DNA from: Alphaproteobacteria bacterium | GTDB taxonomy: Bacteria > Pseudomonadota > Alphaproteobacteria > Caulobacterales > Hyphomonadaceae | Assembly (NCBI GenBank): GCA_018969425.1 | Contig: JAGWYJ010000027.1 | Span: forward strand, 1-44,529 | Direction: 5' to 3' | Length of the DNA: 44,529 nt | Shown here: positions 1 to 44,529 of the stretch, in pieces | Position numbering within the stretch: the first letter of the stretch is position 1 | How the letters are laid out: every line of letters starts with the position of its first letter | Translations under genes and position numbers: made by a program | The notes under the pieces: model-generated | The model's input: only the letters and a program-made list of their open reading frames with translations | The model's database searches: none | Told to the model about the DNA's origin: nothing

Positions 1-216
1 ACTGTCTGAGAGAATGTCCCGCGCCGCCTCGAGACCTGCGAGGACGTCCTCTCGGGTATGACCGTATTGCTCAAGATAGCTGCACTCGCCCCGACCGATA
101 AAATCGCCATCGCGAATAATCGCCAGGAAAAGCGATGAGTTGGCGCGCGAACTCCGTGAGATCCGGAAAGTCTCCCGATAGGGCCATTCCTGGTAGGCGT
201 AGAGCAGCTCCATCAT
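1..216 (-). CDS. Enolase-superfamily dipeptide epimerase, N-terminal part (cut by window edge)
   Basis: Reading the minus strand from an ATG at 216 gives 72 codons open to the window edge. The protein begins MMELLYAYQEWPYRETFRIS and contains DGDFIGRGECSYLEQYGH near residues 36-53. That layout (FRISR, then an acidic turn, then GRGEC..Y..YG) is typical of the N-terminal capping domain of L-Ala-D/L-Glu-type dipeptide epimerases of the enolase superfamily. The barrel with the catalytic lysines and metal ligands lies outside the window, so substrate cannot be judged. The ATG overlaps the stop of the upstream MaoC gene as ATGA, so it is the fourth gene of the pepN-like operon. An epimerase of dipeptides next to peptidases suggests inversion of D-residues. 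Another member of the mandelate racemase/muconate cycloisomerase group is possible. Confidence 0.72.
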   Translation of the reverse strand, partial: MMELLYAYQEWPYRETFRISRSSRANSSLFLAIIRDGDFIGRGECSYLEQYGHTREDVLAGLEAARDILSDS

Positions 217-1058
217 CCGTCCTCTTGTTCAAAGCTTGCAAGACCCGCGCTGACCGCGCGCTCGCCCGCAGCGTTCAGGAGCTCGAAAGCGATCCCTTCC
301 GGCTGCTCTTCCCAATGTCGGAGACGCACGTTGTGTCCGGGGATCGCCATTGCGGAAAATCGCCCGGCAAGTCGGGTCAGGCGGGAATGGGGGCGGTCAA
401 GGCAGATGAAAGCGAAGGCCCAGAGCGCCGTACCATGGACGATGATATCGGGAAGTCCGGCAGCGAGAGCGGCCCGCCGCTCAGTGTGAATGGGATTCCA
501 GATCGATGCGCACTCCGTATAAACGTGCGGGAATCCCCTTGGAACGGGCAGGTCCCTCTCCCGCACATCTCCCTGCCGCTGAAAAACAGGATCCCCGGGA
601 GACGCCGGCGGCGCATCCGTCTCGACGCCCCGAAAGATGGTGTCGACGCGGCTCTCGGTCACGACCTCCCCCGAGATCCGCTCCGAAACTCTGATCAGGC
701 TGGTGAGGCGGGCGCCCGCGCGGGTAGAGTTCATCGCGATCACTTCCCCGGAGACGATGAGGGGAGCCCCCAGCGGCATGGGACGGAAGAAACGGGTGTC
801 CTGTCCCGCGTGAACGGCCCGCGCACGCTCATCATCGGTCAATCCGAGACCCGAGCGATTTTCCCGGTCACCGGAAATCATCCACTCAAGAGAGACACAT
901 AACGTCGGCGCCACAACCAGCCCTCCGACGCGGGCGTCGTCGAGATAGCGCTCATCATGAAAACCCATACCCGCAGCGTACGCGAGCGCCATTCGCGGAG
1001 TGATCACGGCCTCCCGCGGAGCATAGGTCGTTCCAAGAGTCGAGTAACGCGCAGGCAT
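213..1058 (-). CDS. MaoC-like (R)-hydratase/dehydratase, hotdog fold
   Basis: 281 residues with two hotdog halves. The C-terminal half carries a hydratase-2-like stretch, IWNPIHTERRAALAAGLPD followed by IVHGTALWAF (about residues 187-215), where the D/N..H of the MaoC motif appears as N192..H195. The N-terminal half (about residues 20-140) resembles the FAS1/MaoC dehydratase N-domain. Such proteins hydrate or dehydrate acyl-CoA thioesters in the cytosol. The ATG at 1058 is preceded by GGGGAG at good spacing, and the gene starts 14 bp after the aminotransferase stop and overlaps the epimerase start by 4 bp, so it is co-transcribed with both. In context it could act on the carbon skeleton left after deamination of an unusual amino acid. 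The substrate is not visible. Confidence 0.78.
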   Translation of the reverse strand: MPARYSTLGTTYAPREAVITPRMALAYAAGMGFHDERYLDDARVGGLVVAPTLCVSLEWMISGDRENRSGLGLTDDERARAVHAGQDTRFFRPMPLGAPLIVSGEVIAMNSTRAGARLTSLIRVSERISGEVVTESRVDTIFRGVETDAPPASPGDPVFQRQGDVRERDLPVPRGFPHVYTECASIWNPIHTERRAALAAGLPDIIVHGTALWAFAFICLDRPHSRLTRLAGRFSAMAIPGHNVRLRHWEEQPEGIAFELLNAAGERAVSAGLASFEQEDG

Positions 1059-1072
1059 CCGTCTCCCCGACC

Positions 1073-2413
1073 TCAGGCGGCTGCGAGATCGCGTAACGCT
1101 TGCCGCGCCTTGGCAAGGAACTCGTCGATATGCGCATCCGTCATAGCGGTGGACAAAATGTAGAGACTGGGCGCTGCGAAGATGACGCCCATATTGATCA
1201 TCCGACGTCCAAAGTCCTGAGCCAGAGCCAACGGGGTTCGCCCGTCGGTCCGTGGAGTGGAGAGAGCGAAGGCGATATCGCGAATGTTGGAGATCTTCTG
1301 ATCCGAACCAATTATCATACTGAAGAGTGAGCCAACGCCATTCACAACTCCAGGCAGACCAGCGTCGGACAGTGCCGCCCTCAGGCCATTTCGGGTTCGT
1401 TCGCCAAGCGCGTCGAGGTGAGCGAAGGACTGAGGGGTCAGCATAGAAAGAGCAGCCGAACCCGCCGCCATGGATAGAGGATGGGCGTTGAAGGTTCCGG
1501 CATGGCCGGCCTTGGCCCCGCCCCGGGGATCAAAGCAGGCGAGAACGTCCGCTCTCCCCGCCGTCGCTCCGATCGGCAGACCGCCGCCGATGAGCTTACC
1601 CATCGCCGTCAGATCAGCGTCAATCCCTCTGCGGCCCTGAGCGCCATGATAACTCTGGCGGAACGCGAACACCTCATCAAAGATAAGAAGGATGCCGTGT
1701 TTGGTAGCCGTCTCCCGAAGCATATGCAGAAAATCATCACTCGCCTCCATAAATCCCATCCGGGGCGGCGCCGGATCAACGAGGATGCAGGCCAGGCGAC
1801 TGGCGTTTTCCTCAATAAGAGCCCGCGCCGCATCGACGCGATTGAATGGAAGAACAAGCGTATCCTCGAGAGCCCTCGCAGGGATGCCGAGGCCCTCCGC
1901 AACGGATGACGGCGCATCATCCGGCCCCCAGACAGCCGGCTTTGGGAAGACGCTGATCTCTACCGAGTCCAGATTTCCGTGATAGCACCCTTCTACCTTC
2001 GCTATCCCGTCACGACCGGTGAAGGCCCTGGCCGCTCGAATGGCGAATAAGACAGCCTCAGATCCGGAGTTGCAGAAGCTCACTCGTTCTATACTTCGCA
2101 CGCGGCGGCAAAGCTCCTCCGCGAGGTCAATCTCGAGCTCGGTCGGGGCGCACACCGAGGTCAGCTTCTCGACCTGCGATTTGACCGCCTCAACGATACG
2201 CGGATGCGAATGACCGTGCACAAGCGCGGACTGATTATTAATCATGTCAAAAAGACGATTGCCGTCCGCATCCCAATAATACGCTCCATCTCCCCGCACG
2301 GCGTAAATAGGATAGGGATCCTTGAAAGCGGCTGTCCGACTATTGCCTCCAGGCAGGACCTCCAGCGCGCGCCTGTACAGGGCAGCCGATTTTGAGTTCT
2401 GGTCAGGATACAT
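1073..2413 (-). CDS. Class III PLP aminotransferase (glutamate-1-semialdehyde / beta-amino acid aminotransferase-like)
   Basis: 446 residues from the ATG at 2413. That start has AAGGAG six bases upstream and is preferred over an in-frame TTG at 2428. The protein shows the fold-type I class III pattern: LPGGNSRTA near the N-terminus, FCNSGSEAV around residue 115 (phosphate-binding region), FDEVF with the cofactor-pyridine Asp near 246, and AMGKLIGGGLP with the Schiff-base Lys near 273. The GGNSR opening is shared by glutamate-1-semialdehyde aminomutases and by beta-phenylalanine aminotransferases. Since there is no tetrapyrrole context and a beta-aminopeptidase lies next door, a beta-amino acid aminotransferase is the better inference. 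It is the second gene of the minus-strand operon, 54 bp after the aminopeptidase. Confidence 0.85.
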   Translation of the reverse strand: MYPDQNSKSAALYRRALEVLPGGNSRTAAFKDPYPIYAVRGDGAYYWDADGNRLFDMINNQSALVHGHSHPRIVEAVKSQVEKLTSVCAPTELEIDLAEELCRRVRSIERVSFCNSGSEAVLFAIRAARAFTGRDGIAKVEGCYHGNLDSVEISVFPKPAVWGPDDAPSSVAEGLGIPARALEDTLVLPFNRVDAARALIEENASRLACILVDPAPPRMGFMEASDDFLHMLRETATKHGILLIFDEVFAFRQSYHGAQGRRGIDADLTAMGKLIGGGLPIGATAGRADVLACFDPRGGAKAGHAGTFNAHPLSMAAGSAALSMLTPQSFAHLDALGERTRNGLRAALSDAGLPGVVNGVGSLFSMIIGSDQKISNIRDIAFALSTPRTDGRTPLALAQDFGRRMINMGVIFAAPSLYILSTAMTDAHIDEFLAKARQALRDLAAA

Positions 2414-2467
2414 GAAGGTCTCCTTCAAAGGCGATCCGAGCGGAAGAGAACAAATGGAAACCAGGGA

Positions 2468-5089
2468 TCATGAGAGCTCACCTGCTCCGAGGGAGCGGCT
2501 CACGACATCTCTGAGAGCTGGAGACAGATCGGGGACGGAGGCTATAGCCTCCAGCTCCGCCCTCATAAGAGCCCGCCTCCCGACGTCAAAGCGTCTCCAG
2601 TTCGTGATCTGCGGCATCAACCACCGGACGCCCTGCGGACGGACACGATCAAGGGTCAGCACGGTCTCCCGCAAGAGTTTGTACCCCGATCCGTCAGCTT
2701 CATGAAAGCCAATTCGATTTTGCCGGAAAAAGCCTCCGAACAAAGCCATCGCAAGAGGCGCATTGGCCATGTTGAAAGAGTCCGAAGACGCAAGTCTGGC
2801 GACACGGTCAGCCGCACCGGGTTGCCGAGAGAGAGCTTGGGCTCGGAACCAGATCCGCATGACGCTGTCGACGCCCTTCCATCGGGCCTTGAACCCTTCA
2901 AGGGCCTCGTCGCATTCTTCAGAGGTCGTATTGCAAAGCGAATAAAGCGCAGCGCTCCGGGCTGTCATACCCGGAGCGCAAAGCGCCTCCTCACAGGCGA
3001 TCTGCCGGATTGAGGCGTCATCCAGCTCCAGGAGATAATCGAGGCACATTGCGCGCAGACGCCGCGCGCCCCTCGCCTCAGGAGTCAGATCGACACGGCC
3101 CTCCGGATCGCAGGCATGAAAGACCGACAGAAGTTCATCACGGTGGCGAAGTGCGAACGCCCGACGCAGGACAGTCGATCCTTCAGCAAGACCGTCGATA
3201 TCGACTTCAGGACATGGATCGGAAATCAGACCTATATGCGGAAAGCTCAGAAGCTCCGCCCGCAGGGAGCGTTCGGCCCTCTCATCGGTCAGGACGCGCC
3301 CCATGGCGTCTATAAGCGTTTCAAATGAAGGAGACGCCTGTCCCTCCCGGCGAGCGGCGGCAAAACCGCGAACCGCCGCCCCCATAAGCTCCTGCCCGGC
3401 GTCCCATCGCGAAAAGCCGTCAGAATCATGAGCGAATAGCAGGAGCAAATCGTTTTCGCTCCGTTCAACTTCGAGACTCACAGGAGCGGAAAAGCCGCGA
3501 TTGCATGAAAGAACCGGACGATGATCAACACCTTCGAATTCGAAGGTCTCTTCATGACTTCGAATTTCAAGCAGACCATCGCGCGTCGCTCCGGACGAAC
3601 GAGCCGTAACCTCCGTTCCATCCGACCTAAGCAGGCCGAACCGGAGGGGTATATGGAGGGGCTGATGTTCGGGACTGTCCTGCCGGACAGTTACCCGAAA
3701 GACGCGTCTCTCCGGATCGTGGATCGTCCCGATCCGAAGACGCGGCTGTCCGGCCCGGTCATACCAGCGGACGAACTGACTGAGATCGACCCCCGACCCG
3801 TCGCTGAGGGCCGAGAGCAAGTCGCCGATCGTGACCGCCTGTCCGTCATGACGAGCGAAGTAGAGGTCCATTCCCCTGCGGAATGCCCGCTCTCCAAGCA
3901 GGGTATGCAGCATGCGCACAAGCTCGGCCCCCTTGTCATAGACCGTGGCCGTATAAAGATTGGATACGGCGTTATAAGACCGGGGCTGCACAGGATGAGC
4001 TGTCGGCCCCACATCTTCGGGAAACTGATTGGTCCTAAGATTGCGAACCGTAGTGATCCTCTTGACCTCCGGAGCCGACATGTCGGCGGAGAACTGCTGA
4101 TCCCGAAACCGGGTTAAGCCCTCCTTGAGACTGAGCTGGAACCAGTCGCGCACGGTGACGCGGTTTCCGGTCCAGTTATGGAAGTACTCGTGTCCTGCGA
4201 TCCGCTCGACAAGATCAAAATCCTCATCCGTCGAGGTCTCCGCATCGGCGAACGCATAAGTCGCCTCAAGATACATGAGGCCCTTGTTTTCCTGCGCGAT
4301 CGCGTGCCTCTCGGGCACGATCACGTTGAACACCGGCAAATCGCAGACGCGGCCATAAACCTCCTCGTCCCAGGCCATGGCGCGAGACAGAGCGCCCAGC
4401 AGAAACTGACAGCGGACAATATTTTCTCGCCGGGCATAAACGACGATCTCGCATTCAATTCCTGAGGAAAAGACATGCCGGGTTCGGGTCGACTCCCAGT
4501 CCCCCGCAGCGATTGCAAATATGTAACAGGGTTTGGGGGTCTCATCACGCCACAGGGCGTAGTGCCGGCCGGCCCCGACGTCACCGGTCTCGACGCATAT
4601 TCCATTTGAGAGAAGAACCGGAAATTGTGCCCGCGCCCCCTCGAGGCGCACGGTATAACGGGAAAGGACATCCGGACGATCCTGAAAGAAAGTCAGACGC
4701 CTCATACCGTCAGCTTCCATGTGGGAAAGAATGGCCTCTCCCTCCATGAACAGACCAATGGACGCAGTATTTTTCCGGGGAGAAACGAGGCTCACCACCT
4801 CCAGATCGACGACATCGCCTTGCGGATAAAGTCGGACGCCCTCCTCAGTCTTCTCGACTGAGGACGGGGCGAGCTCAACACCATCAAGTCGAATCGAGAC
4901 GATCTCGAACTCGCGGCCGCAAAGCTCAAGAGGCCTCCCCTGTCGGACGCCGGGACGTCTGCGAAAACGCTGCTGACAGGTGATCCGGGTGAGCGAAGCG
5001 TCAAGGTCGAATCGAAGCGAAACCTCCTCCGTCAGAAAATCCGGAGGACGGTAGTCGCTTAGTCGTACACGGCCTGACCCATCGGCCAT
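2468..5089 (-). CDS. pepN: PepN-like M1 family zinc aminopeptidase with altered GAMEN motif
   Basis: The zinc site is intact: HEYFHNW (about residues 300-306 from the chosen start) followed by LKEGLT with the third ligand Glu 18 residues later. Order is N-terminal beta domain, M1 catalytic domain and long helical C-terminal domain, 873 residues against about 870 for E. coli PepN. The exopeptidase motif normally reading GAMEN is IAQEN here (RHAIAQENKGL). An upstream ATG at 5158 would extend it by 23 residues, but the ATG at 5089 has GGGAG eight bases upstream, and the 5158 start would place the operator at 5167 on the ribosome site, so 5089 is preferred. It removes N-terminal residues from peptides in the cytosol and heads the operon with the aminotransferase, MaoC and epimerase genes. 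Confidence 0.88.
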   Translation of the reverse strand: MADGSGRVRLSDYRPPDFLTEEVSLRFDLDASLTRITCQQRFRRRPGVRQGRPLELCGREFEIVSIRLDGVELAPSSVEKTEEGVRLYPQGDVVDLEVVSLVSPRKNTASIGLFMEGEAILSHMEADGMRRLTFFQDRPDVLSRYTVRLEGARAQFPVLLSNGICVETGDVGAGRHYALWRDETPKPCYIFAIAAGDWESTRTRHVFSSGIECEIVVYARRENIVRCQFLLGALSRAMAWDEEVYGRVCDLPVFNVIVPERHAIAQENKGLMYLEATYAFADAETSTDEDFDLVERIAGHEYFHNWTGNRVTVRDWFQLSLKEGLTRFRDQQFSADMSAPEVKRITTVRNLRTNQFPEDVGPTAHPVQPRSYNAVSNLYTATVYDKGAELVRMLHTLLGERAFRRGMDLYFARHDGQAVTIGDLLSALSDGSGVDLSQFVRWYDRAGQPRLRIGTIHDPERRVFRVTVRQDSPEHQPLHIPLRFGLLRSDGTEVTARSSGATRDGLLEIRSHEETFEFEGVDHRPVLSCNRGFSAPVSLEVERSENDLLLLFAHDSDGFSRWDAGQELMGAAVRGFAAARREGQASPSFETLIDAMGRVLTDERAERSLRAELLSFPHIGLISDPCPEVDIDGLAEGSTVLRRAFALRHRDELLSVFHACDPEGRVDLTPEARGARRLRAMCLDYLLELDDASIRQIACEEALCAPGMTARSAALYSLCNTTSEECDEALEGFKARWKGVDSVMRIWFRAQALSRQPGAADRVARLASSDSFNMANAPLAMALFGGFFRQNRIGFHEADGSGYKLLRETVLTLDRVRPQGVRWLMPQITNWRRFDVGRRALMRAELEAIASVPDLSPALRDVVSRSLGAGELS

Positions 5090-5166
5090 CTTGTCCGCTC
5101 CCGATACGGCTCCGATCCGGTCCCGCCCGGGCGACAGACCGCCGGACAGCCCAGACATTCTGGAGC

Positions 5167-5190
5167 ATATATGATCACTGCATATATTAT
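5167..5190 (-). promoter_or_regulatory. Promoter -10 box with divergent operator-like palindrome upstream of pepN-like operon
   Basis: On the minus strand a perfect TATAAT lies at 5190-5185. It overlaps an inverted repeat ATATATG-N7-CATATAT (5167-5187). The sequence TATATGATCAC is shared with the palindrome at 14196, but the two halves are two bases closer here, so it is a divergent version of the family. No good -35 box is visible. The overlap with the -10 box would suit a repressor. Confidence 0.5.
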
Positions 5191-5351
5191 AGCCTCTCCG
5201 TCAAGCAGCATGCTCAATCTCCATGCGCGGCGCCAGACGAAAGCTTCGGCGAGTTTAGAAACGGCCCATGACCGGATTGAAAGACAGTTTTGACCCGTTG
5301 CGCAGGGTGCAGGACAGGATCAATGGTCACGCCCTCAGCCAGGGCGCCCGA

Positions 5352-5396
5352 TTGACGCCTGCGAGTCGACGAAAATATAAACACTGATAATATCAG
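5352..5396 (+). promoter_or_regulatory. Promoter with start-site palindrome before the S58 aminopeptidase gene
   Basis: TTGACG (5352-5357) and TATAAA (5376-5381) are 18 bp apart, a good housekeeping-type promoter. The 13-bp palindrome CTGATAATATCAG (5384-5396) covers the expected transcription start. It does not resemble the palindrome seen at 6994/10879/14196, so a different regulator may bind here. About 40 bp of leader follow before the ATG at 5439. Confidence 0.55.
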
Positions 5397-5438
5397 ACGG
5401 TCAGGCGGCGCATCCGCCGCAGGCGGAACGGATTACAA

Positions 5439-6596
5439 ATGAATCCTCATCACCGACACACTCCTTCGGGCAAGCTTCGGGCCCGCGGCGCGGGCGTTCC
5501 CCTGACCGGAACACCGGGACAATGGAACGCTATTACCGATGTGCCGGGAGTCGAGGTCGGATACGTCACCCTCATTAAAGGCGAGGGTCCTCTGGTGATC
5601 GGCGAAGGGCCTGTTCGAACGGGCGTGACAGCGATCCTTCCCAGGGGGCTGGCGGGGGCGACAGACGGAGTATTTTCAGGCGCCTTTTCACTCAACGGAA
5701 ATGGGGAAGCGACCGGCCTTCACTGGATCGAGGAGACTGGACGTCTCGACGGCCCGATCACCATCAGCAACACCCATGCAGTAGGGACGCTTCATTCCGC
5801 GGTCATCAAGTGGTTGAACCGGCGTAAGGACAGCGAGAAGCTGGACGGCAACACGTTCTGGATGCCTGTCGCCGCCGAGACATGCGACAACTGGCTCAAT
5901 GACATGAACGGGTTTCACGTCCGCGAAGAGCACGTGCACGAGGCGATCGAAAGCGCACGATCCGGGCCGGTCGAGGAAGGAAGCTGCGGCGGCGGGACCG
6001 GAATGTCTTGCTACCAGTTCAAAGGTGGATCGGGGACAGCGTCCCGCAAGGTTCGGGTGGCTGGTCGAACCTACACCGTGGGCGCCTTCGTTCAGACCAA
6101 CTTCGGCGTCCGCAAGCTCTGCACGATCGGCGGGGTCCCGATTGGCCGCTACATTCCTTACAGCGGAGGTCAGATCCATCGCTATCTCATGGACCATCCC
6201 ACAGACCAGGGGTCCATCATCATCGTCGTGGCGACAGACGCGCCCCTGTCTCCGCTGCAGCTGAAGCGACTCGCCCGACGCGCGGGTATAGGCATGGCCC
6301 GGTCAGGAGGCATCGCGTCAAATGAATCCGGCGACATCTTTATCGCCTTTTCGACCGCCAACCTGGACGCCTACCGCCGGGTTTATGAGGTCGGTCCGAT
6401 GGAGAGTTATGGCGAGTTCATGATGACCCCGATGATGGAAGCCACGGTGGAGTCAGTTGACGAGGCGATTCTGAACGCACTCTTCACTGGAGGGGACATG
6501 ACCGGCCGGGATGGGAATGTCCGGGAAGGCCTGCCGGTGGAGCAGGTGATCGGACACCTCAAGCATCATAACCTGTGGGTCGATCCCGACGCCTGA
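5439..6596 (+). CDS. DmpA/BapA-type self-processing aminopeptidase (peptidase family S58)
   Basis: 385 residues. The family is recognised from ITDVPGVEVGYVTL (about 32-45), ITISNTHAVGTLH (107-119), EEGSCGGGTGMSCYQFKGG (179-197) and QGSIIIVVATDAPLSPLQLK (257-276). In DmpA/BapA enzymes the precursor cleaves itself before the serine of the GSIIIVVATDAPL stretch, which then becomes the N-terminal nucleophile; here that is Gly258/Ser259. Family members release N-terminal D-alanine or beta-amino acids from peptides, amides and esters. No signal peptide is evident. The gene stands alone with its own promoter, between the pepN-like operon and the EthD gene. Which of the DmpA-like or beta-aminopeptidase activities applies cannot be read from sequence. 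Confidence 0.9.
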   Translation: MNPHHRHTPSGKLRARGAGVPLTGTPGQWNAITDVPGVEVGYVTLIKGEGPLVIGEGPVRTGVTAILPRGLAGATDGVFSGAFSLNGNGEATGLHWIEETGRLDGPITISNTHAVGTLHSAVIKWLNRRKDSEKLDGNTFWMPVAAETCDNWLNDMNGFHVREEHVHEAIESARSGPVEEGSCGGGTGMSCYQFKGGSGTASRKVRVAGRTYTVGAFVQTNFGVRKLCTIGGVPIGRYIPYSGGQIHRYLMDHPTDQGSIIIVVATDAPLSPLQLKRLARRAGIGMARSGGIASNESGDIFIAFSTANLDAYRRVYEVGPMESYGEFMMTPMMEATVESVDEAILNALFTGGDMTGRDGNVREGLPVEQVIGHLKHHNLWVDPDA

Positions 6597-6625
6597 CTCA
6601 ACCGGCCCCGCCAGAAAACGCTCAG

Positions 6626-6943
6626 TTATCCCGGCTCAGGCGTCACCTCATGTTCGACCACGAAAAGCCGGTCCCGACGGCTGACCATGGACAGACTGTC
6701 AGCCGCTACAGCCTGCCCGTGGGGCTCGGCGTAGGCCGCGAGGAAATCCGCCTCCGTGTCGAACCAGAGCTCGGAAGCGCCGTCATACGGCGCGTTCTCA
6801 TCCGCTGCTATGTTGATGGTCATGCGCCTGAGGCCCTTCAGACGACGAGCCAGAGGACGGTGCGTCTCAAGCCACCATCGCGTGAACTCCTCCTTCGCCA
6901 TGCCTTCGCGCCGCTTCAGAAGAATAATCGCTTTGAACGCCAT
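6626..6943 (-). CDS. EthD-family dimeric alpha+beta barrel protein
   Basis: 105 residues beginning MAFKAIILLKRREGM, then FTRWWLETHRPLARRL (about 20-35), ending in a short acidic tail. The FxxxWxxxHxPL arrangement is typical of EthD-like ferredoxin-fold proteins, small homodimers whose members are often found beside degradation genes. The ATG at 6943 has AGGAGG just upstream. It is transcribed away from the aminotransferase at 7067 across a 123-bp spacer holding an operator palindrome, and converges on the S58 peptidase gene. Its exact function is unknown. Confidence 0.75.
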   Translation of the reverse strand: MAFKAIILLKRREGMAKEEFTRWWLETHRPLARRLKGLRRMTINIAADENAPYDGASELWFDTEADFLAAYAEPHGQAVAADSLSMVSRRDRLFVVEHEVTPEPG

Positions 6944-6993
6944 CTCGCCCCTCCTGAATGACTTGCGGACAATGAACGCCGCACGGACGCTTT

Positions 6994-7012
6994 ATGTGAT
7001 CATCGGTCATAT
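6994..7012. promoter_or_regulatory. 19-bp TetR-type operator palindrome between EthD and aminotransferase genes
   Basis: ATGTGATCATCGGTCATAT: half-sites ATGTGA and TCATAT separated by 7 bp. It is nearly identical to the sites at 10879 (18 of 19 when that one is read on the minus strand) and 14196. It lies in a divergent intergenic region and could control both genes. Confidence 0.65.
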
Positions 7013-7066
7013 TGACGAGTCCGGCGCAACACCATCTTGTGGATGTCTCAGCTTCGGAGCCGACAC

Positions 7067-8377
7067 GTGAGAAACGATCTCGACGCCTATTGGATGCCCT
7101 TTACCCCCAACAAGGCTTTCAAAAGCGCCCCGCGCATGGTGGCGGCGTCCGAGGGACAATTCTACATTATGTCTGACGGTCGCCGCATTCGCGACGGTTT
7201 CTGCGGCATGTGGTGCTCCCTCCTTGGACACAACCACCCCAAGGTGACGGAGGCGATCGTCGACCAGGCTCGGCGTCTGGACTACTCGCCGGCCTTCAAT
7301 TTCGGACATGAAGGCGCCTTCAGGCTGGCGGATACGATTTCCAAACTCTGGCCAGGAGAACTGGATCATGTGTTCTTCACCAACTCGGGATCCGAGGCGG
7401 TGGATACGGCCCTCAAGATGGCTCTCGCCTACCATCGTCTTCGGGGCGAAGGCTCCCGCACGAGGCTGATCGGGCGCGTCCTTGGCTATCACGGGGTAGG
7501 CTTCGGCGGCATTTCCGTAGGCGGGATGGTCAACAACCGGAAGATGTTCGGCGGTCTTCTGGGCGGCGTCGACCATATGCCCCTACCCTACAACCCCGCG
7601 GCTGACGCCTTCACGCGGGGCCAGGCCAAGACGGACCCGATGCTCTACCTCAGAGAGCTCGAACAGATCATCGCGCTTCATGATCCCTCAACCATCGCCG
7701 CTGTCATCGTCGAGGGCTTTTCAGGATCCTCAGGCGTATTTATTCCGCCTCAGGGCTATCTTGAGAAGCTAAGAGAAATCACGAAGCGTCACGGCATTCT
7801 CCTCATTCTTGACGAAGTGATCACGGGCTTCGGCCGCCTCGGTGCTCCCAATGCGGCCACCTTCTTCGGCGTCGAACCCGACCTGTGCACCATCGCTAAG
7901 GGAATGAACAACGCAGCCGTTCCAATGGGTGGGGTCGTAGTCTCCCGCACCATATATGACACCTTCATGCAGGGCGTACCCGCAGGCGTTGAGTTCTTTC
8001 ATGGCTATACATATTCCGCTCACCCGCTGGCTGTCGCTGCAGGAAACGCCGCTCAGGAAGTGTTTCGGGAAGAAGGCGTCTTTGACAATGTCGCGAGCCT
8101 CACAGCAGGTTTTGAGGACGCGATGCACGACCTCAAGGGGCTTCCGTACGTGACCGACATCCGCAATATCGGCCTAGCTGGGGGGATTACCCTGGAAACG
8201 CGGCCAGGAGCCCCTGGAGCGAGGGGCTACGAGCTTTTCCTCCGCGCCTTCGAAGAGGGGGTCGCCATCCGGAACAACGGAGACACGATAGCGATTGCGC
8301 CCATTCTCACCAGCCGAGCCGAAGACATCGAGGCGATCTTCTCCGGCGTGAAAAAGGCCTTCGCAAAACTGACCTGA
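7067..8377 (+). CDS. Class III omega-amino acid:pyruvate aminotransferase
   Basis: 436 residues from the GTG at 7067. That start follows CGGAG at 7-bp spacing and puts the typical family opening LDAYWMPFTPNK near the N-terminus; a TTG at 7037 and an ATG at 7043 are less likely. Class III features: GMWCSLLGHNHP near 47-58, FFTNSGSEAVDTALK near 103, LDEVITGFGRLG with the pyridine-ring Asp near 249, and TIAKGMNNAAVPMGG with the PLP lysine near 278. The motif set matches beta-alanine/omega-amino acid:pyruvate transaminases, which move a terminal or beta-amino group to pyruvate. It is the second class III enzyme of the island and has its own operator, so it may take the beta-amino acids released by the S58 peptidase. 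A terminator hairpin follows at 8482. Confidence 0.88.
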   Translation: MRNDLDAYWMPFTPNKAFKSAPRMVAASEGQFYIMSDGRRIRDGFCGMWCSLLGHNHPKVTEAIVDQARRLDYSPAFNFGHEGAFRLADTISKLWPGELDHVFFTNSGSEAVDTALKMALAYHRLRGEGSRTRLIGRVLGYHGVGFGGISVGGMVNNRKMFGGLLGGVDHMPLPYNPAADAFTRGQAKTDPMLYLRELEQIIALHDPSTIAAVIVEGFSGSSGVFIPPQGYLEKLREITKRHGILLILDEVITGFGRLGAPNAATFFGVEPDLCTIAKGMNNAAVPMGGVVVSRTIYDTFMQGVPAGVEFFHGYTYSAHPLAVAAGNAAQEVFREEGVFDNVASLTAGFEDAMHDLKGLPYVTDIRNIGLAGGITLETRPGAPGARGYELFLRAFEEGVAIRNNGDTIAIAPILTSRAEDIEAIFSGVKKAFAKLT

Positions 8378-8481
8378 CCCAAGGCCTACCCGCGATCAGT
8401 CATCCGCGCCCCGACTTCTGTCGCCAAGGTTTCGGGCAAGATCCGCAACCCCGAATCCTGTAACGACGCATGATCAGAAAA

Positions 8482-8506
8482 AAGGCGCGCCCCGGGGGCG
8501 CGCCTT
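8482..8506 (-). terminator. Rho-independent terminator between convergent genes
   Basis: A 12-bp GC-rich perfect stem with AAGGCGCGCCCC as left arm. On the minus strand it is followed by six T residues, so it should end the TonB-receptor transcript, and it may also stop the aminotransferase transcript from the other side. Confidence 0.8.
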
Positions 8507-8581
8507 ATGTTGTTCGCTTAAGAGGGCGCTCCGGCCTGCGTCGCTCCCGGCGGGAAGCGACGCAAACAGAACTCGCTCTGA

Positions 8582-10831
8582 TCAGAAGCGCTGAGTGATG
8601 TCGACACCCCAGGTCTGACCCTCCGACGTGTTGGTTCCCCGGTTATAGAACCAGAACTGCGAAATATGTTCATCCAGCAGGTTACGAACATAGGCGGTGA
8701 TCCGGGTTCCTTCATTCGTCTCCACACCGGCCCTCAGGTCGATCTTGGTCATCGTGTCGTACGGATCAACCACATAATAATCGCCAAGAATGCCGCCGCT
8801 TTCATAACGGATCGATGCCCCGCCAACGAATGTAAGGGCGTCGTTGATCGGCGCATCCACGTCGAACTGGGCGTTAGCCGTCCATTCTCGCGTATAGGGG
8901 ATCAATTTTCCGCTGAGGACCTGTTGAGAAGGCTTCCCGCGATTGGCGACAGCGTCGTCAAACTTCGGATCAAGCCAGCCAACGCTGACCGCGCCCGTCA
9001 GCCAGCTGGTCGGACGGAAGAAGGTCTCGATCTCGATGCCCGAAGTGTTCGCTGTCCCGACATTGTCGAGATAGGTGCGATCAACGCCCCCGAGAGAGGT
9101 CTGCATCGCCAGAAGCAGATCTTCCTGCCGCATCATGAACGCCGCAATGTTGGCGTCGAGACGACCATCAAAGAAGCTGCCCTTCAGCCCGACTTCGTAG
9201 TTGGTCGCCGTTTCCTGACCGTATGGAATGGTCTGCACGGTCGTGGGGGAGAGGTTGAACGCTCCCGGCCGGAAGCCTGTGCCATATGAGGCGTAGGCGT
9301 TCAGCGTGTCCGAGAGCCGGAAACGAGCCGTCACGCTCGGCGACCAGTTGTCGAACTCGCTCTCCGAGGCGAACACATAAGTCGGATAGGGTCCCGCAAG
9401 GAGGGTCGCAAAATAGGAATCGAGCGCAGTGTTGCCCGTACCCGTCGGAAGAACGCCCTGGGAATAATTGAGAGATTTTGTATCCTGCGAATATCGCAGG
9501 CTGGCGCTCAGGCTTAATGCGTCCGACACATCATAGTTGGCGGTCGCAAAAGCCGAAAGGGTCTCGGTCTCTACGGTTGTTCCAGACTTTGGAAAGCCGA
9601 TGAGAGCCGTCTGAATGCCGTATGACGGGGTGTTGCGACGCGACTTGATCGTACGTGCGAAATTGAACTCTTCGTTGAAATAGGACACTCCGAGCAGCCA
9701 TGTCAGAGGCTTGTCGTCAGCGGATGCATAGAGCGCCTCAAGAAAGTAATCCTTGGTGCCCTCATCCCGGACGATGTCCGTCTGCCTGGCGACGGACGAT
9801 GACTGAGGCCCGATAGAGGTCTGATCAGAGTCCTGAATGGAGTTGAAGCCGTAGTCCTTGTAGCTCGCGTTGAATGTCAGCTCGCCGCTGTCCAGCTTGT
9901 AGTTGATGACCTGTGACGCATAGAGCTCCGTGATATCGGCGTCTGACCGGGTGTCACGACGGATCCGATCCACCGTCTCAGGCGTGGACATGGCGCCGAA
10001 GTTCGAAATGCCCAGAGGCGCGTAGGTGCGCATGGACGGGCCTTCCCATTCGCGGCTCTCGAGCGTCCACAGCACGCTCAGACGATCGGAGAGATCGACC
10101 TTGTAGCCCGCCCGAAGACCGCGGTCCGAAAACTGGCCGACAAACTCATTGAGCGTCTCATTGAACAGCTCGCTCTCGGTCTGATTGAAGGACCAGCCGG
10201 TAAGCCGCAGCGCGCCGGTATCCCCGACCGCCAGATTGACGGCCCCCTGAACCTCCGTCCTCTTGTAGGAACCATAGGAGGCTTTGGCGTATCCGCCGCC
10301 GTCCCGAGAGGGCGTCGCATAGATGATGTCGACTGTCCCACCCACGGAGCTGCGTCCGTAAAGGCCGCCCTGAGGGCCGCGCAACACCTCTATGCGCTCA
10401 ACGTCGACCTGAGAGCCCAGATTAGCCCTGTGCCCGCCCATATAGAGCCCGTTTCGATAAAGACCGACATTGGGCTCAGCCTGGACATCGACAATTCTCA
10501 TGCCGCGAATATTGACGAAGGTATTGAAGCTCTCAGGGTTATCCTGAATGACCGAGTTGGGAATAAGAGCGACGATATCCTGAAGATCGCTCACGCCGTT
10601 GGCGAGAAGGTCATCGCCCGAAATGGCGGTCACGGTAACCGGCACGTCCTGCAGGTCTGCCGAACGTCGCGTGGCGGTCACCACAACCGTCTCACGTTCA
10701 GATCCCGCAGCCGGGGCGGCCGCAGCTCCGGCCGTCGCCTGTTGCGCTGCGGCCTGCCCTGACGGCAACATTACGGCGATCGCGGTTGCGGACATCAGCA
10801 TCCGCGAAAGAGCGCCTGAATTCCTGGTCAT
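8582..10831 (-). CDS. TonB-dependent outer membrane receptor
   Basis: 749 residues from the ATG at 10831, which has a strong GGGGAGAGGAAG ribosome site; an ATG at 10858 is less likely. The N-terminus is a signal peptide ending near GQAAAQQ. A TonB-box-like ETVVVTATRR follows, then a plug domain (DVPVTVTAISGDDL, NIRGM, VERIEVLRGPQGGLYGRSSVGG) and a long beta-barrel ending in the C-terminal aromatic GVDITQRF. It would import a substrate across the outer membrane using the TonB/ExbBD system, which is not in this window. Two operator palindromes lie upstream (10879 and 10904), so it is probably co-regulated with the peptidase genes and brings in their substrate. Confidence 0.93.
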   Translation of the reverse strand: MTRNSGALSRMLMSATAIAVMLPSGQAAAQQATAGAAAAPAAGSERETVVVTATRRSADLQDVPVTVTAISGDDLLANGVSDLQDIVALIPNSVIQDNPESFNTFVNIRGMRIVDVQAEPNVGLYRNGLYMGGHRANLGSQVDVERIEVLRGPQGGLYGRSSVGGTVDIIYATPSRDGGGYAKASYGSYKRTEVQGAVNLAVGDTGALRLTGWSFNQTESELFNETLNEFVGQFSDRGLRAGYKVDLSDRLSVLWTLESREWEGPSMRTYAPLGISNFGAMSTPETVDRIRRDTRSDADITELYASQVINYKLDSGELTFNASYKDYGFNSIQDSDQTSIGPQSSSVARQTDIVRDEGTKDYFLEALYASADDKPLTWLLGVSYFNEEFNFARTIKSRRNTPSYGIQTALIGFPKSGTTVETETLSAFATANYDVSDALSLSASLRYSQDTKSLNYSQGVLPTGTGNTALDSYFATLLAGPYPTYVFASESEFDNWSPSVTARFRLSDTLNAYASYGTGFRPGAFNLSPTTVQTIPYGQETATNYEVGLKGSFFDGRLDANIAAFMMRQEDLLLAMQTSLGGVDRTYLDNVGTANTSGIEIETFFRPTSWLTGAVSVGWLDPKFDDAVANRGKPSQQVLSGKLIPYTREWTANAQFDVDAPINDALTFVGGASIRYESGGILGDYYVVDPYDTMTKIDLRAGVETNEGTRITAYVRNLLDEHISQFWFYNRGTNTSEGQTWGVDITQRF

Positions 10832-10878
10832 TGACTTCCTCTCCCCTGAACGACGCATCGGAGCGGCTGTACCAGATC

Positions 10879-10897
10879 ATATGACCGATGCTCACAT
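10879..10897. promoter_or_regulatory. Operator palindrome, receptor-proximal copy
   Basis: ATATGACCGATGCTCACAT. On the minus strand it reads ATGTGAGCATCGGTCATAT, differing at one base from the site at 6994. Spacing is again 6-7-6. It lies 48 bp upstream of the receptor start and overlaps a possible -10 TATGAT. Confidence 0.65.
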
Positions 10898-10903
10898 GGA
10901 ACG

Positions 10904-10922
10904 TTATGAGCAGTGTTCACAT
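10904..10922. promoter_or_regulatory. Operator palindrome, receptor-distal copy
   Basis: TTATGAGCAGTGTTCACAT, half-sites TTATGA and TCACAT with a 7-bp spacer. It lies 25 bp from the first copy (start to start), which suggests two dimers binding side by side. A TTGACA hexamer (minus strand) abuts it. Confidence 0.55.
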
Positions 10923-11232
10923 TGTCAACAGTGTCAACATTCATTTGATCGAGGCGTGTCCCTGACGCATCAGCTGACCAGGCTCGCAGCGTCGCCCCTG
11001 ACCCAATGCACGCATTCAACAACGCCAGCTGGGGAAAATAGAGAGAAAGGCAGGTCACACAGACGGCAATTGCGCTTCAATCTTCGTCAGGCTTGTCGAG
11101 ATGTATGCGTCGCTTATATTCACGTCGGTACAACATCACGCCTTCATTGCAGGGCTGAGGGTCATCACCCTCCGGTCGTCGGGGTCGCAGCCTCCGACGC
11201 ACCGCACGGGACCAGGGACAGGGAGCCTTTTC

Positions 11233-12651
11233 GTGAAGCTGACCGCCACCGCCATCGCAGACGCCGTACGTTCCTCCCGCATGTCGGCGAAGGAGGCTCT
11301 CGATCAGGCTTTCCAGCGTCTCGACGCGCTCAACGGCCCGATCAACGCCTTCGTCCGAACGGACCGCCAGCAGGCGGAGATTGCGGCTGCTGAGATCGAT
11401 GCCCGCATAGCGCGAGGCGAGGACCCGGGCATCCTGGCCGGAGTGCCTGTCGGAGTGAAGGATCTCGAGGCCTGCAGGGGGTTTCCGCTGACACAGGGCA
11501 GCCTGTTCCTGAAGGACGCTCCCGCCGAAGCCTCGGACAGCCGGCATGTCGCGCGCCTTCGCGCGGCCGGAGCGGTTATAATCGGCATTACCGCATCCGC
11601 TGAATTCGGCATGGATTCGGCGACCAATACGCTTCTTTACGGGGTAACCCGAAATCCATGGAATCCGGAAACGACGCCAGGCGGTTCAAGCGGAGGATCC
11701 TCAGCAGCCGTGGCCGCAGGCATTGTGCCGCTGGCGACCGGAACGGATGCAGGAGGATCCATTCGCGCTCCGGCCGCATTCACCGGCATTATAGGACACA
11801 AGCCAAGTCACGGCCGAATTCCCAAAATGAATGGGTTCTCAAACTGGGGCGTTCACGGCGCGCTGGCTGCAAATGTGGCCGACGCAGCTCGCCATCTCGA
11901 CGCAGTGTCCGGTCCCGACGACGGCGATCGACAGTCTCTTCCGGACACCGGGTACCGATACGAGGATGTCATTGAAACGCTCAATGTCTCGGGCCTCAAA
12001 GCGGTCTGGTCTCCCGACTATGGATATGCGGCGGTCGAACGCGAGGTCGTCGAGATCGCCTATGCAGCGGCGCGACGCCTGATGGAGGCGGCGAAACTGA
12101 CGCGCTGCGAAGCGGACTTCCACCCGGTGAACATCTATCCTCACTGGGGGGCAATCTTCGGATCGACGCTCGAGGAGGACTTCACAAAGGCCGGATACCT
12201 GCCGGACGGCTACGACAAGCTTTCCAAGTCAGTCCGCCGGGTCATAGATCGCGTACGTGCGCGCCGGGCGCAGGGAGTGATCGACGTGCAGGCGTCCTGG
12301 GCTCAGGTTCATCGTCTGGAGCAGCAGGTGGCGGATTTCTTCAGAAGCTACGACCTGGTCATGTCGCCCGCCGTTTCGTGCCGTGCATATGGAGCGGAAG
12401 ACAGCCCCCCGTCTGTGATCGAAGGAAAGGACGCATCCATGGGCGGAGCCGAACCGTTCGGCATGCTCGCCAACGCCTGCTGGAATCCCTCAATCTCGAT
12501 ACCGGCAGGCTTCACATCAGACGGCCTTCCGGTTGGCCTCCAGATCGTCGCCAAGCGTCACCGTGACGACATTTGTCTGAGACTGGCGCGCATCATGGAG
12601 GTCGCCCATCCATGGCCCTATCTGCCCGAAGTCAGGGGATTAGGAATCTGA
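11233..12651 (+). CDS. Amidase signature family hydrolase
   Basis: 472 residues from the GTG at 11233, which follows GGGAG at usable spacing. The amidase-signature catalytic triad is visible: Lys76 in VGVKDLEA, cis-Ser152 in TPGGSSGGSS and nucleophile Ser176 in GTDAGGSIR. The 76- and 24-residue distances fit the family. These enzymes cleave C-N bonds of amides, including peptide amides and N-acyl amino acids. No signal peptide is seen, so it is probably cytosolic. It lies between the receptor and the two beta-lactamase-fold hydrolases and converges on the first of them, with a hairpin between. The substrate is not predictable; Glu-tRNA amidotransferase GatA is excluded by context and by the absence of gatB/gatC. 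Confidence 0.9.
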   Translation: MKLTATAIADAVRSSRMSAKEALDQAFQRLDALNGPINAFVRTDRQQAEIAAAEIDARIARGEDPGILAGVPVGVKDLEACRGFPLTQGSLFLKDAPAEASDSRHVARLRAAGAVIIGITASAEFGMDSATNTLLYGVTRNPWNPETTPGGSSGGSSAAVAAGIVPLATGTDAGGSIRAPAAFTGIIGHKPSHGRIPKMNGFSNWGVHGALAANVADAARHLDAVSGPDDGDRQSLPDTGYRYEDVIETLNVSGLKAVWSPDYGYAAVEREVVEIAYAAARRLMEAAKLTRCEADFHPVNIYPHWGAIFGSTLEEDFTKAGYLPDGYDKLSKSVRRVIDRVRARRAQGVIDVQASWAQVHRLEQQVADFFRSYDLVMSPAVSCRAYGAEDSPPSVIEGKDASMGGAEPFGMLANACWNPSISIPAGFTSDGLPVGLQIVAKRHRDDICLRLARIMEVAHPWPYLPEVRGLGI

Positions 12652-12697
12652 CCGGGGAAAAGCCGCAGTCACGGTCAGCCTCAACCGCCGCCCAATA

Positions 12698-12727
12698 GTC
12701 AGGCGATGCTCTGTCGCGCCGCCTGAC
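12698..12727. terminator. Hairpin between convergent amidase and hydrolase genes
   Basis: Perfect 8-bp arms GTCAGGCG and CGCCTGAC with a 14-base loop, in the 92-bp gap between two convergent stops. There is no clear T-run on either side, so it may be a weak terminator or a transcript-end structure. Confidence 0.45.
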
Positions 12728-12743
12728 GAACCAGATAAAACGA

Positions 12744-14162
12744 TCAGGACGACGTTTCGCGGATCGCCCGAAGAATTTCGACCCCGCCCTCCGCCCAGGC
12801 GGTGAGCTCAACGGCCTGACCGGAGGCATCATATGTCACAGCAGACTCGCTTGCAGTCTGTTGCGTGAAGAAGCGGCCATTCTGCCCCATGTAAATCGGT
12901 CTTGGCGGCAGGATCAGACCTTCAATGAACGAATGCAGCTGACCATTCTCGCTCCAGATATCGATATGAGGGGCGCTGATCCCGGAAACAATTCGATAGC
13001 GCCCCACATAGCGATGGTGCTCCTCGGGCGGTACGATCTGGATGACCTTTGGGTCCTTGAAGAAGGAAGACCACTGATAGGCTCTCGCAACTCCATTGAT
13101 GATTTCCGAGTAAAGAATAATGCCCATCAGTGAATTAGTGAGAACAACAGCGCCCTTTCCCTGCTCGAGCAGGCATGTCGTGTTACACTGAAAGCCCTCA
13201 TTGGATCCGCCGTGACCAAAGCGCGCCCCCGGGCCGTCGCCGAACAGTTCCCAGCCAAGCGCGAACTGCCCGGGGTCCTGACGTGTGAGCATGGTTCGGG
13301 CCGCAGCCTGACTCATAAGCGCGTTAGGTTTCCCCAACCAGGCATTGCGCATTTCCACCATGAAGCGGGCGTAATCAGGCGCCGTCGTATAGACGCCGCC
13401 GGCAGCCTGCTGAGGCGTATGGGTAAAGCGGGTCTTGATCAGGCCCCCGCTCTTGTCATGACCAGACGCCGTATAAGCATGGAACGATTCAGGAAGGGGC
13501 TGACGGAACGTGGACCTCGTCATGCCGAGAGGAGCAAAAATTCTCTGCTCAGCGAGATCTGCGAACTCAAGACCCGTCTGCTCCTCCAGGAGCAGCTGCA
13601 CAATCTGCGTGCCGCCGCCGGAATAGCGCACTGATCTTCCCGGAACCTTATCAACAACGACCGCAGGCGTAAGGGAGGGCGGGCGTCCCAGCAGCGTATC
13701 CATATTGCTTGGCGGGGTCTGGCCCGCAGGAAAGGCTCCAAAACCGTGCACCGTAGTGCCCGCCTTGTGGCAAAGAAGATGACGAAGCGTGACCGGCGCC
13801 TCTTTCGTGAAAGAATTTTCGGGAAGCTTCCACGACTTCAGATAATCGTTCACAGGCTGATCGAGGCCGATACGACCCTGATCGACCAGCTGCATAGCGA
13901 GAACCGCTGCGAGGGGCTTGCTGATAGACGCTCCGGCGAACATCGTATCAGCTGCAACAGGCTCTCGGCGACCAGCCTCCTTGAGTCCGAAGCCGCCGAC
14001 ATCTGCAACCTCGCCTCCGTCAATGACCGCGATTGCGACGCCGGGACAATTGTACTCTTTCAGGCGGTCCGTAATCGGCCAGCTGACGTCATGGCCCGCG
14101 ACCGGATTGACCGGGAGGACATGCGCGACTGCGTCCTCCAGACGATTGAGAACTCCGACCAT
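12744..14162 (-). CDS. Serine hydrolase of the class C beta-lactamase / D-aminopeptidase fold (YSG variant)
   Basis: 472 residues, start ATG at 14162 with GGGGAG upstream. SISK at 79-82 supplies the nucleophile and general base, and GHGGSNEG replaces the KTG-like third motif. The second motif, usually YxN, reads YSG (Tyr180-Ser-Gly182), so the usual Asn is missing. A C-terminal extension of about 110 residues after the catalytic domain resembles the beta-barrel tail of this group. No clear signal peptide is present. Members act as D-aminopeptidases, D-Ala-D-Ala hydrolases, esterases or amidases. It is divergent from a paralogue at 14256 across an operator palindrome, which suggests both are induced together to cut the imported substrate. 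Confidence 0.85.
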   Translation of the reverse strand: MVGVLNRLEDAVAHVLPVNPVAGHDVSWPITDRLKEYNCPGVAIAVIDGGEVADVGGFGLKEAGRREPVAADTMFAGASISKPLAAVLAMQLVDQGRIGLDQPVNDYLKSWKLPENSFTKEAPVTLRHLLCHKAGTTVHGFGAFPAGQTPPSNMDTLLGRPPSLTPAVVVDKVPGRSVRYSGGGTQIVQLLLEEQTGLEFADLAEQRIFAPLGMTRSTFRQPLPESFHAYTASGHDKSGGLIKTRFTHTPQQAAGGVYTTAPDYARFMVEMRNAWLGKPNALMSQAAARTMLTRQDPGQFALGWELFGDGPGARFGHGGSNEGFQCNTTCLLEQGKGAVVLTNSLMGIILYSEIINGVARAYQWSSFFKDPKVIQIVPPEEHHRYVGRYRIVSGISAPHIDIWSENGQLHSFIEGLILPPRPIYMGQNGRFFTQQTASESAVTYDASGQAVELTAWAEGGVEILRAIRETSS

Positions 14163-14195
14163 GATCGCTCCCCGAGGCTTGCTGTTGCCGAGATT

Positions 14196-14214
14196 ATATG
14201 ATCACCGTTCATAT
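14196..14214. promoter_or_regulatory. Operator palindrome between two divergent hydrolase genes
   Basis: ATATGATCACCGTTCATAT, the most symmetrical copy; with one more base on each side the arms are 7 bp (TATATGA and TCATATA). On the minus strand it overlaps a TATAAT -10 box (14198-14193). It lies 34 bp from one start codon and 42 bp from the other, so a single bound repressor could silence both genes. Confidence 0.7.
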
Positions 14215-14255
14215 ACAAGAGACCTGACGACCTGAAGAGCCGAGGCTGAACAATC

Positions 14256-15347
14256 ATGGGCGAAGAGTTCCGGCGCACATTGGACGACGTCATGACGCGC
14301 GGCCTCAGGGAGCACACTCTTCCAGGCGCAGCCATCGCGCTGATCGAGGGGGGCCGTCCGGTCTTCACAGGCTGCTGGGGAGAACGGGACCGCGAGAGCG
14401 CCGCCCAGGCGGGGGAGGACACCCTCTTCGCGCTTCAATCGATCTCGAAATCCTTCGCCGCCATCGCCGTCATGATGCTTGTGGAGGAAGGGCGCCTGAA
14501 CCTTGATGATCCGGTAGAGCGCCATCTTCAGCGCTGGCGGCTTCCGCCGTCAGACTACCGCCACGCCGACGTGACCGTGAGGCGTCTCCTTGGCCATCAC
14601 GCGGGAGTATCCTCAGCGGGATTTCCGGGCATAGCCGAAGGATACGAGAGTATCAGCCTCATCGACGGCCTGAATGGGATCATCAGTCCGTTCACCGAAG
14701 AGCAGGAGATCTACTGGAACGAGTGGAGCCTGGATCGGGACTGGCCGGTCCGGATCACATTCAGGCCCGGGGAAGGCTGGCGATACTCTAACGGCGGCTT
14801 CGGCATACTTCAGATCATGATCGAAGATCTGTCGGGCGAGACCTTCGAGTCCTTCGTAGCGAAACGAATCTTCGCCCCTCTCGGCATGACGAGATCGACC
14901 TTCTTTCCGTTCAAAGACGCCGACCTGGCGGAGCCCTACGGCCCAGAAGGCAAGCGCAGGCGCCGGTATCGAACGCTCTGCGCTGCGGCGGGAGGAATCT
15001 ACTCCAGCATACGAGACCTCGCCGCCTTCGCCTGCGCCGAAATCAATCTTCCGACAGGCCGCGGCCTGCTGTCAGCCGCATCCGTAGCCGAATTGTGGCG
15101 CCCCATCGGACTCGCCGACAAGAGCGGAGACGTTCAATTCGAAGCCGCTCTCGGCCATCTGCGTTACGAGAATGCAGGACGCTTCAACATTCATCATTCG
15201 GGCGGTACAATCGGATGGCGAAGCATCTACTCGGTCTTTCCGGAGACCGGCGACGGCTTCTGCATGGTCATGAACTCCGACCAGGCCAATCCATTCTGGA
15301 TTCCGCTCATTCGACGCTGGCGCGAAACAATATTCGGAAAGAGTTAG
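14256..15347 (+). CDS. Serine hydrolase of the class C beta-lactamase fold (canonical YSN)
   Basis: 363 residues. All three motifs are canonical for this fold: SISK at 62-65, YSN at 177-179 and HSGG near the C-terminus. FAPLGMTRSTFF is the usual sequence before the late part of the domain. There is no signal peptide, so it is probably cytosolic, and it lacks the C-terminal extension of its divergent neighbour. Possible activities are D-aminopeptidase, amide or ester hydrolase; a role in antibiotic resistance is unlikely from the catabolic context. Its stop overlaps the convergent stop of the TetR gene by about 4 bp. Confidence 0.87.
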   Translation: MGEEFRRTLDDVMTRGLREHTLPGAAIALIEGGRPVFTGCWGERDRESAAQAGEDTLFALQSISKSFAAIAVMMLVEEGRLNLDDPVERHLQRWRLPPSDYRHADVTVRRLLGHHAGVSSAGFPGIAEGYESISLIDGLNGIISPFTEEQEIYWNEWSLDRDWPVRITFRPGEGWRYSNGGFGILQIMIEDLSGETFESFVAKRIFAPLGMTRSTFFPFKDADLAEPYGPEGKRRRRYRTLCAAAGGIYSSIRDLAAFACAEINLPTGRGLLSAASVAELWRPIGLADKSGDVQFEAALGHLRYENAGRFNIHHSGGTIGWRSIYSVFPETGDGFCMVMNSDQANPFWIPLIRRWRETIFGKS

Positions 15348-16018
15348 CCTCGGATCCCAGTGATAACCTGACGCGTCAGGTCCTCCACAAACCGTCGCCT
15401 CTCGGCGCGGGTTCCGGACGCGTTGGCTATCAGACCCTGAGAATAGCTGCGTGCGAGACCGTAGATAAAAGAAAAAAACGCATAAGCCGCCTTACAGGCT
15501 TCATGAGAGTGCTCAAGATCCTCCGGACGATAGAGATCCTCACCATGAACAATCTGCACGAGCACCCGGAAGCTGTCGTCGGCCTGAGAGACGTAATGGG
15601 GATGAGACGACACATCTCCCAGCTGTCCAAACATCAGACGAAACAGCTCCGGCTCCGAACATGCGAACTCGACGAGATTCTGCGCCAGCTGGACCAGCAT
15701 GTCCTCTCGAGCGCCGCCCCTCTTCAGCAGCCGACGGTTCTCCGCCGCCCTCGAGGCGAAACCCTCCGCGGCCACATCGAGAAAGAGCTGCTCCAGGCTG
15801 TCGAAATGATTGTAAAAATTGGCGGAGGAAACCCCAACTTCACGACACAGACGACGGGCAGTGATCGCCTCGACGGTCTCCGTCTCAAGAAGACGTCGGG
15901 CGGCGGACACAAGGCTCGCCTTGACATTGCCCTTATGATACGGGCCCACCCCCGCCCGGTCGCGCAGGCGTCGCCCGGGGGAGATCTCAATTACCTTGCC
16001 TGACGCAGAATTCGTCAT
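15344..16018 (-). CDS. TetR-family transcriptional regulator
   Basis: 224 residues with an N-terminal helix-turn-helix (ITARRLCREVGVSSANFYNHF, residues 52-72) followed by LEQLF and a helical ligand domain. It is preceded by GGAGAAGG at short spacing. It is the only transcription factor gene of the island and sits between hydrolases and transporter, so it is the best candidate to bind the palindromes at 6994, 10879, 10904 and 14196, whose 6-7-6 symmetry suits a TetR dimer. Its inducer is probably the substrate or a breakdown product. It is divergent from the MFS gene, and the spacer contains a large inverted repeat. Confidence 0.9.
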   Translation of the reverse strand: MTNSASGKVIEISPGRRLRDRAGVGPYHKGNVKASLVSAARRLLETETVEAITARRLCREVGVSSANFYNHFDSLEQLFLDVAAEGFASRAAENRRLLKRGGAREDMLVQLAQNLVEFACSEPELFRLMFGQLGDVSSHPHYVSQADDSFRVLVQIVHGEDLYRPEDLEHSHEACKAAYAFFSFIYGLARSYSQGLIANASGTRAERRRFVEDLTRQVITGIRG

Positions 16019-16119
16019 GGGGCCTTCTCCATTGGCGACGGCTCGCCGGCCCCTGAACAGACCATCGAGCTTTCTCCACTCATCGCCGGGACAGATGGAT
16101 AGAGTGTTTCGCTTACCGG

Positions 16120-16155
16120 GAAAATGAGACGGCGCAAGCGCACCGTCTGATTTTC
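16120..16155. repeat. Large inverted repeat in the TetR-MFS spacer
   Basis: Arms of 13 bases, GAAAATGAGACGG and CCGTCTGATTTTC, match at 12 of 13 positions around a 10-base loop CGCAAGCGCA that can itself pair. It lies about 100 bp upstream of the TetR start and 120 bp upstream of the MFS start. It could be an autoregulatory operator, an attenuator or a transcript hairpin. It is not related to the 19-bp palindrome. Confidence 0.5.
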
Positions 16156-16205
16156 TATCCTAAGCGCCGGCCATAAGCCTACGCTCTTGCCATCCGATTG
16201 GATGA

Positions 16206-16224
16206 ATGTGATCAATGATAACCT
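16206..16224. promoter_or_regulatory. Weak operator-like half-palindrome upstream of MFS gene
   Basis: ATGTGATCAATGATAACCT has a perfect left half-site and the TCA-rich centre of the 19-bp operator, but the right half matches at only 4 of 6 positions. It is placed as expected for control of the MFS gene. Confidence 0.3.
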
Positions 16225-16276
16225 TGGTCAGGATCGACGTCAGATCGACCGGCCCTGGAATTCGGGAGACCGCACC

Positions 16277-17692
16277 ATGACAGAGCCGACCGGCGCCCCA
16301 GGGGCGCAAGACAGGCAGCCGCGCCCTCTGACCACCGCACAGAGGCTGGCGTTCGGCTTTCCAAGCCTTCCGCACGCACTGGTCGCCTATCCGGTCTACT
16401 CTCTCCTTCCGGCCTTCTACGCCGCCAACACGAGCGTGACGCTGGCTCAGATCGGGGCCATAGCAGCCGCCAGCCGCATCTTCGACGCCGTGAATGATCC
16501 GATTATCGGATATCTTTCCGATCGCACCAAGACGCGATGGGGAAGCCGGAAACCGTGGTTCATCATCGCCATTCTGTTTCTGGCGGGAGGTATCATCCCC
16601 CTTTTCAACCCGCCGCCTGAAGCGACCATCGTCTACTTCGCCATCTGGTCGACCATCCTCTACACTGGCTTCACCATGTTTGAAGTGCCCCGAAGCGCAT
16701 GGATGACGGAGACCACTCGCGACTACATGGAGCGATCGCGGATCGGCACGATGGTCGGTTGGTTCAATATATGCGGAAGCCTGGTCGTCTACCTTCTGCC
16801 GATCGGAATGTCGTTTTTCACCGGATCCTCAGCGATCGGGCCCGACACTATGAAAGGTATCGTCTTCCTGTATCTGATCATCATGCCCATCGGCATGATC
16901 GCTGCGGTGACCGTCGTTCCGAAGGGCGTGGAAGTTGCCCGTCAGAAAGTTGACATCAAGGGCATCTGGAAGACTGTCACGTCATGTAAGCCGCTGATGA
17001 GATTTTACATCATCACGATCCTTTGGGGCCTCGGCCAGGGATCCTTCATAGGGACCTCATTTATTTTTCAGACTGAGTACATGGGGTTCAAGGAGCAGAT
17101 CCCCTACATCATGATCACTTTCTTCGCGTCGGGCGTGATGTTCATGCCTGTCTGGTCGAAGATCCTCATCACCGCAGACAGACATCGGGTCTGGGGATCC
17201 TTTGTTCTGCTGTCGACTGCGATGGGCTTTGTCACTCTGCTTCTGCCAAGAGGACCTGAGGCGTTCATTCCCGTTGTCCTGCTAGCCGTCGTGCGCGGCT
17301 TCTTCGGAACGCCACAGAACTTTCTGCCCGGGGCGGTCCTCTCGGACGTCATCGACTACGACACGATGAAGTCCGGTTCGAGCAAAGCAGGCAATCTCTT
17401 CGCGGTTCAGATGCTGCTGATCAAGATCTCCATGGCGATCAGCGGAGCCCTCGCCTTCTTTATCCTTGATATATCGGGGTTCAGGATCGGACAGCCCTCC
17501 ACCCCGATGGGGGATCTGGGACTGATCACAGCCTATCTCGGCTTCCCCTTCCTCATGCATCTGGCCATGGCGGCTCTATGCTGGAATTTTCCGATCAATC
17601 GGGAGCGCCACAAAATCATCCAAAAGCGCCTCGAACAGCGCGCCTTGCGGTCAAAGCGAGATGAACTCGCGGCCTCAGCCATAGCAGGGTAA
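16277..17692 (+). CDS. MFS transporter of the GPH (glycoside-pentoside-hexuronide:cation symporter) type
   Basis: 471 residues from the ATG at 16277, which has GGGAG eight bases upstream; an earlier in-frame start at 16187 would add 30 unlikely residues. About 12 hydrophobic segments are visible. FDAVNDPIIGYLSDRTKTRWGSRKPW (in pieces, near residues 70-95) is the hallmark of GPH/MFS_2 carriers, with the D..N..G.lsD.T....G.R.P pattern. Sequence related to GPH is also found in carriers for non-sugar solutes, so the substrate need not be a sugar. In context it would bring a peptide, amide or amino acid across the inner membrane after TonB-driven uptake. It is divergent from the TetR gene. Confidence 0.87.
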   Translation: MTEPTGAPGAQDRQPRPLTTAQRLAFGFPSLPHALVAYPVYSLLPAFYAANTSVTLAQIGAIAAASRIFDAVNDPIIGYLSDRTKTRWGSRKPWFIIAILFLAGGIIPLFNPPPEATIVYFAIWSTILYTGFTMFEVPRSAWMTETTRDYMERSRIGTMVGWFNICGSLVVYLLPIGMSFFTGSSAIGPDTMKGIVFLYLIIMPIGMIAAVTVVPKGVEVARQKVDIKGIWKTVTSCKPLMRFYIITILWGLGQGSFIGTSFIFQTEYMGFKEQIPYIMITFFASGVMFMPVWSKILITADRHRVWGSFVLLSTAMGFVTLLLPRGPEAFIPVVLLAVVRGFFGTPQNFLPGAVLSDVIDYDTMKSGSSKAGNLFAVQMLLIKISMAISGALAFFILDISGFRIGQPSTPMGDLGLITAYLGFPFLMHLAMAALCWNFPINRERHKIIQKRLEQRALRSKRDELAASAIAG

Positions 17693-17825
17693 CGAACCTT
17701 CAGACCGCGTATCGCAGGCCGCCTCGCCAGTCCGGAGCAAGACCGGTTACGCCAGCAGGGGATGGACAGATCGGGAGACCCTCGATGAAATCGCTCCCGG
17801 CATGACGTTAAGGAAAGATATTCCG

Positions 17826-18266
17826 ATGTTGGCGCTGTCGCTCACAAAGGACGATGTGATCTCATACCTGCGTCTCGAGCCTCACCCTGAAGGGGGGTGG
17901 TACCGGGAGATCTGGCGCGGCTCCGACATAGCCGGGCGGGCAAGCGGAACGTCCATCTACTTCCTTCTGTCCGGAGGGGCGCCAACCCGCTGGCACCGGG
18001 TCGACGCAACGGAGATTTTTCATTTTCATGCCGGAGCGCCGGTGCGCCTAAGTGTCGCCGACAGTCTCAACGGGCCTCGACGAGACCACCGCCTGGGGAT
18101 CGACATCTCCGCGGGAGAAGAGCCCCAGTGCGTGATTTCCAGGGGGACATGGCAATCCGCAGAGACGCTGGGGAATTGGTCGCTTCTGGGGTGTTCAGTG
18201 ACGCCGGGCTTCATGTTTGACGGCTTCGAACTTGCCCCCGAGAACTGGCGGATTGAGGGCCTGTAA
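17826..18266 (+). CDS. Cupin_5 (DUF985) family protein
   Basis: 146 residues from the ATG at 17826, which follows AAGGA; an ATG at 17802 in frame would add eight residues. The sequence has the DUF985 signature: LRLEPHPEGGWYREIW, then SIYFLLSGG, WHRVDATEIFHFHAG, SLLGCSVTPGFMFDGFEL. The His and Glu in WHRVDATEIFHFH are the likely metal or ligand site of the cupin barrel. Proteins of this family are small and mostly uncharacterised, some with sugar-epimerase-like folds. It lies 133 bp after the MFS gene on the same strand and could belong to the same unit. No specific role can be assigned. Confidence 0.8.
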   Translation: MLALSLTKDDVISYLRLEPHPEGGWYREIWRGSDIAGRASGTSIYFLLSGGAPTRWHRVDATEIFHFHAGAPVRLSVADSLNGPRRDHRLGIDISAGEEPQCVISRGTWQSAETLGNWSLLGCSVTPGFMFDGFELAPENWRIEGL

Positions 18267-18366
18267 GCACCCCTCGATTAACAGATGCAGGTGAGCTCAC
18301 TTGCGCTTTAATTGGCCGACATTCATCCGTATGATAAAACCCGTTGATCAAAATGTTTGAAGAGAG

Positions 18367-19446
18367 ATGACGATGGTCCGGACCCCCTCCGCACTTGTTT
18401 TGTCGATCCTGGCTCTCGCTGCGTGCGCCCCGGCGTCCGCCCAGGACATCCCTCGCACATCCTGGGGAAAACCGGACTTCACGGGCTACTGGACGAACCG
18501 GTCCACAACGCAGCTGGAGCGACCAGCCCAGTTCAGGAATCTGGTCGTCTCAGCCGACGACGCCGCGCGGATCGCCGAAGCAGCGAAGACCGCAGCTGCA
18601 GAGGCGAACGCCCCTTCCGACCTCAGTGAAGGGCATTTTGATGATGGCAATACTGAAGCGGGTTACAATGCCTTCTGGGTCGACCCCGGAGACAAGCTGG
18701 CCGTCGTCCGGGGTGAAGCGCGCTCCTCGTTGATCGTATCTCCGGCGAACGGTCGAATTCCCTACAAAAACGCCGCAGAAAGCCTCAGGCTGGTAAGGGC
18801 GGAAGGAGCTGAGTATCGCTCCGGCGCAGGCGATTATCTTGGTCCCGAAGATGTGCCTCTCAGGGAGAGATGCCTGATCGGCTTCGGCAATGTGGGAGGG
18901 CCCGTAATGCTCAGCGCTCTCTACAACAACACTTATCAGTTCGTCCTGACACCCGATCATCTGATGGTCCTGACCGAGATGGTTCATGACGCGCGGGCGA
19001 TTCCGATTTTCAGTTCTCAGGAAGCCGCACGGCATAGACCGCCGGAGTTGGCCCCGTGGCTGGGCGACACCGTCGCCTGGTGGGAAGGGGACACGCTGGT
19101 GACCAGGATCCGCAATCTGAAGCCGGCGCAGTCCGCCACCACGCGCATTCCCCTCTCTTCGGAGGGTCAGGTGATCGAACGCTTCACACGCGTCGGACAG
19201 AACGAGATTCTCTATCAATTCGAGGTCGAGGATCCGGTTCACTACAGCGAAGCCTGGCGCGGGGAGACGACATTCTATCGACCCGAAGGGCGGCTCTACG
19301 AATATGCCTGTCACGAGGGCAATTATGCGATGACCGGCATTCTCGCAGGGGCTCGCCGCATGGAACGTCTGGCCGCAGACGCCAGGGCGAACGGAAACAG
19401 GGCTCCGCCTGTCGATCCGACGGCCGGGCGCTCGGCGGGACGCTGA
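18367..19446 (+). CDS. Secreted or lipid-anchored protein of unknown function
   Basis: 359 residues. The first 26 form a signal peptide with either a signal peptidase I site (ASAQD) or a lipobox (LAAC at residues 17-20), so it is either periplasmic or an outer-membrane lipoprotein. WGKPDFTGYWTN follows the signal, and LVTRIRNLKP follows WWEGDTL. These two stretches are characteristic of a widespread uncharacterised family with a PDxxGxW opening and a WEGDTLV..T.N block. No catalytic residues are recognisable. The start at 18367 (or the ATG two codons later) follows GAAGAGAG. A possible degenerate operator-like sequence lies just upstream, but it is weak. Confidence 0.7.
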   Translation: MTMVRTPSALVLSILALAACAPASAQDIPRTSWGKPDFTGYWTNRSTTQLERPAQFRNLVVSADDAARIAEAAKTAAAEANAPSDLSEGHFDDGNTEAGYNAFWVDPGDKLAVVRGEARSSLIVSPANGRIPYKNAAESLRLVRAEGAEYRSGAGDYLGPEDVPLRERCLIGFGNVGGPVMLSALYNNTYQFVLTPDHLMVLTEMVHDARAIPIFSSQEAARHRPPELAPWLGDTVAWWEGDTLVTRIRNLKPAQSATTRIPLSSEGQVIERFTRVGQNEILYQFEVEDPVHYSEAWRGETTFYRPEGRLYEYACHEGNYAMTGILAGARRMERLAADARANGNRAPPVDPTAGRSAGR

Positions 19447-19467
19447 TCTCCCGAAGCAGAGCGGCGG

Positions 19468-20550
19468 CTAGTCGACCCGTGCGATGACGCCAACATCAGG
19501 CAGTGTCTCATTGGCGACGAGCGCAGAGAACGCCCGGGCGGTTTCATGAGCGCCCAACTCACGACGCACCGTGAGATAAGGACGAAGGTCAAGCGCCATA
19601 CGCGCCGCTTCAGCCGTGGCGCGTCTCATGACTTCGCCGGGCCCCCAGTCCTGCTCCCGCTTCAAAAACTGCCCGGGGGCGAAGAAGAAAGTGTGCGAGG
19701 CGCCGCCCTCGGCCGCTCGGAATCGGGGAGCCTCCCAGTGAGTGGCCCCGACGGCGCAGCTGAGTTTCAGCAACGCGCCATATCGGTCATGAACAGCCGT
19801 CACCACATCGCCATTCCCAGCCATGTCGACAAAGGCCGTCGCCACGGCCGGATCCCGAACGGCGATTTCATCATATCCGCAGATCTCGTCACAAACGCCG
19901 AGCCTTCGGACAAAATCCTGATTGCGAGGGGATGTGAGGCCGACCACACGGGGGCGCGGCCCCTTATGACGAAAAAGCAGGCTGCACAGACCATAGCCGG
20001 TCTTGGAGGATGCGCTGCCCACCAGAACCTGCTCAGCGCCGAAAAACCCGTTGTCGACCAGATAATCATAAAGAAGATACGACGTCGAAAAGAGAGGGAA
20101 CAGGAGGCATCGCTCCACCTCCAGATCCTTCATCTGAGGGGGGTCGCCGGAGGTTCGCTGATAGGAATTGTAAATCGGCGGGAGCGGCTGACGATGAGAG
20201 ACCACATCGACAAAGGAGCGGGCGGTAATCTGACCCGGGGTCATCACCACGTGCGAGGACATGGGCAAAAACCCCCAGATCCGCTCTCCGACGGCGATAT
20301 CCGGATGCCGGGACTGAATCACGTCGGCGAACCCCCACACCGGCACCACCCCCCACGGCTCCGCCGCAGGAAAGAACTTCCAGTATCCGATGCCCTCTCC
20401 GGAGAGCGCATAGGACACATTGTTGGCGGTCAGTGCGAACATATCGACACGAGCGAGTATGTCTCCCTCCGCCAGGTCTCCGGCGGGGCGTGAGACGATG
20501 CGTGTCTCGGCAAACGCCTTTCGCTTTACCTGAACGTCCGTGATCTCCAT
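19468..20550 (-). CDS. DUF2855 family protein (MDR/oxidoreductase-like)
   Basis: 360 residues. The arrangement (ARVDMFALTANNVSYALSGE, WGVVPVWGFADV, LVGSASSKTGYGL) is that of DUF2855 proteins, which look like medium-chain dehydrogenase/reductases: an N-terminal GroES-like domain and a Rossmann-type segment near 185-205, but no zinc ligand set. GGAGCGATACC precedes the ATG. It is the last gene of a minus-strand four-gene operon with a dehalogenase, so it may reduce or process a dehalogenation product. The catalysed reaction is unknown. Confidence 0.78.
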   Translation of the reverse strand: MEITDVQVKRKAFAETRIVSRPAGDLAEGDILARVDMFALTANNVSYALSGEGIGYWKFFPAAEPWGVVPVWGFADVIQSRHPDIAVGERIWGFLPMSSHVVMTPGQITARSFVDVVSHRQPLPPIYNSYQRTSGDPPQMKDLEVERCLLFPLFSTSYLLYDYLVDNGFFGAEQVLVGSASSKTGYGLCSLLFRHKGPRPRVVGLTSPRNQDFVRRLGVCDEICGYDEIAVRDPAVATAFVDMAGNGDVVTAVHDRYGALLKLSCAVGATHWEAPRFRAAEGGASHTFFFAPGQFLKREQDWGPGEVMRRATAEAARMALDLRPYLTVRRELGAHETARAFSALVANETLPDVGVIARVD

Positions 20551-20611
20551 GGTATCGCTCCAAACAATCTAAATAGTAAGCTGACGGTGCCCGGCCGCCT
20601 GCAGGAATCCA

Positions 20612-21049
20612 TCAGCCCGGCGCCCGTTTGCGCAGAGACAGCACGAGAAAGATCGCCGCCACCACGACTGCAACCGGGCTGGCGTAATGCTCGGGCGGAT
20701 GGTGACCGCCCTCAGACGCCTTCCCGAGCCACCCGTCGTAAGTCATGAGACCGCGGGCGAGAATAATCCAGAGAAGGCCCAGCGGAACCAGCGTCCGGTA
20801 TCGAAGTGCGATGATGATGATCAGGAGCGCGGACGGAATTTGAATCGCGCCAAACCAGGCAAACAAGGCGACGATAAGATCGCCGCGCTCGGAGAGATCG
20901 ATCCCGGCGATTACGCCGGCCCCGCCGTCAGGCAGGAAAAAATGAATCAAACCCGGCACGAATTCAGCCAGACCCGCAACGAACAGAAACCAGGCGGACA
21001 CCTGCGATCCCTGATAGTCCGCATTGGTGGTGGGAGGAAATAGCGCCAT
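20612..21049 (-). CDS. Small integral membrane protein
   Basis: 145 residues with about four hydrophobic segments (near 18-37, 58-82, 85-103 and 122-140) and a short KR-rich C-terminus. AGGGGG lies directly before the ATG. It starts 9 bp after the haloalkane dehalogenase stop, so the two are surely co-transcribed. I do not recognise a family with confidence; the FVPGLIHFFLPDGG and YDGWLG stretches are reminiscent of small DoxX/DUF-type membrane proteins. No function assigned. Confidence 0.65.
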   Translation of the reverse strand: MALFPPTTNADYQGSQVSAWFLFVAGLAEFVPGLIHFFLPDGGAGVIAGIDLSERGDLIVALFAWFGAIQIPSALLIIIIALRYRTLVPLGLLWIILARGLMTYDGWLGKASEGGHHPPEHYASPVAVVVAAIFLVLSLRKRAPG

Positions 21050-21058
21050 GACGACCCC

Positions 21059-21958
21059 CTAGTTTACGCTCAGAAAGCGGATGATGCGTTCCACAAGCTC
21101 ATCGGGAGCGTCCTCCTGAATAAAGTGACTGGCTCCGGGAAGGATATGATGGGCCTGCCCCCTGGCCCCGGGAATCCAGGACTGCGCCCGCGCATCCCAG
21201 CCGCGTGCGACCGGATCCAGCTCGCCGAAAAGAGTCAGGAACGGCTTATCGAAACGCGCGAGGCGCTCCCATGCTTCCCGATTGAGAGGTGCGCCTGGAT
21301 TATCCGGCTGGACGGCGATGAGAACCGGGAACTGCACGATCCCCGCCTCATACTCAGGACCGGGAAAGGGCGCACGGTAAGCTGCTAGCTCCGCCTCAGT
21401 CAGCTGAGCAGTCATCCCCTGTTGGAACATGGGCCACGGGAACTCGACCGCCTGCCGCATCATTCCCACCCACATCTTCATGAAATCGCTCTCTCCCTCT
21501 CCAAGAGGCAGACCGGTGTTTGAGGCGATCGCACGGTCGAAGCGCTCAGGAAAACGGGACAGCAGATAAAGTCCGATGGTTCCTCCCCAGTCCTGACAGA
21601 AGAGCGTGATGTTTCGAAGGTCCATGGATTGAAGCCACTGGCTCATCCAGTCGTAATGCCGCTCCAGAGTATAGTCAGACTTCGCGGCCGGCTTATCCGA
21701 ACGCCCGCAGCCCACCAGGTCGACTGCGACAACCCTCTGCCCCGTCGCGAGCAGCCTGGGGATCATTTTCCGATAAAGGAAAGACCACGTGGGATTACCA
21801 TGCATCAGGAGAATGACAGGCGCATCCCTCGGTCCTTCATCCACACAATGAATTCGAACTTCGGTTCCATCCCTGTCTCGGATGTTGCAGTAGTTCGGCG
21901 CGAATGGGAAATCCGGCAAAGCGTCAAAATGATCGTCCGGTGTGCGCAGGATCTTCAT
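21059..21958 (-). CDS. Haloalkane dehalogenase-like alpha/beta hydrolase
   Basis: 299 residues, the usual size of subfamily I haloalkane dehalogenases. Features: HGNPTW with oxyanion Asn55, FCQDWGGTIGL with nucleophile Asp123 next to halide-binding Trp124, a cap with FPWPMF (Trp175) as possible second halide-binding Trp, acid Asp248 in GELDPVA and base His278 in GASHFIQED. The nucleophile is Asp, with Trp beside it, as in dehalogenases and epoxide hydrolases; the HGNPTW (not HGxP-Trp cap Tyr) context and second Trp favour dehalogenase. It would hydrolyse a carbon-halogen bond to an alcohol. Second gene of the 22631-19468 operon. The substrate is unknown, and epoxide hydrolase activity is not excluded. 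Confidence 0.82.
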   Translation of the reverse strand: MKILRTPDDHFDALPDFPFAPNYCNIRDRDGTEVRIHCVDEGPRDAPVILLMHGNPTWSFLYRKMIPRLLATGQRVVAVDLVGCGRSDKPAAKSDYTLERHYDWMSQWLQSMDLRNITLFCQDWGGTIGLYLLSRFPERFDRAIASNTGLPLGEGESDFMKMWVGMMRQAVEFPWPMFQQGMTAQLTEAELAAYRAPFPGPEYEAGIVQFPVLIAVQPDNPGAPLNREAWERLARFDKPFLTLFGELDPVARGWDARAQSWIPGARGQAHHILPGASHFIQEDAPDELVERIIRFLSVN

Positions 21959-21995
21959 AACCTACCCCTCGACGTGAAACCGCTCGGACGATCCG

Positions 21996-22631
21996 TCATC
22001 CTGCCGTTATGAGCCAGGCGCACTGCGCCGACAGGGCCAGCAAGGCAAGGCAAAGGGCCGCCGTGACCGACGGTCCGGCCAGCGTCATGATCTGAGGTCG
22101 GGTCGGGAAGGAAAAGGTCTGAGGCATCGCCGCAAACTTGTAATCGTGGGCGCCGCCGAACCGCGGATCCGCCACCAGCCACGCCAGATCCCGTCGGCTG
22201 CGATACCGCATATATCCGATGAACGACCAGCCGGGATCAGGAGACACGCCCCACGCGTCAAAGTAGGGGCCTATCTTTCTGGCCGCCAAGGCGGGATGAC
22301 CGCCCCTGGCGAAAAGCGCCGGAAGAAAATGTCGGGTGTAATTCTCCAGCACTTCCCGCGCGGGGCGCACCTTTCCATCGGGACCCTGCACCTCGCCAGG
22401 AGCCACACGCACAAGGTTGAGCATAAAGAACTCCCGTCCGTCATCCGCCTCCAGAAACTGCCGAAACGCGTCGAGATCATTTCGGCCGTCCTGAGACGAC
22501 CCTCCCGCCTTGATTCGGGCCATCAGCGCGGCGACTTCTGAGGGTCGCAGCGGACCTCGCCAGTTAACATACCAGGCGAGAAAGACGCCGTAAGCGATGA
22601 TGGCGGGAATCCAAACCACGAAGCTGGTCAT
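21996..22631 (-). CDS. Two-transmembrane protein with DUF1330-like central domain
   Basis: 211 residues. One membrane helix at each end (near 3-20 and 186-208) encloses a soluble domain with DLDAFRQFLEADDGREFFML followed by NLVRVAPG and PGWSFIGYMRYRSRRDLAW. The FFMLNL...Y...SR layout is reminiscent of dimeric alpha-beta barrel domains of the DUF1330 type, but the match is only by pattern. GGAGG lies 7 bases upstream of the ATG. It is the first gene of the minus-strand operon, 37 bp before the dehalogenase. No function is assigned. Confidence 0.6.
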   Translation of the reverse strand: MTSFVVWIPAIIAYGVFLAWYVNWRGPLRPSEVAALMARIKAGGSSQDGRNDLDAFRQFLEADDGREFFMLNLVRVAPGEVQGPDGKVRPAREVLENYTRHFLPALFARGGHPALAARKIGPYFDAWGVSPDPGWSFIGYMRYRSRRDLAWLVADPRFGGAHDYKFAAMPQTFSFPTRPQIMTLAGPSVTAALCLALLALSAQCAWLITAG

Positions 22632-22700
22632 CTATCCGCCTCCCCCGGCAGGAGCAGCCTTTTTCCGTAAGACGCCCCCTCATGAATTGCCTATTGTCAC

Positions 22701-22713
22701 AACGGATGCCGTT
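22701..22713. promoter_or_regulatory. Palindrome upstream of the dehalogenase operon
   Basis: AACGGATGCCGTT: 5-bp arms around ATG, 70 bp upstream of the first gene start (22631). It is a possible operator for the operon. The promoter itself is not clear. Confidence 0.3.
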
Positions 22714-22821
22714 ATTTTCTCATCTGGTCAAGGCAACGACAATGAGTGCAGCGGCAATCCTACGGATCGGGAAAGAGAATACGGTCTCTCGACTTGAAGA
22801 AAAAAAGGGAGGCCGATCGTG

Positions 22822-23355
22822 TCAGTAAATGCGGGTCAGCAGGTCAATGACCCTCATGCCGTCACGTCCGACCAGGGCGTCTCTCGAAGGATTGGCCAAA
22901 TTGGCGATACGAAGAGCATGTTCTTCAAAGAAATAGCTGCGGTCGCTTCCTGCAGCCGATGCAAAAAAACGGGCGTTCCAGAGAATGAGCAACCTCTGCC
23001 CTTCTCGCACGCGCGCAATGGGACCAGACGGAGGACCCTTCCAGATCGTTCGACGAAGCGAAGGCCACGGCTCGGTCAGAGTCACCTCCACATCCTCCTG
23101 CCCCGTTTTCCAGGAAAGATTAGCGGCGTGCTGAACATCACTGTGGCGCCACGTCTCAGGCGTAAGGGGACCGACCGTTTCAACCAGCCTGAAGTCCTCC
23201 GCCTCCAGCAGCCTAAGACTATGAAGAAGCGGGACGGGACCGGAATGCCCCTGCGGGAGAAGGGCCCCTTCGGGAAGTCTGGGACGAGGTCGCTCGGCGT
23301 TCGCCCCCCTGCTCTGCTTCGTCCATCGGGACCAGATGTGCTGTAGGATGAACAC
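22822..23355 (-). CDS. Hypothetical protein
   Basis: 177 residues from a GTG at 23355 preceded by GAGG. I do not recognise a family. The sequence is moderately basic at the N-terminus, has no signal peptide or membrane segment, and contains VTLTEPWPSLRRTIWKGPP and a C-terminal VGRDGMRVIDLLTRIY. A plus-strand ORF of the same size overlaps it (see rejected list); the minus strand is preferred because it reads like protein, while the other is rich in repetitive Arg/Pro/Ser. It is isolated, between the dehalogenase operon and the DUF418 gene. Confidence 0.45.
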   Translation of the reverse strand: MFILQHIWSRWTKQSRGANAERPRPRLPEGALLPQGHSGPVPLLHSLRLLEAEDFRLVETVGPLTPETWRHSDVQHAANLSWKTGQEDVEVTLTEPWPSLRRTIWKGPPSGPIARVREGQRLLILWNARFFASAAGSDRSYFFEEHALRIANLANPSRDALVGRDGMRVIDLLTRIY

Positions 23356-23517
23356 GCGGGCGCCTCAATTGGATGTTTGGCGGAGGAACATCGCCTGCAT
23401 GCGGCCGTAAACCGCCCTGCCGGGATGTGTCCACAACAAATGATCTCATCGACAGGCCTCAGACAGGAGACAAGGCGATTACGAACAGGCCTCGTCTGAT
23501 GCTCGGCTGCAGGCGGA

Positions 23518-24708
23518 TCAGCGACGAAGACGCGGCGTCTCTGCGAGCGTCAGAGCCCGTAAGACCCACTCCGCTGGTCCGATACGGAAGAAGGACTGCC
23601 AAAGGAGATGGAGGATCGCGAGACATGTCATAATCAGAGGAACCAGAGCCCAGAGCTGAACCCATCCCAAGCGATTCCACAGACCGAGACCAAACCCCGA
23701 AAACAGGAACGCGGCAGCGACGCTCTGGAGAAGATACCCCGTCAACGCCATACGGCCGAGAACCTCAAGCGGCTTAGCTACAAGAACCGGAAGATGCCTC
23801 CACGCAAGCAGAAACCCGCCAATCCACCCCAGCGACATCGCCAGCCGGCCAGCCTGAAAGAAGGCTTCGACAATAGCGGGCGCATCGCCGCCGGAACCAA
23901 AGGTAAGCGCTGCGCCAGCGGCGCGCAGCGGAATACCGGCGCCAAACCCGACCAAGACAAGGAGCCAGCGTACGGCCGACGACGCAGAAGGAGAAAAAAC
24001 GCCAACCCGAAAGAGAACCATCCCGACGAGCATGAACCCGGCCGCGTCGAGAACCCACCAGAGGAGCCCCGGTGCGAATGTCCACCTGATCGTCGTATCC
24101 CACATGAACGCGAGGTTGGCGCCATATCCCCCCAGCCGGGCCGCCTGCTCAGCCGCCAGATCCGGCCTATCGTAGGAGGCACTAGCCTCGACCCCGGACG
24201 CACGCAGGTAGGACCACACCGAAAGTCCGATGAGAATCATAGCCGCCCCGAGGGCGAGACGAAGCGCTGAGGCCCGAAGAAACAGGAGAATGACTGGAGA
24301 GGCGAGCGCGTACACGAGCAAGATGTCGCCAGGCCAAAGAAGCAGGGTGGAATTGACGATCCCGAATATCAGCAACCAGAAGCATCGACGGACAAAGGTG
24401 AAGGGTCCATGTCGCGGCGAACTCAGAAACAGAAGAGCCGATGCTCCAAAGAGTATCGAGAAAATGCCTCGCATCGCTCCCGTGACAAATATCTCTCCGA
24501 TCAGCCAGGTCGCCCATTCGGGATTTTGAAGCGTTGGCGTTCCATCCGGATGAAGCCGATCGATCGGCCCCCCCATGACAGTGATGTTCACAAACAGAAT
24601 ACCGACGAGCGCCAGGCCGCGCAGACCGTCAATCGCATCGATCCGCGATGGTGAGGTGACAGAACTGCCCGAAGCGGGCTGGCTCTCAGATGACAGGCCT
24701 GCAGCCAT
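23518..24708 (-). CDS. DUF418 family (YeiB-like) membrane protein
   Basis: 396 residues from the ATG at 24708, which has an ideal AGGAGG eight bases upstream; a TTG at 24768 would add 20 residues. Near the N-terminus IDAIDGLRGLALVGILFVNI is the DUF418/YeiB signature (DxLRGxAxxGI..N), followed by several membrane segments (about nine in total) and a C-terminal GxAEWVLR ending. Members are inner-membrane proteins of unknown role, related in pattern to acyltransferase-3-like proteins. The gene is divergent from the quinoprotein gene. No role in the neighbourhood is evident. Confidence 0.8.
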   Translation of the reverse strand: MAAGLSSESQPASGSSVTSPSRIDAIDGLRGLALVGILFVNITVMGGPIDRLHPDGTPTLQNPEWATWLIGEIFVTGAMRGIFSILFGASALLFLSSPRHGPFTFVRRCFWLLIFGIVNSTLLLWPGDILLVYALASPVILLFLRASALRLALGAAMILIGLSVWSYLRASGVEASASYDRPDLAAEQAARLGGYGANLAFMWDTTIRWTFAPGLLWWVLDAAGFMLVGMVLFRVGVFSPSASSAVRWLLVLVGFGAGIPLRAAGAALTFGSGGDAPAIVEAFFQAGRLAMSLGWIGGFLLAWRHLPVLVAKPLEVLGRMALTGYLLQSVAAAFLFSGFGLGLWNRLGWVQLWALVPLIMTCLAILHLLWQSFFRIGPAEWVLRALTLAETPRLRR

Positions 24709-24794
24709 ATGAAGCGCCTCCTGACGTCCGCACGAATTCGATTCGGCCCGAGAGAGACCATCATTCAACTCTACAGGCGAATTGCATCACCGAT

Positions 24795-24814
24795 CCATGC
24801 TTTCGTAAGCATGG
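24795..24814. repeat. Perfect 8-bp inverted repeat in the divergent spacer
   Basis: Arms CCATGCTT and AAGCATGG around TCGT, in the spacer between the DUF418 gene and the quinoprotein gene. It could be an operator or a transcript hairpin. No other copy is seen in this window. Confidence 0.35.
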
Positions 24815-24989
24815 CCCCGTCGCAGGCCGACGCTTTTCAGAACAGTTGCGCGAGGCCAACCGAGAGATTTCGGTCGCTTTGACACTCCTGACGAAGCCAG
24901 TTTAGGCTGATCCTGCACTCAGTCATGACCCGGCATAAGGGTTGGGCGAAGATGGGACGCTTTCGGCGTCCGGCAGGAGGAAAAAAACG

Positions 24990-26696
24990 ATGAGAGCCGT
25001 AAGGTCAGCGCTCCTGCGCGCGCTTTGTCTGGCGCAGGTCGTTCTGCCCCCCGCCTTCGCCCAGTCGCCCGCCGACTGGGCGCAATGGGGCCGAACCTAT
25101 GACGGCGCCAATCATAGCCCCCTGACGTCCATCGATTCCGGAACCGTCGCAAGGCTGGCGCCCGTCTGGCGCGTTTCGATTGAACCGGGCCTGAGCATGC
25201 CGACGCCCCTGGTTCGCGATGGGGTCATGTACCTCCATACCAGTCCGGACACGCTCCTCGCGCTGGACGCGACCTCTGGGGCGGAGCTCTGGCGCCATGT
25301 TCACAAGCCGGAGGGCGCCGCTTCCACGATGAAGATGGGCGTCGGCCTTGCGAAAGACAGAGTGTTTGTTCCGACGTCCGACCTCCACGTTCTGGCCCTT
25401 GACACACGGACAGGCGCAAAAATTTGGGATCACGCGATAGAGATACGCCCCCCTGCGGAGCCGGGTCCCACTCTCGGCCTGAGAAGCGCGCCGCTCGTCG
25501 TGGGGAACAGGGTTATTCAGGGAGTGACAACCAGCTTTGTCGCTGGCGGCGGCTTCATAGTCGCTATGGATATTGAAAGCGGCAGGGAAATCTGGCGGTT
25601 CAACACCATAGCCCGCCCGGGAGAGCCAGGAGGAGAAAGCTGGAACGGACTGCCGCTGGAGAAGCGCAGCGGCGGATCCGTATGGCACCAGGGAACCTAT
25701 GATCCGGAGCTGAACCTCATCTATTATGGCGTCGCTCCGACCTACGACACAGGACCGCTCCTCACTCCGTCAGATCAGCAAGGCGTCACCCGGGACGCCC
25801 TGTACACCAACAGCACCATCGCGCTGAATCCGGACACAGGAAAGCTGGTCTGGAGCTACCAGCACATGGCCAATGACCAGTGGGACCTGGACTGGGTGTT
25901 CGAACGTCAGCTGACGAGCCTTCGCATCAACGGCGAAACCAGACGCGTGGTGATGACCATCGGCAAGATGGCGATCCTCGACGTGCTCGATGCGGCGTCG
26001 GGAGCCTATCTGTTTTCGATCGACACCGGGACCCAGAACATCGTTACGAAGATTGATCCGAAGACCGGCGCGAAGACGATTGACCTCGAAAAGCTGCCTG
26101 ACCCGAACAGACCCTCAGTTTATTGCCCATCCCCTTCAGGAGCGCGGTCCTGGCCTGCGACATCCGTGAGCCAGAAAACAGGCATGGTCTATGTACCCAT
26201 CACCGAGTGGTGCATGCGCTTTGGTCCTGACGGATACCGCCTTTTATCATCCGGCGCGGGACTGACAGCTGCTGATCATCCGGATGCGGTGAAGGATGGA
26301 ATGATGGGACGCCTGCAGTCCCTCGACCTGTCAGGGCGATCTCTGGGCTGGAGCGTGGATCTGGCAGCTCCTATCTCAACCTCGACCTTGAGCACCTCAG
26401 GCGGATTGGTCTTTGCTGGCGATCTCACTCCCTCCCTGAAGGCATTCGACGACATGACAGGTCGCGCAGTCTGGTCGGCTCCGCTTGGGGACTATCCGAG
26501 CTCAAGCGTGATCTCCTACGCCGTCGACGGCCGTCAGTTCGTAGCGGTGGTCGTCGGAATGAAGAATAATCACATCAACGACATGTCCCGTCGGTACGCA
26601 GAATTCATGAAACGCCAGGGCGCCGCAGTGGTCGCTCCGTCCAGCGGCCCCGCGATAGAAGTGTTCGCCCTGCCGACAAAGGAGCGAACGCCATAA
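24990..26696 (+). CDS. PQQ-type quinoprotein dehydrogenase without heme domain
   Basis: 568 residues from the ATG at 24990, which follows AGGAGGAAAAAAACG. A signal peptide (ends near AFAQSPADW) sends it to the periplasm. Repeated beta-propeller blades are seen as DATSGAELW, DTRTGAKIW, DIESGREIW, NPDTGKLVW and MTGRAVW (the tryptophan-docking W motif). NDQWDLDW around residue 305 supplies the catalytic-Asp region of the methanol/alcohol dehydrogenase family. There is no adjacent Cys-Cys pair and no C-terminal CxxCH cytochrome domain. The substrate would be an alcohol or aldehyde; the electron acceptor is not visible. No PQQ biosynthesis genes are in the window. It is divergent from the DUF418 gene. 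Confidence 0.83.
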   Translation: MRAVRSALLRALCLAQVVLPPAFAQSPADWAQWGRTYDGANHSPLTSIDSGTVARLAPVWRVSIEPGLSMPTPLVRDGVMYLHTSPDTLLALDATSGAELWRHVHKPEGAASTMKMGVGLAKDRVFVPTSDLHVLALDTRTGAKIWDHAIEIRPPAEPGPTLGLRSAPLVVGNRVIQGVTTSFVAGGGFIVAMDIESGREIWRFNTIARPGEPGGESWNGLPLEKRSGGSVWHQGTYDPELNLIYYGVAPTYDTGPLLTPSDQQGVTRDALYTNSTIALNPDTGKLVWSYQHMANDQWDLDWVFERQLTSLRINGETRRVVMTIGKMAILDVLDAASGAYLFSIDTGTQNIVTKIDPKTGAKTIDLEKLPDPNRPSVYCPSPSGARSWPATSVSQKTGMVYVPITEWCMRFGPDGYRLLSSGAGLTAADHPDAVKDGMMGRLQSLDLSGRSLGWSVDLAAPISTSTLSTSGGLVFAGDLTPSLKAFDDMTGRAVWSAPLGDYPSSSVISYAVDGRQFVAVVVGMKNNHINDMSRRYAEFMKRQGAAVVAPSSGPAIEVFALPTKERTP

Positions 26697-26839
26697 CACC
26701 ACGGACTTTAGATTGCGGACCTGAAGCAGACTGCTGAAACGATTGTGCGGTCCGATAGGGGATGGCGATAAACGACGTCATCGCAGACCGATCGCCAGCA
26801 GACGCGCGGAGTCTCACACCCTCACGGGGCCGCTCCCAG

Positions 26840-27343
26840 TCAGGTCAGAGGGTATCCGACCAGTCGATCATGAAGCGACTGAACGCTTTTTGCAAAGATG
26901 CGGAGATCCGTCCTGTCAGGATGAAGGTCAACCAAAGCGGCGATGCGACTGTGAAGCTGGCGGTATGTCTCTGAAAACGCCTCATCCTGCCGCTCCACAT
27001 CGGCTGCTGCCGGATCCGGCATACCCCAGTGCGCGCTGACAGGATGACCCGGCCAGACTGGACAAATCTCATCGGCAGCGGAATCGCAGACCGTGACAAC
27101 AAGGTCGATCGGGGGCGCATTGGTTTCGGCGAACTCATCCCAACTCTTCGATCGAAACTCACTCAACGGATAGTCCAGAGCCGCCAGCAGCCTCAATGCT
27201 GCCGGATGGACCGTGCCTCTTGGCCTTGATCCTGCGGAATAACCGATCACCCGACCATTGCTCACACGATGAACGATCGCCTCGGCGAGAATGGATCGGG
27301 CAGAATTGGCCGTGCAGAGGAAAAGAACGGACCAGACCCTCAT
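26840..27343 (-). CDS. arsC: Arsenate reductase, LMW-phosphatase type
   Basis: 167 residues. The phosphatase-type loop is LFLCTANSARS with nucleophile Cys10 and Arg16, and a later stretch carries VTVCDSAADEICPVWPG and HWGMPDPA, the arrangement of thioredoxin-coupled ArsC. The redox Cys pair would be the two Cys of VCDSAADEIC. It reduces arsenate to arsenite in the cytosol. No arsB/acr3 or arsR gene is adjacent, so it is a lone copy and export must come from elsewhere. A relaxed low-molecular-weight tyrosine phosphatase is the alternative. A fair ribosome site, GAGGAAC, precedes the ATG. Confidence 0.85.
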   Translation of the reverse strand: MRVWSVLFLCTANSARSILAEAIVHRVSNGRVIGYSAGSRPRGTVHPAALRLLAALDYPLSEFRSKSWDEFAETNAPPIDLVVTVCDSAADEICPVWPGHPVSAHWGMPDPAAADVERQDEAFSETYRQLHSRIAALVDLHPDRTDLRIFAKSVQSLHDRLVGYPLT

Positions 27344-27524
27344 GATGACGTTCCTCGGCAGACAGGAAGACGCCCCTTGCCATCATCCGGTGACGACATG
27401 ATGACAGGGAAGAACCCTAGTACTGGCCGCCCGCAACACAACGCCACCGTTCTGGACGATCCGCACGAAGGGCCTAAAATGGCGGTTGATGCGTCCCCTC
27501 CGGGTACGAGAACGAGGCCTGACC

Positions 27525-28271
27525 ATGCAGCATCCCGATGCGTCCATGTCTGACGTGTCCGAAAACGACAAAGACGTGCGGGCGCTTCTGGATGCGCTTC
27601 TTGAAAAGCGACGCCCCGGCGGGACCTGGATCACCGGACTGACCGGATCGGTGGCCGCAGGTAAATCAACTCTTTGCTCGACGCTGTGTGACGTGTTGCG
27701 GCCGTCCCTCACCGTCGAAACGGCCTCGACTGACGGCTTCCTCTTCCCCAATGATCATCTGACGCCCCGGGGGCTCCTGATGCGCAAGGGATATCCCGAA
27801 ACGTACGACCACGCCGCCCTTCAAAATGCGCTGCGCCAGGTGCGCAAGGGCCCTGTCCGGCTGCCGACATACTCACATTTGACCTATGACGTCGCCCCAG
27901 ACCGGACCACGCCGATCGACCGGCCGGATATTCTCATCCTGGAAGGTCTGGGACTGAACTCCGTCCTGTCGACTGAACGCTCTGAAGAAACGCTCGACAC
28001 TCTAATCTACCTCGACGCATCGGAAGAGGATCTTGAAACCTGGTATGTCGAACGGTTTCTGAGACTCTGGAACGAGGCTCGGTCCGACCCTGCCTCATTC
28101 TACGTTCGCTTTCTTCATATGACGCCGGAAGAGATCGATCAGTTTGCGCGCCAGGTCTGGCGAGGCGTCAATCTTCCGAACCTCAGGGAAAACATAGCCC
28201 CATTGCGCGACCACGCTGACATTGTCATCCGCAAGGACGGGGCGCACCGGCTGAGCCTGATCCGAGCCTGA
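27525..28271 (+). CDS. coaA: Type I pantothenate kinase (P-loop)
   Basis: 248 residues from the ATG at 27525, which has GAGG upstream; a TTG at 27486 would add 13. The Walker A loop is GSVAAGKST (about residues 41-49). STDGFLFPN, YSHLTYDVAPDRTTPIDRPD, ILILEGLGLN and DLETWYVERFLRLW are all blocks of CoaA-type kinases. It phosphorylates pantothenate in the first step of coenzyme A synthesis. It is shorter than the E. coli enzyme (316) because the N-terminal region before the P-loop is reduced. It is free-standing, with the tRNA gene 55 bp downstream on the other strand. Confidence 0.87.
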   Translation: MQHPDASMSDVSENDKDVRALLDALLEKRRPGGTWITGLTGSVAAGKSTLCSTLCDVLRPSLTVETASTDGFLFPNDHLTPRGLLMRKGYPETYDHAALQNALRQVRKGPVRLPTYSHLTYDVAPDRTTPIDRPDILILEGLGLNSVLSTERSEETLDTLIYLDASEEDLETWYVERFLRLWNEARSDPASFYVRFLHMTPEEIDQFARQVWRGVNLPNLRENIAPLRDHADIVIRKDGAHRLSLIRA

Positions 28272-28325
28272 AGGGGCCGTCAGACAATGACCCCGAGTCG
28301 GGCCGCCTGACTGCCGCGACAATAA

Positions 28326-28401
28326 TGGTGGGCCCGGAGGGACTCGAACCCCCAACCAGACCGTTATGAGCGGCCGGCTCTAACCATTGAGCTACAGGCC
28401 C
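28326..28401 (-). tRNA. tRNA with CAT anticodon, probably tRNA-Ile2
   Basis: 76 nt, including an encoded CCA end. The minus-strand acceptor begins GGGCCTG and pairs with CGGGCCC. The anticodon loop reads CTCATAA, and the D-arm TAGCTCAATGGTTAGAGC and the anticodon-stem layout resemble bacterial tRNA-Ile2, whose C34 would be changed to lysidine by TilS. Elongator Met is the alternative. It is not the initiator type, which is at 43024. Confidence 0.85.
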
Positions 28402-28625
28402 GCGCCGCAAACAAAGACTCGCGAGCGGGACGGCACCATAAGCGTTTTTCCGCCGACGGGAACACCCGCGGCGGCCCGGAGAGCGCCTTAAGGCGGAAAA
28501 AATCCGTAAGCGGCCCCGACGACATGCAATGTCTTGGTCATGCAGGGCTGTATCGGGGATAATGACCGCCTATGCTTGGTCGGTGAAAAGGCGCCGCACG
28601 GCGGCGCGATCCGGGGAAAGGCGCC

Positions 28626-29591
28626 ATGACGCGACACTTTGAGAAGATACGATCTGGCGACATTGAGATCCGCGTCGCGGTCGAGGGAGAGGGGCCCCTG
28701 GTCCTCATGGTCCATGGATGGCCTGAAAGCTGGTACTCGTGGCGCCACCAGATGACGCCAATTGCAAAGGCCGGCTTCAGGGCCGCCGCAATGGACGTTC
28801 GCGGCTATGGCGGGTCGGATCGCCCCTGGCCGGTTGAGGCCTACGACATGAAGTCGGTGGTGTCCGATGTGCAGGCCGTCGCCGACGCTCTGGGCGGAGG
28901 CCGCGCCATTCTGATCGGGCACGACTGGGGCGCGCCTATCGTCTGGAACTCAGCCCTCGTCGACCCTGGACGTTTCTCAGCGGTTGCAGGCCTCGCCATT
29001 CCCTACCTCGGGCGGGGCAAGGCGCCGTTCATCGATAACGCCCGGAAAATATTCACTGAAAAGGGACACTTCTTCTATCAGATCTACATTCAGGACGAAG
29101 GCGTCGCCGAGGCGGAGCTGGAGGCCGACGTCCGGACTGGCCTCCGAAAAATCTACTACGCCCTTTCCGGAGGGATCCCCCCCGGAACCTGGCCGGCTGA
29201 CAAGAAGCATGGCGACAGCCTGCTGCATCGCCTGGTGGACCCGGACGTCTTTCCCGCCTGGATGAGCGGAGAGGATATGGACTATTTTGTCCGGGAGTTC
29301 GAACAGTCGGGCTTCCGCGGAGCGTTCAACCGGTACCGAAATTTCCACAGGGATTTCGAGTGGCTCGGCGCATGGGCTGAAACGCCGATATCCCAACCCT
29401 CGCTTTTCATCACTGGCGAAGACGATTCCGCCATCAAGATGTTTGGTCGCGACGTCGAACCTCGCATGCGGGAATGGGTCACGGATCTCCGGGGATTTCA
29501 TGTCCTGCCAGGGTGCGGTCACTGGACGCAGCAGGAAAAGCCCGCCGAAGTGAATGCCCTCCTTCTCAATTGGCTCAGAGAGATTTCGTAA
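28626..29591 (+). CDS. Epoxide hydrolase-like alpha/beta hydrolase
   Basis: 321 residues. HGWPESWYSW (His30) is the HGxP oxyanion motif, and GHDWGAPI carries the nucleophile Asp100. GEDDSAIKMF near 270-279 contains the likely acid Asp, and GCGHWTQQEKP has His299. The cap domain with tyrosines (YQIYIQD, IYYALSGG) around 155-185 fits soluble epoxide hydrolases, which open epoxides to diols. A fluoroacetate or haloacid dehalogenase is the alternative, since the HDWG/HGWP layout is shared. The ATG follows GGGGAAAGGCGCC. It is isolated between the tRNA and the gcv operon. Confidence 0.83.
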   Translation: MTRHFEKIRSGDIEIRVAVEGEGPLVLMVHGWPESWYSWRHQMTPIAKAGFRAAAMDVRGYGGSDRPWPVEAYDMKSVVSDVQAVADALGGGRAILIGHDWGAPIVWNSALVDPGRFSAVAGLAIPYLGRGKAPFIDNARKIFTEKGHFFYQIYIQDEGVAEAELEADVRTGLRKIYYALSGGIPPGTWPADKKHGDSLLHRLVDPDVFPAWMSGEDMDYFVREFEQSGFRGAFNRYRNFHRDFEWLGAWAETPISQPSLFITGEDDSAIKMFGRDVEPRMREWVTDLRGFHVLPGCGHWTQQEKPAEVNALLLNWLREIS

Positions 29592-29682
29592 ACAGGGCAT
29601 TGACGGCGCCCCGGCCCTGACCGCAGATGCGTGTCAACGGACTAAGCCGACGGGAGTCGCCTGAGTTCGGCCAATCGAACGA

Positions 29683-29915
29683 CCCCCGCAGGAGAGAGCG
29701 AGGCTTCGGCCCCAGTCACCAAAGACAGGGCCGCTCCTCGCCGCCGAAGGCGCAACCGCCCCGGAAACGCTCAGGCAAAAGGACCGCGGGGTGACGTAAA
29801 CGCTGGAAAGCGCGAGACGGGCCAGACCCAGATCGCCGCCGACGGAGTAAGCGGTCGCTCCAGGGTCCTCCGGATCCGGACCGTCGTGAATCTCTCAGGC
29901 TCATCCGACAGCGGG
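29683..29915 (+). ncRNA. Tandem glycine riboswitch upstream of gcvT
   Basis: First aptamer 29683-29792: GCAGGAGAG, GCCGAAGGCGCAA, GGAAACGCTCAGGCAAAAGG, closed by P1 CCCCGC with GCGGGG. Second aptamer 29801-29913: GCTGGAAAGC, GCCGACGGAGTAAGC, GAATCTCTCAGGCTC, closed by P1 CGCTG with CAGCG. These are the conserved blocks of the glycine riboswitch. It lies 47 bp before the gcvT start. A second pairing of CCGACAGC (29905-29912) with GCTGTCGG (29942-29949) competes with P1 of aptamer 2. Confidence 0.93.
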
Positions 29916-29941
29916 GCGGTATCGCGAAAGCGGTCTGCGAA

Positions 29942-29951
29942 GCTGTCGGAG
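29942..29951 (+). promoter_or_regulatory. Riboswitch-controlled ribosome-binding site of gcvT
   Basis: The gcvT start is GTG at 29962 with GGAG at 29948-29951. GCTGTCGG (29942-29949) is perfectly complementary to 29905-29912, so without glycine the ribosome site could be hidden, and glycine-stabilised P1 would release it. This is inference from base pairing. Confidence 0.6.
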
Positions 29952-29961
29952 CCTGATCACT

Positions 29962-31131
29962 GTGGATGACACTCACCCTCCCCTGAAGCGGACCCCGCTT
30001 TTCGCTCTCCATGAGGCGTCCGGAGCGCGTTTCGCCCCGTTCGCGGGGTATGACATGCCGATCCAGTATCGCGACGGCATCATGGCTGAGCATGTCTGGA
30101 CACGGACCCGCGCGGGACTTTTCGACGTGTCCCACATGGGGCCCTGCCGTCTCGTTTTGAACGCCCCCCTCCAGGGGGATGCCGCCCACCAGGCGGTCTC
30201 AGCCCTGTTTGAGCAGCTCGTCTGCGCTGATGTAGCGGGTCTCGCACGCGGGGAACAAAAGCTCACCCTTATGCTGGCGCCTGACGGCGGCATACTCGAC
30301 GACCTGATGGTGGCTCGTCCGTTCGAAGACGCCTCGCAGGGAGAGCTCTACATCGTCGTCAACGCCGGGGTGAAGGAAGCCGACTTCGCGCGCATCGCTG
30401 CGGCTGCGGGGGATAAGGCGAGGCTCATCAGGGAGGATCATCAGGCCCTGCTCGCTCTTCAGGGACCTGAGGCCGGGGCCTGTCTCGCCGAGATCGCGCC
30501 GGCCACGGCGGACATGAACTTCCTCGATGCTCGACGGGTGTCGATCAACGGACATTCCTGCATGGTGTCGCGCTCAGGTTATACAGGCGAAGACGGCTTC
30601 GAGATCCTCTATCCTGCCGCAGAAGCAGGGGCCTTCGCCGAACAGCTTCTCAGGGATGCGCGCATCCGGCTGATCGGACTGGGAGCGCGCGACAGCCTCA
30701 GGCTGGAAGCTGGCATGTGCCTGTACGGCCACGACATCGATCCATCGACATCGCCTGTCGAGGCAAGCCTCTCATGGACGATTTCCAGAGCCCGGCGCGA
30801 ACGCGGTGATTTCCCGGGGGCCGAACGAATACTCAGAGAGCTGGCGTCCTCACCCTCGCGCAGACGAGTGGGAATCCGTCCCCTGGGCCGGGCTCCGGCG
30901 CGCGAAGGAGCTGAAATCCGGACGCCCGAAGGCGAGAGCATCGGCGTCGTGACCTCCGGCGGCTTCGGGCCGTCCGTGGGAGGACCGGTTGCGATGGGCT
31001 ATGTCGCATCAACCTACGCGCGAACCGGCACACCCGTTCATCTTATCGTCCGCGGCAAGGCTCTCGAGGCTGAAGTCGCAAGCCTGCCCTTCACGCCGCA
31101 CAGATACAAACGCCAGGGGAAAACGTCATGA
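29962..31131 (+). CDS. gcvT: Glycine cleavage system T protein (aminomethyltransferase)
   Basis: 389 residues starting at GTG 29962. Family blocks: [13 protein letters not shown] near 28-40, [11 protein letters not shown] (57-67), YTGEDGFEI near 207, and [12 protein letters not shown] with the functional Asp. It takes the methylene group from lipoyl-bound aminomethyl on GcvH to tetrahydrofolate, releasing ammonia, as part of glycine breakdown to 5,10-methylene-THF. It is the first gene of the riboswitch-controlled operon gcvT-gcvH-gcvPA-gcvPB. Its stop overlaps the gcvH start by 4 bp (ATGA). Confidence 0.95.
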
Positions 31132-31499
31132 CCGTCTACTACACCAAAGAACACGAGTGGATCCGCGTTGAGGGCGCCTCCGGTGTTGTCGGCATTACCG
31201 CCTTCGCCGCAGAAAAGCTTGGGGATGTGGTCTTCGTCGACCTCCCTGAAGCGGGGCGCAAAGTGAAGAAGGACGGCGAAATGGCGGTCGTTGAAAGCGT
31301 CAAGGCGGCTTCGGATGTCTATGCGCCCGTAAGCGGAGTGATCCTCGAATCAAACGGAGCGCTTCAGGACGCCCCGGAGACCGTGAATGCGGATCCGGAA
31401 GGCGCAGGATGGTTCTGCCGAATTCAATTGTCGGACTCATCGGAAACGTCGGCCCTGATGGACGCTGCAGCCTACGCAGAGTTCTGCAAAGGCCTCTGA
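31128..31499 (+). CDS. gcvH: Glycine cleavage system H protein
   Basis: 123 residues. The lipoylation site is Lys59 in [17 protein letters not shown], and the fold blocks EHEWIRVEG and ADPEGAGWF-like DPEGAGWF are present. It carries the aminomethyl group between P and T proteins. Translationally coupled to gcvT by ATGA overlap; gcvPA follows after about 47 bp. Confidence 0.95.
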
Positions 31500-31546
31500 C
31501 ACCCCGCATCCCGCCCCGCCATCGTCAAGGAGGCCTCGGCCGAACC

Positions 31547-32893
31547 ATGAGATACCTGCCCCTCACTCCCTCTGACCGGGACGCCATGCTTCGTCAGGTC
31601 GGCGCACGCTCGATCGATGATTTCTACGCCGATGTGCCGGCCTCGGCGCGTCTGAAAAAGCCCGTCGACGGCCTTCCTGGATTTCAGGGAGAGCTGCAGG
31701 TTGAACGCCACCTGTCACGCCTCGCGAACAGGAATACGACAGCCTCGGACGGGCCGTTTTTTGTCGGATGCGGGGCCTACAAGCACCACATACCGGCGAG
31801 CGTGGATCACATCATCCAGCGATCCGAATTTCTGACTACCTATACGCCCTACCAACCCGAGATCGCCCAGGGAACCCTCCAGACACTCTTCGAATTTCAG
31901 ACTCAGGTCGCCGCTCTCACGGCGATGGATGTGGCGAACGCCTCGATGTACGACGGATCCACGGCGTGTGCGGAAGCCGCTGTCATGGCGTGTCGCGTGA
32001 CCCGCCGCAATCGCGTCCTCCTCTCGGGCGGGCTCCATCCTCATTACGCTGAGACGACACGAACTGTTTGCGAGGCCGCCGGCATCGAAGTCGTGATCCT
32101 GCCGCCTGCAATCGATGGAGAGCTCAAGCTTGCCGACGCGCTGGGGGATACGGATGCGTGCGTGATCGCTCAGTCTCCCAATGTGTTTGGAACTATCACC
32201 GACCTGAGCCCCCTGGCGGAGGCGGCCCATGCGCGCGGCGCCCTTCTGGTAAGTGTATTCACTGAAGCGGTCTCGCTCGGCCTTGTGACGCCGCCAGGAG
32301 AGATGGGCGCGGACATCGCCGTCGGCGAAGGTCAGTCAATTGGCGTTCCGCTCGGGTTCGGCGGCCCCTATGTCGGGCTCTTCGCATGCCGTTCCAAGTT
32401 CATGCGTCAGATGCCGGGCCGTCTGGCCGGCGAAACCGTGGACGCAGACGGACGCCGCGGATTTGTGCTCACCCTGTCGACGCGCGAACAGCACATTCGC
32501 CGGGACAAGGCGACATCCAACATCTGCACGAACTCAGGCCTTTGCGCGCTTGCTTTCACCGCGCACATGACCCTGCTCGGCGAAGCCGGGCTCACGCGGC
32601 TCGCTCGACTTAATCATGAGACGGCCTGCGACCTCGCAGACGCTCTGGGAAAAGTGAAGGGCGTAAAGATCCTCACCCCGAGATACTTCAACGAATTCGC
32701 CTTCCGCACTCCAAAGCCCGCCGAACAGGTGATCGCCGGCCTTGAGAGAGAGGGCGTACTTGGCGGCGTGCGGGCCTCGCGCCTGTTCCCGAAAGGAAAG
32801 TTTGACGACGTTATCATCGCGGCCGCCACCGAATGCGTGACACAGGCTGACATCGAAGCTTACTCCGCCGCCCTTTGGGAGGTCCTGAAATGA
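31547..32893 (+). CDS. gcvPA: Glycine decarboxylase P-protein subunit 1 (GcvPA)
   Basis: 448 residues from ATG 31547, the normal size for the alpha subunit of the split P protein. A longer ORF start at 31409 lies inside gcvH and is unlikely. Family blocks: [14 protein letters not shown] at the start, [26 protein letters not shown], and [10 protein letters not shown]-type [19 protein letters not shown]. The PLP lysine is on the partner subunit. An AGGAGG lies 13 bases upstream. The stop overlaps the gcvPB start as ATGA, so the two halves are coupled and made in equal amounts. Confidence 0.94.
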
Positions 32894-34467
32894 CCATGAA
32901 CTCCACCGGACGCCCCACCGCCCCCATCTCGAGCGAGCTCGAGAGGTCCTTAACCGATACGGTTTCGGGATCGCGCGGCCTGCTGCAGGCCGAGGGCCTG
33001 CTTTTCGAAATCGGCTCGACTGACAAGTCAGGGGTCGACCTGCCGGAACCCAGAAACCGACCCGATCGTCTGGGTGGAGTGCGTCGCGCCTCGGCGCTGG
33101 GTCTCCCCGGCCTCTCCGAACCGGAAATGATGCGCCACTATGTCCGTCTCTCCCAGCGGAACTACGCCATCGACCTCGGGCTCTTTCCGCTGGGGTCATG
33201 CACAATGAAGCACAATCCGCGCCTCAATGAACGAATGGCGCGCCTTCCCGGCTTCTCCGATATTCACCCGCTTCAGCCGCAATCCACCGTTCAGGGGGCC
33301 CTCGAGCTGATGTCGGAACTTGCCGACTGGCTGATGAAGCTCACAAACATGCCGGCGGTCGCCATGTCGCCGAAGGCCGGCGCGCATGGGGAGCTGTGCG
33401 GCATGCTGGCGATCCGAGCGGCTCTCCTCGCTCGCGGAGAACCTCAGCGTCGTCGTGTTCTGGTGCCGGCGTCCGCGCATGGCACCAATCCGGCGACCGC
33501 CGTCCAGTGCGGCTTCGTCGTTGACGAGATTCAGGCGGCGCCTGACGGCCGGGTCGACATGGCCGACCTCGCAGCCAAACTCGCAGACAGCTCCGACGTC
33601 GCCGGCATCATGCTGACCAACCCGAACACCTGTGGCCTGTTCGAGCGCGACATCGTGCGTATTGCCGAGATGATCCATGCGGCGGGCGGCTATTTTTACT
33701 GCGACGGCGCGAACTTCAACGCAATCGTCGGGCGCGTGCGCCCCGGCGATCTGGGCGTCGACGCCATGCACATCAATCTCCACAAGACATTTTCGACGCC
33801 TCACGGCGGCGGAGGTCCGGGGTCGGGCCCGACCGTCCTGTCAGCCGCTCTGGCGCCCTTCGCACCGGTTCCGTTTCTGGTGCGGACCGAAGGAGGACTG
33901 CGGCTCGTCGAACACGAAGGGGAAGGAGAGGCCGCCGAAAGCTTTGGCCGTATGTGCGCATTCCACGGTCAGATGGGAATGTTTACGAGAGCCCTCTCCT
34001 ACATCCTCAGTCACGGCGCAGACGGCCTTCGCCAGGTCGCGGAGGATGCCGTTCTCAACGCCAACTACATTCAGGCCAGCCTGCGTGGGGTGATGTCGCC
34101 CGCGTTCGAAGGGTACTGCATGCATGAAGCGCTGTTCTCTGACGCATTCCTGAAGGAGACGGGCGTTGAAACCATCGATATCGCCAAAGGCCTGATCGAT
34201 GAGGGCTATCACCCCATGACGACTTACTTCCCCCTGGTGGTCCATGGCGCAATGCTTGTGGAGCCGACAGAGACGGAATCGAAGGCGGAGCTCGACCGTT
34301 TCATTTCGGCGTTGGCTTCAGTGGCAAGACGCGCCCTGCAAAAGGATCCGACCCTCAAATCGGCTCCGCATATGGCTCCCGTGCGTCGTCTCGATGAAAC
34401 CCGTGCCGCGCGTTCGCCTCGCCTCAAGTGGACGCCGGAGGCGTCCGCGCTGAAGGCGGCTGAATAA
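32890..34467 (+). CDS. gcvPB: Glycine decarboxylase P-protein subunit 2 (GcvPB)
   Basis: 525 residues from ATG 32890, with GGGAGG seven bases upstream inside gcvPA. The PLP lysine is Lys299 in [42 protein letters not shown] and [15 protein letters not shown] are further P-protein blocks. It decarboxylates glycine and passes the aminomethyl group to GcvH. It ends the operon; a hairpin lies between its stop and that of the convergent feoB. Confidence 0.95.
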
Positions 34468-34482
34468 ACCCACGCGGAGATA

Positions 34483-34509
34483 GCGGAGGTCTGCGAAACC
34501 AGACCCCGC
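34483..34509. terminator. Hairpin between convergent gcvPB and feoB
   Basis: GCGGAGGTCTG pairs with CAGACCCCGC around CGAAAC, with one bulged A. The right arm reaches the feoB stop. There is no T-run, so termination strength is uncertain. Confidence 0.4.
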
Positions 34510-36344
34510 TACAGGCCGAAGGCGATGGCGGTCCAGTAGGTGATAAGAGACGCCAGATAGGCCAGCGCAACCAGGTACGCGAACATGAACCCTGTCCAGC
34601 GCCAGGAGTTGGTTTCGCGGCGGACTGTGGCGAGCGTTGCGAAGCACTGAGGAGCATAGACGTACCAGGCGATAAAGGAGAGCGCCATCGGCAGCGTCCA
34701 GGCGCCGATCAGCGCCGATTGGAGCGCCTGAGACGTCTCATCGACCGGTCCCAGAGCGTAGATCACCCCGAGCGAGGACACGGCGGCTTCACGCGCCGCC
34801 ATTCCTGGAATAAGCGCGACGACCATTTCGAGATTGAACCCGATCGGGGCGAAAACCGGCTGGATCGCGCGGCCGATAAATCCCGCATAACTCCCCTCAA
34901 GGCCGGCGCCGCCATTCGGGAAATAGGCGAGAACCCAGAGAGCGATGGTGCTTGCGAATATAATCGTTCCCGCCCGATAGAGGAACGCCCCGGCCTTCTG
35001 AACCAGACCCAGAACGAAATCCCTCAGGACCGGCAGCTTGTAGGTCGGAAGCTCCATGATAAGGGCCTGCGGCGCGCCGCGGGTCGCTGTCCGCTTGAGG
35101 ATGAACGCGACGATGACGGCGCTGAACACGCCGATTGCGTACAGACCCGACAGCACGAGTCCCTGAAGGTTGAACGGTCCCACAGCCTGCTGAGGAATAA
35201 AAACGCCGATGAGCAGGGTGTAGACAGGAAGACGCGCGGAGCAGGTCATAAGCGGAGCCACCATGATCGTCGTGAGACGATCGCGCTCGTTCTCAATCGT
35301 TCGCGCGGCCATGATCCCGGGGATGGCGCAGGCGAAGGACGAAAGAAGCGGGATAAACGCGCGTCCGTTGAGGCCGACCCGGAGCATGAGTTCATCCATC
35401 AGGAACGCCGCACGCGCCATGTAGCCTGAGGCCTCGAGGGCGAGAATGAACGCGAACAGGATCATGATCTGAGGGAGAAAGACGACAACCGATCCCACCC
35501 CGTTGATGACCCCGTCGATGATGAAACTGCGAGCCATGTCGTTGGAGATCATGGGCTCGACCACAGCCTGAAGGGACGCAAAGGCCGACTCGATCCCGTC
35601 CATGAGAGGAGCAGACCAGGCGAAGACAGACTGAAATACAAGAAACAGAACGCCGGCGAGGACGATGGGGCCGGACAGGGGATGAAGCAGGATCCCGTCG
35701 GCCTGACGCGTAACGGCATTCATCGGCGGCTCGGTCACCGTCCTCGAGGCGATCTCTCTGGCCTGGCGCTGAAGAGCCTTGAGATCGGTCTCCGGCGGAT
35801 CAAGTCGCGGCGCCGGATCGCTCAGACCGCCGACAAGCTCGTCGAGGGCCTCGAGAAGCGCCTCCCGTCCCGCCTTCCGGGTGGCGCGGGTTGGGATAAC
35901 CGGAACCCCCAGGGCTTGCGACAAAGCGTCTGCGTCGATCCTGACGCCGTCTCTCTCCGCCAGATCGATCATGTTCAGAGCAACGATCACGGGACGCCCA
36001 AGGGCCTTCATCTGAAGGAGGGTGTGCAGGTGGGTGCGAAGGCTCGCTGCGTCCGCTACGACAATGAGAGCGTCAGGGGCCGCCTGCCCTTCGAGACGCC
36101 CGAGTATGGCGTCACGGGCGATGCGCTCATCTGTGGACCGGGCCTCAAGACCATAAATCCCGGGGAGGTCGACGAGATCGACCTGCACGCCTCCTGGCGT
36201 CTCCAGACGACCGATCCGGGTCTCGACGGTTACTCCGGCGTAATTCGCCGTCTTGGCGAGCCCCCCCGTGAGACCGTTGAACAGCGTAGTTTTTCCGCTG
36301 TTGGGAGCGCCGACAAGCGCAAGGCGCACGACCCGGGACGTCAC
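34509..36344 (-). CDS. feoB: Ferrous iron transport protein B
   Basis: 611 residues, the short form of the family. The N-terminal GTPase has GAPNSGKTT (G1, residues 12-20), DLPGIYG (G3) and NMIDLAERDG (G4). The membrane part starts near residue 220 with about eight to nine segments, including the conserved SFACAIPGIMAART and the YVPQCFAT-type YAPQCFATLATVR. It imports Fe2+ across the inner membrane driven by or regulated by GTP. It overlaps feoA by 4 bp (ATGA), so translation is coupled. No feoC is present. Confidence 0.94.
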   Translation of the reverse strand: MTSRVVRLALVGAPNSGKTTLFNGLTGGLAKTANYAGVTVETRIGRLETPGGVQVDLVDLPGIYGLEARSTDERIARDAILGRLEGQAAPDALIVVADAASLRTHLHTLLQMKALGRPVIVALNMIDLAERDGVRIDADALSQALGVPVIPTRATRKAGREALLEALDELVGGLSDPAPRLDPPETDLKALQRQAREIASRTVTEPPMNAVTRQADGILLHPLSGPIVLAGVLFLVFQSVFAWSAPLMDGIESAFASLQAVVEPMISNDMARSFIIDGVINGVGSVVVFLPQIMILFAFILALEASGYMARAAFLMDELMLRVGLNGRAFIPLLSSFACAIPGIMAARTIENERDRLTTIMVAPLMTCSARLPVYTLLIGVFIPQQAVGPFNLQGLVLSGLYAIGVFSAVIVAFILKRTATRGAPQALIMELPTYKLPVLRDFVLGLVQKAGAFLYRAGTIIFASTIALWVLAYFPNGGAGLEGSYAGFIGRAIQPVFAPIGFNLEMVVALIPGMAAREAAVSSLGVIYALGPVDETSQALQSALIGAWTLPMALSFIAWYVYAPQCFATLATVRRETNSWRWTGFMFAYLVALAYLASLITYWTAIAFGL

Positions 36345-36589
36345 GCCTCGGCGACCTTCACCAAACCGGCCTCAGCTTTGCGAAGGGCGATCACAGTTCT
36401 GTTGAGCCTGACCGACAGCGGAGCGCCTCCAAGCCAGCCGCGAGCCAGAAGCTCGACTTCGTCCCCCTCAGCAAAGCCGATTTCGCGAAGCTTGGCGACA
36501 AGGTCCGGTGAACGGTCTTCGAAACCGACGACCCGTCCGATGCGGCCTCGATCAAGGGAGTCGAGATGAAGGGCGGAACCAGTGCTCAT
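36341..36589 (-). CDS. feoA: Ferrous iron transport protein A
   Basis: 82 residues from ATG 36589 (a TTG at 36598 would add three). SH3-like FeoA: GRIGRVVGFEDRSPDLVAKLREIGFAEGDEVELLARGWLGG (given in parts), with LREIGFAEGDEVELLA as the diagnostic block. It is a cytosolic partner of FeoB. A Fur-like box sits directly upstream. Confidence 0.9.
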   Translation of the reverse strand: MSTGSALHLDSLDRGRIGRVVGFEDRSPDLVAKLREIGFAEGDEVELLARGWLGGAPLSVRLNRTVIALRKAEAGLVKVAEA

Positions 36590-36594
36590 ACCTA

Positions 36595-36623
36595 ACAATA
36601 ATGAGAGGCATTCTCATTTGCAA
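36595..36623 (-). promoter_or_regulatory. feoAB promoter with Fur-like box
   Basis: On the minus strand TTGCAA (36623-36618) and TATTGT (36600-36595) are 17 bp apart. The spacer holds the inverted repeat AATGAGA-N5-TCTCATT (36600-36618), similar in form to a 7-1-7 Fur box. The expected transcript start is at or next to the feoA ATG, so the mRNA could be leaderless. Confidence 0.6.
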
Positions 36624-36677
36624 CCCGGTCATGGAGTCTCGCCCCCCGCTTGAAGGGCTTCCAACACGGCGGCGCCC

Positions 36678-37643
36678 TCAGGCGGTCGGCTTCTTGAGAA
36701 ACTTGACGAACACCCTCTGCCCGACCAGCACCGGCGCATTTTCCGCATCGACGACAACTTCAACCACGCGCTCATCCGTGCGCTCGCTCGGATCGTCCGA
36801 ACGAAGCTTTCGGGATCCCATCACCTCAGCCATCCTCAGAACCGTGCCAGGAAAGGCGGCGTCCTGATCTGACTCAGGCACAATCTCCACAGTCTGGCCG
36901 GCGAACACTTCAGCGAGAGAGCGCTCCTCAACTTCCGCGCGGACGATTCGCTGAGTGTCAGGCTGCAGCTGAAACAGAGGCGTGACCTGAAGAGTGGACG
37001 CTCCGGATCCGGGATTGGCGTAGCGTCGGACAATTCGGCCGTCGGCAGGTGAGCGCACCACATGGAGTTCGACCTGATAATTCGCCTCGGCCAGCTGCGC
37101 CTGAACAAGGGAAATGGCGGCGCGCTGGGCCTCGAGCTGCGCGCTCGCCTGACGCTGCGCATCGAGAGCCTGATCCGCAGCCTGACTTGAAACGGCGTTC
37201 TGAGCCAGAAGGCGCGACAGACGGGCCGCCTCACGGCTTGCCGCCTCGACCTGTATCTCGAGAATGGCGATCTGCGCCTTAGCCTGACGCAGCTGAGCAG
37301 CGACGCGGTCACGTCCGAGGCGGGCGTCCTCATCGTCCTGTCGGGCCAGGATCTGATCCTGCTTCACCCGATCGCCCTCCTGAACAAGAACCTCATGAAT
37401 GATCCCCGGCGCACGGGCGGCCACATCCACCAGTCCGCCCTCAATATCCACCTTGCCGGCCGCGATCGCGGCATAGGGCGTCTGGACCTCCTGGGCCGCG
37501 GCCGCATCGTTCTCGGCAGGCGTCTCGCCAGGCAATTGCATCGAGCACGCGCTCGCGCCGAGCAACGCGACCAGGCCGGCGCAAGACCACGAGAGGCGCC
37601 GAAGAGAGTGCGACATTGCAAAGATCCATTGCGATTTGGACAT
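36678..37643 (-). CDS. HlyD/DevB-type periplasmic adaptor protein
   Basis: 321 residues. An N-terminal signal with a lipobox (LLGASAC, Cys near residue 33) suggests an inner-membrane lipoprotein. A biotinyl-lipoyl-like start (GIIHEVLVQEGDRVKQDQILAR, in parts) is followed by a coiled coil near 90-185 rich in Gln, Ala and Leu, then VRSPADGRIVRRYANPGS and a beta-barrel domain. This is the membrane-fusion-protein order. It follows the ATPase gene by 8 bp, so it is the last gene of a permease-ATPase-adaptor operon similar to DevBCA exporters, which need an outer-membrane TolC partner, not seen here. The exported substrate is unknown. Confidence 0.85.
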   Translation of the reverse strand: MSKSQWIFAMSHSLRRLSWSCAGLVALLGASACSMQLPGETPAENDAAAAQEVQTPYAAIAAGKVDIEGGLVDVAARAPGIIHEVLVQEGDRVKQDQILARQDDEDARLGRDRVAAQLRQAKAQIAILEIQVEAASREAARLSRLLAQNAVSSQAADQALDAQRQASAQLEAQRAAISLVQAQLAEANYQVELHVVRSPADGRIVRRYANPGSGASTLQVTPLFQLQPDTQRIVRAEVEERSLAEVFAGQTVEIVPESDQDAAFPGTVLRMAEVMGSRKLRSDDPSERTDERVVEVVVDAENAPVLVGQRVFVKFLKKPTA

Positions 37644-37651
37644 GAGACAAC

Positions 37652-38431
37652 TCAGTGATGAAACGAAGAGGGATCGGCGTCGGTCGAAGTGATGCGTCCG
37701 TCTTCGATAGTGATGATCCGATCAGCGTATTGCGCGAGGCGCAGATCGTGAGTCACGCACACGACGGTCGCCCCCTGCTCCCGCGCACAGGACCTCAGAA
37801 GCTCCATGACAATCTGTCCGTTCTCTCCATCGAGAGCGGAGGTCGGCTCGTCGGCAAAGATCAGCTTGGGCTTCTTGGCGAGAGCACGCGCAATTGCGAC
37901 CCGCTGCTTTTCTCCTCCGGAGAGCTTGTCAGGACGGTTATTGAGCCGGTGGCCCAACCCAACCGAGACCAGGGCTTCACGGGCCGCCGCCTGTCGCTCT
38001 TTAGGGGAGAGTCCGCAATAGCGAAGAACAGCTTCGATCTGCTGCATGGCGGTCAGCGCCGAAAAGAGATTGAACCCCTGGAAAATGAAGCCGCAATGAC
38101 GAAGCCGAAAGCGATCAATCCGGCTCCGGGTCAGCGACCAGAGATCTTCTCCGAGCACGCACACGCGCCCCCCGTCCGGACGGGTAAGGCCCGAGACGGC
38201 CGCCAGCAGGGTCGACTTGCCGGAACCGGACGGGCCCATCACCAGCACGATCTCGCCCTGCCGGACCTGAAGGTCCACGCCCTTGAGGACCTGGGTGCGC
38301 ATCACCCCCTTGCCGAAAGAACGGGTCAGGCCGCGGGCGTCGATCGCAAGGGCGGCCTCGCCGCCTGCTTCGACGCGAGGCGCTTCCCGCAATGACGGCG
38401 CATCCGAAAGAAGAGACAATCCGTCGCTCAT
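37652..38431 (-). CDS. ABC transporter ATP-binding protein, DevA/MacB type
   Basis: 259 residues. Walker A is GPSGSGKST (66-74), the signature LSGGEKQRVAIARALA follows in mid-sequence, Walker B is LIFADEPTSALD, and VTHDLRLAQYAD has the switch His. The family is that of LolD/MacB/DevA-type exporters with a 20-residue N-terminal extension. The ATG overlaps the permease stop as ATGA. It powers the exporter made with the two flanking genes. Confidence 0.92.
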   Translation of the reverse strand: MSDGLSLLSDAPSLREAPRVEAGGEAALAIDARGLTRSFGKGVMRTQVLKGVDLQVRQGEIVLVMGPSGSGKSTLLAAVSGLTRPDGGRVCVLGEDLWSLTRSRIDRFRLRHCGFIFQGFNLFSALTAMQQIEAVLRYCGLSPKERQAAAREALVSVGLGHRLNNRPDKLSGGEKQRVAIARALAKKPKLIFADEPTSALDGENGQIVMELLRSCAREQGATVVCVTHDLRLAQYADRIITIEDGRITSTDADPSSFHH

Positions 38432-39552
38432 CGCAGGAGATCCGCTGGCTCGCCCTTGTTGAGGGCGCCGAGGGTCAGGGCGCCTGACCCGACGGCGATA
38501 AGAAGCAGAAGAATTCCGGTCTGAATGAGGGCTGGCGGCTGATAAGCCATTGGCACGCCGTTAGCCCCGGCCACGAAGGTCAGCGCAGCCATCATCACGC
38601 CCGACAGCGCAACCCCGGCCACTCCAACCCAGAAGGACAATTCCATCACCACCCAGCGAAGATCCCCCATCGAGACGCCGAGGGCCCTGAGGCTGGCGAA
38701 CTCTTTGATGTTGGCGAGGATCGCTCCGCGCAGCGTCTGCCATGTGATGGCCACCCCGATGATGAACCCGAGGGAGCTTGCAAAGCCGAGCATCATCGCG
38801 ATCAGACCTTCCTGCATCACCGCTCTGAGCGTCTCTCGCGACAATTCGGTCTTCGTCCACGCCCGATACTGGCCGTCAGCCATCGTGTTGAGCTCGTCGC
38901 GCACTCGTTCCGCTTCCGCGGGGTTGCGGATCCTCACCATCAGCTGGCCGATCTGACTGTCATCCACAGCCGCCATGAGCCGGTGGGTCTGGCGCGACAT
39001 GACGATGTTGGGGGCTTGCATGTTCGGATAGTTTTTCAACAGCGCCGCCACGCGCACCGTTCGGCCATTCAAGGAGGCCTCATCGCCCACTTCCACCCCG
39101 AGCTGACGCAGGGCGGACACATCGACGGCGATATTGAACGGCACGCTCAAAGAGGTGCGCAGCGATTCGGAAAAGTCGATTGGAAGTGTCACCGAGTCAG
39201 GCGCGGTATCGACGATCATGATATTGACCATCTTCGGCTCGGTCTCTCCCGGCCCAAGAAAGCGCCCGAAATCACCGGGCAGATCGCGCACCTCGACCAC
39301 ATCCGGATGCCGATAGATCAGCGGAAGAACCCGCGCAGGCAGTCCGGAGGACGGTCCCGCCATAGAGGTCGCATCGGCCATCATGATGATGAGATGGCCC
39401 CGCGATCGGTCAATTGCCGCCGTAAACGATGACAGAAGCCCGACAAAAAGACCGGACAAGGCCAGCATGAGCACTCCTGCGAGCGCCAGCGCCATGACGG
39501 CGGCGAGATAACGACGCCACTCGTAGATCAGCGTGGACAGGGCGAGACTCAT
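38428..39552 (-). CDS. FtsX/DevC-like ABC transporter permease
   Basis: 374 residues. One membrane helix near residues 12-35, a periplasmic domain of about 220 residues, and three C-terminal helices (near 250-275, 295-325 and 345-365), the FtsX/MacB permease layout. It ends LGALNKGEPADLLR; that PAxxLR tail is common in the family. It is the first gene of the operon; the leader of about 155 nt upstream starts from a promoter at 39714-39740. The substrate is unknown. Confidence 0.88.
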   Translation of the reverse strand: MSLALSTLIYEWRRYLAAVMALALAGVLMLALSGLFVGLLSSFTAAIDRSRGHLIIMMADATSMAGPSSGLPARVLPLIYRHPDVVEVRDLPGDFGRFLGPGETEPKMVNIMIVDTAPDSVTLPIDFSESLRTSLSVPFNIAVDVSALRQLGVEVGDEASLNGRTVRVAALLKNYPNMQAPNIVMSRQTHRLMAAVDDSQIGQLMVRIRNPAEAERVRDELNTMADGQYRAWTKTELSRETLRAVMQEGLIAMMLGFASSLGFIIGVAITWQTLRGAILANIKEFASLRALGVSMGDLRWVVMELSFWVGVAGVALSGVMMAALTFVAGANGVPMAYQPPALIQTGILLLLIAVGSGALTLGALNKGEPADLLR

Positions 39553-39713
39553 GTCGAGAGGCCATCCTCAAACAGCGATCGCCCCCGGCGCACGCCCAGA
39601 CTTTCGGTCAGATGGGTGAACGCCCGAGCCGGCGCAAGATCCGGCGACATCACGGCCGCCCCAGGGGCGCTCCAGAACATCGCCGGACCAAGCCGGGGAG
39701 GAGATGGTGACTT

Positions 39714-39740
39714 AGTATACCAACACACCATAACGGTCAA
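39714..39740 (-). promoter_or_regulatory. Promoter of the ABC exporter operon
   Basis: On the minus strand TTGACC (39740-39735) and TATACT (39719-39714) are 15 bp apart, slightly short. The transcript would start near 39707 and have a leader of about 155 nt before the permease ATG at 39552. Confidence 0.45.
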
Positions 39741-39862
39741 CCGCATTCCTCAGTGTTTTTGCGATCGCCTGGCGTGAACGGGCGGATGAGCCCCGGCGCC
39801 TTGCCGGATCTCACGCCCTGCGAAAGGATCATGATCCTTATTCGCGGAGAGGAGCCGAACGG

Positions 39863-40708
39863 ATGATAAAGATCAGAGCCAGCGGTCAGTCCTGCGGCGC
39901 AGAAGTCACAGGCGTCGATCTGTCAGACCGTCTCTCGCCGGCCCTGATCCGCGATCTTCGCGCCGCATGGCTGGAGCACCATGTCCTCGTTTTTCCCGAT
40001 CAGCGGATATCAGACGACGATCTGGAGGCCGTGACCTTAGCATTTGGAGGGTTCGGGGACGACCCCTTCATCGCGCCGATACCGGGTCGGCGTCATATCC
40101 TCGCCGTCAGAAGGGAAGCGGAGGAGACCTCGCCGATCTTTGCAGAGGCCTTTCATAGCGACTGGAGCTTTCAGGAACGGCCGCCAGCCGGAACATGTCT
40201 CTATTCGCTCATCATTCCGCCAACGGGTGGCGACACCCTGTTCGCCAATCAGCATCTCGCTCTCGAACGTATGCCCGATGGCCTGCGGAAACGCATCGAA
40301 GGCCTGACAGCCATTCACTCCGCGCGCAGGGGATATGCCCCGACAGGCCTTTACGGCGCTCAGGACGACCCCTCCCGATCCATGAGCATTCGTCCCTCCG
40401 AGCAGGCTCTCGCCACGCACCGCCATCCCCTCATCTCCACGCACCCGGAAACCGGCAGGCAGGGGCTGTACGGATGCTTTGGCTATATCATCGGGCTCGA
40501 GGGCATGACGGATGATGAGGCATACCCCCTGCTCCTCGAACTCTATCGCTGGCAGACGCAGGACGAATTTCTCTATCGGCATCGCTGGTCAGTGGGGATG
40601 CTGGTGATGTGGGACAATCGATCGCTTCTTCATGCCGCCACAGGCGGATATCAGGGACATTCGCGCCTCCTGCACAGGACAACGATCGCTGCATGGGCTG
40701 CCCCCTGA
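39863..40708 (+). CDS. TauD/TfdA-family Fe(II)/2-oxoglutarate dioxygenase
   Basis: 281 residues. The metal triad is His98-x-Asp100 in FHSDWSF and His257 in LLHAATGGY, and the 2-oxoglutarate Arg is Arg272 in HRTT. The start carries GAEVTGVDLSDRLSPALI, the usual TauD-family opening (GAEVxGVDL). These enzymes hydroxylate and often cleave sulfonates, aryloxy acids or other acids. No sulfonate transport genes are adjacent. ATG 39863 follows GGAGAGGAGCC. The substrate cannot be inferred. Confidence 0.88.
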   Translation: MIKIRASGQSCGAEVTGVDLSDRLSPALIRDLRAAWLEHHVLVFPDQRISDDDLEAVTLAFGGFGDDPFIAPIPGRRHILAVRREAEETSPIFAEAFHSDWSFQERPPAGTCLYSLIIPPTGGDTLFANQHLALERMPDGLRKRIEGLTAIHSARRGYAPTGLYGAQDDPSRSMSIRPSEQALATHRHPLISTHPETGRQGLYGCFGYIIGLEGMTDDEAYPLLLELYRWQTQDEFLYRHRWSVGMLVMWDNRSLLHAATGGYQGHSRLLHRTTIAAWAAP

Positions 40709-41264
40709 AGACGAACGCGACAGCCTCTCTGATCACAATACGCCCGGCGCCGAAATCATCCCTTCCAAGCCCCGCTCAGAAACGCGGCAAGAACGTTCCC
40801 GGGACGAGGTCTCAACCCTATTGAACGCCATCGCCGCGCGCGAGAAGGCGCGTTTCGCTTTTGAGTCAGACGATCCTCTTGAACGGCGAAAGGTATGCCC
40901 GGACAGAAACAAGCGGTTGCTGCGCAGCCTGTCTTTGCAACCCGCACGCTCTCGGCGACAAGATCATTGACGATAGCAGATACAGTGTAGGGCGCGCGAT
41001 CAGTCAGCTTCGCGCCATGGCTGACATAGACCGCCGGGCGCGCTCAGAACTGGCGCGAGCTCCTGACCGTTCCGCTGACGCCGCGCTCTGAAGCGAAGCG
41101 ACCTGTCACGTTCGATCATTTCCCTGAGGGCCATGATGGAGCGAAACACTCGGCAGAAGCACGCGAAAAATCCCGCACATAAAACTTCGCCGGGCTCATC
41201 ACACAATTCGAAAACCTGCCCGCCAAACCTTGCGCTGGAGATTTCCGACACTGGTCTCCGAAAA
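40709..41264. other. Gene-poor stretch left of the tRNA-derived repeat
   Basis: About 550 bp in which I see no convincing gene. Short ORFs on both strands are present but match nothing and lack good ribosome sites. It may contain decayed coding sequence. Confidence 0.4.
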
Positions 41265-41350
41265 AAGAAAAACCCCCGAATTCCTTCCGGAATTCAGGGG
41301 TTCTTTTTGGGTGCGGGGACAGGATTTGAACCTGTGACCTTCAGGTTATG
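41265..41350 (-). repeat. Direct repeat, left copy (attachment-site-like; truncated tRNA-fMet 3' end plus terminator)
   Basis: 86 bp matching 42981-43066 at 83 positions. It contains the 3' part of tRNA-fMet (41308-41350, from CCA to the anticodon CAT) and the downstream terminator, whose stem is AACCCCTGAATTCC on the minus strand with a T-run. The tRNA 5' half is missing here. This is the pattern left by an element integrated in a tRNA gene. Confidence 0.85.
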
Positions 41351-41418
41351 GTACAGACGGTTTTCCGCCGTGGTACTGTGCCCTTGTTACTAAGCCCTTG
41401 CGTTGAGGGAACGCCGCT

Positions 41419-42351
41419 ATGCTAACCGACGTGAGAACAATGCCTGTAGACGAGGCCCGTGCGATCTCCCATGCGGACGAAAAGCGGATCGCCCGCGCGC
41501 TTTCACCTGCTGTTGCCTGGCCCACGCTGGCGCTCGCCATTACCCTGCCTGCTGCGTTCGCGTTTTGCGTCGCATTGGGGATGGCGGAGATTGCACCACT
41601 CTGGGTTTGCGCAGCGATCCTGTCGTTGGTGTCCTACGCCCACTACACTCTTGTGCACGAAGCCGTGCATAGCAATGTCGTGGCGGGGGTACGCGGCTGG
41701 ACCTGGATTAATGCGCTCGTTGGATGGATCGGCGCGCTGGGGCTCGGGATCGGCTGGCCCGCGCTTCGGAGGACCCATATCCTCCATCACTCCCACACGA
41801 ACACCGACGACGACCCGGACATCTTCGTAAAAGGCGCGTTCATTGCGCTTCTGCCCAAATGGGTTGTCAATGGTGTGTTGAATATGATCCCAATGGTGTT
41901 CCTGCCCATCCTCGCAAGAGTTGGCGGCAACCGGCTTAGGCGATTGGAGAGCATTTTTAGCCCGGCGGAAATCCTGTTGAACTCTGCCGTCACATTGCTG
42001 ACCTACGCTCTTTTGGGCGCAGCGCTGCTTACCGGACATGCTCAGCATTGGCTCTTCCTGTGGTTCATTCCCACCAAGTTTGGCGTGCTCTACCTTCACG
42101 TCTTTTTCCAGTGGCTGCCCCACTACCCATTTGATCGAACGGATCGTTATGGTGCCACCCGGATCAGCCACTGGCCAGGCGGAGGCATCTTCACACTGCA
42201 GCAGAACCTGCATCTGATGCACCATCTATGGCCCAGCGTGCCATTCTACAATTATCCAAAACTCTACCGCGCATTGCGGCCCGTCTTGATCGAAGAAGGG
42301 GCGCGGATCGAGGGTCTGTACGCCGGGTCCTGGCGCAAATCGAAGGTTTGA
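41419..42351 (+). CDS. Fatty acid desaturase / carotenoid hydroxylase-like membrane di-iron enzyme
   Basis: 310 residues. Three histidine boxes: HEAVH (about 76-80), HILHHSH (about 117-123) and LHLMHHLWPSVPFYNY (about 262-277). Hydrophobic segments flank the boxes (near 32-75, 90-110, 135-165 and 190-215). The HEAVH box and the C-terminal HHLWPSVPF sequence resemble the beta-carotene hydroxylase/desaturase superfamily rather than acyl-lipid desaturases, but that distinction is not firm. It introduces a hydroxyl or double bond using O2. GAGG lies upstream. The gene is AT-richer than its neighbours and sits between the two repeats, so it is the cargo of the insertion. Confidence 0.85.
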   Translation: MLTDVRTMPVDEARAISHADEKRIARALSPAVAWPTLALAITLPAAFAFCVALGMAEIAPLWVCAAILSLVSYAHYTLVHEAVHSNVVAGVRGWTWINALVGWIGALGLGIGWPALRRTHILHHSHTNTDDDPDIFVKGAFIALLPKWVVNGVLNMIPMVFLPILARVGGNRLRRLESIFSPAEILLNSAVTLLTYALLGAALLTGHAQHWLFLWFIPTKFGVLYLHVFFQWLPHYPFDRTDRYGATRISHWPGGGIFTLQQNLHLMHHLWPSVPFYNYPKLYRALRPVLIEEGARIEGLYAGSWRKSKV

Positions 42352-42691
42352 AGAAGGCACAGCGTAACGCCCTCAATCCATCCTCTCCGGAACTCAGTCA
42401 GGATCAGGACCGGTGGGGCGGTAGATCGGTCTTAGTCGACTGGGTGATAGGACGCCGCTGCGCAATCGGCAACATACCCCCGATTATGCTGGCAATCTCA
42501 GCCGGTGACACCAGCCCACCGGACCCGAGCAAGGCCAGAGACCCCTAGCCAAAACGGCCCAACGATGGATAGCAGTGCACTACGGCAAGATCCCACCATT
42601 GCACAAGCTAACCAATCAAACGGTCGGCTATCGCCAAGATGAGGTCATGGAATAGCTTTCCAAACGGTGCCGGGTTTCGACATGCAGTGAC
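42352..42691. other. Intergenic stretch inside the insertion
   Basis: About 340 bp; no gene, tRNA or strong repeat is seen. Weak ORFs overlap it in several frames. Confidence 0.4.
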
Positions 42692-42943
42692 TTATTTAAG
42701 CTTCAATGCGCGATTCAAATCTTGATGTTCAAAAGCAGACGCCATTCGGCTTATTTCTGATGCCTTAGCACCGACCTCGACCGCAATCGCCCGCCAGCCT
42801 CTTGTGACTTTAGCGACTTCGCGAATAATCAGGCGCGCTTCCTTCAAGCCCAAGCCGAAATAGCCACGAGCGCTTTCCAATAGGTCCAGCGGCTCACGGC
42901 GGATCTCGTCTACCCACAACTTCTCACGAAAAACTGGTACCAT
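42692..42943 (-). pseudogene. HipA-like C-terminal fragment
   Basis: 83 residues. YFGLGLKEARLIIREVAKV followed by TRGWRAIAVEVG, then AKASEISRMASAFEHQDL, resembles the C-terminal helical end of HipA-family Ser/Thr kinase toxins (GLxxxEAxxII..V...W...A...G....EI.RMxxAFEH). The kinase domain (normally more than 300 further residues) is missing, so this would be a remnant. The pattern match is by eye and not certain; a small unrelated protein is possible. Confidence 0.5.
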
Positions 42944-42980
42944 TGCGGTACCTTTGCACTTTCAGCGCTGAATTCTGAAT

Positions 42981-43100
<120 letters not shown>

Positions 43101-43455
43101 GCACCGAGAAGCGCGCTTGTATGCGCCGCTGTTCGCAAACGCAACCCCTTTTGCAATAGATTGATGTCATTCGGGATTCTTGCCTGTCGGCGGGCGCGAT
43201 AGGAATGCGAACCGTAGCGGCTCCAGGCTTGAGCAATCGGAAGCAGAACGCGCATTCGGCTGCGCAACACGACATGTTCAGCCATTCAAAAACGGGAAGG
43301 CGACGGACGCAGAGGGGACACGACAGCTATGCTCCGAGCGGAAGACTTCCGTCGGCGGCAGCGGATTTCAAACCGCGATCAGCGAGTAACTGGTGCTGCG
43401 CCCGCCGCCAGCGTCCTTCACGAGAACGCCGCATAGCGCGGAAAAGGTAGAGAGC
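43101..43455. other. Spacer between tRNA-fMet and the integrase remnant
   Basis: 355 bp without a recognisable gene. A tRNA-fMet normally follows 5S rRNA closely, so this stretch and the integrase remnant look like inserted DNA. Confidence 0.4.
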
Positions 43456-43695
43456 ATGAAGGCGCATCTCGCCGAACGCAGCGTGAAAGGGCTTCTGCCG
43501 AATTAGAAGAACATCATCGTCTATGACGAAGAGGTTGTCGGCTTCGGCGTCCGGCTCACGAGCGGTGGCTCACGCGCATTCAACCTGACCTATCGGATCG
43601 AGGCGCGGGAACGCCGCCTCACCATAGGCGCGTGGCCAGATTGTTCGGTCACCGCCGCCCAGCAAGAGACCAAGCGCATCAAGGCGTGCTCGTAG
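43456..43695 (+). pseudogene. Broken tyrosine integrase, N-terminal part
   Basis: ATG at 43456 with AGGTAG upstream opens a reading frame with an in-frame TAG at codon 17 (43504-43506). The continuing frame reads VYDEEVVGFGVRLTSGGS, then FNLTYRIEARERRLTIGAWP and TAAQQETKRIKA, which is the arm-type DNA-binding domain of phage/island integrases. After a stop at 43693, VEIPLSARHP in another frame (from about 43688) resembles the next family block, so there is also a frameshift. The catalytic domain is absent. It is a dead integrase next to the tRNA it probably used. Confidence 0.8.
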
Positions 43696-43920
43696 AAATA
43701 CCCCTAAGCGCACGGCATCCTGTTCAGATCACCATCGCACAAGGCGGCCGCCACAGGAGCGATACGGAAAACGCCGCAGACGCCCCACTAGCGCACCATA
43801 GCGGCAAAAATGACAACGCCGCCCCGCGGGACGAACCCAGCGACGCGGCGACACGCTCCCGAAAGGAACGAAATGAAGGAGGCCTCCCCGAGGGGACAAT
43901 AACGATCGACTTCGCAGACC

Positions 43921-44035
43921 TGGCAGCGACCTACTCTCCCATGTCTTAAGACATAGTACCATTGGCGCTGGGGGACTTAACGGCCGAGTTCGGAATGGGA
44001 TCGGGTGGGGAACCCCCGCGACAACCACCAGGTCA
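43921..44035 (-). rRNA. rrf: 5S ribosomal RNA
   Basis: The minus strand reads ACCTGGTGGTTGTCGCGGGG near the start, CCCATTCCGAACTCGGCCGT in the centre and TGGGAGAGTAGGTCGCTGCC near the end, all conserved 5S blocks. Ends are estimated from family size (about 115 nt). It lies about 120 bp after the 23S gene. Confidence 0.93.
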
Positions 44036-44155
44036 GCGAAATCGATCGAAACAACAACTAAACCGCCGAAATTGCTAGCGGTAGAACTCTTGCGACATCG
44101 AGCCAGCAAGAGAATTGGCGGGCGACATGCTCGTCGCCACGCATGGGTTTGAGAT

Positions 44156-44529
<374 letters not shown>

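Follow-up and report, generated by a model that had tools for sequence, protein, structure and literature searches.

The question raised by this locus is which regulator reads the palindrome that recurs between the genes of a putative peptide-breakdown island, and what those genes are for. The window analysed here is a stretch of 44,529 nucleotides from an alphaproteobacterium of the Hyphomonadaceae. In the original prediction, four sites fitting ATRTGA-N7-TCAYAT (at 6994, 10879, 10904 and 14196) were read as operators of a TetR-family protein encoded in the island, and all four were found, letter for letter. As judged from the sequence, the palindromes are very probably the operators of the island's own TetR dimer, which would repress a peptide-breakdown regulon.

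Genes of the island

The following genes were assigned.

10..213, minus strand: N-terminal part of an MR_MLE protein (DgcA / L-Ala-D/L-Glu epimerase-like), truncated by the contig end
213..1058, minus strand: MaoC-like dehydratase (PF01575 and PF13452), probably in an operon with PepN and AT3a
1073..2428, minus strand: AT3a, HemL-like class III aminotransferase
2468..5158, minus strand: PepN aminopeptidase (TIGR02414, 866.6 bits, cut-off 718.2)
5439..6596, plus strand: S58 aminopeptidase of the DmpA/BapA group (PF03576, E 8e-107)
6626..6943, minus strand: EthD-domain protein (PF07110), with a 50% homologue in the G794 cluster
7037..8377, plus strand: AptA-type omega-aminotransferase (NF052567, 627 bits, cut-off 500)
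8582..10858, minus strand: TonB-dependent receptor (PF00593 and PF07715)
11233..12651, plus strand: amidase-signature hydrolase (PF01425), with 56–72% homologues
12744..14162, minus strand: BL1, beta-lactamase-fold serine hydrolase (PF00144)
14256..15347, plus strand: BL2, beta-lactamase-fold serine hydrolase (PF00144)
15344..16018, minus strand: TetR-family regulator, 224 aa, presumed to be an operator-binding repressor
16277..17692, plus strand: GPH/MFS_2 transporter (PF13347, E 4e-66)

The core genes are those of the TonB receptor, the GPH transporter, the amidase, the S58 aminopeptidase, PepN, the class III aminotransferase AT3a and the beta-lactamase-fold hydrolase BL1. The starts given for the amidase (11233) and, from the sequence, for the GPH transporter (16277) are the likely ones; the mechanical open reading frames (ORFs) begin at 11101 and 16187, respectively. 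The MR_MLE fragment is 56% identical to a protein of G441 and is full-length in the sister genome G002, where its best models are DgcA (N-acetyl-D-Glu racemase; 352, cut-off 400) and L-Ala-D/L-Glu epimerase (267, cut-off 343), both scores being below the cut-off. AT3a, with 6k8h as its best match in the PDB (E 2e-105), is nearest to a solved beta-amino-acid transaminase and is probably such an enzyme itself; the best PDB match of the AptA-type aminotransferase is the beta-alanine-pyruvate transaminase 4b98. The S58 aminopeptidase best matches 1b65 (318 bits), which we take to be DmpA, an L-aminopeptidase/D-Ala-amidase; the next two matches are named D-aminopeptidases, and the beta-peptidyl aminopeptidase BapA (3n2w) is also matched, with 270 bits. 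The serine of its SGDIF segment, presumably the nucleophile, is aligned with those of 1b65 and 3n2w and is kept. Among the 12 matches to this S58 protein listed from the plasmid collection, none exceeds 54.3% identity. Homologues of BL1 (37–64%) are found in G441, G651, G979, G1002, G794 and G788, and genes for an acyl-CoA ligase and a thiolase are present in the G441 and G651 clusters.

The palindrome and its predicted operators

A common palindromic site precedes several operons of the island and is enriched there over the genome. With as many as two mismatches allowed, ATRTGA-N7-TCAYAT is found at 11 places in the window, against 2.24 expected, and none of 100 shuffles reaches 11. The exact pattern occurs three times in the whole genome (3,245,086 bases in 91 contigs), each time inside the island; one of the 10 sites with a single mismatch lies there, and at up to two mismatches the genome holds 165 sites, compared with 17 for the reversed-pattern control. 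The fully symmetric form ATRTGANCANTGNTCAYAT is more selective, with 11 places at up to two mismatches and none for the reversed control; seven of these are in the island, one precedes the alanine dehydrogenase gene (ald) and three are inside long ORFs. With three of three exact and seven of 11 symmetric sites in the island, the sites are clearly not as common elsewhere in the genome.

The improved 19-bp consensus is ATRTRANCRNYGNTYAYAT. The 6-7-6 division originally proposed is not the best description: C8 and G12, within the nominal spacer, are kept in 70 of 72 half-sites (36 main-group sites), whereas G5 and C15 of the TGA/TCA halves are variable across the same 36 sites. This tally comprises the 36 main-group sites and 10 further ones; it leaves out all sites of G002 and G979, as well as G441 78438, 78952 and 96008, G1002 86712, G794 86291 and both G788_C60 sites.

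A score matrix was built from seven window sites, with random sequences of each region's dinucleotide make-up as the null (60 or 20 per region). It yields eight sites, which are present in all five promoter-bearing gaps and in neither of the two convergent gaps; conservation is given as bases shared with G002.

5169..5187: predicted operator 1, some 10 bp upstream of the PepN–AT3a–MaoC genes; score 25.6; 19/19 conserved
5375..5393: predicted operator 2, before the S58 peptidase gene; score 28.0; 17/19 conserved
6994..7012: predicted operator 3, between the EthD (minus) and AptA-like aminotransferase (plus) genes; score 26.6; exact; 18/19 conserved
10879..10897: predicted operator 4a, before the TonB-dependent receptor gene; score 25.1; 19/19 conserved
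10904..10922: predicted operator 4b, 25 bp from 4a; score 24.9; 19/19 conserved
11101..11119: predicted operator 5, 113 bp upstream of the probable start of the amidase gene; score 16.5; 16/19 conserved
14196..14214: predicted operator 6, between the two divergent beta-lactamase-fold hydrolase genes; score 28.9; exact; 18/19 conserved
16206..16224: predicted operator 7, before the GPH transporter gene and 188 bp before tetR; score 24.0; 19/19 conserved

Together, the eight sites are identical to G002 at 145 of 152 bases (95%), compared with 638 of 946 (67%) for the other intergenic bases, and none of 20,000 random placements matches this conservation. Operator 2, which has the second-highest score in the window and a copy in G002 nearer the consensus, was absent from the original list, and operator 5 is also new here; its counterpart in G002 scores 23.2, but by score alone it is not beyond chance because random sequences reached 18.1. 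Of the additional sites proposed earlier, the divergent one put at 5167 is real, with 5169 as its true position, and so is the weaker one at 16206, both being unchanged in G002, whereas the one put at 5315 (true position 5314) was dropped as an operator, with a score of 4.6 and 7/19 bases conserved. A chance origin of the palindromes is ruled out by the shuffles, the genome counts, the matrix nulls and the conservation in the sister genome. A weak match at 10922 (score 11.3) lies in a conserved block adjoining the site at 10904; it may be part of a promoter and was left uncounted.

The regulator and its recurrence in other lineages

The TetR protein carries the TetR_N helix-turn-helix at its N-terminus (35.3 bits, cut-off 24) and the ligand domain TetR_C_33 at its C-terminus (33.1 bits, cut-off 26.8). 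As originally proposed, no other regulator was recognised when ORFs of the window's island were scanned, and the same holds for the ORFs scanned in the clusters of G441 and G651. In the plasmid collection, all TetR matches are below 60% identity, the best of those listed being 33%. As regards a possible autoregulation, in the window 188 bp separate the start of tetR from its nearest site; in G1002 a site lies 83 bp before the tetR match, and in G441 and G651 tetR comes after a gene that has a site before it.

The window-trained matrix finds sites before island-gene homologues in five further lineages (G441, G651/G979, G1002, G794 and G788), where the TetR is 37–56% identical; G979 is close to G651 and makes no separate lineage, and G923, the same genome as G441, was not counted. 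Gene order differs among the lineages, and homologues of the island genes nonetheless accompany the motif and tetR. With the window-only matrix, seven sites of G651 score at least 17.2, the next best scoring 7.7, and 12 sites of G441 score at least 15.3, although scores under 18.2 were also reached among 60 random sequences. Scores of at least 14 are reached by six sites in G979, 13 in G1002, eight in G794 and five in two G788 loci, against 0 to 0.2 expected per sequence; the reversed-pattern control at up to three mismatches gave one match in G1002, two in G794 and none in the other three genomes compared. In G441, G651, G979, G1002 and G794, as in the window, there are at least two sites at the TonB-receptor gene and one at the GPH transporter gene. 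Intragenic matches occur at G441 96008 (S58), G794 86291 (transporter) and G1002 86712 (an 845-aa ORF). Sites with up to three mismatches also lie on other contigs (20 of 32 in G441 and seven of 13 in G651), and the 20 off-cluster stretches inspected in these two genomes are mostly in or against ORFs, none being beside an ald gene. The motif is rare in thirteen relatives, chosen out of 60, whose TetR matches do not exceed 37% identity: they have 10 sites between them, with 0 to 4 in any one genome. In L037, whose TetR is 45% identical (helix TPANFYNH), both forms of the motif and the island genes were absent, so TetR similarity alone is no predictor of the site; the short contig L038, with a broken TetR match, has no sites.

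The operator varies together with the protein. Main-group TetR proteins have the helix (T/S)SANFYNH and operators with mostly T or G at position 7, A being found in 13 of 72 half-sites, whereas in G794 and the G788 C147 locus the helix is TPANFYNHF and position 7 is A in 20 of 20 half-sites; the Fisher value of 7e-12 is not usable as a probability because half-sites are not independent. This paired difference makes a small natural experiment in TetR specificity.

Since the palindrome stands before most island genes and recurs in five further lineages, a TetR-type switch of its own very probably controls the island, and the genome specificity, the six lineages, the rarity in relatives without a closer TetR match and the helix–operator co-variation all support a TetR regulon. 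The palindromes might instead be operators of another regulator encoded elsewhere, such as a paralogue of TetR or a global factor like FNR/CRP or LacI, with the island's TetR controlling only itself. TGA..TCA-like half-sites are common to several factor families; a 29% identical TetR in G011 likewise has two good sites in front (L020:1381, score 19.7; L020:1423, score 22.9), and the motif may thus be common to related TetR proteins; and the own genome encodes one more protein that matches the TetR query, at 28% identity. However, in six lineages the sites gather near this TetR, and where the counts were complete few lie elsewhere in the genome, which is unlike a global factor; the operator changes where the helix of this TetR changes, and no second regulator was recognised among the scanned ORFs of the window, G441 and G651 clusters. 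We regard this account as improbable.

Still less credible, and largely refuted, is the account in which the palindromes are not regulator sites at all, being either small dispersed repeats or part of a common promoter or terminator element. They are alike and intergenic, and two of four promoter-like matches overlap sites (11101 and 16206), although the scan overall did no better than shuffles (four matches, 3.4 expected). Against this, the convergent gaps are empty, the sites vary yet keep their symmetric positions while their flanks have diverged, none of 10 terminator-like matches falls at a site, and there are few copies off the island.

In the TetR regulon as we propose it, the dimer would bind the palindromes and repress the island promoters, and would also repress alanine dehydrogenase in trans through the off-island site, which is conserved; it would be released by a compound formed as the peptide taken up is degraded. 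The off-island site offers a sharp and cheap prediction; in neither G441 nor G651 was an operator seen in front of ald. The TetR, the 19-bp operator and the target promoters can be tested together, with the protein and site variants of the six lineages as built-in controls. Like the island operator, the tetracycline operator tetO is an odd-centred palindrome with a similar core, and the TetR_N helix-turn-helix is common to both systems. The island site differs as the 19-bp ATRTRANCRNYGNTYAYAT, and its TetR scores only 22.4 bits with the NCBIfam model of the tetracycline TetR, whose cut-off is 265.

Substrate and likeness to known systems

A local TetR regulon is an ordinary kind of system, and as such the present one is well supported. 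LiuQ, FadP, PsrA and RutR are TetR-family regulators of catabolic operons with shared DNA sites, reconstructed across several lineages and tabulated in PMC5343134, for branched-chain amino acids, fatty acids and pyrimidines; these regulons, likened by description, are of the same kind as that of the island, and their pathways differ. The words 'aminopeptidase', 'peptide' and 'alanine dehydrogenase' do not occur in the main text of that paper, and no description of the present regulon was found in the literature searched.

That the enzymes, the receptor and the hydrolases act in one pathway, as originally suggested, is plausible; that its substrate is peptides with beta- and/or D-residues is a guess. 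The TonB receptor and the GPH transporter would import peptides with non-standard residues, the S58 aminopeptidase, PepN, the amidase and the beta-lactamase-fold hydrolases would cleave them, and the two class III aminotransferases would take the amino group off beta- or omega-amino acids. It is possible, if doubtful, that the regulon is real but serves wall or other D-residue peptides, with the epimerase, D-Ala-type hydrolases and PepN recycling peptides of the L-Ala-D-Glu type. The top models of the G002 MR_MLE protein, although under both cut-offs, and the leading PDB matches of the S58 enzyme (1b65 and the two D-aminopeptidases) point this way, whereas the nearest relatives of AT3a and AptA, a beta-amino-acid and the beta-alanine-pyruvate transaminase, speak against it, and the acyl-CoA ligase and thiolase of G441 and G651 fit a beta-keto acid better than they do a wall peptide.

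More specific, and unlikely on balance, is the view of the regulon as a catabolic programme that is devoted to natural non-ribosomal peptides with beta- and D-residues and has been reshuffled repeatedly. The S58 enzyme would free the beta-residue, transamination would turn it into a beta-keto acid, and activation and thiolysis would follow; alanine dehydrogenase, recruited by its single off-island operator, would balance the pyruvate/alanine pool. Freshwater cyanobacterial peptides may be substrates of such a programme, microcystin-like ones being candidates only there.

NylA, NylB and NylC belong to the amidase, beta-lactamase-fold and S58 families, and nylon oligomers were considered because this trio is present; this reading found no support, as the 6-aminohexanoate-cyclic-dimer hydrolase 3a2p comes seventh among the 56 matches of the amidase and none of five S58 PDB matches is named NylC. 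The mlr microcystin-degradation cluster includes a transporter, as does the island. A microcystin (mlr) pathway was also set aside, with no MlrC gene near the cluster; an MlrC-family (DUF1485) gene was found in one of four genomes searched (G000), on a different contig with no operators nearby. MlrB is described as an enzyme of the penicillin-recognising family in PMC11070527, and a beta-lactamase-fold hydrolase is, on that description, present in both mlr and the island.

In the island S58 protein, about 91–93% of the length is covered by the matches to 1b65 and 3n2w, with the SGDIF serine kept. What sets it apart from DmpA and BapA is that the island couples it with a TetR regulon, with transport and with transamination; no regulator for a DmpA/BapA-type S58 enzyme appears among the literature-search results listed. 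To our knowledge, the natural role of this group is unsettled. The inducer of the TetR should be a compound of the pathway, so identifying it would name the substrate, and on the non-ribosomal-peptide view, if true, S58 aminopeptidases would gain a natural role and such peptides a sensor.

Probable operator sites in the island and their conservation

The four ATRTGA-N7-TCAYAT palindromes of the original prediction, proposed as targets of the island TetR protein (15344–16018, minus strand), are present letter for letter. Within the window, this pattern has 11 matches at up to two mismatches against 2.24 expected, a number reached in none of 100 shuffles. In the whole genome (3,245,086 bases in 91 contigs, the window being contig C18), all three exact matches lie within the island, as does one of the ten with one mismatch; at up to two mismatches there are 165 matches, compared with 17 for the reversed pattern. 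Better separation was obtained with the fully symmetric ATRTGANCANTGNTCAYAT, which occurs at 11 places in the genome at up to two mismatches, with a reversed control of zero. Seven of these places are the island sites 5169, 5375, 6994, 10879, 10904, 14196 and 16206; of the other four, three lie within long open reading frames and one lies ahead of alanine dehydrogenase. Relaxing ATRTGANCANTGNTCAYAT to three mismatches adds no site within the window.

The sister genome G002 is the closest relative found, with region DNA 83–88% identical over aligned pieces, and it has ten ATRTGANCANTGNTCAYAT places at up to two mismatches, seven of which correspond in position to the seven island sites. Across the eight window sites, 145 of 152 bases (95%) are identical between the two genomes, versus 638 of 946 (67%) in the five promoter-bearing regions outside the sites, and in 20 000 random placements within these regions the observed level is never attained. 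The predicted site at 5315, with 7 of 19 bases conserved in G002, was rejected. Next to operator 10904, a 25-base block (10923–10947) is fully conserved in G002; it holds a weak additional match, TTGTCAACAGTGTCAACAT, at 10922 and TTGACA hexamers on the minus strand.

When the starts of the amidase (11233) and the transporter (near 16277) are inferred from where their homologues begin, the island (10 to 17692) has seven gaps of more than 60 bases. The five promoter-holding gaps contain all eight sites, and the gaps between convergent genes (8378–8581 and 12652–12743) contain none. For seven of the sites, the distance to a start codon is roughly 10 to 55 bp; for the eighth, 11101, it is 113 bp to the probable start of the amidase. 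In three of the five site-bearing gaps, the two divergent genes either share one nearby site or each have a site of their own, so that one bound TetR dimer could shut one or two promoters, and we infer that TetR acts by repression. A promoter scan performed no better than shuffles (four found, 3.4 expected) and was not used as evidence. Between the convergent genes for the ω-aminotransferase AptA and the TonB receptor, a GC-rich 11-pair hairpin (8482–8506) with T-rich tails on both sides is likely to be a two-way terminator.

The motif and its probable regulator in other lineages

A weight matrix built from seven window sites alone was applied to loci retrieved via the TetR protein. Orthologues are rare: in a sample of 398 genomes from the order, three match at E 1e-20, including the window's own genome and G002. 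In G651 (TetR 56% identity) there are seven sites with scores of 17.2–33.0, the next best being 7.7 and the top of 60 random sequences 17.1. In G441 (locus L036 of a Caulobacteraceae metagenome genome, TetR 56%) there are twelve sites scoring at least 15.3, of which the four weakest are individually not beyond chance, since the random maximum is 18.2. Among 390 genomes of the G651 family, six match the TetR at E 1e-22 or better, one being G651 itself and one (G923) the G441 genome again. The four further genomes gave six (G979), 13 (G1002) and eight (G794) sites, and two and three sites in two loci (G788), at scores of at least 14, against a chance expectation of 0 to 0.2 per sequence. The matrix scan found no site in two other loci, L037 (TetR 45%) and L038, and L037 has no match to other island proteins.

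Thirteen control relatives without a TetR match above 37% identity, picked from a set of 60, have just ten sites in total at up to two mismatches (0–4 each). One of the ten is in G011, just before the gene for a TetR of 29% identity, where the matrix gives two good sites 42 bp apart (L020:1381 and 1423, contig C136), and the motif is therefore probably older and wider than this ortholog group. Specificity falls at up to three mismatches, where off-cluster contigs hold 20 of 32 sites in G441 and seven of 13 in G651.

The main-group consensus from 36 sites (eight from the window, nine from G441, seven from G651 and 12 from G1002) is ATRTRANCRNYGNTYAYAT; its C8/G12 position is kept in 70 of the 72 half-sites. 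Operator position 7 is A in all 20 half-sites of the ten sites from G794 and contig C147 of G788, versus 13 of 72 in the main group. The TetR proteins of these two loci carry TPANFYNHF, where the main group has (T/S)SANFYNH(F/Y), and LARE in place of LCRE or LCRD. The motif and the regulator differ together; the covariation is supporting, not conclusive, because L037 has TPANFYNH in its TetR, yet no site of either motif form.

Gene content, proposed substrates and off-island targets

The TonB receptor has at least two sites, and the GPH transporter has a site, in the window, G441, G651, G979, G1002 and G794. Sites also face the amidase, AT3a (a HemL-like class III aminotransferase), the S58 aminopeptidase, the β-lactamase-fold hydrolase BL1 or PepN, singly or as the first gene of a run. 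In the two contigs seen of G788, sites face the TonB receptor, BL1, AT3a and S58, and none was found at the transporter or amidase. Gene order differs between lineages though the island genes are similar. The window, G651 and G979 also have a second β-lactamase-fold hydrolase, BL2, and an acyl-CoA ligase is shared by G441, G651 and G979. Genes for a class I/II aminotransferase and a thiolase, and one of the epimerase-like MR_MLE type, recur in several of the loci. Some genes lack their own site: the G794 amidase and BL1 follow PepN, and the G651 S58 follows AT3a. Two G1002 sites, 86712 and 95035, have no island homologue beside them. The window and its contig start inside the MR_MLE gene (10–213), downstream of PepN–AT3a–MaoC; this gene is whole in G002.

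PepN and AptA score above their curated cut-offs, and the MR_MLE protein scores below its own. The best match of S58 is 1b65, followed by two D-aminopeptidases and the β-peptidyl aminopeptidase 3n2w, and the serine of its SGDIF segment is aligned with 1b65 and 3n2w. AT3a matches 6k8h (E 2e-105), a Sphaerobacter transaminase whose substrates include several β-amino acids and a γ-amino acid (PMC10589169); its match to the β-phenylalanine aminotransferase 4ao9 is lower (E 3.6e-70), behind glutamate-1-semialdehyde aminomutases. Taken together, these assignments suggest that the island serves the uptake and breakdown of peptides with β- and/or D-residues. No description of the regulon was found in the literature searched, which took in a minority of subscription-journal papers; it is probably a further TetR regulon, a known type of system, others from Proteobacteria being tabulated in PMC5343134.

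An off-island operator on another contig of the same genome (C9:127228; L028:2229–2247) scores 28.4 with the 36-site matrix and lies 58 bp ahead of the alanine dehydrogenase gene, ald. The site is unchanged in G002 at all 19 bases, whereas the flank upstream has diverged over much of its length; mechanically called open reading frames overlap the site (128 residues in the window's genome, 333 in G002), neither of which is ald. Pyruvate-dependent transamination yields alanine, which makes ald a sensible candidate target, and a lineage-specific one: in G441 and G651 no site precedes this gene. Elsewhere in the window's genome, two adjacent MlrC-family (DUF1485) matches (C37:15168–17518; L097, L098) have no operator nearby, and the family was not found in G002, G441 or G651. 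In the G651/G979 lineage, a second off-island target is possible: the operator-like CGGTGATCAATGATCATAT is identical in G651 (L074:2810, contig C5) and G979 (C10:63051), and in G651 it lies by an SDR-like open reading frame.
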